Assembly: GCF_033100095.1 (NCBI RefSeq)
Contig: NZ_CP136921.1
Coordinates: 1,086,501-1,150,500, forward strand
Source: Diaphorobacter limosus
Lineage (GTDB): Bacteria; Pseudomonadota; Gammaproteobacteria; Burkholderiales; Burkholderiaceae_C
Direction of reading: 5' to 3'
DNA length: 64,000 nt
This document shows positions 1 through 64,000 of this stretch, piece after piece. The translations under genes were made by a program, and so were the position numbers. Under the pieces are notes generated by a model. That model did no database searches, had not been told where the DNA came from, and saw only the letters and a program-made list of their open reading frames with translations. The number at the start of each line of letters is the position of its first letter. Position 1 is the stretch's first letter.

Positions 1-1
1 G

Positions 2-670
2 GGGCCGAAGGCGCTGGGCGGCCTGCTGATGGGTACCATCGTCACCGGCCTGTTCGTGGCGATTTCCATGTGCACCGGCGGCGGCGCCTGGGACAACGCC
101 AAGAAATACATCGAGGATGGCCACCACGGCGGCAAGGGCAGCGAGGCGCACAAGGCCGCCGTCACCGGCGACACCGTGGGCGACCCCTACAAGGACACGG
201 CCGGCCCGGCGGTCAACCCGCTGATCAAGATCATCAACATCGTCGCCCTGCTGATCGTGCCGCTGGTGGTGGCCATGCATGGCGGCGCCAAGGTGGCGGC
301 CACCGCACCGGCCGCGCCCACCGCCGCCGTGGCCACGGCCGGCGATGCGGCCTCGGTCGTCATTGAGAACGAGAAGGTGATCTTCTATTTCGCAAGCGGC
401 AAGGCCGAGCCGCATGCCGATGGCGCGGGGGCTCTGGCACGCATCGTGGACGGGGTCAAGGCCGGCAAGAAGGCGGTCATCAGTGGCTATGTGGACAGCA
501 CCGGCAGCGCTGCAGCCAATGCCGAAATAGCCAAACAACGCGCCTTGGCGGTACGCGACTTGCTGATGGGCCTGGGCGTCGCCGAGGATCAGGTTGAGCT
601 GCAAAAACCCGCCGACATCCAGGCTGGCAGCGGAGCACAGGCGCGTCGCGTGGAAGTGGTATTGATGTAG
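2..670 (+). CDS. hppA: membrane proton-translocating pyrophosphatase, C-terminal part fused to an OmpA-like domain (5' end outside window)
   Basis: The reading frame is already open at base 2, so this is the 3' end of a larger gene. The first ~80 visible residues look like the last cytoplasmic loop and final helices of a membrane pyrophosphatase, which couples PPi hydrolysis to ion pumping ([15 protein letters not shown], then [20 protein letters not shown]). After an Ala/Thr-rich linker, the last ~100 residues are an OmpA-like domain: a beta strand ([13 protein letters not shown]), then [21 protein letters not shown] and a closing RRVEVVLM strand. The Asp of YVDSTG and the Arg of KQRA match the peptidoglycan-contacting pair of the OmpA family. 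Pumps of this family are known to have both termini outside the cytoplasm, so a periplasmic wall-binding tail is topologically possible. Ion specificity cannot be judged because the core is missing. Confidence 0.88.
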
Positions 671-693
671 GCGCCACCAGGTCGACAACCACA

Positions 694-719
694 GAAAAAC
701 CCGCTTCAAGCGGGTTTTT
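694..719 (+). terminator. Rho-independent terminator after hppA
   Basis: A perfect stem AACCCGCTT / AAGCGGGTT with a minimal loop is followed by a T run and lies 24 bases after the pyrophosphatase stop. An A run on the other side means it could also work on the minus strand for ybdD. Confidence 0.85.
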
Positions 720-758
720 CATTGGCTGGCCAGGCCGATGGCCGAGTTGGGATCGACC

Positions 759-980
759 TCAACAACAACCCGCGCGACCGCCGCCGTAGCGGGCCTGCAT
801 GCGGTTCTTGAAGAACTCCTCGTAATTGAGCGGCGCCTCCTGCGGATGTTCGCGACGCATGTGCGCCAGATACTGGCCGTAGTCGGGCACACCCACCATC
901 ATGCGCGCGGCCCGTGCCAGGTAGCTGCCGCTTTCTTGCGCGGCATGCGCCAGGCTGCTGAGGGTAACCAAACCTGGCAT
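759..980 (-). CDS. ybdD: YbdD/YjiX family small protein, cstA partner
   Basis: This 73-residue soluble protein matches the short YbdD/YjiX (DUF466) family, which accompanies CstA/BtsT transporters in many bacteria. Recognisable elements are the start SLAHAAQESGSYLARAARMM, the central GVPDYGQYLAHMRREHP, the NYEEFFKNRMQARYGG block and a Cys-Cys C-terminus. The ATG at 980 was chosen because it lies four bases after the cstA stop and gives the family length; a longer upstream frame exists but runs into cstA. The tight spacing indicates translation from the cstA message. Its molecular role is not established. Confidence 0.9.
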   Translation of the reverse strand: MPGLVTLSSLAHAAQESGSYLARAARMMVGVPDYGQYLAHMRREHPQEAPLNYEEFFKNRMQARYGGGRAGCC

Positions 981-984
981 GGCG

Positions 985-3084
985 TCAGGCTCCAGTGGCC
1001 GGCAAGGGCTGGTAAGGTGTCTCGCGCACGCTCGGTTTGTTGTGCGAACGCGCATGCAGCACGGCCTTGATGCCGAAGATCACTCCCGATACAACCACCA
1101 GCATGAAGACGGCGCATAGGGCTGCATCCAGGTAGTTGTTGAAAACGATCTGCTGCATCTGCTCGATCGTGGGCCCCTTCTCCGGCAGCGTTCCCTCGGC
1201 CTGGTGCCTGGCGACCTCGGCGCTGAACTTGCGCGCCGTGGCAACAAAACCCACGCGCGGGTCGGCTGAAAACAGCTTCATCCAGCCGGCAGTCAGCGTA
1301 CAAGCCAGCAACCAGACAGTGGGCACGACAGTGACCCAGGCGTAGCGATCCTTCTTCATCCGGAACAGCACCACGGTGCCCAGCGTCAGCGCCAGCGCCG
1401 CCAGCATCTGATTGGCAATGCCAAACAACGGCCACAGCGTGTTGATGCCGCCCAGCGGATCAACCACCCCCTGGTAGAGAAAGAAGCCCCAGGCTGCGAC
1501 GCACAGGCAGGTCGAGATCACGTTGGCGGGCAGTGAATCGGTGCGCCCCATCGACGGAACAAAGGTGCCCAGCAAATCCTGCAGCATGAAGCGGCCGGCA
1601 CGCGTACCGGCATCCACCGCGGTCAGTATGAACAAGGCCTCGAACAGGATCGCGAAGTGGTACCAGAAGGCCATCATGCCCTCGCCGCCAAACAACTGGT
1701 GCAGGATATGCGCCATGCCCACGGCCAAGGTAGGCGCGCCGCCAGCGCGCGAAATGATGGTCGTCTCGCCCACATCCTTGGCCGTGGCCAGCAGCACTTC
1801 CGGTGTCACGGCAAAGCCCCAGGACGACACCACCTGTGCCACCTGCTCGGGTGTTGTCCCTATCAAGGCCGCCGGGCTGTTCATGGCGAAGTACACCCCC
1901 GGCTCGATGACACAGGCGGCAATCATGGCCATCGAGGCAACGGCCGACTCCATCAGCATGCCGCCATAGCCGATCAGGCGCGCCTGGGTTTCGTTCTCCA
2001 GCAGCTTCGGGGTAGTGCCCGACGAGATCAGGGCATGGAAGCCCGACACCGCGCCACAGGCAATGGTGATGAACAGGAAGGGGAACAGGCTGCCGGACCA
2101 GACCGGGCCAGTGCCATCGATATAGCGTGTCAAGGCCGGCATCTGCATTTGCGGTGCGACGATGACGATGCTGCCCGCCAGCAGCACGATGAAGCCGATC
2201 TTCAAAAAGGTCGAAAGATAGTCGCGCGGCGCCAGCAGCAGCCACACGGGCAGCATGGCGGCCACGGCGCCGTAAATGATCAGGATCCAGGTCAGGCCGA
2301 CACCACTGTAGTCAAACCATGGGGCCAGGGTGGGGCTGGCCGCCACATCCTGGCCGTAGACGATGGCCAGCATCAGCAGCACAAAGCCGATCACCGAGAC
2401 CTCGCCAATACGCCCGGGGCGGATGAAGCGCAGGTAGATGCCCATGAACAGGGCAATCGGCACAGTCGCCGCCACCGTGAACACACCCCAGGGCGAGTGG
2501 ATCAAGGCTTTGACGACAATCATCGCCAGCACCGCCAGGATGATCACCATGATCATGAAGGCACCAAACAGCGCAATCACGCCGGCCACCGGCCCCATCT
2601 CGGTCTTGATCAGATCACCCAGCGACTTGCCATCGCGCCTGGTCGAGATGAACAGCACGACGAAGTCCTGCACGGCACCGGCAAAGACCACGCCCGCCAG
2701 AATCCACAGCATGCCAGGCAGGTAGCCCATCTGGGCCGCCAGCACCGGGCCCACCAAGGGTCCGGCCCCGGCAATGGCGGCGAAGTGGTGGCCGAACAGG
2801 ACGTATTTGTCTGTCGGCACATAGTCCAGGCCATCGTTGTGGCGCCAGGCCGGCGTCATGCGGCTGGCGTCCAGCTCAAGCACCTTCTCGGCAATGAACT
2901 TGCTGTAGAAGCGATAGCCAATCAGGTAAACGCAGATGGCCGCCACGATCAGCCACACGGCGTTGATCGGCTCGCCACGCTGCAGTGCTATCACACCAAG
3001 CGCCCAGGCGCCAATGATGGCCACTGCGCCCCAGATCAAAAAGCTGCGCAGCGGACTGCCGTGCGTCGAAGGGTTGGGGGTCAT
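985..3084 (-). CDS. cstA: carbon starvation protein CstA/BtsT-type transporter
   Basis: This is a 699-residue multi-pass membrane protein, the normal length for the CstA family, which imports pyruvate or peptides during nutrient limitation. The family hallmark DGLDYVPTDKYVLFGHHFAA followed by IAGAGPLVGPVLAAQMGYLPG sits near residues 85-125, and many hydrophobic helices follow. The ATG at 3084 is preceded by AGGAGA at suitable spacing; an upstream in-frame Met would add 41 non-conserved residues and was rejected. It is followed almost immediately by ybdD. E. coli has two paralogues (CstA and the pyruvate-responsive BtsT), and sequence alone does not decide which this equals. Confidence 0.93.
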   Translation of the reverse strand: MTPNPSTHGSPLRSFLIWGAVAIIGAWALGVIALQRGEPINAVWLIVAAICVYLIGYRFYSKFIAEKVLELDASRMTPAWRHNDGLDYVPTDKYVLFGHHFAAIAGAGPLVGPVLAAQMGYLPGMLWILAGVVFAGAVQDFVVLFISTRRDGKSLGDLIKTEMGPVAGVIALFGAFMIMVIILAVLAMIVVKALIHSPWGVFTVAATVPIALFMGIYLRFIRPGRIGEVSVIGFVLLMLAIVYGQDVAASPTLAPWFDYSGVGLTWILIIYGAVAAMLPVWLLLAPRDYLSTFLKIGFIVLLAGSIVIVAPQMQMPALTRYIDGTGPVWSGSLFPFLFITIACGAVSGFHALISSGTTPKLLENETQARLIGYGGMLMESAVASMAMIAACVIEPGVYFAMNSPAALIGTTPEQVAQVVSSWGFAVTPEVLLATAKDVGETTIISRAGGAPTLAVGMAHILHQLFGGEGMMAFWYHFAILFEALFILTAVDAGTRAGRFMLQDLLGTFVPSMGRTDSLPANVISTCLCVAAWGFFLYQGVVDPLGGINTLWPLFGIANQMLAALALTLGTVVLFRMKKDRYAWVTVVPTVWLLACTLTAGWMKLFSADPRVGFVATARKFSAEVARHQAEGTLPEKGPTIEQMQQIVFNNYLDAALCAVFMLVVVSGVIFGIKAVLHARSHNKPSVRETPYQPLPATGA

Positions 3085-3405
3085 TGGTGGTCTCCTCTTG
3101 AATGCCTTCGAACATGGCCTTGCACATGATCCACCGGCCTGGCCGGCAAACGCACCCGCATGCCACAGCTTTGAAACGGCGCTGATCAGGCTGGCAACCA
3201 GGGCCACCCCGCATCCGGCGTCCGTGGCGCATCTTCACGCCAGCCTCACACGGCTGCAACCGATTGCCCCTGCGACTGGCATCAGTATGCAGGCGCAATC
3301 GCCAAGTGCGCACTAGCCAACCATAATCCCCCGATTTGGGCGTTTGAGCCCGACGATGCCCGCCCTCACGGACGGCGCCAGCGGCGAGCCCCCATCTGCC
3401 GCACA
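3085..3405. other. intergenic region between divergent cstA and aldehyde dehydrogenase
   Basis: This 321-base region must carry both divergent promoters. A possible -10 element CATAAT is at 3322-3327, about 80 bases ahead of the dehydrogenase start, with no convincing -35. No repeat or RNA gene was recognised. Confidence 0.5.
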
Positions 3406-4848
3406 ATGGGCCGCATGCAGTACCACTACATCGCCAATGCCGCCGTAGCCTCCAGCGCCGGGCGCACCATTGCCGTCATCGACCCGTCCGACGGCCAGCC
3501 ATATGACGAGATCCAGCGCGGCACCGTGGAAGACATCGATACCGCCGTGCGCGCCGCACAGCAGTGCTATGACGGCGTGTGGCGCAGCCTGGCCCCGGCC
3601 GAACGCGGGCGACTGTTGCAGCGCCTGTCCGCCAAGATCACCGAGAACGCCGACGAGCTCGCCGCCATCGAGCAGCGCGACTGCGGCAAACCGACCAGGC
3701 AGGCGCGCGCCGATGCCGCGGCCCTGGCGCGCTACTTCGAGTTCTATGCCGGCGCCTGCGACAAGCTGCATGGCGAGACCATCCCCTACCAGGAGGGCTT
3801 CAGCGTGCTCACCTGGCGCGAGCCGCATGGCGTGACCGGCCACATCGTGCCTTGGAACTATCCCATGCAGATCTTTGGCCGCTGCGTCGCCGCTGCCCTG
3901 GCAGCGGGCAATGTCTGCGTGGTCAAGCCCTCCGAGGATGCCTGCCTGTCGATCTTGCGCGTGGCCCAGCTGGCGGCCGAGGCGGGCTTGCCGGCTGGCG
4001 CCATCAACATCGTGACCGGCTATGGCCACGAGGTGGGCGACGCACTGGCGCGCCACCCGGGGGTGCGCCACATCAGCTTTACCGGCAGTCCCAGGATTGG
4101 CACGCTGATTCAGCAGGCGGCTGCCGAGCGCCATTGCCCGGTGACGCTGGAGCTGGGTGGCAAGAGCCCGCAGATCGTCTTTGCCGACGCCGACCTGGAT
4201 GCCGCCGTTCCGGTGATCGTCAACGCCATCGTGCAGAACAGCGGTCAGACCTGCTCGGCCGGCTCGCGGCTGCTCATCGATTCGCTGATCTACGAGCCGC
4301 TGCTGGAGCGTCTGGCCCAGGCCTTCGAGTCCCTGCGCGTGGGCCCCGCGGCCATGGATCTCGATCTGGGTCCGCTGATACGCCAAAGCCAGCAGCAGCG
4401 TGTGTGGGACTTCCTGTCCGACGCGCAGGTGGCCGGCATACCCCTCGTCGCCCAGGGCACGGTGGTGGACGAGGCGCCCGACACCGGCTTCTACCAGGCC
4501 CCCACCCTGCTGCGCGACGTGCCCGCGGATCACCGCCTGGCGCAGCAGGAGGTCTTCGGCCCGGTGCTGGCCGCCATGCCCTTCCACGACGAGGACCATG
4601 CCGTGGAGCTGGCCAACGCCACGCCCTTTGGCCTGGTGGCCGGGGTGTGGACGCGTGATGGCGCACGCCAGTTGCGCATGGCGCGGCGCGTGGCCAGCGG
4701 CCAGGTGTTCATCAACAACTACGGCGCCGGCGGCGGCGTGGAGTTGCCCTTTGGCGGCGTCAAGTCCAGCGGCCACGGGCGCGAGAAAGGCTTCGAGGCG
4801 CTGTACGGCTTCACCACCCTGAAGACCGTGGCCATACGCCATGGCTGA
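3406..4848 (+). CDS. NAD(P)-dependent aldehyde dehydrogenase (betaine-aldehyde dehydrogenase-like)
   Basis: This 480-residue protein is a full-length member of the aldehyde dehydrogenase superfamily, which oxidises aldehydes to acids with NAD(P)+. The PWNYPM motif is at about 149-154, the general-base Glu249 lies in VTLELGGKSPQ, and the nucleophile Cys283 lies in NSGQTCSAGSR. The C-terminal PFGGVKSSGHGREKG block is present. Overall it resembles betaine-aldehyde or gamma-aminobutyraldehyde dehydrogenases, but the substrate cannot be assigned. The stop overlaps the start of the DUF2889 gene (TGATG), implying translational coupling. A second ATG at 3415 is an alternative start. Confidence 0.9.
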   Translation: MGRMQYHYIANAAVASSAGRTIAVIDPSDGQPYDEIQRGTVEDIDTAVRAAQQCYDGVWRSLAPAERGRLLQRLSAKITENADELAAIEQRDCGKPTRQARADAAALARYFEFYAGACDKLHGETIPYQEGFSVLTWREPHGVTGHIVPWNYPMQIFGRCVAAALAAGNVCVVKPSEDACLSILRVAQLAAEAGLPAGAINIVTGYGHEVGDALARHPGVRHISFTGSPRIGTLIQQAAAERHCPVTLELGGKSPQIVFADADLDAAVPVIVNAIVQNSGQTCSAGSRLLIDSLIYEPLLERLAQAFESLRVGPAAMDLDLGPLIRQSQQQRVWDFLSDAQVAGIPLVAQGTVVDEAPDTGFYQAPTLLRDVPADHRLAQQEVFGPVLAAMPFHDEDHAVELANATPFGLVAGVWTRDGARQLRMARRVASGQVFINNYGAGGGVELPFGGVKSSGHGREKGFEALYGFTTLKTVAIRHG

Positions 4849-5435
4849 TGGCCGACTGCAGTTTCAAACCGTTCTTCATGCCCCTGTCACCCCCCTCCCC
4901 CCGCACCGCCAGACATATCCGCCGCGTCAACTACCAGGGCTTCGAACGTGACGATGGCCTGTGGGACATAGAGGGCGAACTGCACGACAGCAAGACCTAC
5001 GACCTGCCCTCGCTGCGCCACCCCGGACAGCTGCGCCCCGCGGGTGATCCGATTCACCACATGTGGCTGCGCGTCACGGTGGACGGCGACCTGGTCGTGC
5101 GCGCCATCGAGTCCGCCATGGATGCCCACCCGCTGGCCGGCTGCCCCGAAGCCCAGCGCGCCCTGCAATCCATGGTGGGCGCCAGCATGGTGCGCGGCTG
5201 GCGCCAGTCCATACAGACCCACCTGGGCGGCGTGGCCGGCTGCACGCATCTGCGCGAGCTGCTGTTCAACCTGGCCACGGCCACGTTCCAGACCATCAAC
5301 GCCGCATTCAAGAGCCGTGGCGACGAACCGCCACGCCACCTGGGCCAGTGCACCGGCTGGGACTACCACGGCGAGGGCGTGCGGCAGCATTACCCACGCT
5401 TCTACCAACAGCCCAAAAAACTACAAAATAAATAG
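4848..5435 (+). CDS. DUF2889 domain protein
   Basis: This 195-residue protein has no signal peptide or membrane segment and fits the DUF2889 family. Visible family features are the N-terminal RRVNYQGFERDDGLWDIEGEL strand region, the HDSKTYD motif, HHMWLRVTVD and the C-terminal HLGQCTGWDYHGE. The function of the family is not known. Its ATG overlaps the stop of the preceding aldehyde dehydrogenase, so the two are probably co-translated and may serve one catabolic route (inference). An internal ATG at 4878 is an alternative start. The gene ends inside the left edge of an interspersed palindromic repeat. Confidence 0.8.
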   Translation: MADCSFKPFFMPLSPPSPRTARHIRRVNYQGFERDDGLWDIEGELHDSKTYDLPSLRHPGQLRPAGDPIHHMWLRVTVDGDLVVRAIESAMDAHPLAGCPEAQRALQSMVGASMVRGWRQSIQTHLGGVAGCTHLRELLFNLATATFQTINAAFKSRGDEPPRHLGQCTGWDYHGEGVRQHYPRFYQQPKKLQNK

Positions 5436-5478
5436 CGCTTTGCGCTTGATACACAAGCGTTTCAGCCATTTTTTTACA
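5419..5478. repeat. AGCGCTT-type interspersed palindromic repeat, copy 1
   Basis: The core AAATAGCGCTTTGCGCTTG, a short loop and ACAAGCG are flanked by an A-rich left edge and a T-run right edge. It shares the layout (T-rich edge, AGCGCTT arm, 6-8 base loop, AAGCG arm, T-rich edge) with copies elsewhere in the window. It overlaps the last codons of the DUF2889 gene and may act as a terminator. Confidence 0.7.
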
Positions 5479-5500
5479 TAATTTCAGGCATGGAAGCCGG

Positions 5501-6343
5501 CTAGCCCAGCACATCCTGCAAAGCCACTTCGTAGAGCGCGGTGAGGCTGTCCATGACCTCCAGCAGACGTTCACTAGTGGTGGCCACGTCCTCCAGCCCG
5601 CGCGCATTCGGCTGGCGCTTGATCGCCATGTCGAAAAACACCCATTGGCCCTGGCCCAGCTCCAGCGTCGTGCGAATGGCCGGCGTGGACAAGGGCGCGC
5701 CGGCAAGCTGCGCCATGGCACGCTGGAATTCCTCAGCATCACCCGCAATCTGATCGCGCAAAGGGCGGCTGTCGAGCCCCGCGGCCACCAGACCATAGTT
5801 CTTGGCCAGGCGCTGCGACAGCATGCGCTGGCGCCCGGCCATGTTCACCAGCCTGGCCGTCGGCGCCTGCGCCAGGTGCTCCAGCGCCTGCGTGGCACTG
5901 TTGGCGTGGGTCAGCATCTGGTCGGCCTGGGCCGAGACGGCCTGCAGGCCACTCTTGCCGGCAGGCTGGGCCGTCAGCCCATCCAGGCGCTCGGCACTGC
6001 GGCGCACATCGGCCAGCAGACGCGCCACCTCGGGCGGCCAGGCCTGGCGGTCCAGCTCATCCAGGTCGGCGCGCACCTGGCGCCGCGTCTGCTCCAGCGC
6101 TTCACGGGCGCGCTCGGGCCTCACGTTCAGATGCAACTGACCGTACAGCTTGGCCGTGCGCTGCGACATCGCGCGAAAGCGCGCCGTGCGGTTGATTGCC
6201 GTGGCCAAAGCCATGCGCGCCAGGGCGGTCGATGGCAACGCCGGCATCAGCATCGCGGCAGCCAACGCGCGCAACGCGACACGGCGGCCACGATGAACCT
6301 GGGTAATGCCGAGAGAAACACAGGGTAAACAAATGTTAAGCAT
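5501..6343 (-). CDS. secreted PilJ-N (type IV pili chemotaxis transducer N-terminal) domain protein
   Basis: This protein of about 280 residues begins with a signal-peptide-like stretch ending near PSTALA. It carries two copies of the PilJ-type N-terminal sensor motif: INRTARFRAMSQRTAKLYGQ near the mature N-terminus and VNMAGRQRMLSQRLAKNYGL in the middle. These resemble the P-box of NarX/NarQ-type nitrate sensors. No transmembrane anchor follows the sensor region and there is no signalling domain, so it is probably a free periplasmic binding protein. The ATG at 6343 was preferred because it places the hydrophobic segment correctly. It diverges from moaA, which suggests a link to molybdoenzyme (for example nitrate) respiration; that link is inference. 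Confidence 0.75.
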   Translation of the reverse strand: MLNICLPCVSLGITQVHRGRRVALRALAAAMLMPALPSTALARMALATAINRTARFRAMSQRTAKLYGQLHLNVRPERAREALEQTRRQVRADLDELDRQAWPPEVARLLADVRRSAERLDGLTAQPAGKSGLQAVSAQADQMLTHANSATQALEHLAQAPTARLVNMAGRQRMLSQRLAKNYGLVAAGLDSRPLRDQIAGDAEEFQRAMAQLAGAPLSTPAIRTTLELGQGQWVFFDMAIKRQPNARGLEDVATTSERLLEVMDSLTALYEVALQDVLG

Positions 6344-6480
6344 GGCGCCATTGTCCAAATGCCGCGCCGCCCCGCAATTGACCCACATCAACCGTGAACC
6401 AGGTCAGCGATCCATTGACCGGTATCAATCGGCGCAGCACCAGCCAAGCCCCTACTCGCCCCATGGGGCACAATTTGCCC

Positions 6481-7623
6481 ATGGCTGAACGTGTCATTCC
6501 CCTCGTGGATCAGCGCAGCGCGGCGCTGCGGCCCGCGGTGCCCAGCGCAGCACAGGCGGCACCCGCCACCGGTCAGCTGCACGACCGCCTGAGCCGGCCG
6601 CTGCGCGACCTGCGCATCAGCGTCACGGATCGCTGCAACTTCCGCTGCGGCTACTGCATGCCCAAGGAAGTGTTCGACAAGCATTACCGTTACCTGCCGC
6701 ATGGCGACCTGCTCAGCTTTGAAGAGATTACGCGGCTGGCGCGGCTGTTCATGCAGCATGGCATACACAAGATCCGCCTCACGGGCGGCGAGCCCTTGCT
6801 GCGCAAGGATCTGGAGGTGCTCGTCGCCCAGCTGGCCGGGCTGCGCACCACCGAGGGCCGGGTGCCCGACCTCACGCTGACCACCAACGGCTCGCTGCTG
6901 GCGCGCAAGGCGCGCGCGCTCAAGGCTGCCGGGCTGCAGCGCGTCACCATCAGCCTGGACAGCCTGCAAGACGAGGTGTTCCGGCGCATGAACGACGTGG
7001 ACTTTCCCGTGGCCGAGGTTCTGGCCGGCATCGAGGCGGCGCAGGCCGCCGGCCTCGCCCACATCAAGGTCAACATGGTGGTCAAGCGCGGCACCAACGA
7101 CCAGGAGATCCCGGCCATGGCGCGGCATTTCCGCGGCAGCGGCATCACGCTGCGCTTCATCGAATACATGGACGTGGGTGCCACCAATGGCTGGCGCATG
7201 GATCAGGTCGTACCCTCATCCGAGGTCATTGCGCGCCTGCAGTCCGAACTGCCGCTGGTGCCGCTGGCCGCCACGGCTCAGGGCGAAACCGCCAAACGCT
7301 GGGGCTGGGCTGGCGCCGACGGCCGCCACGACGCGGCTTTGGGCGAGGTGGGCGTGATCAGCAGCGTCACCCAGGCGTTCTGCGGCGACTGCAACCGCGC
7401 CCGCCTGTCCATGGAGGGGCGGATGTACCTGTGCCTGTTTGCCACCCAGGGCTGGGATCTGCGCAGCCTGCTGCGCAGCGATGCCAGCGACGCGCAGATC
7501 AGCACCGCCATCGCCCATATCTGGCAGGGCCGCGGCGACCGCTATTCAGAGCTGCGCGCCAGCCTGCCAGCGGACAGCGGCGCAGGCCAGCGCCGCATCG
7601 AGATGAGCTACATCGGCGGCTGA
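6481..7623 (+). CDS. moaA: GTP 3',8-cyclase MoaA
   Basis: MoaA is a radical-SAM enzyme that performs the first step of molybdenum cofactor synthesis, converting GTP to a 3',8-cyclo product. The 380-residue frame has the N-terminal cluster motif with Cys52, Cys56 and Cys59 (CNFRCGYC), the [12 protein letters not shown] loop, the C-terminal cluster [10 protein letters not shown]...MYLC, and the essential Gly-Gly C-terminus (YIGG). The ATG at 6481 was chosen; an upstream in-frame ATG would add 29 residues overlapping the divergent promoter. mobA follows after 9 bases, making a two-gene cofactor operon. Confidence 0.95.
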
Positions 7624-7632
7624 GCGCGGCGC

Positions 7633-8268
7633 ATGATCGACACGCGCGATATCACGGGCCTGATCCTCGCCGGCGGGCGCGGCTCGCGCATGGGCGGAGT
7701 GGACAAAGGCCTGCAGGGCTTTCGCGGCCAGCCCCTGGCGCTGCATGTGCTACGACGACTGCAGCCCCAGGTTGGCAGCGTGATGATCAGCGCCAACCGC
7801 AACCTGGCCGCCTATGAGGCCTTTGGCGTACCGGTCTGGCCCGACGGCCTGGCCGACCATGCCGGCCCGCTGGCGGGCTTTTTGATCGGGCTGGAGCATT
7901 GCACCACCCCATGGCTGTTGACCGTGCCCTGCGACAGCCCGTGCTTTCCTGCCGACCTGGCCAGCCGCCTGGCCGCCGCAGCCACCGACCAGGGCGCCGA
8001 CATCGCCATGGCAGCAGCCCCCGAACAGCAGCACGACGGCAGCACGCGGCTGCGCACCCAGCCTGTGTTTTGCCTGCTGCGCGTGAACCTGCTGCAGAGC
8101 CTGCAAGGCTTTACCGCCGATGGCGGGCGCGAGATCCACCGCTGGGCGGCCCTGCAGCCCTGCGCCATCGTGCCCTTTGACCAGGCCGGGGACGACCCGC
8201 TGGCCTTCTTCAACGCCAATACGCCGGCGCAGCTGCATGCACTCGATGGCACGCAAGCGCCATGCTGA
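7633..8268 (+). CDS. mobA: molybdenum cofactor guanylyltransferase MobA
   Basis: MobA attaches GMP to molybdopterin to make the guanine dinucleotide form of the cofactor used by DMSO-reductase-family enzymes such as nitrate reductases. The 211-residue product has the nucleotide-binding [16 protein letters not shown] near the N-terminus, the [12 protein letters not shown] segment, and the metal-site motif [10 protein letters not shown] near residue 95. It lies directly behind moaA and is surely co-transcribed. The ATG at 7633 is nine bases after the moaA stop. Confidence 0.94.
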
Positions 8269-8312
8269 CCCGGCCTTGCCAGGCCATGGGCTTGCAGCCG
8301 CATGAAATATCA

Positions 8313-8372
8313 ACAAAATTGGCACGTAGCGCTTTATATATAAGCACTGACAACTATAAAAATAATAGTGCC
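8313..8372. repeat. AGCGCTT-type interspersed palindromic repeat, copy 2 (degenerate)
   Basis: GTAGCGCTTTATATATAAGC forms an imperfect hairpin core, flanked by CAAAATT on the left and ACTATAAAAATAATAG on the right. The copy is more diverged than the others but keeps the layout. It sits between mobA and the thioredoxin-like gene. Confidence 0.6.
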
Positions 8373-8454
8373 AGGTACGGTACCATGCCCCCGGGATGGC
8401 GATCCCAAGTGATATCGTCGGCACCACGATCGATGTTTGATGGAGTGAACTGGA

Positions 8455-8787
8455 ATGCCCTTCAGCGCCCAACACCTGCCGCAAGCCCCTCAACGCGAGG
8501 CAGTGGATCAACTGCGAGGCGCCGCCGTGCTGGAGTTCGGCACGCCCTGGTGCAGCCATTGCCAAAGCGCCCAGCCGCTGATCCAGCAGGCATTGCAGCC
8601 TGAGGGGGAGGTGCAGCACATCAAGGTCGAGGACGGCCCGGGTCAGCCGCTGGGCCGCAGCTACCGCGTCAAGCTCTGGCCTACATTGGTTTTCTTGCGC
8701 GACGGCGCGGAAGTCGCCCGGTTGGTGCGTCCGCAGGCGGTGCAGGACATCCGCCAGGCGCTGTCGATGCTCAAGACCGCCAGCTGA
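8455..8787 (+). CDS. thioredoxin-family protein with WCSHC active site
   Basis: This short (110 residues) single-domain thioredoxin fold lacks a signal peptide. The redox motif is TPWCSHC with Cys33 and Cys36, and the family cis-proline is Pro77 in KLWPTLVFL. The CSHC dipeptide differs from CGPC of housekeeping thioredoxin, so the partner and potential may differ. It lies convergent with rnhA, only two bases apart. The start is the ATG at 8455 with GGAG about ten bases upstream. A cytoplasmic disulfide-reducing role is inferred from the family. Confidence 0.88.
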   Translation: MPFSAQHLPQAPQREAVDQLRGAAVLEFGTPWCSHCQSAQPLIQQALQPEGEVQHIKVEDGPGQPLGRSYRVKLWPTLVFLRDGAEVARLVRPQAVQDIRQALSMLKTAS

Positions 8788-8789
8788 AC

Positions 8790-9236
8790 CTACCTGCCCA
8801 GCGCCTGCTCCACACCTTTGTTGGCCAGCGCGTCCGCGCGCTCGTTGCCTGGATCGCCCGCATGGCCCTTGACCCAATGCCACTCGATGCGATGGCCGGC
8901 ACGGTGCGCCAGCTCGTCCAGGCGCTGCCATAGCTCGACGTTCTTCACCGGCTGGCCGGCTGCGGTGCGCCAGCCCTTTTTCTTCCAGCCATGGATCCAC
9001 TCGGTGATGCCCTGGCGCACGTACTGGCTGTCCAGGTACAGGGCCACCTGGCAGGGTTTTTTCAGGGCCGCCAGGGCCTGTATCACGGCCAGCAGCTCCA
9101 TGCGGTTGTTGGTGGTGCCCAGTTCGCCGCCAAACAGCTCTTTTTCCAGCGCACCCGAACGCAGCAACGCGCCCCAGCCACCAGGGCCCGGATTGCCCTT
9201 GCAGGCACCATCGGTATAGATCACCACCTGATTCAA
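8790..9236 (-). CDS. rnhA: ribonuclease HI
   Basis: RNase HI cleaves the RNA strand of RNA-DNA hybrids. All catalytic positions are present: Asp in [16 protein letters not shown], Glu in NNRMELLA, Asp in LYLDSQYV, His in VKGHAGD and Asp in [10 protein letters not shown] place the start at TTG 9236 because GAGGAG lies six bases upstream and the product (148 residues) then matches the family. An ATG at 9266 would add ten residues but has no clear ribosome site. The neighbouring YafS-like methyltransferase and gloB reproduce a grouping also known from enterobacteria. Confidence 0.92.
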
Positions 9237-9272
9237 AAAAGACTCCTCAACAAACAAACCATTCATCCATGA

Positions 9273-10058
9273 TCAATGCCGGCGCGCCACCTGCACCTGC
9301 GCGCCGGCCGTTCGGGGCGCCTTGCGCCACGAAGGCTCCAGCAGACGCATGCCCGGCACGCGTTTGGCGGCCACGATCACGTAACCAGCCCCGAGTATCG
9401 GCCACCAGCGTGCACCCAGGCTCTCCATCCAGGCATGCCGCTGCAACCAGCGCTCCTTGGTCGCCGCGGGCCGATAGCAGCCAAAGCTGATGGTCTCCAG
9501 CTCAAAGCCCAGCAGACGCAGCCAGTCGCGCAGGCGCCCGGGCGAGATGAATTCCCCCACATCGGGCAGGTATGGCTGCCCCCCACCACCAAGGCGCTGG
9601 TACAGCCGCGCACGCCCCTGGCGCAGGCCCCACAGGCTCCACGGGTTCAAGCCGCTGATGACCGTCCGGCCCTCGGGTACCAGCACGCGGTACACCTCGC
9701 GCAGCGCGGCATGCGGATCCACGCTCAGTTCCAGGGTGTGTGGCAGGGCCACCAGGTCCAGGCTGGCCTCGGCAAACGGCAGAGCCACGGCCTCGGCAAG
9801 CAAGGCGGGGGGTACCCCCTGGTCAGCGGCGCCCTCCGCCGGTGGCACGCCTTGTGCCTCGTCCGCGCCCAATGCCAGCCAGCGATGCGGCATGCGGTTG
9901 GCGCGCAGCGCCTGCAGGCCGGGCATGCCCAGCTGCAAGGCATGGTAGCCAAAGATATCGGCCACCAGCTCGTCATAGCGCTCCTGCTCCCAGGCCAGCA
10001 GATAGCGCCCCGGAGGGGTGCCAAACCAGTGGTGCAACTTATAATTTTCGCCGCTCAT
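9273..10058 (-). CDS. YafS-like SAM-dependent methyltransferase
   Basis: This 261-residue protein of the class I methyltransferase fold resembles YafS of E. coli. Visible elements are the N-terminal YKLHHWFGTPPGRYLLAWEQ, the acidic loop EAVALPFAEASLDLVALPH, LREVYRVLVPEGRTVISG and NPWSLWGLR. The usual glycine-rich SAM loop is replaced by WLALGADEAQ, so SAM binding may be atypical. The substrate is unknown. The start ATG at 10058 overlaps the gloB start on the opposite strand. A longer frame to 10091 would run into gloB and was rejected. Confidence 0.82.
   Translation of the reverse strand: MSGENYKLHHWFGTPPGRYLLAWEQERYDELVADIFGYHALQLGMPGLQALRANRMPHRWLALGADEAQGVPPAEGAADQGVPPALLAEAVALPFAEASLDLVALPHTLELSVDPHAALREVYRVLVPEGRTVISGLNPWSLWGLRQGRARLYQRLGGGGQPYLPDVGEFISPGRLRDWLRLLGFELETISFGCYRPAATKERWLQRHAWMESLGARWWPILGAGYVIVAAKRVPGMRLLEPSWRKAPRTAGAQVQVARRH
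10040..10045 (+). promoter_or_regulatory. candidate -10 element of gloB
   Basis: A perfect TATAAT lies 11 bases before the gloB ATG, which would put the transcription start only a few bases upstream of the start codon. There is no good -35 match. It lies inside the coding start of the divergent methyltransferase. Confidence 0.5.
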
Positions 10059-10833
10059 GAACTTGCTGCCGCTGCCCGCCTTTACCGACAACTACATCTG
10101 GATGCTGCATGACAGCCGCGAAGCGGTCGTCGTGGATCCAGGCGACGCCGCGCCGGTATTGCAGGCGCTGCACGACAAGGGATTGTCGCTGCGGGGAATT
10201 TTAGTCACGCACCATCACGGCGACCATGTCGGCGGTGTGAACACCCTGCGCGCGGCCACCGGTGCTGCCGTCTACGGCCCCGCCGGCGAGACCATGCCCC
10301 AGCCCCTCACACGCCTGCGCCAGGGTGAGAACATCACCGTTCTGGGCCTGCGCTTTGTGGTGCTGGACGTACCAGGTCACACCGCGGGGCATATTGCCTA
10401 CTACTGCGCCGAGATGGACGGCGCGCCACTGCTGTTTTGCGGCGATACGCTGTTCTCGGGCGGCTGTGGCCGGTTGTTCGAAGGCACGCCCGGGCAGATG
10501 CAGTCCTCGCTCGACCAACTCGCTGCATTGCCAGACGCCACGCGCGTCTGCTGCGCCCACGAGTACACCCTGTCCAACCTGAAGTTCGCATTGGCCGTGG
10601 AGCCTGGCAACCAGGCGCTTCTCGACTACCTCGGCCACTGCAACGCGCTGCGCCAGAACGGGCAGCCGACGCTACCCTCGCGCATCGCCATCGAGCGTGC
10701 CATCAACCCGTTTCTGCGTACGCGCGAAGCCACCGTGGCCCAGGCGGCGCGCAGCTTCGACCCGCAGCTGGATCCGCACCAACCCGCGGCCGTACTGGCC
10801 GCACTGCGTCAATGGAAAAACGAATTCCGATGA
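10057..10833 (+). CDS. gloB: hydroxyacylglutathione hydrolase (glyoxalase II)
   Basis: Glyoxalase II hydrolyses S-lactoylglutathione to lactate and glutathione, the second step of methylglyoxal detoxification. The 258-residue protein carries the metallo-beta-lactamase dinuclear site THHHGDHVGG (His52, His54, Asp56, His57), a second His in VPGHTAGHIAYY, the bridging Asp in FCGDTLFSGGCGRLFEG and a His in CAHEYTLSN. The start ATG at 10057 overlaps that of the divergent methyltransferase. Its stop overlaps the mltD start (ATGA), so the two are coupled. Confidence 0.96.
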   Translation: MNLLPLPAFTDNYIWMLHDSREAVVVDPGDAAPVLQALHDKGLSLRGILVTHHHGDHVGGVNTLRAATGAAVYGPAGETMPQPLTRLRQGENITVLGLRFVVLDVPGHTAGHIAYYCAEMDGAPLLFCGDTLFSGGCGRLFEGTPGQMQSSLDQLAALPDATRVCCAHEYTLSNLKFALAVEPGNQALLDYLGHCNALRQNGQPTLPSRIAIERAINPFLRTREATVAQAARSFDPQLDPHQPAAVLAALRQWKNEFR

Positions 10834-12356
10834 AAATTCTGCACATCCTGGGGCTGGCTAGCCTGCTGTGGCTGACCGGTTGCGCCACCACCAACACCCC
10901 AGGCGACAACACCCCCGTCCCCCTCCCCGCCCCCAGCGACACCAGCACCAGCCAGGCACCGCAATACCCCGCTGGCCCGCTGCGCCCCATCACCGCCGGC
11001 GCGGCCCAGGGCCATGTCGTGGCCGGCATCAGCGCGCCCTCCGATTTGTGGGATCGCATACGCCGCGGCTTTGCCATGCCCGACCTGGAAACCGACCAGG
11101 TTCGTGACCGCGAGCAGTGGTATGCCACCCGGCCCGACTACATGCAGCGCATGACAGAGCGCTCCAGCAAATACCTGTTCCACATCGTCGAGGAGCTGGA
11201 GCGCCGTGGCATGCCCACCGAACTGGCCCTGCTGCCCTATATCGAGAGCGCCTTCAATCCCCAGGCCATCTCCAGCGCCAAGGCTGCCGGCATGTGGCAG
11301 TTCATGCCCGCCACCGGCACCTACTTCGACCTCAAGCAAAACGCATTTCGTGACGACCGGCGCGACGTGCTGGCCTCCACCCGTGCAGCGCTGGACTACC
11401 TGCAAAAGCTCCACGGCATGTTCGGTGACTGGCACCTTGCCCTGGCCGCCTACAACTGGGGCGAGGGCAGTGTCGCCCGGGCCATTGCCCGCAACGAGAA
11501 ACAGGGCCTGGGCACCGGCTACACCGACCTGAACATGCCCGCAGAAACACGCATGTACGTGCCCAAGCTGCAGGCGGTGAAGAACATCGTGGCCGAGCCA
11601 ACGCGGTTCAGCACCGATCTGCCCGTCATCCACAACCACCCTTATTTCCAGAGCGTGGAGATCACGCGCGACATCGACGTGAAGCTGGTAGCCAGCCTGG
11701 CCGGCATACGGCTGGAAGATTTCCGCGCGCTCAATCCGTCACTGCACAAGCCTGTCATCCTCTCTGCCGGCATGCCGCAGATCCTGCTGCCCTGGGACAA
11801 CGCCCAGGTGTTCCGCAAGAACCTGGCCGCCTACAACGAAGGCCAGTACGCCAGCTGGACCGTGTGGACCGTGCCCAACACCATGAGCGTCACGGCTGCC
11901 GCCCAGCGCGTGGGCATGGACGTGGGCGACCTGCGCCAGATGAACGGCATACCGCCGCGCATGATGATCAAGGCCGGCTCGGCCCTGATGGTGCCGCGTG
12001 CCGCCGGCAAAGGTGCCGATGTCTCCGAGCATGTGGCCGACAACGGGCAGATCGCCTTCACCCCTGAAATCGTCACCCGCCGCACCGCCGTGCGCGCCGG
12101 CAAGCGCGACACGGTCGCCAGCATCGCCCAGCGCTACAAGGTCAAGGCCGCCGATGTCGCCGACTGGAACGATTTGAAGCTCACAGGCAAGTTCAAGGCT
12201 GGCGAAAAGGTGGTGATGTACCTGCCGGTACGCCTCACCGCCATAGCACAGGCACGCACTGGTGCCAGACCTGCCGCTGGCAAGGCCCCCGCTCACACCA
12301 CCGCCAAGGTCAGCCCCAAGCGCAAAGGCGGCACACCATCGAAACGCAAACGCTGA
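10830..12356 (+). CDS. mltD: membrane-bound lytic murein transglycosylase D
   Basis: MltD cleaves peptidoglycan glycan strands from the outer-membrane side. The 508-residue lipoprotein has a signal peptide with lipobox LTGC (Cys18), then an SLT domain with catalytic Glu in YIESAFNPQAISSAKAAGMWQFMP and the AAYNWGEG motif. Two LysM-like segments follow, WTVWTVPNTMSVTAAAQRVG and AGKRDTVASIAQRYKVKAAD, which bind peptidoglycan. The C-terminus is Lys/Arg-rich. It overlaps gloB by four bases; the open frame runs further upstream but the signal peptide fixes the start. Confidence 0.94.
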   Translation: MKILHILGLASLLWLTGCATTNTPGDNTPVPLPAPSDTSTSQAPQYPAGPLRPITAGAAQGHVVAGISAPSDLWDRIRRGFAMPDLETDQVRDREQWYATRPDYMQRMTERSSKYLFHIVEELERRGMPTELALLPYIESAFNPQAISSAKAAGMWQFMPATGTYFDLKQNAFRDDRRDVLASTRAALDYLQKLHGMFGDWHLALAAYNWGEGSVARAIARNEKQGLGTGYTDLNMPAETRMYVPKLQAVKNIVAEPTRFSTDLPVIHNHPYFQSVEITRDIDVKLVASLAGIRLEDFRALNPSLHKPVILSAGMPQILLPWDNAQVFRKNLAAYNEGQYASWTVWTVPNTMSVTAAAQRVGMDVGDLRQMNGIPPRMMIKAGSALMVPRAAGKGADVSEHVADNGQIAFTPEIVTRRTAVRAGKRDTVASIAQRYKVKAADVADWNDLKLTGKFKAGEKVVMYLPVRLTAIAQARTGARPAAGKAPAHTTAKVSPKRKGGTPSKRKR

Positions 12357-12429
12357 CGCCCTGCACCGCGTCGAGCGTCTGCGGTTCGCCCTGCCGCCGG
12401 GCTGGCACCCGGGCCTTGAAGGCCAGGGT

Positions 12430-13242
12430 TCAAGCCTCCGGCTCTGCCGCTTCGACGGCCGCCGGCGCTGCCACCGCCGCACGGTAGGCATGCCAGCTGG
12501 CGTGCCCCAGCATCGGCCCCACCACCAGCAAGCCAGCCCCCCAGGGCGCAAGGGCAAGCGCCACCAGCAGCGTGATCAGCGCCCCCCACAGCAGCATCAC
12601 ACCCGGGTTCTCCAGCACCACGCGGATGCTGGCGATGCCGGCCGTGAGCGCATCCGTGTCGCGATCAAGAATCATGGGAATGGACACCACCGTGCTGGAG
12701 AACACCAGGGCCGCAAACACCCCGCCCACCAACAGGTAGACGACGACGAACTGCCAGTTCTGCGGGTTGAACACCGCCTGCATCACCCCCGTGGTGGACG
12801 GCATGCCGGTATTGAAGAACACGGCAAACACCACCAGTGATGCCCGCCCCCACAGCAGCTCCAGCACGATCAGCACCAGCACCAGCATGCTCATGCTGGA
12901 CACATGCCGATCCCAGCAGGTGATGGACACCCCCAGATCCGGCGGCAGGCCGGCTTCACGCCTGCGGCTGGTTTCATACAGGCCCATGGCCAGAAACGGC
13001 CCCACCAGCAGGCAGCCGCTGGCCAGCGACATGGTGTACTCAGGCTGCGAGCGAAACACCCAGCCCAGTACCAACGCCATGCCCCAAAAGCACGCACCGT
13101 AGAAGGCGGCGATACCGGGCGCGGCCAACAGGTCGCGCACACCGCCGGCAAGCCAGCGAAACGGATCCTTGAAACCCAGGGGCTTGAGCACCAGTGGTGC
13201 CGGCGGCGCAGCAGCGGGCGCGGGCGTGGAAGAGTCGGTCAT
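12430..13242 (-). CDS. BPSS1780/DUF2189-like integral membrane protein
   Basis: A 270-residue membrane protein with about six hydrophobic segments and a Pro/Ala-rich cytoplasmic-type N-terminus. It resembles the betaproteobacterial BPSS1780 family: KPLGFKDPFRWLAGGVRDLLAAP leads into the first helix, then LLVGPFLAMGLYETSRRREAG, and late in the protein SIPMILDRDTDALTAG. The function is unknown. I chose the ATG at 13242 (MTDSSTP); the upstream extension to 13284 lacks conserved character. Confidence 0.78.
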   Translation of the reverse strand: MTDSSTPAPAAAPPAPLVLKPLGFKDPFRWLAGGVRDLLAAPGIAAFYGACFWGMALVLGWVFRSQPEYTMSLASGCLLVGPFLAMGLYETSRRREAGLPPDLGVSITCWDRHVSSMSMLVLVLIVLELLWGRASLVVFAVFFNTGMPSTTGVMQAVFNPQNWQFVVVYLLVGGVFAALVFSSTVVSIPMILDRDTDALTAGIASIRVVLENPGVMLLWGALITLLVALALAPWGAGLLVVGPMLGHASWHAYRAAVAAPAAVEAAEPEA

Positions 13243-13360
13243 GACGGTGGGCCCGCTGTGCGGTGGCTGTGACGTAGCCAGCAACCATACCCAGCGAAAC
13301 CCTTGTCGCGCATCAAGGAAACTACCACCCCATGATGGTCACGCTTGCGCCCGTGCAAGC

Positions 13361-14587
13361 TCAGGCGAACGCGCGCTCCATGGCCTGCGCCAGATCCTGA
13401 CGCAAATCCTGCACCGCCTCCAGGCCAATGGAGAAGCGCACCACCGTGCCGGGTTTGAGCTGCGGCGTGGCGCGCGCGCGCATGCTCGCGAGGTCATAGG
13501 GCACGACCAGGCTCATCGGGCCGCCCCAGCTGTAGCCGATCTTGAACAGGCGTAACCCATCACAGAACGCGTCCACCTGCTCCTGGCTGTGGCGGGCATC
13601 GATGACCACGCTGAACAACCCAGCGGCAGCGCCCTGGCCGCCCTGCGCACCGCCGCACAGCGCCTGCCAATGGTCATGCCCGGGCGAGCCGGGCAGCGCC
13701 GGGTGCAGCACCTGGGCGATCGGCGCCTGGGTGCCCATCCACCGCGCCAGCTCGCGCGCCGCCAGGTCGTGCGCGTGGTAGCGCAGCGCCATGCTGGGCA
13801 GGGAGCGCAGCACCGCCTCCACATCATTGGCCCCCACGCCCAGGCCCAGGCGCATATGCGTGAGCTTGATGCGCAGATGCAGCGCCTCGTCGCGCGTGGT
13901 GATGCTGCCCATGAGCACATCGCCGCCGCCACTGGGGTATTTGGTCAGGGCATGCACGGAAATATCCGCGCCCAGCTGCCCGTCACCCATCAAATCAAAG
14001 GGTGCGAAGGCCAGGCCCGCGCCCCAGGTGTTGTCCAGAACGCTGGTGACGCCGCGCGCGCGGCAGATGCGCACCTGTTCGGGCAGATCGGGAAACTCCA
14101 GCGTCACCGAGCCGGGCGCCTCCAGCCACACGAGTTTCGTGGCGTCGGTGATCTTGGCGGCGAGGTCGGCGGGATCGAGCGGGTCATAGATGCGGTGCGC
14201 AATGCCGTAGTGGCGCAGCTCGACCTCGGCCAGGGCCTTGTTCGGGCCATAGGCGTTGTCGGGGATCAGCACCTCGTCGCCCTGGCGCAGCAAGGCCAGC
14301 GAGACGGTGGCAATCGCCGCCAGACCGCTGGGCACCAGCAGGCATTGCAGGCCGCCCTCCAGGGTGGCCAGGCGCTCCTCCAGCTGGTAGGTGGTAGGGG
14401 TGCCATGCAGGCCATAGGTATAGCTGCTCTTATCCTTCCATTCGCGCGCGCGCAGCGCAGACACGTTGGGAAATATCACCGTGGACGCCTTGTGCACGGG
14501 CGGCTGCGGCGCCTCGAAGCCCGCGGGCGGCGTGTAGTCGTGGTGGATGAGACGGGTGGACAGGTCGGCTGCGGGTGCTTGAGTCAT
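13361..14587 (-). CDS. metC: cystathionine beta-lyase-like PLP enzyme
   Basis: This 408-residue member of the Cys/Met metabolism PLP family probably cleaves cystathionine to homocysteine, pyruvate and ammonia in methionine synthesis. Visible elements are SSYTYGLHGTPTTYQLEERLA, the cofactor-contacting VPSGLAAIATVSLALL, DNTWGAGLAF, and the Schiff-base lysine in SVHALTKYPSGGGD. The ATG at 14587 gives the usual N-terminus; a longer frame was rejected. A second enzyme of the same fold (metY) lies 10 kb away. Family members differ in substrate, so the exact activity remains probable only. Confidence 0.85.
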   Translation of the reverse strand: MTQAPAADLSTRLIHHDYTPPAGFEAPQPPVHKASTVIFPNVSALRAREWKDKSSYTYGLHGTPTTYQLEERLATLEGGLQCLLVPSGLAAIATVSLALLRQGDEVLIPDNAYGPNKALAEVELRHYGIAHRIYDPLDPADLAAKITDATKLVWLEAPGSVTLEFPDLPEQVRICRARGVTSVLDNTWGAGLAFAPFDLMGDGQLGADISVHALTKYPSGGGDVLMGSITTRDEALHLRIKLTHMRLGLGVGANDVEAVLRSLPSMALRYHAHDLAARELARWMGTQAPIAQVLHPALPGSPGHDHWQALCGGAQGGQGAAAGLFSVVIDARHSQEQVDAFCDGLRLFKIGYSWGGPMSLVVPYDLASMRARATPQLKPGTVVRFSIGLEAVQDLRQDLAQAMERAFA

Positions 14588-14655
14588 GTGCAGATTATTA
14601 GGGCAACGACCGTTTCCACAGCAGGCCCACGCGCATGGCGTGACAATCGCCCACC

Positions 14656-16332
14656 ATGCCCACACCCGTCCTGCACCGCTGGTTCCCCTTTCTCACATGG
14701 CCACGCCCCTCGGGCGAGCTGCTGCAAGGGGAGTTCTGGGCCGGCATGACCGTGGGCCTGATGCTGGTGCCGCAGGGCGTGGCCTATGCGGCGCTGGCGG
14801 GCATGCCGCTGGTGACGGGCATTTACGCCTCTCTGGTGCCGGCCCTGGTGGCCGTGCTCTGGAGTTCGTCCACCCGCCTGGGCGTGGGCCCCACGGCGCT
14901 GACCAGCCTGCTGATAGGCGCGTCCCTTACTGGTATGGCCGAGCCCGGCAGCGCCCACTGGGTGGCGCTGGCGGCATGGATGGCCTTGCTGTCGGGGCTG
15001 CTGCAGCTGACGCTGGGCGTGGTGCGCTTTGGCTGGCTGCTGAATCTGGTCACATCGCCCGTATTGGGCGGTTTCACACAGGCCGCGGCGCTGCTGATCC
15101 TGGCATCGCAATTGCCAGCGCTGCTGGGCCTGCGCACCAGCTGGAGCGCACTGGCCAGCAGTCCATCGCTGCAGCATTTTGACTTCACGGCGTTGGCTTT
15201 TGGCCTGGGCAGTTGGGCCTTTTTGGTGCTGGCCAAGCGCTGGCGTTCCAGCTTTCCCGCCGCCATCGTGCTCATCGCGTTGGCGGCCCTGATCAGTTGG
15301 GCCATCGACTACGCAGATACCGACGGCGCGGTGATCGGCCACCTGCCTTCGGGCCTGCCCTCACCCTACTGGCCGGGCTGGCTGTCGTGGCACGAGCTGG
15401 GCACCCTGGTGATGCCGGTGATGGTGGTCACCCTGGTGAGCTTTCTGGAAACCGCATCCAGCGCCAAGGTGGAGCACCAGCAGGGCGGCACGCGCTGGAA
15501 CGAGAACCAGGATCTGATCGCCCACGGCCTGGCCAAGATGAGCTCGGGCCTATGCGGTAGCTTTGCCACCAGCGCCTCGTTCTCGCGCTCGGCGGTCAAC
15601 CTGTACGCCGGTGCCAAAACCGGCTGGGCGACATTGTTCGCGCTGCTGCTGGTGCTGGCCACCCTGCTGTGGCTCACGCCGGCGCTCTACCACGTGCCGC
15701 AATCGGTACTGGCCGCGGTGGTCGTGACCGCCGTCACCAATCTGATCAAGCCACGCACCATGTTCCAGCTGTGGCGCATTTCACGCGTCGAGACGGTCAT
15801 TGGCCTGGCCACCTTTGGCCTGACGCTGGCCACCGCGCCGCGCCTGTACTGGGGGGTGCTGGTCGGCATCTTGATGAACCTGAGCCACTTTCTGTTCCAG
15901 CGCCTGCACCCACGCATCATTGAAGTCGGTCTGCACGCCGACGGCAGCCTGCGCGACCGCAACCTGTGGCAGCTTCCGCCCATTGCCCCCCGGGTGCTGG
16001 CGCTGCGCATGGACGCGGAGCTCGATTTCGCCTCCGCCAACGCGCTGGAGCGCCGCGTCGCCGACGAGCTGGCCCAGCGGCCGGACCTCCTGCACCTGTG
16101 CCTGTTCGCGCTGCCCATCAACCGCATCGACGTGACCGGCGTCGAAGCCTTCATGCGCCTGCGTGCCCTGCTGCAAAGCCAGGGCGGCATGCTACATGTG
16201 GCCGGCATCAAGCTGCCCGTACAGCGCCGCCTTGAAAGTGCCGGCGCAATGGTGCCGGGCCCCAACTTCGTCACCTATCGCACGGACGCAGACGCCGTTG
16301 CAGCGCTGAAAACCACACTCTCCGCACCATAA
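14656..16332 (+). CDS. SulP-family anion transporter with STAS domain
   Basis: A 558-residue transporter of the SulP/SLC26 family, which carries sulfate, bicarbonate or related anions. The signature VGLMLVPQGVAYAALAGMPLVTGIYAS is near residues 30-60, roughly 10-12 hydrophobic helices follow, and a cytoplasmic STAS domain occupies about 440-545 (RVLALRMDAELDFASANALE, then NRIDVTGVEAFMRL). It is divergent from the metC-like gene with about 70 bases between starts, so a sulfur link is possible but not shown. Substrate is not predictable from sequence. Confidence 0.9.
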   Translation: MPTPVLHRWFPFLTWPRPSGELLQGEFWAGMTVGLMLVPQGVAYAALAGMPLVTGIYASLVPALVAVLWSSSTRLGVGPTALTSLLIGASLTGMAEPGSAHWVALAAWMALLSGLLQLTLGVVRFGWLLNLVTSPVLGGFTQAAALLILASQLPALLGLRTSWSALASSPSLQHFDFTALAFGLGSWAFLVLAKRWRSSFPAAIVLIALAALISWAIDYADTDGAVIGHLPSGLPSPYWPGWLSWHELGTLVMPVMVVTLVSFLETASSAKVEHQQGGTRWNENQDLIAHGLAKMSSGLCGSFATSASFSRSAVNLYAGAKTGWATLFALLLVLATLLWLTPALYHVPQSVLAAVVVTAVTNLIKPRTMFQLWRISRVETVIGLATFGLTLATAPRLYWGVLVGILMNLSHFLFQRLHPRIIEVGLHADGSLRDRNLWQLPPIAPRVLALRMDAELDFASANALERRVADELAQRPDLLHLCLFALPINRIDVTGVEAFMRLRALLQSQGGMLHVAGIKLPVQRRLESAGAMVPGPNFVTYRTDADAVAALKTTLSAP

Positions 16333-16375
16333 AATCCGCACCCATGATGCAGCAGCAACCCCTTGTCACCCAAGA

Positions 16376-17197
16376 GTGCTGGCAAGGCTGCTACACTGCG
16401 ATTCATTCCATTTGTTTCTTTTTGTGACTGACGCACAGCCCTCCGCTTCCATCCGCCTGCGTGACCTGCAGCTGGCCACGGCCCATGCGCTGGTGGCCCA
16501 GTCGCTGGGCTCGGAGCAGGCCTTGCGCGAGCAGGTGCCGTTGCAGTATTTGCAGAACCTGATCGACGGCTTGTGCGAACTCTCGCTCAAGGATCCGCTC
16601 ACGGGCCTGCCCAATCGCCGCCATGTGGGTGCCGTTCTGGAGCGCGAGATCGACCGCGTGGCACGCTCCGGCGAAGGCGCCCTGCTGCTGATGCTGGACA
16701 TCGACCATTTCAAGCGCGTGAATGACAGCCACGGCCATCTGGCCGGGGACATCGTGCTGCAGTCGGTGGCACGCACGCTCGAGTCCTGCGTGCGCCCCAT
16801 GGATACCGTGGCCCGCTACGGCGGCGAAGAGTTCGCCATCGTCCTGCCCGCATGCCAGTTTGGCTTTGGCCGCGTGGTCGCCGAGCGCATGCGCCGCGCC
16901 ATCGAGGCCACGCCGGTGCGCATATCGCCCTCGCTGGCGCTGAACGTCACGGTCAGCATCGGCGGTGCCTTTGCATTGCAATGGATACGCAGCACCACCA
17001 ACCTGTGGATAGACCGCGCCGATGCCGAGCTGTACAAAGCCAAGCTCGCCGGGCGCAACCGAGTCAGTATCGAAGAACAACCCGACAGCAGCGTCAGCGC
17101 CGAGGAGAAGAGTTTGCTGTTTGGCCCCCTGTACACCCCATCCGGATGGGGCGACCTGCCCCCACCCGTGGATGCACCCACTGGCAGCGCCCACTGA
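16376..17197 (+). CDS. diguanylate cyclase (GGDEF domain)
   Basis: This enzyme makes the second messenger c-di-GMP from two GTP. The GGDEF domain runs from about residue 70 (LSLKDPLTGLPNRR) to 230, with an active signature GGEEF at 149-153. A canonical inhibitory I-site RxxD (RPMD, 140-143) lies five residues before it, implying product inhibition. The short N-terminal region is helical without a recognised sensor, and no membrane segment is seen. The first usable codon is GTG 16376; a later GTG near residue 18 is possible. It is followed after 10 bases by the MinD/FlhG-like ATPase gene. Confidence 0.9.
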   Translation: MLARLLHCDSFHLFLFVTDAQPSASIRLRDLQLATAHALVAQSLGSEQALREQVPLQYLQNLIDGLCELSLKDPLTGLPNRRHVGAVLEREIDRVARSGEGALLLMLDIDHFKRVNDSHGHLAGDIVLQSVARTLESCVRPMDTVARYGGEEFAIVLPACQFGFGRVVAERMRRAIEATPVRISPSLALNVTVSIGGAFALQWIRSTTNLWIDRADAELYKAKLAGRNRVSIEEQPDSSVSAEEKSLLFGPLYTPSGWGDLPPPVDAPTGSAH

Positions 17198-17207
17198 AAG
17201 TCAAGCG

Positions 17208-18074
17208 ATGAACGACGCGCTGTCCCCTTCGACGAACTCCACCACCGGTACGCCCGCAACCGAGGCCGCCGGCAAGCCCACTGCCAACCCACCGGTCGAT
17301 GCCCGCATCATCGCCATCACCAGCGGCAAGGGCGGCGTGGGCAAGACCTTTGTCTCCGCCAACCTGGCGGCAGCCCTGACGCGCCGTGGGCACCGCGTGC
17401 TGGTGCTGGATGCCGATCTGGGCCTGGCCAATCTGGACGTGGTGCTGAACCTGCACCCCAAGGTCACGCTGCACGATGTGTTCACCGGCAAGGCCAGGCT
17501 GGATGACGCCGTCATCCAGGCAACCGGAGGGTTTTCGGTGGTGCTGGCCGGTTCCGGCATGGTGGAGTATTCGCGCCTCACACCCGAGGTGCGCAACGAA
17601 CTCTTCAACATCATCCAGACGCTGGCGCCGCGCTATGACGTGGTGTTGCTCGATACCGGTGCCGGCATCTCCGACGTGGTGCTGTTTTCCGTGTCGCTGG
17701 CGCAGGAGGTGCTGATTGTGGCCACGCCCGAACCCACCTCGCTGACCGACGCCTATGCCGCCATCAAGGTGCTGGCCACCCAGCAAAAGCGCCAGCAGGT
17801 GCGCCTGGTGGTCAACCAGGCCGCGCGCCCGGGCGACGGCCGCGCCATCACCGGCCAGTTGCAGCAGGTGCTGGATCGCTTTGTGACCACGGATACCGGC
17901 CGTCCGATGCGCCTGGTGCACATGGGTGACATCCCGGCCGACCCCTCGGTACGCGAGGCCGTGATGCGGCGCCAGTTGCTGATGCAGCAAATGCCGGGCT
18001 GCCCCGCAGCCCTGGCCGTGGCCCAGCTGGCCAACAAGATCGAGTCCACTCTGCTCAAGCCGGCCGGTCAGTAG
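17208..18074 (+). CDS. MinD/FlhG-family P-loop ATPase
   Basis: A 288-residue ATPase with the deviant Walker A motif TSGKGGVGKTFVSANLA (about 38-54), the switch DADLGLANLDVVLNL and a Walker B-like LLDTGAGISD. These define the MinD/FlhG/ParA class. The first 30 residues are Ser/Thr/Pro-rich and disordered in character. FlhG-type proteins control flagellar number and MinD-type proteins control division-site placement; no flagellar or minC/minE genes lie nearby, so I cannot choose. Proximity to a diguanylate cyclase is suggestive of surface or motility control (inference). Confidence 0.85.
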   Translation: MNDALSPSTNSTTGTPATEAAGKPTANPPVDARIIAITSGKGGVGKTFVSANLAAALTRRGHRVLVLDADLGLANLDVVLNLHPKVTLHDVFTGKARLDDAVIQATGGFSVVLAGSGMVEYSRLTPEVRNELFNIIQTLAPRYDVVLLDTGAGISDVVLFSVSLAQEVLIVATPEPTSLTDAYAAIKVLATQQKRQQVRLVVNQAARPGDGRAITGQLQQVLDRFVTTDTGRPMRLVHMGDIPADPSVREAVMRRQLLMQQMPGCPAALAVAQLANKIESTLLKPAGQ

Positions 18075-18123
18075 TCTCCAGCGCCGGAAGGCCAACAACG
18101 GACGTCAGCGCATCAGGCGCGCC

Positions 18124-19053
18124 TCAAACCGGGCGCGTGCCGCTGTCCGAAACCTGAAAACCGATGATGGGTGCATTGCCATCGGCAAAGGACACGCCCA
18201 GCGCGATCTCCCCCGAACCATGCAGCAGACAGTTGTCGCGGCGCAACTGCACGGCTGTCTCACTGCCGGCGAAACGCACCCAGGTGCCAAAGCTGCTCAG
18301 ATCGGTAAGCACAAAGGCCCCCTGGCGCCATTCCAACCTGGCGTGCACGCGCGATACCCTGGGATCGATCAGGCACAGATCTGAGTCGGCCGCACGCCCC
18401 AGCTGAACTGGCGATCCAGACGAAGCCCGAAGCCGCTGTCCACCGGGCCCGGAGAGTTGGATCTCGGCGACCGGCTGATCGTCTATCCGATTGAGCTCGC
18501 TCATCAGATCGGAATGCATGGTGCAGTCGGCCTCTGCATCCTCGCGCCATTCGACCTGGTACATCACCTGGGCCTCGGCCTTGCCGCGCACCTCGACATG
18601 CCCCAGGCGAATAAAGCCCACGCCCCGCGCCGGCACCAGGCCAGCCACCACGGCCTGGGTGGCCCACACCTCGGCGCCGCCGGCCAGGTCACACAAACGG
18701 GCGGCCACGTTCACGGCATCGCCATAGCAATCACCATCGACCTCGACCACCTCACCACTGGCCAGGCCGACATGGATTGCGACCCGCAGCGCCTGGGGTT
18801 GGGACTGGAGCCACTGGCGGTGCTCGCGCATCAAGGCCACCGACGCCGCCACGGCCTGGCCCGGTTGCGCAAAAACACCCAGCACGCCGTCGCCCAGCTT
18901 CTTGATCACGCGCCCGCCATGGTCTTGCACGCAAACGCCGATGCCCTGTGTGAGCCGCGTCACCAAGGCAGCGGCTTGCTCATTGCCGAGCGTTTCAAAC
19001 AGCGCCGTGCTACCGGCCATGTCTGCAAACACTACGGTGGTGCTGGAACTCAC
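18124..19053 (-). CDS. class III adenylate/guanylate cyclase with C-terminal FHA domain
   Basis: This 309-residue soluble protein has two domains. Residues 1-170 are a class III nucleotide cyclase with metal-binding Asp in VVFADMAGSTALFE and KKLGDGVLGVF, and the transition-state pair in YGDAVNVAARL. Residues about 195-305 are an FHA phosphothreonine-binding module: LGRAADSDLCLIDPRVSRVHARL and TDLSSFGTWV. The pairing implies a cyclase recruited to or regulated by phosphorylated partners. It converges on the MinD/FlhG-like gene, 50 bases apart. The 247 bases upstream (to 19300) contain no recognised gene. Confidence 0.9.
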   Translation of the reverse strand: MSSSTTVVFADMAGSTALFETLGNEQAAALVTRLTQGIGVCVQDHGGRVIKKLGDGVLGVFAQPGQAVAASVALMREHRQWLQSQPQALRVAIHVGLASGEVVEVDGDCYGDAVNVAARLCDLAGGAEVWATQAVVAGLVPARGVGFIRLGHVEVRGKAEAQVMYQVEWREDAEADCTMHSDLMSELNRIDDQPVAEIQLSGPGGQRLRASSGSPVQLGRAADSDLCLIDPRVSRVHARLEWRQGAFVLTDLSSFGTWVRFAGSETAVQLRRDNCLLHGSGEIALGVSFADGNAPIIGFQVSDSGTRPV

Positions 19054-19300
19054 GTCCTACTCCCTGTCATGGATATCACTGCCGGTCTGCAAGCCCATGT
19101 CGCGGCATGGAGCAGCCACCGAAGGTTACAAATTGCAAGAACTTTATCTTATACGAATTACAACCAGGGGCATTCATATGCCGCCACCCCTGGCTGGACA
19201 TTGACAAACGTTGACACGCAAATAACGGCCAAGCATGAACCCGTCGGCAACGCGGTACCCGGCAGGGTCACCGCCATCGCCTGCACAAGGGCAAGAATGC

Positions 19301-20293
19301 TCAATGCGCATGCCCCCAGTAGATCAGCGCGTCACGCCCCTCAACTGACAGTGACACCTCGGCCCCCACGGGCAGCAGCACCTTGGTCGGCACATGGCCG
19401 AACGGCAGGTTGCTGAGCACGGGGGCCTTGATCTGGGTGCGCAGCCAATCAACCACGCTTTGCAGCTTGAAACCCTTGTCGTGCGCAGCCAACTGGTAGC
19501 CGTTGAACTGGCCCAGCACCACCGCCTTTTGCCTGGACAAGACACCGGCATGCAACAGCTGGGTCAGCAGGCGCTCGATGCGGTAGGGGTGCTCACCCAC
19601 GTCCTCCAGGAACAGCACACCGCCCTCGATCTGCGGCAAATAGGGCGTGCCCACGAGAGAGCACAACACGGCCAGGTTGCCGCCCCACAAACAGGCTTTT
19701 TTCACGTAGATGTCGCGCACCGCGGGTCGGCCATCGGCCAGGGGTTTCTCGGCATGCATGCGCCAGCCGCTGCCCTCGCCATGGCCGGTGAACAAGTCAT
19801 CCAGGCAGGCAAGCATGATGTCGTCCGGCTCGCCTTCCACCCCCAGGTCGCCCACCAGGGCCGGGCCGGCCCAGGTGGTGGCGCCGGTGCGGGCCAGCAG
19901 CGCCAGCTGCAGCGCTGTGAAGTCACTCACGCCGACAAACTGCGTGCCGCGCTCCACCGCCTTGGCCAGGGCCTTGTACTTGATGCCGGGCAGGATGCGC
20001 GTGATGCCATAACCGCCGCGGCTTATCAGCGCCACGTCGGCACCGCTGGCGGCCGCGCGGTGGATGGCGGCCAGGCGCGTGGCATCGTCGCCAGCAAAGC
20101 GCGTATGGCTGGCCAGGGCATCCTGGTCCACCTCGACCTCATGGCCCATGGCCTGCAGGCGCTTGATGCCGCGGCGGAACGCCGCCTTGTCGCGCACCGC
20201 GCCCGAGGGGGAATAGATGTAGATGTGGCGCGGGCCATGGTCGTGGCCGCAGTGGTGGTGGTCGTGGTCTTGGGACAAGGCGGTGTGTCGCAC
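19301..20293 (-). CDS. ldcA: LD-carboxypeptidase (S66 family) with histidine-rich N-terminus
   Basis: LD-carboxypeptidase trims the terminal D-Ala from murein tetrapeptides during wall recycling in the cytoplasm. Family features are HIYIYSPSGAVRDKAAFRRGI, the RGGYGITRILP motif, the nucleophile Ser in FVGVSDFTALQ, the Glu-region LWGGNLAVLCSLVGTPYLP and VLFLEDVGEHPYRI. The frame extends upstream through the neighbouring tadA gene without a credible ATG; I propose GTG 20293, just after the tadA stop at 20350. That start leaves an unusual N-terminus, DHDHHHCGHDHGPRH, which could bind metal. The start is uncertain. Confidence 0.86.
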   Translation of the reverse strand: MRHTALSQDHDHHHCGHDHGPRHIYIYSPSGAVRDKAAFRRGIKRLQAMGHEVEVDQDALASHTRFAGDDATRLAAIHRAAASGADVALISRGGYGITRILPGIKYKALAKAVERGTQFVGVSDFTALQLALLARTGATTWAGPALVGDLGVEGEPDDIMLACLDDLFTGHGEGSGWRMHAEKPLADGRPAVRDIYVKKACLWGGNLAVLCSLVGTPYLPQIEGGVLFLEDVGEHPYRIERLLTQLLHAGVLSRQKAVVLGQFNGYQLAAHDKGFKLQSVVDWLRTQIKAPVLSNLPFGHVPTKVLLPVGAEVSLSVEGRDALIYWGHAH

Positions 20294-20349
20294 CCTTGCG
20301 GGCGCGCTCCGTGGCTGGCGGGCGCCATCGGCAAGAAGGCGCCCAGAAA

Positions 20350-21480
<1,131 letters not shown>

Positions 21481-21482
21481 TT

Positions 21483-21534
21483 ATTTATAGCTTATAGCGC
21501 TTATACATAAAGCGCTAGAGGCATATTTTACTGA
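21483..21534. repeat. AGCGCTT-type interspersed palindromic repeat, copy 3
   Basis: ATAGCGCTTATACATAAAGC followed by GCTAGAGGCATATTTT is a good example of the family layout. It lies between the 80-residue membrane protein gene and tadA, overlapping the 3' end of the former. Confidence 0.78.
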
Positions 21535-21770
21535 GTATCGTCCGGCAGGGCCCGTGGCTGCTGCATGAGCGTGTCCAGCTGCTGCCGGATCTGCTGCTGC
21601 ACCTGCTGGCCTTGGGTACGCGCGGTGGGCGCCGCGCCGTCGATGGGCGCGCCTTGCCCCTGCACGGCCGGCGGCACGGCGATGCGTGTAGCGCCGATTT
21701 GCTTCTTCACCAGCATGGCGACGATGGCCAAGGCAATCAACAGTCCAATGAATCCCCAGATCATGCGCAT
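21528..21770 (-). CDS. small single-pass membrane protein, unknown
   Basis: An 80-residue protein with one N-terminal membrane helix (WGFIGLLIALAIVAMLVKK) and a Gln-rich tail (GQQVQQQIRQQLDTLMQQP). The start ATG at 21770 is preceded by GGGAGGG about six bases upstream, which supports expression. I do not recognise the family. It reads toward tadA on the same strand and is divergent from the U32-family gene. The tail composition suggests a coiled coil or low-complexity segment on one side of the membrane. Confidence 0.7.
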   Translation of the reverse strand: MRMIWGFIGLLIALAIVAMLVKKQIGATRIAVPPAVQGQGAPIDGAAPTARTQGQQVQQQIRQQLDTLMQQPRALPDDTQ

Positions 21771-21902
21771 CGCTCGTCCCTCCCGTATCCGCTGCCAACT
21801 CCACGCCAGGCCTGGACCCGCCAATTGCAGCCCTGGCCGCATGGGCGCAGCTGGCATGGGGGCAAGGCAGGAATGTAGCCGCACTGGGATAATCCGACCC
21901 CT

Positions 21903-23660
21903 ATGTCCCTGAGTCCCCACCTGCTAGAACTGCTCTCCCCCGCGCGCGACGCCGATATCGGCATGGCCGCCATCAACCACGGCGCCGACGCCGTCTACAT
22001 TGGCGGCCCGGCCTTCGGCGCGCGCGCCACGGCGGGCAACGACATCCGCGACCTGGAACGGCTGATTGCGCACGCGCACCGCTTCAACAGCCGCATCTTC
22101 ATCACCCTCAACACCATCCTGCGCGACGACGAGCTGGAGGACGCACGCCGCATGGCCTGGCAGGTCTATGAGGCCGGGGCCGACGCGCTCATCATCCAGG
22201 ACATGGGCCTGCTGGAACTGGACCTGCCGCCGATCCAGCTGCATGCCAGCACCCAAACCGACATCCGCGCGCCCGAGAAGGCGCGCTTTCTGCAGGACGC
22301 GGGCCTGTCGCAGATCGTGCTGGCACGCGAACTCGACCTGGCGCAAATCGCCGCCATCCGCGCCGCCACCGACCCCGCCAGAACCACCATCGAATTTTTC
22401 GTGCACGGCGCGCTGTGCGTGGCCTATTCGGGCCAATGCTTCATCAGCCACGCCCATACCGGCCGTAGCGCCAACCGCGGCGACTGCAACCAGGCCTGCC
22501 GCCTGCCCTACGAGGTGCTGGACGGCGCCGGCCGCATCATCGCGCACGAAAAACATGTGCTGTCGATGAAGGACAACAACCAGAGTGACAACCTGCGCGC
22601 ACTGATCGACGCCGGCGTGCGCAGCTTCAAGATCGAGGGTCGCTACAAGGATCTGGGTTATGTGAAGAACATCACGGCGCACTACCGCAAGCTGCTCGAC
22701 GAGATCATCGAAGAAGGCGAATTTGCGCGCGCATCAAGTGGGCGCACCACCTTCAGCTTCACACCCGACCCGGATCAGAACTTCAACCGCGAGTTCACCG
22801 ACTACTTCGTCAATGGCCGCCAGGACGACATCGGCGCCTTCGACACGCCCAAGACCCCGGGCCGCGCCATTGGCTGGGTCACCCAGCTGGGCGACAAGTG
22901 GTTCGAGCTGGAGGTAAGCGACAAGGCCACCATGCTGCACAACGGCGATGGCCTGTGCTACTACGACCTGCAAAAAGAGCTCGTCGGCGTACACATCAAC
23001 CGCGCCGAAAGCGTGAGCGCCAAAAAGGGCATCTGGCGCGTGTTCCCGAAGAATGAAATTGCCGAATTCAAGAACCTGCGCAAGGGCCTGGAGATCAACC
23101 GCAACCGCGACATGGACTGGGTGCGCACGCTGGAGAAAAAATCCAGCGACCGGCGCATAGGCCTGTGGGCGGCACTGGCGGAGACCGCCGACGGCTTTGC
23201 CCTGACGTTGACCGACGAGGACGGCTTCGTCGGCAGCGCCAGCCTGGCGCAGGCGCACCAGGCCGCCACCGACGCCGCCAAGGCCGAAGCCACGCTGCGC
23301 GAACAACTGGGGCGCTTTGGCACTACGATTTTTGAGATCAACGACATCTCCCTGCGCATGAACCAGCCCTGGTTCGTTCCCGCCTCCAGCCTGAACCAGT
23401 TGCGCCGCGACGCCGTGGCCCAGCTTGAAGCCGCCCGCGCCAAGGGTTTCATCCGCCTGCCGCGCGCCCTGCCGGTCGAACCGCCCACGCCATTCCCTGA
23501 AGACACGCTGAGCTACCTGGCCAACGTCTACAACCAAAAGGCGCACGACTTCTATGTGAAGCACGGCGTGAAGGTGATAGACGCGGCGTATGAAAGCAAG
23601 GAAGAAGAAGGCGAGGTCAGCTTGATGATCACCAAGCACTGCGTGCGCTACAGCATGTAG
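21903..23660 (+). CDS. U32 peptidase-family protein (TrhP/YegQ-like), frameshifted before its C-terminus
   Basis: U32-family proteins such as TrhP take part in tRNA uridine hydroxylation. This 585-residue frame has the U32 signature (IEFFVHGALCVAYSGQCFIS) and the Cys-containing NRGDCNQACRLPYEV region. It stops at TAG 23658-23660 after KHCVRYSM. Shifting the frame by +1 right there continues with SLCPKQAKGVIGV and ends at 23889 with the conserved FDCKPCEMHVVGRMKK tail. One extra T, probably in ATG-T-AGC at 23658, therefore removes about 75 conserved residues including further cysteines. A sequencing error, a real mutation or recoding are the options. A GATAAT box lies just upstream of the start. 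Confidence 0.85.
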   Translation: MSLSPHLLELLSPARDADIGMAAINHGADAVYIGGPAFGARATAGNDIRDLERLIAHAHRFNSRIFITLNTILRDDELEDARRMAWQVYEAGADALIIQDMGLLELDLPPIQLHASTQTDIRAPEKARFLQDAGLSQIVLARELDLAQIAAIRAATDPARTTIEFFVHGALCVAYSGQCFISHAHTGRSANRGDCNQACRLPYEVLDGAGRIIAHEKHVLSMKDNNQSDNLRALIDAGVRSFKIEGRYKDLGYVKNITAHYRKLLDEIIEEGEFARASSGRTTFSFTPDPDQNFNREFTDYFVNGRQDDIGAFDTPKTPGRAIGWVTQLGDKWFELEVSDKATMLHNGDGLCYYDLQKELVGVHINRAESVSAKKGIWRVFPKNEIAEFKNLRKGLEINRNRDMDWVRTLEKKSSDRRIGLWAALAETADGFALTLTDEDGFVGSASLAQAHQAATDAAKAEATLREQLGRFGTTIFEINDISLRMNQPWFVPASSLNQLRRDAVAQLEAARAKGFIRLPRALPVEPPTPFPEDTLSYLANVYNQKAHDFYVKHGVKVIDAAYESKEEEGEVSLMITKHCVRYSM

Positions 23661-23889
23661 CCTGTGCCCCAAGCAGGCCAAGGGCGTCATCGGCGTCAAG
23701 GGCACCATCAAGGCCGAGCCCTTGCTGCTCATCAACGGCAAGGAAAAGCTCAAGCTGGTCTTTGACTGCAAGCCCTGCGAGATGCATGTGGTGGGCAGGA
23801 TGAAAAAGTCCGTCATCCACCAGCACCAGAAGGACATGCTGGCCCAGCCCATGCAGTTCTACCGCACGCGGCCGCAGATCAGCCCATAG
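23659..23889 (+). pseudogene. out-of-frame C-terminal segment of the U32-family gene
   Basis: Read in the +1 frame these bases encode SLCPKQAKGVIGVKGTIKAE, then LINGKEKLKLVFDCKPCEMH and a basic tail to TAG 23887-23889. This is the conserved end of U32/TrhP proteins and directly continues the upstream frame. There is no separate start codon or ribosome site, so it is not an independent gene. Confidence 0.85.
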
Positions 23890-23965
23890 CCAGGCATTGA
23901 TCCGGGCAGGCCGCGCCTTGACCGACAATGCCCGGTTGCTACAACCCAACCCAAGGAAGACACCG

Positions 23966-25249
23966 ATGCGCATCGAAACCCTGGCCGTCCACGCCGGCTA
24001 CACGCCCGACCCCACCACCAAGTCCGTGGCCGTACCCATCTACCAGACGGTGGCCTATGCCTTTGACAGCGCCCAGCATGGCGCCGACCTGTTCGACCTG
24101 AAGGTGCCGGGCAACATCTACACGCGCATCATGAACCCGACCAACGACGTGCTGGAAAAGCGCGTCGCGGCGCTCGAAGGCGGCATTGGCGCGGTGGCCG
24201 TGGCCTCGGGCATGGCGGCCATCACCTATGCCATCCAGGCGATTGCCGAGGCCGGCGACAACATCGTGTCAGCCAGCACGCTGTATGGCGGCACCTACAA
24301 CCTGTTCGCCCACACCTTCCCGCAGCAGGGCCTGACGGTGCGCTTTGCCGACGCGCGCGACCCGGCCAGCTTTGCCCCGCTGATCGACGCGCGCACCAAG
24401 GCCATCTTCTGCGAATCCATCGGCAACCCGCTGGGCAACGTGACCGACATCCGGGCGCTGGCCGACGTGGCCCATGCCCACGGCGTGCCGCTGATCGTGG
24501 ACAACACCGTGCCCAGCCCCTACCTGCTGCGCCCCTTCGAGCATGGCGCCGACATCGTGGTGCATGCCCTGACCAAGTACCTGAACGGCCATGGCAACAG
24601 CATTGGCGGCGCGGTGGTCGACAGCGGCAAGTTCCCCTGGGCGCAGCACAAGGAGCGCTTCAAGCGCCTGAACGAGCCCGACGTGAGCTACCACGGCGTG
24701 GTCTACACCGAAGCCCTGGGCCCAGCCGCCTACATCGGCCGCGTGCGCGTGGTGCCGCTGCGCAACACCGGCGCCGCCCTGTCGCCGCACAACGCCTTCC
24801 TGATCCTGCAGGGCATAGAGACCCTGCACCTGCGCATGGACCGCATCTGCGAGAACTCGCAGGCCATTGCCGAGGCGCTGCAAAAACACCCCAAGGTGGA
24901 ATGGGTGCGCTACGCCGGCCTGAAGGATCACCCCGACCATGCGCTGGTGCAGCGCCAGCTTGGCGGGCGCGCCTCGGGCATTCTGTCGTTCAGCCTGAAG
25001 GCCGGCGACGGCGACGCACGCGCCGCCGGCGCGCGCTTCCTGGACGCGCTCAAGCTGTTCACGCGCTTGGTCAACATTGGCGACGCCAAGTCGCTGGCCA
25101 CGCACCCGGCCTCCACCACGCACCGCCAGCTGGACGCCGACGAACTGGCCAAGGCCGGCGTGAGCGAAGGCATGGTGCGCCTGTCGATAGGCATTGAGCA
25201 CATCGACGACCTGATGGCCGATCTCACCCAGGCGCTGGACGCGGTTTAA
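23966..25249 (+). CDS. metY: O-acetylhomoserine sulfhydrylase (aminocarboxypropyltransferase)
   Basis: MetY makes homocysteine directly from O-acetylhomoserine and sulfide. The 427-residue PLP enzyme shows [20 protein letters not shown] at the N-terminus, [54 protein letters not shown] and the cofactor lysine in [17 protein letters not shown]. The ATG at 23966 follows AAGGAAG at good spacing. It is longer than cystathionine lyases and has the [13 protein letters not shown] insertion typical of MetY. It stands alone, with a large palindromic element downstream. Confidence 0.95.
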
Positions 25250-25294
25250 GCATTTTTGGCCTGATTGGCGACATGCCTCAGAGCAGGCCGCAGG

Positions 25295-25560
25295 CCCTCA
25301 CCCTCTCCCAGAGGGCTTGCGTATGTACACATCTTTCGATAGCACGCAACGCTTGTTTGGCGCGGTTTTAACTCCCTCGCCCCCTTGGGGGAGAGGGTGG
25401 GGGTGAGGGGGTGGTTGGGTGCAGCGCCCGCTTTGACGACCCTCACCCCCACCCTCTCCCGCCAGCGGGAGAGGGAGAAACAGCCGCAAAGCGTTGTCGA
25501 TGTTGCCTGAAATGCTATAAAAAAGATGTGTGCATACACAACCCCAGAGGGAGAGGGAGT
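25295..25560. repeat. large imperfect palindromic element (MITE-like)
   Basis: The arm at 25295-25350, reverse-complemented, matches 25502-25560 (shared AAGATGTGT, CATAC, CAA, GGGAGAGGG blocks). Inner arms around CAACGCTT and CTCCCTC also match, so about 265 bases form one long inverted repeat centred near 25425. Nested GGGAGAGGG/CCCTCTCCC hairpins lie inside. No gene is credible here. The rest of the gap to 25719 holds further GC-rich, CCCTCGCCCCC-like fragments. Confidence 0.7.
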
Positions 25561-25719
25561 AAAACCGGCGCAACCGGCCGCCCTCGCCCCCTTGGGGCTG
25601 AAGGCTGCGGCTCCAGTGCCGCCTGCGGGGAACTGGACAGCCTGCAGAGCACAGCGTCTCGCTGCCGCCCCCGGGAGGGGTGAGGGGCATCTGCCACATG
25701 TACATAGTCAGGCGTTTTT

Positions 25720-25768
25720 TTAGCCTCCGGCGCTTATACAGCAAGCGCTGGAAGCTATGCTTTTGAAA
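25720..25768. repeat. AGCGCTT-type interspersed palindromic repeat, copy 4
   Basis: TTTTTTTAGCCTCCGGCGCT then TATACAGCAAGCGCTGGAAG and a CTATGCTTTT edge. It ends within four bases of the egtB stop and could serve as its terminator. Confidence 0.75.
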
Positions 25769-25772
25769 GCAT

Positions 25773-27056
25773 TCAGCGCATATCGCGCGCCAGTCGCACG
25801 CCCGTGAACTGCCAGCGCGCCGCGGCCGGAAAGAAGTTGCGGTAGCTGGCGCGCACATGGCCCGCCGGCGTGGCACAGGAGCCGCCGCGCAGCACATACT
25901 GGTTGATCATGAACTTCCCGTTGTACTCACCCACCGCGCCCGGCGCGGTGACAAAGCCGGGGTATGGCGCGTAGCTGGACTGGGTCCATTCCCAGACATC
26001 GCCAAACATCTGCCGCAGCCCTGCCCCCTGCTGGCGTTCCGGCAGGGGTTGGAACAACCCGCTGTCGGCGAAATGCCCCTGGGAATCCGCCTGGCCTGCG
26101 GCCGCTTCCCATTCGGCCTCGGTGGGCAGGCGCGCGCCGGCCCAGCGGGCATAGGCATCGGCCTCGTAATACGACAGATGCACCACCGGCTGGCGTGGCA
26201 CCAGCGGCCGGCCGCCCGCAAGCGTGAATTCCTGCCAGCCAGCCTCCTCCTGGCGCCAGTACAGCGGGTGGGTGATCTGCTGGCTGCGGCACCAGTCCCA
26301 GCCCTCGGCCAGCCAGTGCGCGGGGTTGGCATAACCACCATCGGCCATGAAGGCCAGGTACTCGGCATTCGTCACCGGCCGCGTTGCCAGCGCATAGGGC
26401 TGCAGAAAGACGCTGTGGCGCGGCAGTTCGTTGTCGAAGGCAAAGCCCGCGCCTGCATGGCCTGTCTGCACCAGGCCGCCCTCGAACGGCTGCCAGTCGC
26501 TGGGCGCAGCCGCCTCGCTGTCTGCCACCGCCGGGGCATCTCGGTAGGCGGGCCACAACGGGTTGCACCACAGCAAATGCTTGATGTCGGTCAACAGCAG
26601 CTCCTGGTGCTGCTGCTCGTGCTGCAGCCCCAGCTCCAACAAACTCCAGATGGGCTCCGGCAAGCCATCTTGCTGCAGCAGGCGGAGCATGCGCGCATCG
26701 ACGTCGGCGCGGTAGGCCAGCACGGTGGCCAGCGACGGCCGCGTCAGCAGGCCGCGCTGCGGGCGCGGGTGCTGGCGCCCCACGCCCTGGTAGTAGGAAT
26801 TGAACAGCACGCGAAACGCCGCGTCGAACGCGCAAAAGCCCTGCTCGTGCCGCTCCAGGATGAAGGTTTCGAAGAACCAGCTGGTATGTGCCAGATGCCA
26901 TTTGGCGGGGCTGGCGTCGGGCATGGACTGCACGCAGCAGTCCTCGGCCGACAGCGGCCGCGCCAGCGCCTCGGTGGCGGCGCGCACGGTCAGGTAGCGG
27001 CCCACCGCATCGTCGTTGCGCGCCTGCGCTGTGGTGGTGTCGGTGCTCTGGTTCAT
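25773..27056 (-). CDS. egtB: ergothioneine biosynthesis sulfoxide synthase EgtB
   Basis: EgtB is a non-haem iron enzyme that joins a thiol (gamma-Glu-Cys or Cys) to hercynine with O2. The 427-residue protein has the N-terminal DinB-like helical bundle with iron-ligand motif HEQQHQE in LELGLQHEQQHQELLL and an SPAKWHLAHTSWFFETF block. The C-terminal FGE-sulfatase-like domain contains RLPTEAEWEAAA, GDVWEWTQSSY and a closing RGGSCATP...VRASYRNFF. I chose ATG 27056; ATG 27068 would add four residues. It sits 14 bases after egtD, forming a two-gene operon. Confidence 0.93.
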   Translation of the reverse strand: MNQSTDTTTAQARNDDAVGRYLTVRAATEALARPLSAEDCCVQSMPDASPAKWHLAHTSWFFETFILERHEQGFCAFDAAFRVLFNSYYQGVGRQHPRPQRGLLTRPSLATVLAYRADVDARMLRLLQQDGLPEPIWSLLELGLQHEQQHQELLLTDIKHLLWCNPLWPAYRDAPAVADSEAAAPSDWQPFEGGLVQTGHAGAGFAFDNELPRHSVFLQPYALATRPVTNAEYLAFMADGGYANPAHWLAEGWDWCRSQQITHPLYWRQEEAGWQEFTLAGGRPLVPRQPVVHLSYYEADAYARWAGARLPTEAEWEAAAGQADSQGHFADSGLFQPLPERQQGAGLRQMFGDVWEWTQSSYAPYPGFVTAPGAVGEYNGKFMINQYVLRGGSCATPAGHVRASYRNFFPAAARWQFTGVRLARDMR

Positions 27057-27070
27057 GGTGGGGCGCATCC

Positions 27071-28105
27071 TCACGCCCGGGCGTACACCATGGCAAACCA
27101 GCCGCGCTCGTCCGTCCAATGCTGGGTGCTGGCAAAACCCGCCTGGCGCAGCAGCGCGGTAAAGGCCGGCAGCGCATGCTTGTAGCTGTTCTCGGTATGG
27201 ATGCGCTCGCCGGCGGCAAAGTCGCGACCGCCGCCGGGCCAGCGCACGCGCTGCGCGCCGCAGGCCTCCAGGTGCATCTCTATGCGCGACGCAGCGGCGT
27301 TGAAGAACGCCCGGTGGCGCCAGCACTGCGGGGCAAAGTCGCTGCCTATCAGGCGGTTCAGATGTGCCAGCACATTGCGGTTGAAGGCCGCTGTCACGCC
27401 CGCCGCATCGTCATAGGCGGCCTCCAGCACGGCCCTGTCCTTGGGCAGGTCTATGCCGATCAGCAGGCCACCCCCGTCAAGGGCCAGCGCACGCATCTGC
27501 GCCAGCAGCGCCACGGCCTGCGGCGGGTCGAAGTTGCCTATGGATGAACCCGGGTAGAACACCAGGCGCCGCTGGCGCGGAATATCCGCCGGCAGCCGCA
27601 CGCCCGCCGTGATGTCGCCGCCCACGGCGCGCGCATCCAGGCCCGGCAGCGCCTGGCGCAGGCGCGCCACCGCGCCCTGCAGGTAGGCCAGCGAAATATC
27701 CACGCCCACGAAATGCGTGGCCGCCAGGCTGCGGCACAGCGCCAATCCCTTGGCGCAGTTGCCGGCGCCGGGCTCTATCACCACGCCGCCGCTGCCAACG
27801 GCAGCCGCAATGGCCTGGCCATGCTGCTGCAACAGAGCCTGTTCGGTGCGCGTGGGGTAGTACTCGGGCAGGCGCGTGATGGCCTCGAACAGTTCTGAGC
27901 CGCGCTGGTCATAGAAATACTTGGGCGAGATGCTCGCCCTTGGCGCCAGCAAGGCGCGTGTGATCTCCTGCCGGCGATCCAGGGGCGCCCCCGCCGCCGG
28001 CAGCTCCCGCCGTGGTTCAGGGCCGTGCAGGATGTGCGCGATGCGCTGGGACTTGGACTGGGACTTGGACTGGGACTGGGACTGGGACTGGGCAATGACG
28101 GGCAT
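27071..28105 (-). CDS. egtD: L-histidine N-alpha-methyltransferase EgtD
   Basis: EgtD trimethylates histidine to hercynine, the first step of ergothioneine synthesis. The 344-residue product has SPKYFYDQRGSELFEAITRLPEYYPTR cores, the SAM motif VIEPGAGNCAKGL, VGVDIS, FYPGSSIGNF and the closing ERIHTENSYKH segment. The N-terminus starts with a Ser-Gln/Ser-Lys dipeptide run encoded by a hexanucleotide repeat. The ATG at 28105 was preferred; the frame reaches an earlier ATG at 28159. No egtC or egtE is nearby, as in many proteobacterial two-gene clusters. Confidence 0.93.
   Translation of the reverse strand: MPVIAQSQSQSQSKSQSKSQRIAHILHGPEPRRELPAAGAPLDRRQEITRALLAPRASISPKYFYDQRGSELFEAITRLPEYYPTRTEQALLQQHGQAIAAAVGSGGVVIEPGAGNCAKGLALCRSLAATHFVGVDISLAYLQGAVARLRQALPGLDARAVGGDITAGVRLPADIPRQRRLVFYPGSSIGNFDPPQAVALLAQMRALALDGGGLLIGIDLPKDRAVLEAAYDDAAGVTAAFNRNVLAHLNRLIGSDFAPQCWRHRAFFNAAASRIEMHLEACGAQRVRWPGGGRDFAAGERIHTENSYKHALPAFTALLRQAGFASTQHWTDERGWFAMVYARA
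28046..28092. repeat. hexanucleotide tandem repeat in egtD N-terminus
   Basis: About seven tandem GACTGG/GACTTG hexamers encode an alternating Ser-Gln / Ser-Lys run near residues 5-19 of EgtD. Unit loss or gain would keep the reading frame. Confidence 0.85.
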
Positions 28106-28236
28106 AACGCCGCAGCGTAGTGAACCCGGCACCGCCCACCAGCCAGCCATGGCCCGCACCGCGGGTAGGACGAGCGCGCAAATCCCGCGCCAAGGCTTGC
28201 CCGATCGCGCCGGCCATGGCAGGCAGCGGTTTAGCC

Positions 28237-28303
28237 GCCTATGGCATTTTTTGGCCGTAACCCTTTACCATTGGGCGCTGCCAGCTATGTTTTTTGATAA
28301 ACA
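28237..28303. repeat. AGCGCTT-type interspersed palindromic repeat, copy 5 (degenerate)
   Basis: On the minus strand it reads ATCAAAAAACATAGCTGGCA, GCGCCCAATGGTAAAGGG, then GGCCAAAAAATGCC, matching the family edges and left arm. It lies between the TPR gene and egtD. Confidence 0.65.
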
Positions 28304-28323
28304 TGAGACTGCGGCAATACCCC

Positions 28324-29997
28324 TCACAAGGCCTTCTTCAACTCCGCCACCTCGGCCTGGCCGGGAAACTTGTCCCCGGCGGCAGACAGTTCATCCACCA
28401 GCGGCCTGGCCGCATCCTTGCGCCCGGCCTTGAGGTAGATCTTGGCCAGGTTCAGCTTGTAGCCCAGCTGCTGTGGCTGCAGCTGCACCACCTTCTTCTG
28501 CAGCTCTACCGCCTTGTCGTGCTGGTTGGCCGCCGACAGCAGCATGGCCCAGGTGTCCATCAGCGGTGGCTGGTTGGGCGCCAGGGTGTTGGCGCGCTCG
28601 GCGTCCGCCAGGGCGCCTTCCTTGCCCAGCTGGCCCTTGATCCAGGCGCGGTTGTTCAGCGCGATGGCGTTGTCTGGCTGCAGTGTCAGCGTGCGCTCGA
28701 ACTGGCGCAGGCTCTCGGGCAACTCGTTGCGGCTCAGCGCCTGGCTGCCCAGGTAGAAGGGGAAACTCGCGTCCTTGGGGTGGCTACGTGTCCAGTCCGC
28801 GGCCCAGCGGTCGGCATCCGCTTTCTTGCCGGCGCTCTGCAGGGCGCTGTGCAGGCGCACGGCCAGCTCGGGGCTGTCGGACAGCTTGATGCCCGTACGG
28901 TAAGCCTCGGCCGCTTGATCCCAGGCCTTGCCAGCGGCGTGGATATCACCTTCCAGGCGATAACCTGCCTGCTCCCTGGGCCGTTGTTTCTGCACCGTGC
29001 GGGCGATGGCCAGTGCTTCGTCAGGCTTGTTGGCCGCCATGGCCAGGTTGACCAGGCCTTGCTGTGCCTCGAACAGGCTGGGGTCGATCTCGAGCGCCTT
29101 GCGCAGCTTATCCGCGGCCGCGGCGCGGTCGCCCGCCATCAGGTAGGCGGTGGACATGCGCAGGTAGGGCTGGGGCGACTGGGGCTGCAGCGCCGCCATG
29201 CGGTTGAAGCTGGCCTGGGCCTGGTCAAATTCACCATTCGCCGCTTGTGCGCGCCCCTGGGCGTCAAGCAACTGCGCCTTGTCGGGTAATGCGGCAACGG
29301 CATTCTGCGCCGCGGCCAGGGCCTCTTTGTGCTCGCCACTGCGCAGCAGGAACTCAACCAGAAACTGATGCGCCAACGGGTTCTTAGGCGCGGCCTCCAC
29401 CGCACGGCGCAGGATGGCGGTCAGCTCGGCCTTGTCGGCGCCATGGGCGGCGCGCAGCTCCAGCAGCAACTGGTAGGCCTGGATATTGCCCGGCTGCTGC
29501 CCGATGGCGGCCTCCAGCCGGGCGCGGGCTTCGTCGGGGTGGTTTTCGGCGTTATCAATGACCGCCAGCACGCCGATGGCCGGGAAGAAGTTGGCATCGA
29601 TCTGCAGCGCCTGCTCCATGGCCTTGCGTGCGCCGGCCTTGTCGCCCTTTTGCAGCAGGGCGCGCCCGCGCAGGAAGGGTGGCACCACGTCGGCGGGGCG
29701 CTTCTTCTGCAGCGCATCGATGGCCTTGAGCGCCTGGTCGATCTTGCCCTGCTGCAGCAGGGTGTTGATCAGCGCCATATCCGCGACCACACCCTCATCC
29801 GGCGCAGTGACACCTTGCGTGCCAAGCAACCCCGGTGGCAGCCGGTCGGCAGCCAAAGAGGTGCGATGCATGAGGCCTTGTGGCGTGCCGCTGGATGCGT
29901 TGGCCGACTGACCCGCGGCGTCGCTGGCAGCGGATACCGGCAGGGCAGTTGCAAGAGAGGCCGCAAAAAAAACAATGCGGGACGCGATAGCCATCAT
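28324..29997 (-). CDS. PEP-CTERM system TPR-repeat protein (PrsT-like)
   Basis: A 557-residue exported protein made of about a dozen tetratricopeptide repeats after a signal peptide (IVFFAASLATALPVSAAS). Its C-terminal end (LNLAKIYLKAGRKDAARPLV then DKFPGQAEVAEL) closely follows that of PrsT, the TPR lipoprotein of PEP-CTERM/exosortase A systems. It is shorter than typical PrsT (about 900 residues) and has no lipobox cysteine, so it may be a trimmed relative. The nearby acyltransferase and PEP-CTERM genes support the link. TPR proteins of these loci are thought to scaffold secretion or polysaccharide machinery. Confidence 0.78.
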   Translation of the reverse strand: MMAIASRIVFFAASLATALPVSAASDAAGQSANASSGTPQGLMHRTSLAADRLPPGLLGTQGVTAPDEGVVADMALINTLLQQGKIDQALKAIDALQKKRPADVVPPFLRGRALLQKGDKAGARKAMEQALQIDANFFPAIGVLAVIDNAENHPDEARARLEAAIGQQPGNIQAYQLLLELRAAHGADKAELTAILRRAVEAAPKNPLAHQFLVEFLLRSGEHKEALAAAQNAVAALPDKAQLLDAQGRAQAANGEFDQAQASFNRMAALQPQSPQPYLRMSTAYLMAGDRAAAADKLRKALEIDPSLFEAQQGLVNLAMAANKPDEALAIARTVQKQRPREQAGYRLEGDIHAAGKAWDQAAEAYRTGIKLSDSPELAVRLHSALQSAGKKADADRWAADWTRSHPKDASFPFYLGSQALSRNELPESLRQFERTLTLQPDNAIALNNRAWIKGQLGKEGALADAERANTLAPNQPPLMDTWAMLLSAANQHDKAVELQKKVVQLQPQQLGYKLNLAKIYLKAGRKDAARPLVDELSAAGDKFPGQAEVAELKKAL

Positions 29998-30599
29998 TTT
30001 TCGTTCTCCAGGAAGTTTTTTTGTACCGGGGTATTGGCATCGTTGCCAAGCTCCATGAGTTCAACGGCCGACATTGGCATGAACCCGGCAGAGCCAGCGC
30101 GCTGACGATGATAGTTTGCCCCGAAGCACCTGGGAGTTTGATAGCCCGTCGCGGCCGCCGCCTGGGGCAACCGCTGGATGCTCCAGAAAATGTTGCCAAA
30201 TGGCAAATTTCGATAGCGATATGCAAATGCAGCCCCAACCGGCCATGGCGCATCGCTTTGGCAACCACCCGCATGCCCTCTGACAGGTCATCAAGGGAAC
30301 ACACCACTGGGTAAGCCCACAATACGGCAACAGGCCTATCAGAGAATGCCATCGAATTGATGAACATCAAGACCGTATACAAGCGAGATCGACATAGTCA
30401 TAACTAGCTATCAAATATTATTCTGTTACGAATTTGACTAAAAATATCCATGGATTTGCCGTACTACAGGATCATGGACGCAGATTGCGCAGCGAGCCTG
30501 CCCAATCATCTTTTTTTGGCATGCGCGGCCCGCTGAAAAGGCGCCGCATCTCGTCGCCAGAACCCTCCAGTCGTCCAAATACCAGAAGGAGCAGCTCGC
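29998..30599. other. 600-base AT-richer intergenic region between divergent TPR and acyltransferase genes
   Basis: No credible gene lies here. The stretch is visibly richer in A+T than its surroundings, especially 30330-30460. It holds a palindrome TTGCCAAATGGCAA near 30194 and a weak sigma-54-like TGGCATGAACCCGGCA near 30085 on the plus strand, about 500 bases from the next start. The ribosome site AAGGAG at its right end belongs to the acyltransferase. Confidence 0.6.
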
Positions 30600-31331
30600 A
30601 TGCCTGCCGTTTCGCAGCCTCAACAAAAGTTCTCGGTCAACTTCTCCGGCCACGCCGTGCAACCCAGTCGCGACAAGGCATTTTTCAAGTCCATAGAGGA
30701 GCTACGCTACCAAGTCTATTGTGAGGAATGCGGCTTCCTGGCACCCGATGACTACCCCGAGAAGCGTGAAACGGACGAGCACGACGCCAACTCTGCGCAT
30801 TTCGCGGCGCTGAATGAAGCAGAACAGCTGGTGGGGTACGTGCGGCTGGTGTTTCCTGACGCGTTGCAGAGCTTTCCGTTCCAGACCCACTGCGTCTCGA
30901 TTCTCGACAACGTCATCCTGCCCCCGCCCGCGCAGTCGGCCGAAATCAGCAGGCTGATGGTGCACCAGAACTACCGCCGGCGTCTTGGCGAACTGCCCCC
31001 CGCCGGGTTTCCATTGGCCGAAACGCCCGCCGAAGCGCCGCGGGCCAACGACCAGCGCAACCCATCGCCGCAAATCATGCTCACGCTGTACCGCGAGATG
31101 TATGTGTACAGCGTGAACAACAACATCCGTTATTGGTACGCTGCCATGGAGCGCTCCCTGGCGCGCATACTCGCCCGCATGAACTTCGGTTTTCAGCAGA
31201 TTGGCCCGTTTACCGACTACTACGGCCCCGTGGCCCCCTACGTCGCAGATCTTCGGGTGCTTGAGTACCAGGTTGGCCAGCGCGACCCGGCATTGCTCGC
31301 CTGGATGCGAGCGCCGCTGGCACAGTCTTGA
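30600..31331 (+). CDS. PEP-CTERM/exosortase-associated acyltransferase (LuxI-like fold)
   Basis: This 243-residue protein matches the acyltransferase family found beside PEP-CTERM/exosortase loci, which is related to autoinducer (acyl-homoserine lactone) synthases. Characteristic segments are EELRYQVYCEECGFL, the acidic run YPEKRETDEHDANSAHFAAL, VGYVRLVFPD, AEISRLMVHQNYRRR and the later YWYAAMERSLARILARMNF. AAGGAG lies ten bases before the ATG. It is followed after five bases by a PaaK-like ligase gene, so the two form an operon. The acyl donor and acceptor are unknown; an N-acyl amino acid product would fit the family (inference). Confidence 0.85.
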   Translation: MPAVSQPQQKFSVNFSGHAVQPSRDKAFFKSIEELRYQVYCEECGFLAPDDYPEKRETDEHDANSAHFAALNEAEQLVGYVRLVFPDALQSFPFQTHCVSILDNVILPPPAQSAEISRLMVHQNYRRRLGELPPAGFPLAETPAEAPRANDQRNPSPQIMLTLYREMYVYSVNNNIRYWYAAMERSLARILARMNFGFQQIGPFTDYYGPVAPYVADLRVLEYQVGQRDPALLAWMRAPLAQS

Positions 31332-31336
31332 ACTGA

Positions 31337-32779
31337 ATGGGCTGGCTCTCGCTGCTGCCCGCTGGCGCCGTGCGCACCCTGCGCGGCTTTTTGTTGAAAC
31401 AGGGCCGGCGCATGGGCGGAGCAGGCATGCTGGCCCGCTCAAAAAGCAGTGCGCTGCGCGCCTGCATGGACGCCGCCCGGCATAGCCCGGCCTACCGGAC
31501 CCTGCTGCAAGAAAGCGGCATCAACCCATCCGGCATTGGCCCCCAAACCGATCTAACCAGCCTGCCCGTACTCACCAAGGCCAACACCTTCGAGCGCTTT
31601 GCGCTCGCCCAGCTGGCCCGGCCGCTGCCCGCCACCACGCTGGCCGATGTGCTGACCAGCTCCGGTCGGGGCGGACGCAGCTACGGCTTTCGCCTGACGG
31701 CGCGCGAACAGTACGAAGAGGCCTGGTTCGACATCGACCTGGGCCTGCAGGACATTTTTGGCGTGGACGACAAGCCCACGCTGCTCGTCAACTGTCTGCC
31801 CATGGGGGTGGTGTTTCGCTCGCGCGCGGTGGCCGTGGCCAATGTCAGCGTGCGCGAGGACATGGCCTGCTCCATCCTGCGTGACGTGGGCCCAGGCTTT
31901 GCACAAACCCTGCTGTGCACCGACCCGATGTTCATCCGCCGGCTGCTGGACGAGGCACAAGCCGTGGGCGTGGACTGGCGCGCCCTCGGCACCAGCGTGA
32001 TTCTGGGCGAAGAGGTGCTGGTGGAGACCCAGCGCGACTACATCGCCGCGCGCATGGGCATAGCCATCGACCGCGACCCGCACCGCCTGGTGGGCAGCTC
32101 GTTCGGCGTGGGCGAGCTGGGCCTGAACCTGCTGTTTGAAACGCGCGAGACCATACGCATGCGCCGCGCCATGCGTGGCAACCCGGCCCTGGCGCAGCTG
32201 CTGTGCGGCGGTGCGCCACCGGACGCCCTGCCCTCGGTGTTCTGCTACAACCCGCTGCGCACCCACCTGGAGGTGCTGAACCCCGACGCGAATGGCTTTG
32301 GCGAGCTGTGCATCACCATGCTGGGCGCCGGCAACGTCATTGCCCTGCCGCGCTACGCCACCGGCGACATGGCCCGGCTGGTGCCGGCGCAGGACGCACA
32401 ACAGGCCGCTGCCCTGGCCGGTGTGCAGGCCCCGTGGCTGCCCGTGGCGCTGGTGCAGGGGCGCATCAAGGATCGCCGCACCGGCCTGCCATCGGTCGAG
32501 GCCATCAAGGAGCTGATCTACCGCGATCACGCCATTGCCGACCAATTGAGTGGAGCCTTTCGCCTGGAGCCTGCAGGCGATGGACGCCCTCGCCTCACCC
32601 TGCAGGCCAACATGGCACAGGCCGCCACCCTTGAGCTGGCCCGGCGGCTGGCGCAACTGGGCGCAGAGAGCGGTTTGGCCAACCTGCAGGTGCAGGTACT
32701 CGGGCCGGAGGAATTCCCATGGCGCCCCGCGCTGGACTATGAACGCAAGTTCGACTACCTGGCGGCGGCCCCGGTTTGA
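31337..32779 (+). CDS. PaaK-like adenylate-forming enzyme
   Basis: A 480-residue protein resembling phenylacetate-CoA ligase (PaaK)-type AMP-forming enzymes. Support comes from an overall PaaK-like order: DLTSLPVLTKANTFERF, a Ser/Gly-rich loop TSSGRGGRSYGFRLT in the phosphate-binding position, GSSFGVGELGLN, ATGDMARL and the late GRIKDRRTGLPSVEAIKEL. The loop lacks the full SSGTTG sequence, so activity is likely but not certain. It begins five bases after the acyltransferase stop, so it probably supplies or processes the acyl group used by that enzyme. No CoA, carrier-protein or substrate preference can be read from the sequence. Confidence 0.75.
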   Translation: MGWLSLLPAGAVRTLRGFLLKQGRRMGGAGMLARSKSSALRACMDAARHSPAYRTLLQESGINPSGIGPQTDLTSLPVLTKANTFERFALAQLARPLPATTLADVLTSSGRGGRSYGFRLTAREQYEEAWFDIDLGLQDIFGVDDKPTLLVNCLPMGVVFRSRAVAVANVSVREDMACSILRDVGPGFAQTLLCTDPMFIRRLLDEAQAVGVDWRALGTSVILGEEVLVETQRDYIAARMGIAIDRDPHRLVGSSFGVGELGLNLLFETRETIRMRRAMRGNPALAQLLCGGAPPDALPSVFCYNPLRTHLEVLNPDANGFGELCITMLGAGNVIALPRYATGDMARLVPAQDAQQAAALAGVQAPWLPVALVQGRIKDRRTGLPSVEAIKELIYRDHAIADQLSGAFRLEPAGDGRPRLTLQANMAQAATLELARRLAQLGAESGLANLQVQVLGPEEFPWRPALDYERKFDYLAAAPV

Positions 32780-32869
32780 GTGTCGGTTTATTTGACACAA
32801 AAACCGTGCACCATTCTGGCGGCCAAAGATTCTTCTTGCTTTTCAATGACTTAGTAAATATTAGAATTT

Positions 32870-32885
32870 TGGCATGTTTCATGCT
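32870..32885 (+). promoter_or_regulatory. sigma-54 (-24/-12) promoter of PEP-CTERM gene 1
   Basis: TGGCATGTTTCATGCT matches the RpoN consensus TGGCACGNNNNTTGCW at all but two fixed positions, with GG and GC the required 12 bases apart. It lies about 95 bases upstream of the PEP-CTERM start on the correct strand. Confidence 0.75.
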
Positions 32886-32977
32886 TCACAAAAATGAGGC
32901 GGTTTGAAGCGTCAGCAACTGGCCAAAACCAGCAACCAGACAGCCTCATACGCCACCCACCTCATAGGAGAGTCATC

Positions 32978-33781
32978 ATGAAGCATCTTGGCAAAATCCT
33001 GATCGCTGCAGGCACCCTGGCCCTCGGCAGCATGGGTCACGCAGCCCCTGTCACCGATTGGGCTGTGACGACTGTCGGCACATGGACTGCTTGGGCACCC
33101 TCTGGAGTCACCCATAACGGCGATACCTTGTCCTGGGGTGTGCCGAACACCCCGGGCGGTCAGCAAAGCTCTCTGGTCATCACCAATCCAGGCGTACAAA
33201 ACATCCAGACATATACCGGACTGAACCCCCCGCAGGTCGCTCCCTACCTTGCAAACAGCGTCGCGCTGACGCATAACAACTTCGTTCTTCAGGGCGGCAG
33301 CCCTACTTTGACATCCGCAACACTGTCGGTTGCGATGACGGTTCAGGCCACTAATCCAGCCGGGCTTAGTCAAGCGCTGCAAACGATCAATTACAAGATC
33401 AAGTTTGTCGAAACCACGAATTCCGCCGGAACCTGCGCCGCAGCCAGCCCGCCCGGTAACCCCTGCAACGACATCTTCGTGCTGCTCGACAGCCCGCTGC
33501 TCAACGAAACGTTCAACTACGGCGGCATTGACTACTACGTGAATGCCTTCCCGCTCGCAGGCAATGTGTTGAGCACGCTGCTCGATCCTGTGTGCGGTGC
33601 TGCCAACGTGGCGAATGGCTGCACTGGCTTCACCACCATTGAGAACCAAAGCAACGTCTTGCCCTGGGGCCTGACCATTTCCACCAACCCGCTGCAGGTA
33701 CCCGAGCCTGGTTCGCTGGCCCTGATCGGCCTGGCACTGGCAGGCGCTGGCCTGATCAGCCGCCGCCGCCGCAGCGCCTGA
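32978..33781 (+). CDS. PEP-CTERM sorting-domain exported protein 1
   Basis: A 267-residue exported protein. It starts with a signal peptide (ILIAAGTLALGSMGHAA) and ends with the sorting signal VPEPGSLALIGLALAGAGLI followed by SRRRRSA, the tag cut and anchored by an exosortase. The middle is Asn/Thr/Gly-rich, has two pairs of possible disulfide cysteines and segments such as THNNFVLQGG resembling choice-of-anchor modules; that subfamily is uncertain. AGGAG lies eight bases before the ATG. It has its own sigma-54 promoter and terminator, so it is a monocistronic RpoN-dependent gene. Base composition is less GC-rich than its neighbours. Confidence 0.9.
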   Translation: MKHLGKILIAAGTLALGSMGHAAPVTDWAVTTVGTWTAWAPSGVTHNGDTLSWGVPNTPGGQQSSLVITNPGVQNIQTYTGLNPPQVAPYLANSVALTHNNFVLQGGSPTLTSATLSVAMTVQATNPAGLSQALQTINYKIKFVETTNSAGTCAAASPPGNPCNDIFVLLDSPLLNETFNYGGIDYYVNAFPLAGNVLSTLLDPVCGAANVANGCTGFTTIENQSNVLPWGLTISTNPLQVPEPGSLALIGLALAGAGLISRRRRSA

Positions 33782-33831
33782 TGGCGTGAACGGCAGGCAC
33801 CGCTCCCTGGCGGTGCCATGAAATGAGCAAA

Positions 33832-33860
33832 GGGGCTCGCCAAGGCGAGCCCCTTTTTTT
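33832..33860 (+). terminator. terminator of PEP-CTERM gene 1
   Basis: A perfect 9-bp stem GGGGCTCGC / GCGAGCCCC with a CAAG-like loop is followed by seven T, about 50 bases after the PEP-CTERM stop. Confidence 0.9.
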
Positions 33861-33882
33861 GTGTTCCAGCCTCTCCAGGCAG

Positions 33883-33915
33883 AAAAAAAGGGCTGGCGCC
33901 ATGCGGCGCCAGCCC
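33883..33915 (-). terminator. terminator of ompW
   Basis: The stem GGGCTGGCGCC / GGCGCCAGCCC with a four-base loop is followed, on the minus strand, by seven T. It lies just after the ompW stop. Confidence 0.9.
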
Positions 33916-33942
33916 ACCAATGACGGCCGAAGCCTGTACCGT

Positions 33943-34530
33943 TCAGAAGCGGTAGCCCACACCCAGCCCCACCAGCACCGGATCGACCTTGAACCGGCCC
34001 ACGCCGCCACTGACCGTGGTGTCTATATAGACCTTCTTCACGTCGAGGTTCAGCGACCAGTGCTTGTCCAGCGCGTAGTCAAAGCCCAGTTGCAGGGCCG
34101 GGCCCCAACTGTTCTTCTTCACCGTCAGCGCGCCACCGGCAATGTCCACGCCCGAGAAGCGCGTGTAGTTGATGCCCGCGCCCACATAGGGCTTGAACGC
34201 GCCCAGGCCGGTGAAGTGGTACTGGGCGAGCAGCGTGGGCGGCAGATGCTTGACGCTGCCGATCTTGGTGCCGCCCAGGCGCACGTCGTGCTTTTGCGGG
34301 TAGGTCAGGATCAGCTCGGCGGCAAAGTTGGGTGTAAAGAAATACGACACATCGACCTCGGGGATCCATTTGTCGTTGATGCTCACACCAGCAGCGCCGG
34401 CGGCGCCGCCATTGTCGCTGTCGATATGCACGGCACGGGCGCGCACCAGCCATTGACCGTCCTGCTGCGCGTAAGCCGCGCCGGTGGTCGTTGCACACAA
34501 AATGGCCAGTGCCAGCAGATTCTTTTTCAT
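33943..34530 (-). CDS. ompW: OmpW-family outer membrane protein
   Basis: A 195-residue eight-stranded beta-barrel porin-like protein. A signal peptide (MKKNLLALAILCATTTGAAYA) leads into GQWLVRARAVHIDSDNGG. Family motifs include KWIPEVDVSYFFTPNFAAEL, LPPTLLAQYHF, FKPYVGAGINYTRF and the terminal GLGVGYRF ending in Phe for barrel insertion. OmpW proteins form small hydrophobic channels. The start at 34530 fits the signal peptide; 23 upstream in-frame residues were rejected. It is convergent with PEP-CTERM gene 1, each gene having its own hairpin. Confidence 0.93.
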   Translation of the reverse strand: MKKNLLALAILCATTTGAAYAQQDGQWLVRARAVHIDSDNGGAAGAAGVSINDKWIPEVDVSYFFTPNFAAELILTYPQKHDVRLGGTKIGSVKHLPPTLLAQYHFTGLGAFKPYVGAGINYTRFSGVDIAGGALTVKKNSWGPALQLGFDYALDKHWSLNLDVKKVYIDTTVSGGVGRFKVDPVLVGLGVGYRF

Positions 34531-34683
34531 GGACTTGATACCTTGGTTGAACGGGGACGCCCCCCGTACATGTATTAGACCCACCCAAAAAATGGTCAAC
34601 CTTGCCTTAAGTCAACATTCAAATGTCTTTGCCCTTACGCATTTGCCGGTGTCACAAAAAACGCACAGCCACGGGCGCGACCG

Positions 34684-35676
<993 letters not shown>

Positions 35677-35710
35677 GAATCACTCCACAGATTGAGAAGA
35701 ACGGAATTAT

Positions 35711-35768
35711 GAACAAAAAAGCCCCTGGCGCTTGACAGACAAGCGCCAGGAGCTATTGTTTTCATAGT
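35711..35768. repeat. AGCGCTT-type interspersed palindromic repeat, copy 6
   Basis: AAAAAAGCCCCTGGCGCTTG, ACAGA, CAAGCGCCAGGAGCTATTG and a T-rich edge. The near-perfect 11-bp stem (CCTGGCGCTTG/CAAGCGCCAGG) makes it the best hairpin of the family here. Confidence 0.8.
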
Positions 35769-35834
35769 GTCAAGGTATCAGTTACTCACCGCGCACCGCG
35801 TAACCCGCAGATCCATGAAACTGGCGCGCCCCAA

Positions 35835-35945
35835 GCCAGGGCAGCCAAGCAAGGGCCGCCCCGCAGCGAGGGCTGCGTCCCCCTGCCCGCATTGCGCAGC
35901 AATGCGAGAGCGGGGGGAAGGCGCGAAGCGACTCAGGGGAGTGAT
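35835..35945. repeat. second interspersed GC-rich repeat type (intergenic)
   Basis: A stretch of GC-rich short inverted repeats, for example CATTGCGCAGCAATG, with CCCCCTGCCCG ahead of it and GCGGGGGGAAG behind. It has the look of a widespread intergenic repeat of this bacterial group (recognised from memory, not checked). It fills the gap between the previous repeat and the purL stop. Confidence 0.55.
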
Positions 35946-35950
35946 TCACG

Positions 35951-38900
35951 TTAACCGACCCACTTGCGCGCATTGCGCCAGATGCGCATCCAGGGGCTCA
36001 GAGCGTCCTGCCCACCGGTGGCGGCCAGGTCCGTCCAGCTCATCTGGATGTTGCGAAACGCCCGCTCGGGGTGCGGCATCATGGCCGTGAAGCGGCCGTC
36101 CTGCGTGGTCACGGCGGTCAGGCCGCCGGGGCTGCCGTTGGGGTTGAACGGGTACTGTTCGGTCGCCTGGCCATGGTTGTTGACGAAGCGCATGGCGGGC
36201 AGCACCTTGTCGGCGTTGCCGCGGCGCTCGAAGTTGGCATAGCCCTCGCCGTGCGAGACGACGATGGGCAGGCGGCTGCCGGCCATGCCCTGCAGGAACA
36301 GGCTGGGTGATGCCAGCACCTCGACCATGGACAGGCGCGCCTCGAAGCGGTGGCTCTGGTTGGTGGTAAAGCGCGGCCAGGCCTGGGCGCCGGGGATGAT
36401 GTCGGCCAGCTCGGCAAACATCTGGCAGCCGTTGCACACGCCCAGGGCAAAGGTATCGCCACGGCCAAAGAATTGCTGGAACTGCTCGGACAAGGCCGGG
36501 TTGAAGGTGATGGAACGCGCCCAGCCAATGCCCGCGCCCAGCGTGTCGCCGTAGCTAAACCCCCCGCAGGCGACCACGCCGGCAAAGTCTGAGAGGCGTG
36601 CGCGGCCGGCCTGCAGGTCGGTCATGTGCACGTCGAAGGCCTCGAAGCCGGCCTCGGTGAAGGCGTAGGCCATCTCCACATGCGAGTTCACGCCCTGCTC
36701 GCGCAGCACGGCCACCTTGGGGCGCGCCAGGTTCACAAAGGGCGCGGCCACGTCGTCCAGCGGGTCGAAGGTCAGCTGCACATGCAGGCCGGGGTTGGAC
36801 GGATCGCCCATGGCGGCATGTTCGCTGTCGGCGCAGGCCGGGTTGTCGCGCTGCTGGCAGATCTTCCAGCTGACGGAGTCCCAGACCTGGTGCAGGTCGG
36901 ACAGGCTGGCGCCAAACACCTTTTTGGCGTCGCGCCAGACCTGCAGCTCGCCCTTGCCGGCATCGACCGGCGAGGCCACCGGGCGCGTCTTGCCAATGGT
37001 GTGGCTGCACTGGATCAGGCCATGCTCGCGCAGGGTCTGCATCACGGCGCTGCGATCGGCGGTGCGGATCTGCAGCACCACGCCCAGCTCCTCGTTGAAT
37101 AGCGCGGCGAGCGTCTGGGCCTCGCGCCGGCCGCTGACCTGCTGGCCCCAGTTCTTGCCCTCGCCGCTGTCCATGCGGCTGTCGCTGATGCCATCGCCCT
37201 CGGTGATGAGCATGTCCACGTTCAGCGCCACGCCCAGCTGGCCGGCAAAGGCCATCTCGGCCACCGTGGCCAGCAGGCCGCCGTCGCCCTTGTCGTGGTA
37301 GGCCAGGATCTTTCCTTCAGCCCGCAGCGCGTTCACGGCGTTCACCAGGGCGATCAGGTCCTTGGCGTCGTCCAGGTCCGGCGTTTCATTGCCCGACTGG
37401 CCCAGCACCTGGCCCAGGATGGAGCCGCCCATGCGGTTTTTGCCGCGGCCCAGGTCGATCAGCACCAGGGTGCTGTCTTCTTCGCGGGCGTCGAGCTGCG
37501 GCGTGAGCGTGCCGCGCACGTCCGCCAGCGTGGCGAAGGCGGTGATGATCAGGCTGACGGGCGAGGTGACCTTCTTCGTCTGCCCGCCCTCCTGCCACTG
37601 CGTGCGCATGGACAAGCTGTCCTTGCCCACGGGAATCGAGATGCCAAGCTGCGGGCACAGCTCCATGCCCACGGCCTTGACGGTGGCGTACAGGTCGGCG
37701 TCCTCGCCCGGTTCGCCGCAGGCCGCCATCCAGTTGGCCGACAGCTTCACGCGCGGCAGTTCGATGGGCGCGGCCAGCAGGTTGGTGATGGCCTCGGCGA
37801 CGGCCATGCGGCCCGAGGCCGGGGCGTTGATCACGGCCAGCGGCGTGCGCTCGCCCATGGCCATGGCCTCGCCGGCAAAGCCCTTGTAATCGGCCAGGGT
37901 TACGGCCACGTCGGCCACGGGCACCTGCCAGGGGCCAACCATCTGGTCGCGGTGCGTCAGGCCGCCCACGGCGCGGTCGCCAATGTTGATGAGGAAGCGC
38001 TTGGAGGCCACCGTGGGGTGGGCCAGCACGTCGATGACGGCCTTCTCCAGCGCCAGGCCGTCGAGCTGAATGGGTGCAAAGCTGCGCTGCACGGTTTGCA
38101 CGTCGCGGTGCATCTTGGGCGGCTTGCCCAGCAGCACGTCCATGGGCATGTCCACGGCAAGTTGTGCGTGGGGCGTGGAGCGTTCGGCGTGGTGCAGGTC
38201 GATGTCACCGACGAGCAGCTGACGCTCATCCGTGGCGACGCCGACGACGGCGAAGGGGCAGCGCTCGCGCTCGCAGAACGCTGTGAACTGCGCCAGCGAC
38301 TCGGGGGCGATGGCCAGCACGTAGCGCTCCTGGCTCTCGTTGGACCAGATCTCCTTGGGCGCCAGGCCCGATTCTTCGAGCGGCACGGCACGCAGGTCGA
38401 AGCGCGCGCCGCGGCCGGCGTCGTTGGTCAGCTCGGGGAAGGCGTTGGACAGGCCCCCCGCGCCCACGTCGTGGATGGCCAGGATGGGGTTGTCTGCCCC
38501 TTGCGCCCAGCAGTGGTTGATGACCTCCTGTGCGCGGCGCTCGATCTCGGGGTTGCCGCGCTGCACCGAGTCAAAGTCCAGCTCAGCCGCATTCGTGCCC
38601 GTGGCCATGGAGCTGGCCGCGCCGCCACCCATGCCGATGCGCATGCCCGGGCCGCCGAGCTGTATCAACAGCGTGCCGGCGGGGAACAGGATCTTCTTCG
38701 TGTGCTGCGCGTCTATGGTGCCCAGGCCGCCGGCGATCATGATCGGCTTGTGGTAGCCGCGCGTGACGCCCCCCACCTGCTGCTCGTATTCGCGGAAGTA
38801 GCCGCACAGATTCGGCCGGCCAAACTCGTTGTTGAAGGCCGCGCCGCCCAGCGGACCCTCGGTCATGATCTGCAAGGGGCTGGCGATATGCTCGGGCTTG

Positions 38901-39985
38901 CCAACCTGGCTGCCCCAGAGCTTGGACACGGTGAAGCCCGTCAGGCCGGCCTTGGGCTCGGAGCCGCGGCCGGTGGCGCCCTCGTCGCGGATCTCGCCGC
39001 CCGCGCCGGTCGCAGCACCGGGGAAGGGCGAGATGGCCGTGGGGTGGTTGTGCGTCTCCACCTTCATCAGCACATGGTGGGTGCCACTTCTCTTTTGATA
39101 GCTGGTAGCGCTTGCCTGGCCTGCGAAAGCTTCGAATTTGGCAAAGAACTGCTCGACGGCGCTGCCCTCCATGATGGAGGCGTTGTCGGCATAGGCGACG
39201 ATGGTGTGCTGGGGCGAGACGGCCTCGGTGTGGCGGATCATGCCGAACAGCGATTTGTCCTGTGCCACGCCGTCGATGGTGAACTGGGCGTTGAAGATCT
39301 TGTGCCGGCAATGCTCGCTGTTGGCCTGGGCGAACATCATCAGCTCCACGTCAGTGGGGTTGCGCGCAAGGCCCTTGAAGGCATTGACCAGATAGTCGAT
39401 CTCGTCATCGGCCAGCGCCAGGCCCCAGGCCTTGTTGGCGGCTTCCAGGGCGGCGCGGCCTCCGCCCAGCACGTCGACGAAGGCCATGGGCTCGGCGTCG
39501 AGCTCGGTGAACAGCTCTTGTGCCTCGGCGCGCGTGGCGACGACCGACTCGGTCATGCGGTCGTGTAGCAGCGCGGCGACCTGCTGCAGCTGCTCTGGCG
39601 TCAGCTCGGGCCTGCCGCCCAGCAACCCGCCCTTGAGGCTGATGCGGTATTCGGTGATGCGCTCCACGCGGCGCAGCTGCAGGCCGCAGTTGTGCGCGAT
39701 GTCGGTCGCCTTGGAGGCCCAGGGCGAGACCGTGCCCAGGCGCGGCGTGACCAGCAGCGCCAGGCCGTCGGCCGGGCCGGCGTAGGGGTCGCCGTAGTTC
39801 AAGAGCGCGGCCAGGCGCTCGCGCTCGGCCTCGGACGGTGCGGCATCCCGCGCCACCAGATGCACATGGCGCGCCGCCAGGCCTTCGATCTTGGGGTGGA
39901 TGGCCTGCAGCTGGGGCAGCAGTTGCTGGGCGCGGAAGGAGCTGAGGGCATTGCCGCCCTCCAGCTGGGTGATGTGCAAGGTCAC
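35951..39985 (-). CDS. purL: phosphoribosylformylglycinamidine synthase
   Basis: PurL converts FGAR, glutamine and ATP to FGAM in purine synthesis. The 1344-residue single-chain (large) form is slightly longer than that of E. coli. Visible landmarks are the ATP/substrate region [43 protein letters not shown], and the C-terminal glutaminase with nucleophile in [21 protein letters not shown] and MPHPERAF. Just before the ETHNHPT motif, near residues 285-300, the chain [13 protein letters not shown] is encoded by DNA resembling the intergenic palindrome family. It diverges from map. Confidence 0.96.
39086..39132. repeat. AGCGCTT-type repeat inside purL (in frame)
   Basis: The plus strand reads TTTTGATAGCTGGTAGCGCT, then TGCCTGGCCTGCGAAAGCTT and a TTTGG edge. 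The left half matches the intergenic consensus closely; the right half has decayed. It encodes SATSYQ on the minus strand without disturbing the frame. Confidence 0.6.
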
Positions 39986-40173
39986 GGTAGCGGCCTGGAG
40001 TGATGGGGGAAAGGGGCAAGGGCCGATGGGTGCGGGCAGCCGCTGAATGGGGCTGCCGCGCCCGGCGGCGCGTCTTCGTGAAAGCCCGCCATTTTAACGG
40101 GCCGCACCCCGCTTGCGCCCGCCGCGCGACCATTGGTCTGCAAGGCACCAATGCGAATGGGATAATTTACGCC

Positions 40174-40992
40174 ATGAGCAACATCACCATCAAGGACGCC
40201 CAGGGCATTGCCGGCATGCGCCAGGCCTGCCGCCTGGCCTCCGAAGTGCTGGACTACATCGCACCGCATATCAAGCCCGGCATCACCACCCTCGAGATCG
40301 ACCGCCTGGGCGCCGAATGCATGGCGCAGCAGGGCACCAGGTCCGCCACCGTGGGCTACCAGCCGCCCGGCTACCCGCCCTACCCCGGCCATTTGTGCAC
40401 CTCGGTCAACCATGTGGTGTGCCACGGCATACCCAACGACAAGCCCCTGAAGAAGGGCGACATCGTCAACGTGGACGTGACCGTGATCACCCCGGACGGC
40501 TGGTACGGTGACAACAGCCGCATGTACCTGATAGGCGAATGCTCGATTGCCGCCAAACGGCTGTCGGCCCTGACCTTCGACGCCATGTGGCTGGGCATTC
40601 AGCAGGTCAGGCCCGGCGCGCGCCTGGGCGACATCGGCCATGCCATCCAGAAATACGCCGAGGGCCATGGCCTGTCGGTGGTGCGCGAGTTCTGCGGCCA
40701 CGGCATTGGTCAGAAGTTCCACGAAGACCCGCAGGTGCTGCACTACGGCCGCCCCGGCACGGGCCAGGAGCTGGCGCCCGGCATGACCTTCACCATCGAG
40801 CCCATGCTGAACCTGGGCAAACGCGACATCAAGGAGCTGGGCAACGACGGCTGGACCATCATCACCAAGGACCGCAGCCTCTCGGCCCAGTGGGAGCACA
40901 CGGTGCTGGTCACGGAAACGGGCTACGACGTGCTCACGCTGTCGGCGGGCTCGCCCGCCCTGCCCTCGTTTGTGACGGCCACCGCCACCTGA
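40174..40992 (+). CDS. map: type I methionine aminopeptidase
   Basis: Map removes the initiator methionine from new proteins. The 272-residue enzyme has its metal ligands in [10 protein letters not shown] and YGDNSRM, the His in [13 protein letters not shown], Glu in [10 protein letters not shown] and Glu in [10 protein letters not shown]. The [15 protein letters not shown] [17 protein letters not shown] substrate segment is also clear. A GATAAT at 40161-40166 is only eight bases from the ATG, so the transcript would start at or next to the start codon. glnD follows 43 bases downstream. Confidence 0.95.
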
Positions 40993-41035
40993 TGGCCCGG
41001 GGCTGGCGGCAACGACCTTCACGGCAAGCCTTCTC

Positions 41036-43660
41036 ATGCCATCACGCCCGAGCCCGGACACCGCGCCGCTGCAGGCGCTGCAAGCGCTACGCGATGGCTA
41101 CCGCCAGGACAAGGCCGCCCTGCTGGACAAGCTGCAGGCGGCCGGAGCCTCCACGCGCGGCATTCGCAAGCTGCTGCTGAAGCTGTCGCACCTGACCGAC
41201 CGGCTGCTGTGCCGGCTGTGGGCGGGCGCGCGCTTGCCGCAGGACTGGGCGCTGCTGGCGGTGGGCGGCTACGGGCGCGCGCAGCTGTTTCCGCATTCAG
41301 ACGTGGACGTGCTGCTGCTGCTGCCCGATGGCACGGCCGCGGCGCTCGATGACGCGCGCAAACCCATCGAGGCCTTCATCAGCAGCTGCTGGGACGCAGG
41401 CCTGGAGATAGGCTCCAGCGTGCGCAGCGTGGCCGAATGCCTGAGCGAGTCCGCCGCCGATGTGACGGTGCAGACGGCCCTGCTCGAGTCGCGCCTGCTG
41501 TGCGGCAGCCCGGCATTGTTCGACGAATTTTGCCGGCGCTACGACGCCCAGATGGACGCGCGCGCCTTTCTGCAGGCCAAGACGCTGGAGATGCGCCAGC
41601 GCCACACCAAGTACGAGGACACGCCCTACGCGCTGGAGCCCAACTGCAAGGAATCGCCCGGCGGCCTGCGCGACCTGCAGCTCATCATCTGGGCGGCAAA
41701 CGCCGCGGGGCTGGGCAGCAGCTGGCGCGAGCTGGCGGCCAACGGCCTGGCCACGCCCTTCGAGCTGCGGCAGATCGAGCGCAACGAGGCCCTGCTGCTG
41801 CTGATCCGCGCCCGCCTGCACGCCATTGCCGGGCGGCGCGAGGACCGCCTGGTGTTCGATCTGCAGACCGCCGTGGCCGAGAGCTTTGGCTACCGCTCCA
41901 CCGCCCCCGACGGCCAGCGCCTGGCCATGCGCGCCAGCGAGACGCTGATGCGCCGCTACTACTGGGCGGCCAAGGCCGTCACGCAGCTCAGCCAGATCCT
42001 GCTGTTGGGCATAGAGGAGCGGCTCAACCCCAGCACGCATGAGCTGCGCCCCATCAACGCGCGTTTTTTTGACAAGGCCGGCCTGATCGAGGTGGCCAGC
42101 GACGACCTGTACGAGCGCCACCCGCACGCCATCCTGGAGACCTTTTTGCTCTACCAGAGCTCGCCGGCGCTCAAGGACCTGTCGGCGCGCACCCTGCGCG
42201 CGCTGTACAACGCGCGCGGCCTGATGGACGCCGGTTTTCGGCGCGACCCGGCCAACCGCGCGCAGTTCATGGAGATACTGCGCCAGCCCTCGGGCATCAC
42301 GCACGCCATGCGGCTGATGAACCAGACCTCGGTGCTGGGGCGCTACCTCTGGCCCTTCAGGCGCATCGTCGGCCAGATGCAGCACGACCTGTTCCATGTC
42401 TACACGGTGGATCAGCACATCCTCATGGTGTTGCGCAACATGCGCCGCTTCTTTATGGCCGAACATGCGCACGAATACCCGTTCTGCTCGCAACTGGCCA
42501 GCGGCTGGGACAAGCCCTGGGTGCTGTACCTCGCGGCGCTGTTCCACGACATCGGCAAGGGCCGCGGCGGCAACCACTCGCAGATCGGCGCGCAGGAGGT
42601 GCGGCGCTTTTGCCGCCAGCATGGCATCGACGCGGCCGACGCGCAGCTGGCCGAATTTTTGGTGCGTGAGCATCTGTTGATGAGCCAGGTGGCGCAGAAG
42701 CAGGACCTGTCCGACCCCGACGTGATCCGCGCCTTTGCCCAGCATGTGGGCAACGAGCGCCAGCTCACGGCGCTGTATCTGCTCACGGTGGCCGACATAC
42801 GTGGCACCTCGCCCAAGGTCTGGAACGCCTGGAAGGGCAAGCTGCTCGAAGACCTGTACCGCTCCACGCTGCGCGTGCTGGGCGGGCGCGCGCCCGACCC
42901 GGCCGCCGAGATCGAGGCACGCAAGCGCGAGGCGCTGATCCTGCTGGCCCTGAGCGCCCTGCCGCACGAGGCCCACAAGCGGCTGTGGGACACGCTGGAC
43001 GTGAGCTACTTCATGCGCCACGAGGCGCCCGACATCGCCTGGCACACGCGCCACCTCTCGCGCCATGTGGGCGCTGCCCGGGCCATCGTGCGCGCCCGGC
43101 TGTCGCTGGCCGGCGAGGGGCTGGAGGTGCTGGTCTACGCGCCCGACCAGGCCGACCTGTTCGCCCGTATCTGCGGCTACTTCGACCGCGCGGGTTTTTC
43201 CATCCTGGACGCGCGCGTGCACACCGCGCACAACGGCCATGCGCTGGACACCTTCCAGGTCGTCGCCACCAGCCAGCCCGGCGCCTACCGCGAACTCATC
43301 CACATGGTCGAGAACGGCCTACAGCGCGCCATCGAGGACCGGGGCGCGCTGCCCGAGCCCGCGCGCAAGCGCGTGTCGCGCCGGGTCAGGAGCTTTCCGA
43401 TCGCGCCGCGCGTCACGCTGCGCCCCGACGAAAAGGCCCAGCGCTGGCTGCTCAGCATCTCGGCGAGCGACCGCGCCGGCCTGCTGTACCTGGTGGCACG
43501 CGTGCTCTCGCGCCACTCTTTAAGCGTGCAGCTGGCCAAGATCAGCACCCTGGGCGAGCGCGTGGAAGACACCTTCCTGCTGCAGGGCGCAGAACTGCAA
43601 AGCAACCAGCAGCAGATCCGCATCGAGACGGAGCTGCTGCAGGCCTTGGCCGATCAATAG
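41036..43660 (+). CDS. glnD: [protein-PII] uridylyltransferase / uridylyl-removing enzyme
   Basis: GlnD senses glutamine and adds or removes UMP on PII proteins, setting nitrogen metabolism. The 874-residue chain has the full order: nucleotidyltransferase with [20 protein letters not shown] (about 76-95), a helical linker ([19 protein letters not shown]), the HD hydrolase with [18 protein letters not shown] (about 500-520), and two C-terminal ACT domains ([20 protein letters not shown] and [20 protein letters not shown]). It lies downstream of map in the same direction. A palindromic repeat follows the stop. Confidence 0.96.
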
Positions 43661-43665
43661 CTATG

Positions 43666-43718
43666 CTATTTATAGCTGTTTGCACTTGCCAGATAAGCGC
43701 TAGAGGCTTGTTTTATAT
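43666..43718. repeat. AGCGCTT-type interspersed palindromic repeat, copy 7
   Basis: CTATTTATAGCTGTTTGCAC, TTGCCAGATAAGCGCTAGAG and GCTTGTTTTATATT. It lies between the convergent glnD and NCS2 permease genes and may terminate both. Confidence 0.78.
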
Positions 43719-43746
43719 TAAATCGCCATAGCCCTGGCTGCGCCTG

Positions 43747-45216
43747 TCAATGGGCCCTGGCCACGGGCACCAGCTTGCCATTCTTGTCATAGAGCCTGCC
43801 GTCTATCACCACATCTCCGTCGTACAGGCTGGCCAGCACCTGCGCGCTGAGCGTGCGGTCTGACGCCGCGACAAACACCGATTGCTGATCCGAGTTGCCC
43901 TGCTTGAAATGGTTGAACAACAGGTTCAGCAAGATGGCGACCAGGGCCGTGGCGCTGATGCCCGAGTGGAATATGGTGGCAAACCAGTCCGGAAACTGCG
44001 CATAGAACTTGGGCGCCACCACCGGAATCAGGCCCGCGCCTACCGCCGCCGCCACCACGATCAGGTTCATGTTGTTGTTGTAGTCCACCTTGGACAAGGT
44101 GCGTATGCCACTGGCCGCCACGGTGCCAAACAACACCAGGCCAGCCCCGCCCAGCACCGAGGGCGGCACGCAGGCCACCACCCGGCCCATGATGGGCAAC
44201 ACCCCCAGGGCAATCAGAATCAAACCGCTGTAGGCCACGACATAGCGGCTCTTGACGCTGGTGACCGCCACCAGGCCCACGTTCTGCGCGAACGCACTCT
44301 GCGTGAACGCGCCAAACACCGGGGCCACGATGCTCGCCAGCATGTCGGCGCGCAGGCCGTCGCCCAGGCGGCGCGAATCCACGCGCGTGCCCACGATGTC
44401 GCCCACGGCCAGCACATCGGCCGAGGTTTCCACCAGGATCACCAGGATGACGATGAACATCGACAGAATCGCCGCCTTGTTGAAGGTCGGCATGCCAAAG
44501 TGCATGGGCGTGGGAATGGCGAACCAGGCACCCTCCAGCACGCGCGAGAAGTCGGCCTTGCCCATGAACACGGCCACCACCGTGCCCAGCACGATGGACA
44601 GCAGAATCGACAGGCGCGAGATGGCCGCGCTGCCCACCTTGCTCAAACCCAGCACGATGACCAGCGAAATGCCCGCCAGCGCGATATTGCTCATGCTGCC
44701 GTAATCGGCGGCGCGGGCGTTGCCGCCCATGGCCCAGTGCGCGGCCACGGGGATCAGCGACAGGCCAATCACCGTGATCACGCAGCCGTTGACCAGCGGC
44801 GGGAAGAAGCGCGTGACCTTGGAGAACACCGGAGCGACCAGCAGGCCCAGCACGGCCGAGGCCATCACCGCGCCCAGAATGCCCGGCAGCCCGCCGCCGG
44901 TCTGCAAGATGCTGACCATGGTGGCCACGCCGGCAAACGACACGCCCTGCACCAGCGGCAGGCGGCTGCCAAAAAACGGAATGCCCAGGGTCTGCAACAA
45001 CGTGGCCACCCCGCCCATGAACAGGCAGGCAGTGATCAGCAGACCGGCATCGGCGGCCGACATGCCGGCCGCCTCGGCCACGATCAGCGGCACGGCGACG
45101 ATGCCGCCATACATGGTCAGCACATGCTGCAGGCCATAGGCCAGATTGGCGCCCAGGCCCAGTTTTTCATCCTCCGGGCGCAGTTCGCTGGCCGGGACTG
45201 TGGAATTCGTGTTCAC
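43747..45216 (-). CDS. NCS2-family nucleobase (uracil/xanthine) permease
   Basis: A 489-residue, multi-helix nucleobase:cation symporter of the NCS2 family. Motifs include GLQHVLTMYGGIVAVPLIV, PLVQGVSFAGVATM, FSKVTRFFPPLVNGCVITVIGLSLIPVA and the family signature FAQNVGLVAVTSVKSRYVVAYSG. I place the start at GTG 45216 because AAGGAGA lies seven bases upstream; ATG 45237 is an alternative seven residues earlier with a poorer site. Uracil, xanthine or urate transport cannot be separated without alignment, although the QNVGLVAVTSVKSRYV form is more usual in xanthine/urate carriers. Confidence 0.88.
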   Translation of the reverse strand: MNTNSTVPASELRPEDEKLGLGANLAYGLQHVLTMYGGIVAVPLIVAEAAGMSAADAGLLITACLFMGGVATLLQTLGIPFFGSRLPLVQGVSFAGVATMVSILQTGGGLPGILGAVMASAVLGLLVAPVFSKVTRFFPPLVNGCVITVIGLSLIPVAAHWAMGGNARAADYGSMSNIALAGISLVIVLGLSKVGSAAISRLSILLSIVLGTVVAVFMGKADFSRVLEGAWFAIPTPMHFGMPTFNKAAILSMFIVILVILVETSADVLAVGDIVGTRVDSRRLGDGLRADMLASIVAPVFGAFTQSAFAQNVGLVAVTSVKSRYVVAYSGLILIALGVLPIMGRVVACVPPSVLGGAGLVLFGTVAASGIRTLSKVDYNNNMNLIVVAAAVGAGLIPVVAPKFYAQFPDWFATIFHSGISATALVAILLNLLFNHFKQGNSDQQSVFVAASDRTLSAQVLASLYDGDVVIDGRLYDKNGKLVPVARAH

Positions 45217-45400
45217 CGTATGTCTCCTTGAATCCATTGCCTGGGCCTCTTGGTGGCCTCTTGTGCCGTGCTGTGCTGCCCTGCATGAAGACCCTCCCCA
45301 GCCACGGCCTGCAGCGAACTTTAGAATCACAGTCGACAAAAATTGCATGCCGATATGTATACAGTCCTTTGCCGTGGAGCGCATCATTCATGCGCCCAAG

Positions 45401-45940
45401 TCACTCCTCCTCGGCCGCGCCTATGTCCGGAAACAGCACCTCGGTAAAGCCGAACTGACTGAAGTCCCGCATGCGCATGGGATAAAGCTTGCCCCACAAA
45501 TGGTCGCATTCATGCTGCACCACGCGTGCGTGAAAGCCGCTCACCGTACGGTCAATGGGCTCGCCGCGCACGCCAAAGCCGGTGTAGCGCACGCTCTGCC
45601 AGCGCGGCACCAGTCCACGCAGGCCAGGCACCGACAGGCAGCCCTCCCAGTCGAGCTGCTCGGCATCGCCGATGGGCGTGATCACCGGGTTGACCAGCAC
45701 CGTGCGCGGCACGATGGGCGCGTCCGGGTAGCGCGGGTTGGGCAGACCCGAGCCAAATACGACCACCGCCAGATCGACGCCGATCTGGGGCGCGGCCAGC
45801 CCGGCGCCATTCGCGGCCTGCATGGTGTCCAGCAGGTCGGTGAGCAGCTGGTGCAGCGCCTGCGTGTCAAAGGCTGTCACGGGCCGGGCCACGCGCAGCA
45901 GGCGCGGGTCGCCCATCTTCAATACGGTGCGAACGGTCAT
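45401..45940 (-). CDS. def: peptide deformylase
   Basis: Def removes the N-formyl group from nascent proteins. The 179-residue enzyme shows all three motifs: [21 protein letters not shown] (metal-binding Cys) and [12 protein letters not shown] (two His ligands and catalytic Glu). The C-terminus [10 protein letters not shown] is acidic. It stands apart from fmt and is divergent from the DUF454 gene, so it is probably a secondary deformylase copy (inference from context). Confidence 0.94.
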
Positions 45941-46027
45941 TGAGGCAAGTCAAAGGCTATGGTGGCATGGAGGCTATCGAGGATAACGCTTGTCATGCTC
46001 CATACCGCCCCGGGCACAATCGCCAGC

Positions 46028-46447
46028 ATGACCGAGCAGACCGAGTCCTTGCCACCCGTGCCCGAGCAGCCGCCCCTGCCGGCGCTGGCACGCTGGCTGT
46101 TGTTCGCGTTTGCGCTGCTGTGCCTGGCCCTGGGCGTGATCGGCGTCATCGTGCCTGGGTTGCCGAGCACGGTTTTCGTGCTCATGGCCGCCTGGGCGGC
46201 GGCGCGCAGCTCACCGCGCCTGTACCGCTGGCTGTGGTTCCACCCACTGTTCGGCTCCATGCTGCGCAACTGGGCCAATGGCGGGCGTGTCAGCCGCCAC
46301 GCCAAATGGAGCGCCTCCGTCCTGATGACGCTGTGCGCCATTATCCTGCTGGTGATCGACACGCCGCGCTGGGCCGCCTACTCGGGCTGCGGCTTCATGG
46401 CCTGTGTACTCACCTGGCTGTGGCTGCGCCCCGAGCCCGAGGCCTGA
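46028..46447 (+). CDS. DUF454/YbaN-family inner membrane protein
   Basis: A 139-residue membrane protein with three to four helices. The family signature is LGVIGVIVPGLPSTVFVLMAAWAAARSSPRLYRWLWFHPLFG, then LRNWANGGRVSRHAKWSAS. Its role is unknown; E. coli YbaN is the model member. The ATG at 46028 removes 23 non-conserved residues from the longer frame. Confidence 0.88.
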   Translation: MTEQTESLPPVPEQPPLPALARWLLFAFALLCLALGVIGVIVPGLPSTVFVLMAAWAAARSSPRLYRWLWFHPLFGSMLRNWANGGRVSRHAKWSASVLMTLCAIILLVIDTPRWAAYSGCGFMACVLTWLWLRPEPEA

Positions 46448-46498
46448 CGCGCCTGCTCCGAGCGGTAACTTTCTGCCAGGCATGCTGATTTTTATGTA

Positions 46499-46504
46499 TA
46501 TAAT
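46499..46504 (+). promoter_or_regulatory. -10 element of the tRNA-Asn pair
   Basis: A perfect TATAAT ends 11 bases before the first tRNA. No clear -35 box is seen at the usual spacing. Confidence 0.6.
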
Positions 46505-46515
46505 CTAAGGCTTGT

Positions 46516-46591
46516 TCCCCGATAGCTCAGTCGGTAGAGCGCCGGACTGTTAATCCGTAGGTCCCTGGTTCGAGCCCAGGTCGGGGAGCCA
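46516..46591 (+). tRNA. tRNA-Asn (GTT), copy 1
   Basis: A 76-base cloverleaf with encoded CCA. The acceptor stem is TCCCCGA/TCGGGGA, the D-arm AGCTCAGTCGGTAGAGC, the anticodon loop CTGTTAA with anticodon GTT, and the T-arm CTGGTTCGAGCCCAG. Confidence 0.97.
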
Positions 46592-46642
46592 AATTCAAGG
46601 CCTTGCAATTGCACAAGGCCAGCCAATAAAAACACCGAACAT

Positions 46643-46718
46643 TCCTCAATAGCTCAGTCGGTAGAGCGCCGGACTGTTAATCCGTAGGTCCCTGGTTCGA
46701 GCCCAGGTTGAGGAGCCA
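46643..46718 (+). tRNA. tRNA-Asn (GTT), copy 2
   Basis: Identical to copy 1 from the D-arm through the T-arm but with acceptor stem TCCTCAA/TTGAGGA. Each difference on the 5' strand is matched on the 3' strand, so the stem stays paired. CCA is encoded. It is 51 bases after copy 1 and probably in the same transcript. Confidence 0.97.
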
Positions 46719-46722
46719 ATCA

Positions 46723-46757
46723 AGGCCATCCCAATGCGAGTTGGGATGGCCTTTTTA
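46723..46757 (+). terminator. terminator of the tRNA-Asn transcript
   Basis: The 12-bp stem AGGCCATCCCAA / TTGGGATGGCCT with a short loop runs into TTTTATTT, right after the second tRNA. Confidence 0.9.
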
Positions 46758-46782
46758 TTTGCCCATAGCCAGTCACAGATAC

Positions 46783-46806
46783 AAAAAGGCCCACCCGAGG
46801 GTGGGC
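46783..46806 (-). terminator. terminator of icd
   Basis: On the minus strand GGCCCACCC, CTCG-like loop, GGGTGGGCC is followed by five T, 27 bases after the icd stop. Confidence 0.85.
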
Positions 46807-46832
46807 CCAGCCTCAAGGGGCAAGCATGCGAG

Positions 46833-48092
<1,260 letters not shown>

Positions 48093-48235
48093 GTAACAGG
48101 TCTCCGGGAGTGGTCGCCAGGGGCAAAAGTCAAAAAAGATTCTAGCCTGCGCCTTTGGCCGAAGTGTGCTCAAAGTGCCCGCACCATAATCAAACCCCAT
48201 TCCCGCTGCATTGACCCATACCGTCCTGCCCGCCC

Positions 48236-48709
48236 ATGAAGTCCAACGCCCTTGCCATCCGCCCTTCCCGCCTGCCGCAGGTGCTGGCCCTGTGTGCCCT
48301 CTGCGCCAGCGCCTGGGCGCAGAACAGTCCGCAGATGAACCTGCAGCGGGTGGAACTGACCGCCGGCATGTACCGCATACAGGCGCAGGTGGCGTTGACG
48401 CCGCAGGAGCGCCAGATCGGCCTGATGTTCCGCCGCGAAATGCCGCAGCACGAGGGCATGCTGTTCGTCTTCGAGCAGCCTGCGACCCAGTGCTTCTGGA
48501 TGAAAAACACACAGTTGCCGCTCACGGCGGCCTTTGTGGCCGATGACGGCAGCATCGTGAACCTGGCCGACATGCAGCCCCTGAGCGAAGACTCGCACTG
48601 CTCGGCCAAACCCGTGCGCTATGTGCTGGAGATGAACCAGGGCTGGTTTGCCAAGCGGGGGATCAAGGCCGGGGCCAGGTTGGGTGGCTCGGCCTTCCAG
48701 TCCAAATGA
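48236..48709 (+). CDS. DUF192-family exported protein
   Basis: A 157-residue secreted protein: signal peptide ending near CASAWAQ, then the DUF192 fold with [58 protein letters not shown] and [18 protein letters not shown]. The family is widespread and its function is unknown. It is divergent from icd and ends next to a hairpin shared with PEP-CTERM gene 2. Confidence 0.9.
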
Positions 48710-48742
48710 AAAAACCGGTCACCCTTGCAGGTGGCCGGTTTA
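48709..48742. terminator. bidirectional terminator between DUF192 and PEP-CTERM gene 2
   Basis: AAAAAACCGGTCACC, a short loop and GGTGGCCGGTTTAT make a stem with one mismatch. On the minus strand the A run becomes T6, favouring termination of the PEP-CTERM gene. Confidence 0.75.
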
Positions 48743-48790
48743 TACCGATGACTGAGAGGGCGGCAGATCGCCGCACTCTCCATCCAGGGC

Positions 48791-49729
48791 TTAGGACTTG
48801 CGGCGGCGCGAAGCCAAGCCAGCACCCAGGAGGGCCAAGCCAGCCAGGGCCATGGTGCCAGGCTCGGGAACTTCGCTGATAACACCTGTGATTTGAGTTG
48901 TCGATTTCACCGTCCAGCAACCACTTGCCGGCACAGTCCCCGTTGCAGGAACCGTGCAAAGGTTACTAGCTGATCCAGACCTATCGTCAAAACTAGTGGT
49001 CAGATACATGTCGTGCTCACCACCATTGTCATCCGTAAATGCAGGAGTGTAACCTGCTGGCTTAAACATGTCGAACGCATCACCGCCCGTGATATCCAGG
49101 TACGCAGTCCCCGTACCGGAGAGTGTAGGACCGAAATTTGAATAATAGGTTGAATCGGGTTGATTTTCGATCAACCCCTTACCAAATACACCTTCAAGCC
49201 ACAACGTACCACCCGTGATACCTGGATAGGTCAGACTTGCAGGATCCCAAACACCTACACCAGACCCTTGGGTTGCATCCCATTCACTGTTGTTTTCATA
49301 CAGCGCCCATACCCCACCCGTCGAAAGAGTTGTGGTAGAGCACCCTGTCACCGGGCTGCAGGTGACTTCAGCATAAGAATCTGTCAAACCACCAAATACA
49401 CCCGTGAGATATTTGCCACCGTAAATTGGATTACCGGGCGAAAAAATGGTATTACCGTTTTTATCTTCAATCCTGGCCACATTGAAAATACCCATGGTGT
49501 CATAGCTGGAGCCGCTCAAGGCAGGGTTTGCTGCTGCAGCATCACACTCGTCAACCGTTGTGCACTTGACTCCGGCCGCAGTACCGTAACCATTGGTGCC
49601 CAAATCGAAGTTGTCAAGGGTAATTTTGTAATTACCGGCGTTGATGACCACCGCCGAGTGCGCGGAGCCCATGACACCGAAGGACAGAGCCGCAGCGGCG
49701 GCGATGGAAGCAAGTTTGGATTTCAGCAT
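48791..49729 (-). CDS. PEP-CTERM sorting-domain exported protein 2
   Basis: A 312-residue exported protein with a signal peptide (LASIAAAAALSFGVMGSAHSA) and a classic C-terminal tag VPEPGTMALAGLALLGAGLA followed by SRRRKS. The mature part is rich in Gly, Thr, Ser and Asp with few Lys/Arg, and contains several paired cysteines; no catalytic domain was recognised. Its base composition is clearly less GC-rich than flanking genes. A near-perfect sigma-54 promoter lies about 50 bases upstream. It is probably a surface or matrix protein processed by an exosortase encoded elsewhere. Confidence 0.9.
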   Translation of the reverse strand: MLKSKLASIAAAAALSFGVMGSAHSAVVINAGNYKITLDNFDLGTNGYGTAAGVKCTTVDECDAAAANPALSGSSYDTMGIFNVARIEDKNGNTIFSPGNPIYGGKYLTGVFGGLTDSYAEVTCSPVTGCSTTTLSTGGVWALYENNSEWDATQGSGVGVWDPASLTYPGITGGTLWLEGVFGKGLIENQPDSTYYSNFGPTLSGTGTAYLDITGGDAFDMFKPAGYTPAFTDDNGGEHDMYLTTSFDDRSGSASNLCTVPATGTVPASGCWTVKSTTQITGVISEVPEPGTMALAGLALLGAGLASRRRKS

Positions 49730-49780
49730 TTCCCACTCCTCTTAGTGAAATTGAATCAAGAATTCTCTCGCCAGACAATA

Positions 49781-49796
49781 AGCACTTAGCGTGCCA
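49781..49796 (-). promoter_or_regulatory. sigma-54 (-24/-12) promoter of PEP-CTERM gene 2
   Basis: On the minus strand the site reads TGGCACGCTAAGTGCT, differing from TGGCACGNNNNTTGCW at only one fixed position. The expected start of transcription is about 40 bases before the start codon. Confidence 0.82.
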
Positions 49797-50209
49797 ACCC
49801 CTTACACCCCCACCTAAGCCGTTGATATCAAACGATTTATCCGAAAACAGCCGATCTCACCACAGATGCACTGTAAAAATTTCCGACACTCTGAACCCGC
49901 GATGAGGCTGCTGGTGGCGCCGTAGGCGGAGAGTTGATGTAAAAAATTCCGACACGCTGTTCAAGACACGGGCTGGCCGCTGCGCCGATGCACTGTGCAT
50001 GACTGTTTCAAGGGAGCGCCGGCCGGGAGTTTGGGCGAGAGTGGGCGGGGAGTTTGTGTTTTGTGGTCGGCAGGATGCGAGTGCTCCGACCGCCGGCCCC
50101 CATCCCGGCCTTCCCCCAAAGGGGGAAGGAGATAAAACCAGAAGAGGGAAGGATCAGTGGGGACGATGCATGCAAGCCCTCCCTGCCAGGACAGGGAGGG
50201 CACGTCACA
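49797..50209. other. intergenic region upstream of PEP-CTERM gene 2, with two direct repeats
   Basis: No credible gene. Two 22-base near-identical direct repeats lie at 49872-49893 (TGTAAAAATTTCCGACACTC...) and 49938-49959 (TGTAAAAAATTCCGACACGC...), 66 bases apart. Around 50084-50128 is a CCCATCCCGGCC...CCCCCAAAGGGGG hairpin of the GC-rich repeat type. The monomeric isocitrate dehydrogenase ends at 50210. Confidence 0.6.
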
Positions 50210-52447
<2,238 letters not shown>

Positions 52448-52642
52448 CTTGTCTCTCAGGTCAACAAAACACAGGGGGGGTGAAGCTGTCCCACGCGCTG
52501 ACGCCTGGGCCCGCGCGGTGAAGATATGACATTGTGCTTGAGGGAAACTGACAAACTCCCATTTATCGCAATCAAATCCCGTAATGCAAAATTTACGCCG
52601 GGGTGATGCGGTTTTTTTTGCCAGTCTTATACAAGAGTCAAG

Positions 52643-52673
52643 AAAAAGGGCCCGGGGATCGCTCCCCGGGCCC
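52643..52673 (-). terminator. terminator of sodB
   Basis: An uninterrupted 13-bp stem (GGGCCCGGGGAGC/GATCCCCGGGCCC-like) is followed on the minus strand by five T, shortly after the sodB stop. Confidence 0.9.
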
Positions 52674-52696
52674 TGATTCTTGGCGCCAGCGCCAGG

Positions 52697-53278
52697 TCAG
52701 GCGAAGTTGGCCTCGGCAAACTTCCAGTTGACCAGCTTGTCCAGGAAGGTCTCGACGAACTTGGGGCGCAGGTTGCGGTAGTCGATGTAGTAGGCGTGCT
52801 CCCACACGTCCACCGTCAGCAGCGCCTTGTCGGCCGTGGTCAGGGGCGTGCCGGCGGCGCCGGTGTTGACGATGTCCACCGAGCCGTCAGCCTTCTTCAC
52901 CAGCCAGGTCCAGCCCGAGCCGAAGTTGCCCACGGCGCTCTTCACAAAGGCTTCCTTGAAGGCGGCGTAGCTGCCCCACTTGGCGTTGATGGCAGCGGCC
53001 AGCGCGCCCGTGGGTTCGCCGCCGCCCTGGGGTGCCATGCAGCTCCAGAAGAAGGTGTGGTTCCAGATCTGGGCGGCGTTGTTGTAGATGCCGCCGCTGG
53101 ACTTCTTGACGATGTCTTCCAGCGACATCGATTCGAACTCGGTGCCCTTCTGCAGGTTGTTCAGGTTCACCACATAGGCGTTGTGGTGCTTGCCGTGGTG
53201 GTACTCCAGCGTTTCCTGGCTGTAGTGCGGGGCCAGGGCGTCAATCGCATAGGGCAGTGGCGGCAGGGTATGTTCCAT
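52697..53278 (-). CDS. sodB: iron-type superoxide dismutase
   Basis: SodB dismutates superoxide in the cytoplasm. The 193-residue protein has metal ligands in [19 protein letters not shown] (His), and [13 protein letters not shown] (Asp and His). The [15 protein letters not shown] segment and the GSGWTWLV motif indicate the Fe/Mn family, with Gln placement typical of the Fe type. Start ATG 53278. A strong terminator follows. Confidence 0.95.
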
Positions 53279-53412
53279 GGTGTCGTCCTTCGTGGGTTGT
53301 GTTGAGAAACCGCCGATGCCTGCAACGGCGGGGCAGCGGGCATTGTAGAAAGTAATAGCAGTCCGCGCTGCGGCCGGCCATATGCCGCCACCGCCGGCTG
53401 CGGTATAGACAG

Positions 53413-54759
53413 TTACAGCAGCCGACGCTGGACCACGGTGAGATCCAGCTCGCCCTCGGCCAGCCGGGCATGCACGGCCTCGCCCGGGCGCACCTGGGCG
53501 GGCCGCATCACGGGCTGGCCCTGGGCGTCGGTCAGCAGGGCGTAGCCGCGCCGCAGCACCAGCTGCGGGTTGAGCAGCGAAAGCCGCAGGGCGGCGCGCT
53601 CCAGGCGTTCACGGCGCTGCACCAGGCTGCGTTGCATGATTTGCGGCAAATGGGCCTGCAGCGCTTTACCAGACTGCGCGAGGCGCTGCGTTTTTAGTAG
53701 TGCGGCGTGGCGCATGCGCTGGGCCAGGCCGGACAGGCGCAGCTGCTGGCGGGCGACCAGGCCGGAAGGCCGACCCAGGCGTTGGGCTGCCTGATCCAGC
53801 CGCTGGTGGCGCAGGTCGATCTGGCGCTGCACGCCGTCCTGCAGCCGCCCGGCCAGCAGGTCGAGCGCCCCCAGCCAGACGGCGCGCGGCTGGCTCACCA
53901 GCTCGGCCGCGGCCGTCGGCGTGGGTGCGCGCAGGTCGGCGCAGAAGTCGGCGATGGTGAAATCGGTCTCATGCCCCACGCCGCTGACCAGCGGCACGGG
54001 GCTCTGCACGATGGTGCGGGCCAGGCGCTCGTCGTTGAAGGCCCACAAATCCTCGATGGAACCACCGCCGCGTACGAGCAGGATGACGTCGATAAACGGC
54101 ATCTCGGAATTTTTAGGCAAATCAGCCTCTGACGCCCGTCCCTTCTGCGCAAGCAGATACAGTTTTGATAGTGCATCCACGATGGACGCCGGTGCCTGCG
54201 CGCCCTGCACCAGGGCCGGCACCAGCACCACCGGGATATGCGGCACGCGCCGACGCAGGGCCGTCACCACGTCGTGCAGGGCGGCGGCGCCCGGCGATGT
54301 GACCAGGCCTATGCCGCGCGGCATGGCCGGCAGCGGCCGCTTGCGCGCGGCAGTGAACAGCCCCTCGGCCTCCAGCTGCGCCTTCAGGCGCAGAAACTGC
54401 TCGAACAGCGCACCCTGCCCCGCGCGGCGCATGCCTTCCACGATGAGCTGCAGGTCACCGCGCGCCTCGTACACGCCGAGCTGGCCGCGCACCTCGACCA
54501 GCTCGCCATCACGCGGCATGAAGTCCAGCCCGCTGGCGGCACGGCGGAACATGGCGCAGCGGATCTGACCTTGGCCGTCTTTCAGCGTGAAGTAACAATG
54601 CCCGCTGGAGGCGCGCGAAAAGCCCGTGATCTCGCCGCGCACCGCTACCGGGTTGAAGCGAGCCTGCAGCGCATCAGCAATGGCGCGGCATAGCGCGCCA
54701 ACTTCCCAGATACGCGGCGCCAGGCCTGCATCGGGCCGCTCAAACATAGGCTGCACCAT
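53413..54759 (-). CDS. xseA: exodeoxyribonuclease VII large subunit
   Basis: XseA with XseB degrades single-stranded DNA. The 448-residue protein has the N-terminal OB fold ([38 protein letters not shown]), the catalytic core ([69 protein letters not shown]) and a C-terminal coiled coil. Two stretches, about residues 198-217 and 354-372, are encoded by DNA resembling the interspersed palindrome family. I chose ATG 54759; 54747 is an alternative. Confidence 0.93.
53643..53697. repeat. AGCGCTT-type repeat inside xseA (coiled-coil region)
   Basis: On the coding strand: CTACTAAAAACGCAGCGCCT, CGCGCAGTCTGGTAAAGCGC, TGCAGGCCCATTTGCC. The right arm (AAAGCGCTGCAGGCCCATTT) matches the intergenic copies well. 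It stays in frame and encodes [16 protein letters not shown]. Confidence 0.6.
54108..54166. repeat. AGCGCTT-type repeat inside xseA (before GGGSIEDLW)
   Basis: On the coding strand: CACTATCAAAACTGTATCTG, CTTGCGCAGAAGGGACGGGC, GTCAGAGGCTGATTTGCC. Edges and arms align with the intergenic form. It encodes [17 protein letters not shown], a segment that looks like an insertion between conserved XseA blocks. Confidence 0.68.
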
Positions 54760-55101
54760 GCCTGCGAGGGTGGCCCAGCCGGCCACTAGTCCACAGTTCG
54801 CCGCAGGCGACACCTGGCGCCGGAAGTTCGCAAGTACTGCGCCACAGGCCATGCAAGTACGTGCAAGCCATTGATTTACAACAATTTTTCAATGCGTGAT
54901 TTTTCATCAATCTAGCCAAAGCATGTATTGGCGCCGTCTGGCGTGCTTTGTGCACGCGGTTTCCCACAAAGTTATCCACAGAAACTGTGGGGCAAGCGGA
55001 GGACGGGGCATGGATGGTACGGTGACGCACTGGCCGCGTTGGGCGTGGTTGCGGGCTGCGCCATAATCCCCGCTGCTTTTTATTGTGAGCGGAGTTAAGA
55101 A
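54760..55101. other. intergenic region between divergent xseA and exbB, with DnaA box
   Basis: A perfect DnaA box TTATCCACA is at 54972-54980. A promoter for exbB is likely: TTGGGC at 55039-55044, 17-base spacer, CATAAT at 55062-55067. GGAG at about 55091 is the exbB ribosome site. Nothing else was recognised. Confidence 0.6.
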
Positions 55102-55734
55102 TTGCTGTCGATCATACAAGCCGCCGGCTGGCCCATCTGGCCCCTGATTGCCTGCTCCATCTTGGCGCTGGCGCTGGTTTTCGAGCGCTTCGTGGCGCTG
55201 AAGACGGCCCGCGTCGTCCCGCCGAAGCTGCTGGACGAGGCGATCTCGGTGTCGTCCAAATCCGTGCCGGGGCCCGACGTGGTGACCCAGCTGGCACAGA
55301 ACTCGGCCCTGGGTGAGGTGCTGGCCAGCGGCCTGCGCACCCTGAACAGCCACCCGCAGAGCAGCGAGGCCGAGCTGCGCGCAGCCATGGAGGGCGCCGG
55401 CCGCACGGTGGCGCACCGGCTGGAGAAATACCTGACGGCCCTGGCGACGATTGCCTCGGCCGCGCCGCTGCTGGGCCTGCTGGGCACGGTGATCGGCATG
55501 ATCGAGATCTTTGGCTCGCAGGCCGGCGGTGGCGCGGTGGGCGGCGGCAACCCGGCGCAGCTGGCGCATGGCATTTCCATCGCGCTGTACAACACGGCCT
55601 TCGGCCTGATCGTGGCCATTCCCACGCTGATCTTCTGGCGCTATTTCAGAAGCCGCGTGGACGAGTACCTGCTGACGCTGGAGCTGGCCGCCGAGCAGTT
55701 CGTGCGCCACCTTGGGCGCCTGCGCAAGCCATGA
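55102..55734 (+). CDS. exbB: MotA/TolQ/ExbB proton-channel family protein
   Basis: A 210-residue inner-membrane protein that, with ExbD, uses the proton gradient to energise outer-membrane transport. Three helices are visible: the N-terminal PIWPLIACSILALALVFERF, then ATIASAAPLLGLLGTVIGMIEIF (the family signature) and ISIALYNTAFGLIVAIPTLIFW. The start is a TTG with GGAG seven bases upstream. It overlaps exbD by four bases. The order exbB-exbD-lpxK-ycaR-kdsB is a conserved betaproteobacterial envelope cluster. No tonB is adjacent. Confidence 0.92.
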   Translation: MLSIIQAAGWPIWPLIACSILALALVFERFVALKTARVVPPKLLDEAISVSSKSVPGPDVVTQLAQNSALGEVLASGLRTLNSHPQSSEAELRAAMEGAGRTVAHRLEKYLTALATIASAAPLLGLLGTVIGMIEIFGSQAGGGAVGGGNPAQLAHGISIALYNTAFGLIVAIPTLIFWRYFRSRVDEYLLTLELAAEQFVRHLGRLRKP

Positions 55735-56156
55735 ACTTCAGACCCCGCCAGAAGGAAGAACCGGAGATCAACCTGATCCCGTTCATCGACGTGCTGCTGG
55801 TGATCCTCATCTTTTTGATGCTGTCCACCACCTACAGCAAGTTCACCGAGCTGCAGCTGACCCTGCCCGTGGCCGACGCCGAACAGCTGCGCGACCACCC
55901 CAAGGAGGTCATCGTGGCCGTAGCCGCCGACGGACGCTATGCCATCAACAAGACCCCGCTGGAAGGCAAGCATGTCGAGCAGGTGGCGCGCGCGCTGTCC
56001 GAGGCCTCCACCGCCGGGCCCAAAAGCGTGGTCATCATCAGCGCCGATGCCGCCGCGCCGCACCAGTCCGTGGTCACGGTGATGGAGGCCGCGCGCCGCG
56101 TGGGCCTGTCGCAGATCACCTTTGCCACCCAATCGTCGGCGCAGGCCGGCCGCTGA
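55731..56156 (+). CDS. exbD: ExbD/TolR-family protein
   Basis: A 141-residue protein with one N-terminal membrane helix and a periplasmic domain. The key motif INLIPFIDVLLVILIFLML contains the proton-path Asp. The periplasmic part has VVIISADAAAPHQSVVTVMEAARRVGL. It is translationally coupled to exbB (ATGA overlap) and followed after four bases by lpxK. Confidence 0.93.
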   Translation: MNFRPRQKEEPEINLIPFIDVLLVILIFLMLSTTYSKFTELQLTLPVADAEQLRDHPKEVIVAVAADGRYAINKTPLEGKHVEQVARALSEASTAGPKSVVIISADAAAPHQSVVTVMEAARRVGLSQITFATQSSAQAGR

Positions 56157-56160
56157 TCGC

Positions 56161-57156
56161 ATGAGCGCCGCCGCGCGGCTACGCCAGGCCTGGCAGCAGC
56201 GCGGCCCGCTGGCGCTGCTGCTGTGGCCACTGACCCTGCCCTACCGGCTGCTGACGGCGCTGCGCCGCGCGCTCTACCGCACGGGCCTGCTGAAACAGCA
56301 CCGCCTGCCGGTGCCGGTCATCGTGGTCGGCAACGTCATCGTCGGCGGCGCCGGCAAGACCCCCGTCACCCTGGCCCTGCTGCAACATCTGCGTGCCGCG
56401 GGCTGGCGCCCGGGCGTCATCTCGCGCGGCTATGGCCGTCAAACCATCAGCTGCCGCCCGGCCCTGCCGACGAGCAGCGCCGCCGAGGTGGGAGACGAGC
56501 CGCTGCTGATCGCCCGCAGCGCCGGCGTGCCGGTGTACGTGGCGCGCCGCCGCGCCGATGCCGGTCGGGCGCTGCTGGCGGCCCACCCCGAGGTCAACAT
56601 CCTCGTCTGCGACGACGGCCTGCAGCACCTGCAACTGGCACGCGACGTGGAGGTCTGCGTCTTCAACGACGAGGGCATTGGCAACGGCTGGCTGCTGCCC
56701 GCCGGCCCGCTGCGTGAACCCTGGCCGCGCGCCGTCGATCTGGTGCTGCACGCCGGCGCGGCGCCCGGCGGATCGGCGCCGCAGTTCCCGCTATCGCGCC
56801 GCCTCGCCGACCATGCCGTGGACGCCAAGGGCCGCCAACTGCCGCTGGCGCAGCTGCGCGGCTTGAAACTGCACGCCCTGGCCGCCATTGCCCGCCCGCA
56901 AGACTTTTTTGCCATGCTGCGGGCCCAGGGCCTGCCGCCCGCGACCGAAGAGGCGCTGCCAGATCACTATGATTTTTCTAGCTGGAAGCGCCCTTCAGAT
57001 AAGCGCTTGATACCGATTTGTACCGAAAAAGACGCCGTCAAGCTCTGGCCCGCCCACCCCGGCGCCCTGGCCGTGCCCCTGCGCCTCGATATACCGGCGG
57101 CCTTCTTCGCCGCGCTGGACGCACGCCTGGCCTCGCTATCATCGCCCCGCCATTGA
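56161..57156 (+). CDS. lpxK: tetraacyldisaccharide 4'-kinase
   Basis: LpxK phosphorylates the lipid A precursor disaccharide at the inner membrane. The 331-residue protein has an amphipathic N-terminus, Walker [19 protein letters not shown] (about 57-74), the catalytic region [31 protein letters not shown] and [16 protein letters not shown], and the base-binding [11 protein letters not shown]. Between about 270 and 285 the sequence [14 protein letters not shown] is encoded by a copy of the interspersed palindrome. It sits in the exbD-lpxK-ycaR-kdsB-adk cluster. Confidence 0.94.
56970..57016. repeat. AGCGCTT-type repeat inside lpxK (in frame)
   Basis: ATTTTTCTAGCTGGAAGCGC, CCTTCAGATAAGCGCTTGAT, ACCGATTTG: edges, both arms and the AGATAAGCGCTTG side match the intergenic copies closely. 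It encodes [15 protein letters not shown] between conserved LpxK blocks. Confidence 0.75.
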
Positions 57157-57164
57157 GGAACACC

Positions 57165-57347
57165 ATGGACCCGAAACTGCTTGAACTGCTGGTCTGCCCC
57201 GTCACCAAGGGCCCGCTGACCTATGACCGAGAACACCAGGAGCTGATTTCGCGCAGCGCGCGCCTGGCCTACCCCGTGCGCGACGGCATTCCCGTGCTGC
57301 TGGAGAACGAGGCCCGCACGCTCACCGACGAGGAGCTGGAGCGGTGA
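57165..57347 (+). CDS. ycaR: YcaR/Trm112-like small protein
   Basis: A 60-residue protein of the Trm112/YcaR family, often encoded between lpxK and kdsB. It has [17 protein letters not shown] at the N-terminus and [20 protein letters not shown] in the middle. Only one of the paired cysteines of zinc-binding Trm112 members is present, as in YcaR. The ATG at 57165 follows GAGGAA. Its end overlaps the kdsB start. Confidence 0.9.
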
Positions 57348-58132
57348 GCACCGCCGCCGCGCCCTTCACGGTGCTGATCCCGGCGCGCCTGGCCTCCACG
57401 CGCCTGCCGAACAAGCCGCTGGCCGACATCGCCGGCCTGCCCATGGTCGTGCATGTGGCGCGCCGCGCCGCGCAAAGCGCCGCCCTGCGTTGCGTGGTGG
57501 CGGCCGACGATGGTCGCATCGTCGATGCTTGCCGCCTGCACGGCGTCGAGGCCCTGCTGACCCGCGCCGACCACGCCAGTGGCAGCGACCGCCTGGCCGA
57601 AGCCTGCGAGCAACTGAGCCTGGCCGGAGACGACATCGTCGTCAACGTGCAGGGCGACGAGCCACTGATCGACCCGCAGCTCATCGACGCCGTGGCCGCG
57701 CTGCTGCACCAGCGCGCCGACGCCAGCATGGGCACGGCCGCCCATGCCATCGCCAGCGCCGCCGACTTTGCCAACCCCAACGTGGTCAAGGTGGTGCTGG
57801 ACGCACATGGCCTGGCGCACTACTTCAGCCGTGCGCCGATCCCCCATGCGCGCGACCACGCCGCCGGGAGCTGCTGGTGGCAGCCCGGCCAGGGCGGCCC
57901 GGCCGGCTTTGCGCCGCTGCGCCACATCGGCATCTACAGCTACCGCGCCGGTTTTCTGCGCGGCTTTCCGCAGCTGCCACCCGCACCCACCGAGCAGCTG
58001 GAGGCGCTGGAGCAGCTGCGCGCGCTCTGGCACGGCCACCGCATCGCCGTGCATGTGACGGCCAGCGAGCCGGGCGCCGGCGTGGACACCCCCACCGACC
58101 TGGAACGCGTGCGCGCCCTGCTGGCGGGGTAG
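57344..58132 (+). CDS. kdsB: 3-deoxy-manno-octulosonate cytidylyltransferase
   Basis: KdsB activates Kdo as CMP-Kdo for lipopolysaccharide assembly. The 262-residue enzyme shows [22 protein letters not shown], the substrate loop [15 protein letters not shown], the metal-site [12 protein letters not shown], and the late [12 protein letters not shown] and [19 protein letters not shown]. It begins with GTG overlapping the ycaR stop (GTGA), showing coupling. adk follows after 111 bases. Confidence 0.95.
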
Positions 58133-58900
<768 letters not shown>

Positions 58901-58918
58901 TCCTGCCTCGGCACCACC

Positions 58919-58942
58919 AACGCCCCGCAACGCGGGGCGTTG
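58919..58942. terminator. terminator between adk and asparaginase
   Basis: A GC-rich perfect stem AACGCCCCGC / GCGGGGCGTT followed by GTGCTTTTC lies between the convergent genes. The T run after the stem favours the plus strand (adk). Confidence 0.75.
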
Positions 58943-58955
58943 TGCTTTTCGGGCC

Positions 58956-59906
58956 TCACGCCCCCTGCATCAACTCCAGCAGCAGACTCACGCGCGCCTT
59001 CACGGGGCTCAGGCCCCCAGCGTCCTGCCACGGCGCATCGTGCAGATCCAGCATGCGCCCCTGCGGGCAGCGCGAGGCCACGCGCACCTGAACACCCGCG
59101 GCCACGGCACGCTCCAGGGCCCGCTCCAGCGCCTGGTGCAAGGTGCCGTTGCCAGTCGCCGCAACCACGATGCCCCGGGCGCCGCCCTGCACCAGCCAAT
59201 CGACCAGCGCACCATCGCTGCCCGCATGGCTGAGAATGATTTCCACGCGCGGCCAGGGGCTGCGGCCCAGCGCGGGCAGCAGTCCGGCATGCCGGGGCGC
59301 GGCCGGCTGCGGCGCCCGGCCATGGGCCCAGCGCAAGCGGCCATCCTCCACCCAGCCCAGGGGCCCGGTGTCGCCGGAGTCGAACGCATCCAGCCGCAGC
59401 GGGTGCACCTTGGCCACCTCGCGCGCGCCATGCACCACACCGGCGGCCACCATCAGCACGCCATGCGCCGTGGGCTCGGTCGCCAGGGCCACGGCATCCA
59501 GCAGGTTCTGCGGCCCGTCCGGCGCCAGCGCCGTGGCCGGGCGCATGGCGCAGGTCAGCACCACGGGCCTGGTGGCATCCAGCAGGTTCGCCAGCAGCCA
59601 GGCCGTCTCTTCCAGCGTGTCCGTGCCATGGGTGATGACGATGCCGGCCACCAAGGGATCGGCCAGGTGCAGCGCGCAGCGCTGCGCCAGCCGCGCCCAG
59701 ACCTCATAACCCATGTCCTTGCTGTCGATCTGCGCAATTTGCTCGGCCACCAGGCTGGCGCCGGCCGCGCGCGCAAGGGCGGGAATGGCGGACAGCAACT
59801 GCTCCACCCCGATCTGCCCGGCCGTGTAGCCCACATTGGCCCCAGCCATATCGGACTTACCGGCAATCGTGCCCCCGGTGCCCAGCACCACGACTTTTCT
59901 TTCCAT
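58956..59906 (-). CDS. L-asparaginase (cytoplasmic type)
   Basis: A 316-residue asparaginase/glutaminase-family enzyme. Both catalytic threonine motifs are present: VLGTGGTIAGK at the N-terminus and ITHGTDTLEETAW near residue 93. There is no signal peptide, so it probably acts in the cytoplasm on asparagine. It is convergent with adk and divergent from lexA with 91 bases between the starts, so its promoter shares space with the LexA boxes. Confidence 0.92.
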   Translation of the reverse strand: MERKVVVLGTGGTIAGKSDMAGANVGYTAGQIGVEQLLSAIPALARAAGASLVAEQIAQIDSKDMGYEVWARLAQRCALHLADPLVAGIVITHGTDTLEETAWLLANLLDATRPVVLTCAMRPATALAPDGPQNLLDAVALATEPTAHGVLMVAAGVVHGAREVAKVHPLRLDAFDSGDTGPLGWVEDGRLRWAHGRAPQPAAPRHAGLLPALGRSPWPRVEIILSHAGSDGALVDWLVQGGARGIVVAATGNGTLHQALERALERAVAAGVQVRVASRCPQGRMLDLHDAPWQDAGGLSPVKARVSLLLELMQGA

Positions 59907-59929
59907 ACCCGCTTGCGCCTTTTCAAAAA

Positions 59930-59945
59930 CTGTTCAAAAATACAG
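59930..59945 (+). promoter_or_regulatory. LexA box 1
   Basis: CTGTTCAAAAATACAG is a perfect CTGT-N8-ACAG operator, 52 bases before the lexA start, indicating autoregulation. It also lies 24 bases upstream of the divergent asparaginase start. Confidence 0.92.
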
Positions 59946-59948
59946 CCA

Positions 59949-59964
59949 CTGGATTAAACAACAG
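59949..59964 (+). promoter_or_regulatory. LexA box 2
   Basis: CTGGATTAAACAACAG is CTGG-N8-ACAG, one mismatch from the consensus, centred 19 bases after box 1, so two dimers could bind on nearly the same helix face. Confidence 0.82.
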
Positions 59965-59997
59965 TAACCCTCCAACCGCCAGCACCGGACTCACCAC

Positions 59998-60672
59998 ATG
60001 CTCGACAGCCCCAAGCTCACCGCCCGCCAGCAGCAGATTCTGGACTTGATCCAGACCGCCATCGCGCGCACCGGCGCGCCGCCCACGCGTGCCGAAATCG
60101 CGGCCGAGCTCGGTTTCAAGTCCGCCAACGCGGCCGAAGAGCACCTGCAGGCCCTGGCGCGCAAGGGTGTGATCGAGCTGGTCAGCGGCACCTCGCGCGG
60201 CATACGGCTGTGCGGCGAGACCGTGCGCCACATCAACGCGGTGCGCGGCACCCAGTTCAGCCTGCCGATTCCCGGCCTGTCCCAGCTCACCTTGCCGCTC
60301 ATAGGCCGCGTCGCGGCGGGTTCGCCCATTCTGGCGCAGGAGCATGTGGATCAAACCTATACGGTGGAGGGCAACCTGTTCGCGCACAAGCCCGACTACC
60401 TGCTCAAGGTGCGCGGCATGTCCATGCGCGACGCCGGCATCATGGACGGCGACCTGCTGGCCGTGCAGGCCACACGCGAGGCGCGCAGCGGCCAGATCAT
60501 CGTCGCGCGCCTGGGTGACGACGTCACCGTCAAGCGCCTGCGTCGCACCGGCCGCGCCATCGAGCTGCTGCCCGAGAACCCCGACTATCCCGTCATCCGC
60601 GTCGAGCCCGGCGAGCCCTTCGAGATTGAGGGCCTGGCCGTGGGCCTGATCCGCAACACTATGCTGATGTAG
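59998..60672 (+). CDS. lexA: SOS repressor LexA
   Basis: LexA represses SOS genes and self-cleaves when RecA is activated. The 224-residue protein has the winged-helix DNA-binding domain ([41 protein letters not shown]), the cleavage site Ala107-Gly108 in [10 protein letters not shown], the catalytic Ser142 in [11 protein letters not shown] and Lys179 in DVTVKRLRR. Two LexA boxes precede it. Confidence 0.97.
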
Positions 60673-60817
60673 GCATGGCCGGCGCCGCCGCAGGTGGCGG
60701 GCGTTTGGACTGCGGGCCATGCTGTTGGCCTGCAGCCAACCCTGCAGGTGCGCGTCTTTTTCTTGGCAATCCTGCCTGTGTTTCACTTTCATGCCATTGG
60801 CATCAAGGAGTCTTCAC

Positions 60818-61153
60818 ATGGTTCACATGGGATTCGCCCTGCGCGCGCTGTCGTCCATTTCCAGCCTGTGCAACCCGCTGCTGCGCAGCCATTCATGGCA
60901 CAAGCCCGCGCCAGACAGCCAGCCGCAGTTGCACGCTGCACCATCCGTGCATGCCAGCCACACCACCCCGGGCGCCGAGCGCCGCTGCGCGGCCGCAGCG
61001 CAAGCGGCTCCTGCCGCCGCGCCACGCCCGACGGCTTCCACCCGCCCGCTGCGCGTGATCCTGCGCCAGCAGGACGACGGCGCCTGCCGCCTGCTGATCT
61101 CCGGGCGTATGGCGGATGTCTGCGCCGAACTCGATCGCCTGGCGCTGCACTGA
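60818..61153 (+). CDS. small unknown protein downstream of lexA
   Basis: A 111-residue soluble protein that I do not recognise. It begins MVHMGFALRALSSISSLCNP, has an Ala/Pro-rich low-complexity middle, and ends in a folded-looking LRVILRQQDDGACRLLISGR followed by MADVCAELDRLALH. Expression is supported by AAGGAG eight bases before the ATG at 60818, which is why I rejected the longer frame from 60719. It follows lexA in the same direction after 145 bases without a terminator, so it may be read as part of the SOS transcript (inference). Confidence 0.65.
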   Translation: MVHMGFALRALSSISSLCNPLLRSHSWHKPAPDSQPQLHAAPSVHASHTTPGAERRCAAAAQAAPAAAPRPTASTRPLRVILRQQDDGACRLLISGRMADVCAELDRLALH

Positions 61154-61245
61154 TGTCCGCCACGGGCGCGCAACCGGCGGCACGGATGCAATTTAAGTAA
61201 TTGCTAATACACTGCATCTCTCTTTCCTCAAGACGGAGTACTGCA

Positions 61246-61791
61246 ATGAAAAACTACCTACTGGCCCTGGTTCTGGGCCTGGCAGCCCTGGGCGCGCAGG
61301 CGGTGGAGATGGAAATTTCCGCCAAGGAGGTCTACGAAAAGGTGCAGGGCAACGACCCCGGCGTACTTTTTGTCGATGTGCGCGACCCGCTGGAAATCAT
61401 GTTCACCGGCTTCACCGACGTGGTGCATGTGAACATTCCCTATCTGCTGGCCGATCGCACCCGTTGGGAGGACGAGCGCAGCATCTACCGCCTCTACCGC
61501 AACCCCGATTTTGTGGCCCAGATCAAGGCCGAGCTGGCGCGCCGCGGCATGAAAGAGGATGCCGAGGTCATCACCCTGTGCCGCTCGGGCAGCGAGCGTG
61601 GCAAGCCCAGCGCCCAATTCCTGCGCGATAACGGCCTGCCCAATGCACGCTATGTCGTCAACGGCTTCCAGGGCAGCCCGGTCAAGGACGGCCCCCAGGC
61701 CGGGCTGCGCATCGTCAACGGCTGGCAAAACAGCGGCCTGCCCTGGAGCGCCAAGATGACCCCGGGCAAGATGTTCCGCGTGGATAAGTAG
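61246..61791 (+). CDS. exported rhodanese-like protein
   Basis: A 181-residue periplasmic protein with a signal peptide (LLALVLGLAALGAQA) and one rhodanese domain. VLFVDVRDPLEIMFTGFTDV is the N-terminal part; the active-site loop LCRSGSERGKPSA supplies Cys112. Rhodanese domains carry persulfide sulfur; the partner here is unknown. GGAG lies eight bases before the ATG. The gene ends at an interspersed palindrome. Confidence 0.9.
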   Translation: MKNYLLALVLGLAALGAQAVEMEISAKEVYEKVQGNDPGVLFVDVRDPLEIMFTGFTDVVHVNIPYLLADRTRWEDERSIYRLYRNPDFVAQIKAELARRGMKEDAEVITLCRSGSERGKPSAQFLRDNGLPNARYVVNGFQGSPVKDGPQAGLRIVNGWQNSGLPWSAKMTPGKMFRVDK

Positions 61792-61796
61792 CGGTT

Positions 61797-61848
61797 TTTG
61801 GCGATGGCGCGCACCAATAAAGCGCTAAAAGCTATCATTTTTGATAGT
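61797..61848. repeat. AGCGCTT-type interspersed palindromic repeat, copy 8
   Basis: TTGGCGATGGCGCGCACC, AATAAAGCGCTAAAAGCTAT, CATTTTTGATAG. It fills the gap between the convergent rhodanese and hrpA genes. Confidence 0.72.
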
Positions 61849-64000
61849 TCATCGCTGCAACTGCGCCCACAGCTTGTCCAGGCGCTTGGTACTCACCGGG
61901 TACGGCGTGCGCAGTTCCTGGGCGAAGAAGCTCACGCGCAGCTCTTCGAGCATCCAGCGATATTCCTGCATGCGCGCGTCCTGCTGGCCCTTGCGCTCTG
62001 CGACCAGGCGCCAGTAGCGCTGCTCCAGGGGCTGCAGCTCCTGTAGCTTGGCGGCGTCACGCGCCGGGTCAGCACGCAGCTTGTCCAGGCGCGTGGTAAT
62101 GGCTTTCAGGTAGCGCGCGTAATGCTGCAGCTGCACCCAGGGCGCGGCGGCCACAAACCCCTTGGGCATCAGTTTTTGTAGCTGGTTGCCCGTGTCAGTC
62201 GTGGCCTGTGGCGCATTTTTTGTATCCTTGATCTTGCGTTGAGCGCTGGCGTATTCGGCCAGAATCACCGCCGCCATGCGCGCCACTTCATTGGCGATCA
62301 GGGTCAGGCGGCCACGGCCTTCCTGCACGCGCTGGGCAAATTGGGCCGCGTCCGTGGGCAGGGGCTCCTGCAGAAAGGCCCGATCCATGGCCACGTCGAT
62401 GATTTGCCCGCGCAGCTCCTCCTGCGTGCCCAGCGGCATATAAGCCACGGCCATTTTTTGCAGATCCGGAATGTTCTTTTCCAGGTATTTCAGCGCGTCC
62501 TTGATCTGCAGCGCGCACAGGCGGCGCAGGCCCAGGTGGTGTTTGGCCGCAGCCAGTTCGGGCTCGTCAAAAACCTCGATGGTCACGGCGTCGCCCTGGT
62601 CGATCAGCGCCGGGAAGCCGATCAGCGTATGGCCGCCTTTTTTCAGCTCCATCAGCTCGGGCAGCTCGCCAAAGCTCCAGGCTGTATAGCGCGCCTCTGC
62701 CTGGGTTTTCGCTCCCTCTCCCTTTGGGAGAGGGCTGGGGTGAGGGCTGCTGGCAACAGGCGCTGCGCCGGCCTTGCCCTCACCCTGCCCTCTCCCAGGG
62801 GGAGAGGGTAAAGACGCGGCCGCCGCCGGGGTGGCCGCAAGCTTCAACTCCGCCAGCGCCTGGAACGCCCCACGCGCCTTGCCGCCCCATTCGGCTTTCA
62901 GCGCGCCCAGGTTGCGGCTTTGCCCCAGCTGGCGGCCATGCTCGTCGGTCACGCGCAGGTTCATGAACAGGTGCGCGCTGAGCATGTCGAGCTTGAAGTC
63001 GGCGCGCTTGATGTCGAGCGAGGTTTCATCGCGCGCCTGCTTGAGCAGCACGTCGATCAACCCGCCCTGCTGCCAGCGCTCGCCCTGCAAGAACAGCTGC
63101 GCCAGGCGCTCGGCGTGTTCAGGCAGCGGCACAAAGCGGCTGCGCGGGCGCTGTGGCAGGCTTTTCAAAAGCGCCTGAATCTTGTCCTTGAGCATGCCCG
63201 GCACCAGCCATTCGGCGCGTTCCTCACTCACCTGATTGAGCACGAACAGCGGCACGGTCACGGTGAGACCATCGCGCGCGTCGCCCGGGCTGTGCAGGTA
63301 GCTGGCAGAGCAGTCCACGCCGCCGAGCTTGACGGTCTTGGGGAATTTATCGGTGGTGATGCCCGCGGCCTCGTGGCGCATGAGCTCGTCTTTAGAGAGG
63401 CGCAGCAGCTCGGGCTGGCCCTTGCTGACGGCGCGAAACCACTTGTCAAAGGTGGCGCCGCTGTAAATGCCCTCGGGAATGGCCTGGTCGTAGAAGGCGT
63501 AGATCAACTCGTCGTCCACCAGCACGTCCTGGCGCCGGCTCTTGTGCTCCAGCTCTTCGACCTTGCGCACCGTCTTGTGATTCGCGGCCAGGAAGGGCCA
63601 GGGGCTGTCCCACTCGCCCTCGACCAGCGCGCGGCGGATGAACATCTGCCGCGCCTCGATCGGGTCGATGCGGCCATAACTCACGCCGCGCTGGTTATAG
63701 ACCACCAGGCCATAGAGCGTGGCGCGCTCGTAGGCCACCACGTCGGCCTGCTTCTTGCTCCAATGCGGGTCGAGCAGCTGCTTCCTCAGCAAATGGCCGC
63801 CCACCTCTTCCAGCCACTGCGGCTCGATGGCGGCAATGCCCCGGCCGTAGAGGCGCGAGGTCTCCACCTGCTCGGCGGCGACGATCCAGCGCCCGGGCTT
63901 CTTCGACAAATGCGCGCCCGGATGCGGGTGGAACTTGATGCCATGCGCGCCCAGGTAGGCCTCGCTCTCCTCGCCCTTGAAACCGATGTTGCCGAGCAGG
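61849..64000 (-). CDS. hrpA: ATP-dependent RNA helicase HrpA, C-terminal part (5' end outside window)
   Basis: The frame is open to the window edge, so about 717 C-terminal residues of a normally ~1300-residue DEAH-box helicase are seen. Present are the end of the helicase-associated region (LLGNIGFKGEESEAYLGAHG, KFHPHPGAHL) and the long C-terminal DUF3418-like domain (QVETSRLYGRGIAAIEPQWL, VSYGRIDPIEARQMFIRRAL, GFPALIDQGDAVTIEVFD). Two stretches are repeat-encoded: SLPSPPGRGQGEGKAG...SPHPSPLPKGEG in the middle and NAPQATTDTGNQLQ nearer the end. The ATPase motifs lie outside the window. Confidence 0.92.
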   Translation of the reverse strand, partial: LLGNIGFKGEESEAYLGAHGIKFHPHPGAHLSKKPGRWIVAAEQVETSRLYGRGIAAIEPQWLEEVGGHLLRKQLLDPHWSKKQADVVAYERATLYGLVVYNQRGVSYGRIDPIEARQMFIRRALVEGEWDSPWPFLAANHKTVRKVEELEHKSRRQDVLVDDELIYAFYDQAIPEGIYSGATFDKWFRAVSKGQPELLRLSKDELMRHEAAGITTDKFPKTVKLGGVDCSASYLHSPGDARDGLTVTVPLFVLNQVSEERAEWLVPGMLKDKIQALLKSLPQRPRSRFVPLPEHAERLAQLFLQGERWQQGGLIDVLLKQARDETSLDIKRADFKLDMLSAHLFMNLRVTDEHGRQLGQSRNLGALKAEWGGKARGAFQALAELKLAATPAAAASLPSPPGRGQGEGKAGAAPVASSPHPSPLPKGEGAKTQAEARYTAWSFGELPELMELKKGGHTLIGFPALIDQGDAVTIEVFDEPELAAAKHHLGLRRLCALQIKDALKYLEKNIPDLQKMAVAYMPLGTQEELRGQIIDVAMDRAFLQEPLPTDAAQFAQRVQEGRGRLTLIANEVARMAAVILAEYASAQRKIKDTKNAPQATTDTGNQLQKLMPKGFVAAAPWVQLQHYARYLKAITTRLDKLRADPARDAAKLQELQPLEQRYWRLVAERKGQQDARMQEYRWMLEELRVSFFAQELRTPYPVSTKRLDKLWAQLQR
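62171..62223. repeat. AGCGCTT-type repeat inside hrpA (in frame)
   Basis: TTTTTGTAGCTGGTTGCCCG, TGTCAGTCGTGGCCTGTGGC, GCATTTTTTG align base for base with the intergenic layout (GTAGCTG, loop GTCAGTC, GGC, T-run). It encodes KNAPQATTDTGNQLQK. Confidence 0.7.
62711..62813. repeat. CCCTCTCCC/GGGAGAGGG palindromic repeat inside hrpA (in frame)
   Basis: Two hairpins, CCCTCTCCCTTTGGGAGAGG and CCCTCTCCCAGGGGGAGAGG, with GGGGTGAGGGC and GCCCTCACCC between them, form one inverted-repeat unit. The same motifs make up the palindrome at 25295-25560. It is translated as SLPSPPGRGQGEG and SPHPSPLPKGEG. Confidence 0.8.

Follow-up and report, generated by a model that had tools for sequence, protein, structure and literature searches.

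The genome of Diaphorobacter limosus (4.10 Mb) carries hundreds of copies of a hairpin-like palindromic repeat, most of them directly 3' of genes and some within genes, and at the 16 coding sites that were aligned with homologues, no copy has lengthened its host protein by a full unit. The family is best read as a REP-like dispersed palindromic repeat present in part of the Comamonadaceae. Our preferred account, to which we assign a probability of roughly 45%, is that the repeat copies itself and that its intragenic copies arose by replacement of existing sequence in place, not by insertion.

Identity and placement of the repeat

The window, the whole 64-kb stretch of DNA analysed here, was searched with a profile built from 66 copies, none of which comes from the window or extends more than 20 bp into a called gene (the intergenic-only profile). 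This search recovers 12 copies, comprising 8 intergenic or gene-end copies and 4 copies in open reading frames (one in purL, two in xseA, and one in lpxK); the best match in the reversed window has an E value of 2.9. The features are as follows.

5418..5477, plus strand: repeat copy between convergent genes, overlapping the 3' end of the gene ending at 5435 (intergenic-only profile, E 4.2e-11; PWM 71.0)
8306..8372, minus strand: intergenic repeat copy, 3' of the gene ending at 8268 (intergenic-only profile, E 1.7e-6)
21470..21533, plus strand: repeat copy between two minus-strand genes (intergenic-only profile, E 5.2e-11)
25720..25775, minus strand: repeat copy between convergent genes (intergenic-only profile, E 8.3e-11)
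28249..28295, minus strand: weaker intergenic repeat copy (intergenic-only profile, E 2e-4)
35704..35772, minus strand: intergenic repeat copy, common to congener G268 (E 1.5e-12; congener comparison)
35951..39985, minus strand: purL, ORF of 1344 aa hosting a coding copy (match to solved phosphoribosylformylglycinamidine synthases)
39086..39142, plus strand: repeat copy in the minus-strand gene purL (intergenic-only profile, E 1e-5)
43656..43721, plus strand: repeat copy between convergent genes, missing in congeners G268 and G272 (E 4.9e-13)
53413..54786, minus strand: xseA, hosting two coding copies (TIGR00237 xseA, E 5.1e-126)
53637..53682, minus strand: repeat copy in the C-terminal part of xseA, second site (intergenic-only profile, E 5.2e-4)
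54107..54173, minus strand: repeat copy in a length-variable loop of xseA, first site (intergenic-only profile, E 7.5e-6)
56161..57156, plus strand: lpxK, hosting a coding copy (match to solved tetraacyldisaccharide 4'-kinase)
56961..57028, plus strand: repeat copy in lpxK (intergenic-only profile, E 1.6e-7)
61790..61843, minus strand: repeat copy between convergent genes, its match stopping 6 bases short of the hrpA stop end at 61849 (E 1.1e-8)
62171..62223, minus strand: hrpA segment claimed as a copy, not significant (intergenic-only profile, E 4.9)

The original prediction of at least eight intergenic copies of a palindrome, with further copies in purL, xseA (two), and lpxK, is borne out at the E values listed, except that the unit measures ~66 to 74 bp and not 50 bp. 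Its fifth coding copy, in hrpA, fails: the profile built from intergenic copies is significant for the other four segments but not for this one, which yields no match in an 864-kb profile scan and shows no gap in any of the nine orthologues found. At most, the hrpA segment may be a strongly decayed copy, a possibility that the synonymous-recoding result described below leaves in place. The gene names given earlier agree with family models for xseA and hrpA and with solved homologues for lpxK and purL, although hrpA, which runs off the window, scores below the cut-off of its model, TIGR01967.

The repeat family is real. Profile searches of 864 kb of the genome returned 142 copies at E<=0.1 (none in the reversed 864-kb sequence), which extrapolates to ~670 copies genome-wide. 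Each unit consists of an AT-rich frame enclosing a conserved dyad core, TAGCTG-n3-GCGCTT-n7-AAGCGC-n3-GGC, and 26 of the 74 letters of the consensus are G or C by hand count. The core pattern occurs perfectly at 5 sites in the 864 kb and with one, two, three, or four mismatches at 18, 22, 26, and 25 sites, respectively; the reversed pattern has no matches. That AT-rich patches in a GC-rich genome merely mimic a repeat is scarcely credible: the called genes scanned contain 151 AT3-rich patches, only 39 of which are overlapped by a repeat match, and of the remaining 112, only five reach the 95th percentile of random windows. Together with the empty reversed sequence, this refutes a composition artefact for the family as a whole, the hrpA segment apart.

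Compared with an intrinsic terminator, in which compensatory changes would preserve a stem that a T run follows, no clear compensatory changes appear in the stem of 101 copies (one column pair is near-invariant and one marginal), and it seems to be the letters that are kept, not the fold. One convergent spacer was compared in 11 relatives, 9 of which carry a detectable repeat; there, as judged by eye, a distinct GC-rich hairpin follows. An apparent chromosomal strand bias disappeared once the window and 40 other stretches were scanned without bias. A search of Rfam up to E 0.5 matched none of the 12 window copies, and among top-ranked open-licence PMC papers we recognised neither a description of such a repeat, its core letters included, in the Comamonadaceae literature nor one in work on uptake sequences in this family. 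The available part of a Verminephrobacter natural-transformation paper treats uptake sequences generally and names no repeat, and that of a Rhodoferax genome paper mentions only CRISPR.

By location, the 142 copies divide into 69 intergenic, 33 gene-edge, and 40 inside called genes. Spacer copies are located at the 3' ends of genes and are rare in divergent spacers: 32 lie in 76 convergent spacers, 54 in 325 tandem spacers, and 8 in 103 divergent spacers, and 35 of the 54 matches in tandem spacers start -8 to +10 nt from the upstream stop codon. Congeners differ by an element-sized indel at two intergenic sites (86 bp for the spacer of the copy at 43656..43721 versus 9 and 12 bp in G268 and G272, and 85 versus 19 bp), and a copying step is therefore needed. 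These indels lend partial support to the proposal of a mobile or copied palindrome; with respect to MITE criteria, their flanks are too diverged for a target-site duplication to be read. A wider spacer survey gave 105 one-element differences with a median gain of 45 bp, 31% of them at <=20 bp, and spacer length also varies much where no repeat is present. On the preferred account, the repeat would multiply by a copying process, would be gained or lost between genes as an element-sized piece, and would survive where it is least harmful, directly behind stop codons and between convergent genes.

Coding copies and the length of their host proteins

The 40 copies inside called genes fall in 37 distinct genes and use all six reading frames, the antisense frame that is open in the consensus being the commonest (13/40). 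As predicted, the frames of purL, xseA, and lpxK are intact, and the gene caller simply takes the copies into the genes. We aligned 16 of the 40 coding sites with homologues that lack the repeat or are presumed to lack it; each solved homologue is a single protein whose repeat-free state is presumed. Excluded from the count were dnaX (a low-complexity linker with an unreliable alignment), L034:3-2486 (homologues stop short of the site), and hrpA (not significant).

Relative to the homologues, the protein differs by -6 to +20 residues, with seven sites at 0 or less and nine at +2 to +20, and the gain expected of a full copy (+22 to +25 residues) occurs at none of the 16. The sites without gain include LpxB and Dxr (both 0 versus a solved homologue) and two sites in a helicase (L034; -6 and -5 versus one relative), at the first of which the protein is 3 to 4 residues longer than most close relatives listed, a comparison of proteins only. 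MutS is of equal length in 8 of the 15 genomes that have no repeat match, and in five of these 8 the site does not resemble the repeat at all. At the LpxK site, the length is unchanged in 33 of 36 loci without a repeat match, and at the second XseA site in 64 of 70 orthologues. Small gains occur in MurD (+2 versus a solved homologue), ArgF (+3), PurL (+7 versus solved homologue 1t3t; the copy is common to G268 and G272, at the same length), ThiL (+7), a NUDIX protein (+5 to +9 versus five genomes), and the second site of L063 (+5 or +6 versus six genomes, 0 versus G167). MurI is 12 residues longer at its copy, the first XseA site exceeds 17 of 70 orthologues by 16 or 17 residues (and differs from most of the remainder by -6 to +14), and the first L063 site is 17 to 20 residues longer than five genomes (-1 and +7 versus two more). 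Where no copy is detected at the other locus, 84 tight-flank comparisons, a set dominated by a few sites, include none with a difference of 55 to 85 bp.

These lengths bear on the view that a selfish palindrome was inserted in frame, as in the Rickettsia palindromic elements, and that neighbouring residues were then trimmed until the original length was regained. The element-sized intergenic gains, the use of all six frames with the consensus-open antisense frame commonest, and the longer proteins at MurI and at the first XseA and L063 sites are as this view would have it. The absence of a full gain at all 16 sites, seven of them at 0 or less, speaks against it, and so does the alignment of copy-encoded residues with homologous residues in LpxK, LpxB, Dxr, and MurD (also seen at the second L063 site), which an insertion would not produce; overall, we consider it unlikely.

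Part of what had been proposed for the coding copies is not borne out. Clean insertion boundaries are not confirmed, given the lpxK loci and second-site xseA orthologues of unchanged length, and inserted peptide linkers are not supported, given the absence of full-copy gains and the alignment of repeat-encoded residues with those of homologues. Nor is lineage-specific presence supported: each of the four copies in the window is detectable in at least 1 of three congeners, and of 80 lpxK loci, 44, spread over many genera, match the repeat at this position. For lpxK, this goes part of the way to the outcome that the original prediction had named as counting against it, namely that outside orthologues share the residues at the site.

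Codon use and similarity in relatives

The coding copies bear the mark of the repeat at the DNA level. Among 3,000 synonymous recodings each of lpxK, purL, hrpA, mutS, and the two xseA segments, none reaches the observed profile score, and for the same residues, GC3 is 0.49 in copies versus 0.91 elsewhere (six genes compared). AT-ending codons are retained at 129/143 positions in copies versus 122/186 outside; in lpxK, the trend is reversed (39/55 in the copy versus 69/86 outside). In a leave-one-out control, AT-rich patches without a copy (4 patches only) retain 87/104 versus 132/162 for copies. Maintenance of the repeat at the DNA level is not established, because these patches behave alike and lpxK runs the opposite way.

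The repeat could instead be a DNA signal, either an uptake sequence or the binding site of a DNA-organising protein, that accumulates through point mutations favoured by selection or by biased uptake, like the uptake signals of H. influenzae, and whose coding copies are therefore gap-free. No gain is seen at 7 of the 16 coding sites (the other nine gain 2 to 20 residues), by the same test that the available part of PMC1626085 applies to uptake signals; the stems of 101 copies lack clear compensatory changes, their letters seeming to be kept; and certain coding sites resemble the repeat even in relatives that have no match. We nevertheless judge this explanation rather improbable. The motif is 66 to 74 bp long, the element-sized intergenic indels call for a copying step, DNA-level maintenance failed its AT-rich-patch control, and perfect cores are fewer than once-mismatched ones (5 versus 18 in 864 kb), the opposite of uptake signals, of which perfect copies outnumber once-mismatched ones (PMC1626085, available part).

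In lpxK without a repeat match, the homologous stretch ranks in the top 1% of the gene's repeat-like positions in 27 of 30 orthologues, as it does at the second xseA site in 15 of 19; the count took in 30/36 lpxK, 7/10 mutS, and 19/21 xseA loci without a match, while the others differed in length, were not given, or did not align. For MutS, 5 of 7 equal-length outgroups have no pre-existing similarity at the site, and similarity-guided conversion is thus not general. For Variovorax and others, a decayed ancient copy could account for the similarity equally well, and G167, G169, and G246 look like such a decayed copy in MutS.

On the preferred account, existing code within genes would be overwritten by the repeat, or converted towards it, with little or no change in length, and selection would presumably retain only those copies whose peptide still works. 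The overwriting may be a templated, conversion-like event aided by chance similarity to the repeat, although we caught no such event between strains. The specific proposal that the repeat spreads into genes by equal-length overwriting, through templated conversion at chance-similar sites and not through insertion, we regard as doubtful. In a bolder form of it, a piece of lpxK would have founded the family: ~70 bp of this gene, at the codons for the LpxK motif DHYD, are colinear with the repeat, and the motif also occurs in the distant solved homologue 4ehw.

Relation to known repeats and significance

REPs, as described in the available part of PMC3733652, are palindromes of 20 to 40 bp with GTAG or CGTC at one end, whose intragenic copies are inserts. 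The repeat resembles them in its high copy number, its palindromic form, its position in convergent and tandem spacers close behind stop codons, and its occasional presence within genes, DNA repair genes included. It differs in its length (66 to 74 bp), in tested coding copies that show no full-unit lengthening, and in the lack of a GTAG or CGTC tag; GTAG is lacking because A precedes TAG in 26 of 30 copies (plus-strand register, with three minus-strand copies counted unturned).

Movement by a REP-associated tyrosine transposase (RAYT) would suit the positions behind genes and in repair genes, which resemble those of REPs (PMC3733652, available part), and the genome does hold one Y1 transposase gene, as do 12 of the 13 family genomes with >=10 repeat matches (our own included). 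Yet 76 of 107 other family genomes also have a Y1 gene, and G244, with 59 repeat matches, has no Y1 match among those listed. The repeat does not flank the only Y1 gene found, the sole link being a weak partial match just behind it (E 4.8e-4); the gene is flanked instead by a different inverted repeat containing GGGGTCAG, a type of flank that fits the TIR-type neighbours with GGGGWSAS in the available part of PMC3733652. We hold this explanation to be very unlikely.

BREs also occur in betaproteobacteria, including Comamonadaceae, with some copies in coding sequences (PMC3110155, available part). There, full-length BREs measure 75 to 91 bp with a mean G+C of 69%, reach <=29 copies per genome in the table, and are sometimes tandem, whereas the repeat described here has an AT-rich consensus and ~670 extrapolated copies; the BRE of Bordetella, matched in neither size nor its G+C of ~69%, is a different element. 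The uptake signals of Pasteurellaceae also lie in conserved genes and add no gaps there, comparable to 7 of the 16 sites tested here, their residues homologous to those of signal-free relatives (PMC1626085, available part), but have a short near-exact core instead of a long relaxed consensus with element-sized intergenic indels.

Repeats within proteins are usually explained as tolerated insertions. The palindromic elements of Rickettsia and Wolbachia (RPE and WPE) lie inside core genes and keep the frame, a likeness to the repeat described here. The RPEs are inserted sequences of 100 to 150 bp (PMC3767692, available part), whereas the tested copies here are largely length-neutral and the host is a betaproteobacterium. 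If replacement is the rule here, genes such as mutS, lpxK, lpxB, murD, and dxr can have 20-odd codons rewritten by short repeats that leave no gaps in protein alignments, and a search that looks, as is usual, for extra segments would therefore overlook them. Across related genera, the family offers many parallel cases, both intergenic and coding, so that simple counting in strain collections can separate insertion, conversion, and point mutation.

Sequence, abundance, and distribution of the repeat

The main repeat, a dispersed REP-like element, is an imperfect palindrome of ~66 to 74 bp (30 copies aligned) that consists, in order, of an AT-rich left edge, TAGCTG, any three bases, GCGCTT, any seven bases, AAGCGC, approximately TAGAGGC, and an AT-rich right edge; clear compensatory base changes in the palindrome were looked for in 101 copies, and none were seen. 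At up to 3 mismatches, the palindrome pattern has 338 matches on both strands of the Diaphorobacter limosus genome (4.10 Mb, a single contig containing the window), a count in which palindromic places may appear twice, and the reversed pattern has 0. Across 864 kb, comprising the window and 40 evenly spaced 20-kb stretches, a position-weight scan detected 144 distinct copies at a score of >8. Of these, 99 served to train a profile HMM, which detected 142 copies at an E value of ≤0.1 and none in reversed sequence. Copies are balanced between strands, and extrapolation from this sample yields ~670 per genome. At least six are clustered within 3.4 kb (G000:C1:3768437-3771838, partly in stretch L012).

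Matches with no more than 2 mismatches occur in 28 of 120 genomes from the family and in 4 of 150 from the order, D. limosus being counted in each; three of the latter four belong to its own family, and the fourth contains four identical copies of different-looking sequence. One family member, G164, has 552 matches (2 mismatches allowed) and 20 Y1 transposase hits, and the LpxK protein from the window shares 100% identity with the LpxK of a MAG labelled Alicycliphilus sp. No prior description of the repeat was recognized in the open-licence literature searched. A study of REPs describes elements that, like the main repeat, lie behind genes, in repair genes, and sometimes inside genes (PMC3733652), but REPs are defined by a GTAG tag and a flanking RAYT, and the main repeat has neither. 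A single Y1 (RAYT-like) transposase gene, at L152:7569-8270, has on its flanks inverted repeats that contain GGGGTCAGATTCCAATTAA and bear no relation to the main repeat; directly behind this gene lies a weak, partial copy of the main repeat.

Placement and host genes

With gene calls from our own codon-model caller (an in-house script rather than standard software), the 142 copies divide into 69 intergenic, 33 at gene edges, and 40 internal to 37 genes, and their density is ~13-fold higher between genes than within them (0.75 versus 0.058 per kb). Convergent spacers are favored, divergent spacers are rarely occupied, and copies crowd near the stop codon of the upstream gene. In one convergent spacer compared across 11 relatives (repeat detectable in 9), the repeat is succeeded by a distinct GC-rich hairpin and is thus not simply the terminator there. 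Coding copies use all six frames, most commonly the antisense frame that is stop-free in the consensus (13/40). Family searches identified, among other hosts, mutS, dnaX, murD, glutamate racemase, lpxB, thiL, dxr, argF, rpoN, and pbpC; another is a helicase annotated elsewhere as ATP-dependent helicase/nuclease subunit A. On the stretch holding this helicase gene, a single open frame (L034:3-2486) combines a dienoyl-CoA-reductase-like part with an enoyl-CoA-hydratase part, and a main-repeat copy encodes their junction, as if two genes had been fused through read-through of an intergenic copy.

Within the window, a profile built from 66 copies outside genes, window copies excluded, finds eight intergenic or gene-end copies and recovers all four coding copies in purL, xseA (two sites), and lpxK, as the original prediction had proposed. 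Its further copy in hrpA is not confirmed (E value of 4.9, not significant). Under synonymous recoding, the observed score was reached by 0 of 3,000 sequences at each of six sites tried, hrpA included, so that the encoded peptide does not account for the match and the hrpA segment may be a strongly decayed copy. Window features mentioned in this part are as follows.

25362-25487: second inverted repeat, GC-rich, CCCTCACCCC...CCCTCTCCC (also in the D. limosus genome near G000:C1:1221750)
46516-46718: tandem pair of tRNA-Asn (GTT), 95% identity over 78 bases
53637-53682: second XseA site
54107-54173: first XseA site, a length-variable loop
62171-62223: hrpA segment

Protein length at coding copies

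Searching for gaps against homologues without a repeat is an established test, applied to uptake signals in PMC1626085. Our comparison covered 16 of the 40 internal copies, picked by ready availability of homologues (the window's four, two in the L034 helicase, one each in MutS and a NUDIX protein, two in locus L063, and six with solved homologues); those with solved structures, and most of the relatives listed, are presumed repeat-free and were compared as proteins. Differences range from -6 to +20 residues, with 7 of 16 sites at or below 0 and none at the +22 to +25 that a full copy would add, which does not support the proposed inserted peptide linker. LpxK is the clearest case: of 36 orthologues in which the repeat has no match, 33 have exactly the D. 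limosus length at the site, two are shorter by one residue, and one is longer by four, and the DHYD motif at the site also occurs in the distant solved LpxK 4ehw. The second XseA site has the same length in 64 of 70 orthologues, and LpxB and Dxr are gapless at the site against the best solved homologue (one sequence each). Among 15 genomes without repeat matches, MutS is of equal length in 8, longer in 6, and 5 residues shorter in one; five of the eight bear no resemblance to the repeat at this position, so that there either the code was replaced at constant length or length was lost and then regained.

Insertion followed by trimming is a serious rival, which we consider less probable than in-place replacement. 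The largest gains reach +16 or +17 at the first XseA site and +17 to +20 against five genomes at the first L063 site (-1 and +7 against two further genomes), both within length-variable stretches. The xseA gene of another locus, L073, carries at the variable loop a long insert, also in frame, that resembles a translation of the GC-rich inverted repeat and would be a true insertion of a different palindrome.

Copying between genes and proposed replacement within them

Compared codons for the same residue have a GC3 of 0.49 inside coding copies versus 0.91 elsewhere (six genes), and an AT-ending codon common to two relatives is kept by D. limosus in 129 of 143 cases inside copies versus 122 of 186. 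Four AT-rich patches without copies show similar retention, and lpxK runs opposite, its AT-ending codons being kept less often inside the copy; we therefore claim no selection on the DNA of coding copies. The sampled 864 kb holds 112 AT3-rich codon patches in genes without repeat overlap. The other serious rival is stepwise point mutation toward a DNA signal, which we regard as no more and no less probable than insertion with trimming. The homologous stretch falls in the top 1% of repeat-like gene positions in 27 of 30 lpxK orthologues without a match, in 15 of 19 at the second xseA site, and in 2 of 7 for mutS; this resemblance is compatible with similarity-guided conversion and also with copies that are very old and have decayed.

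Between genes, one spacer measures 86 bp with the repeat versus 9 and 12 bp without it, and a second measures 85 versus 19 bp, element-sized indels indicating that some copying or excision exists; a third difference (174 versus -8 bp) includes another repeat. A survey of 3,380 orthologous spacer comparisons is noisy and alone is no proof of insertion, partly because decayed copies go undetected. The predicted mobile or copied palindrome is thus supported in part between genes, but within genes no full-length insertion was found at the 16 sites. In this the repeat differs from Rickettsia elements, which likewise maintain the reading frame within genes (PMC3767692).

The best single account, to which we assign a probability of about 0.45, is that the repeat copies itself and would be inserted or lost as one unit between genes, that within genes it would arise by in-place replacement of existing code, and that selection for frame and function would filter the replaced coding stretches.
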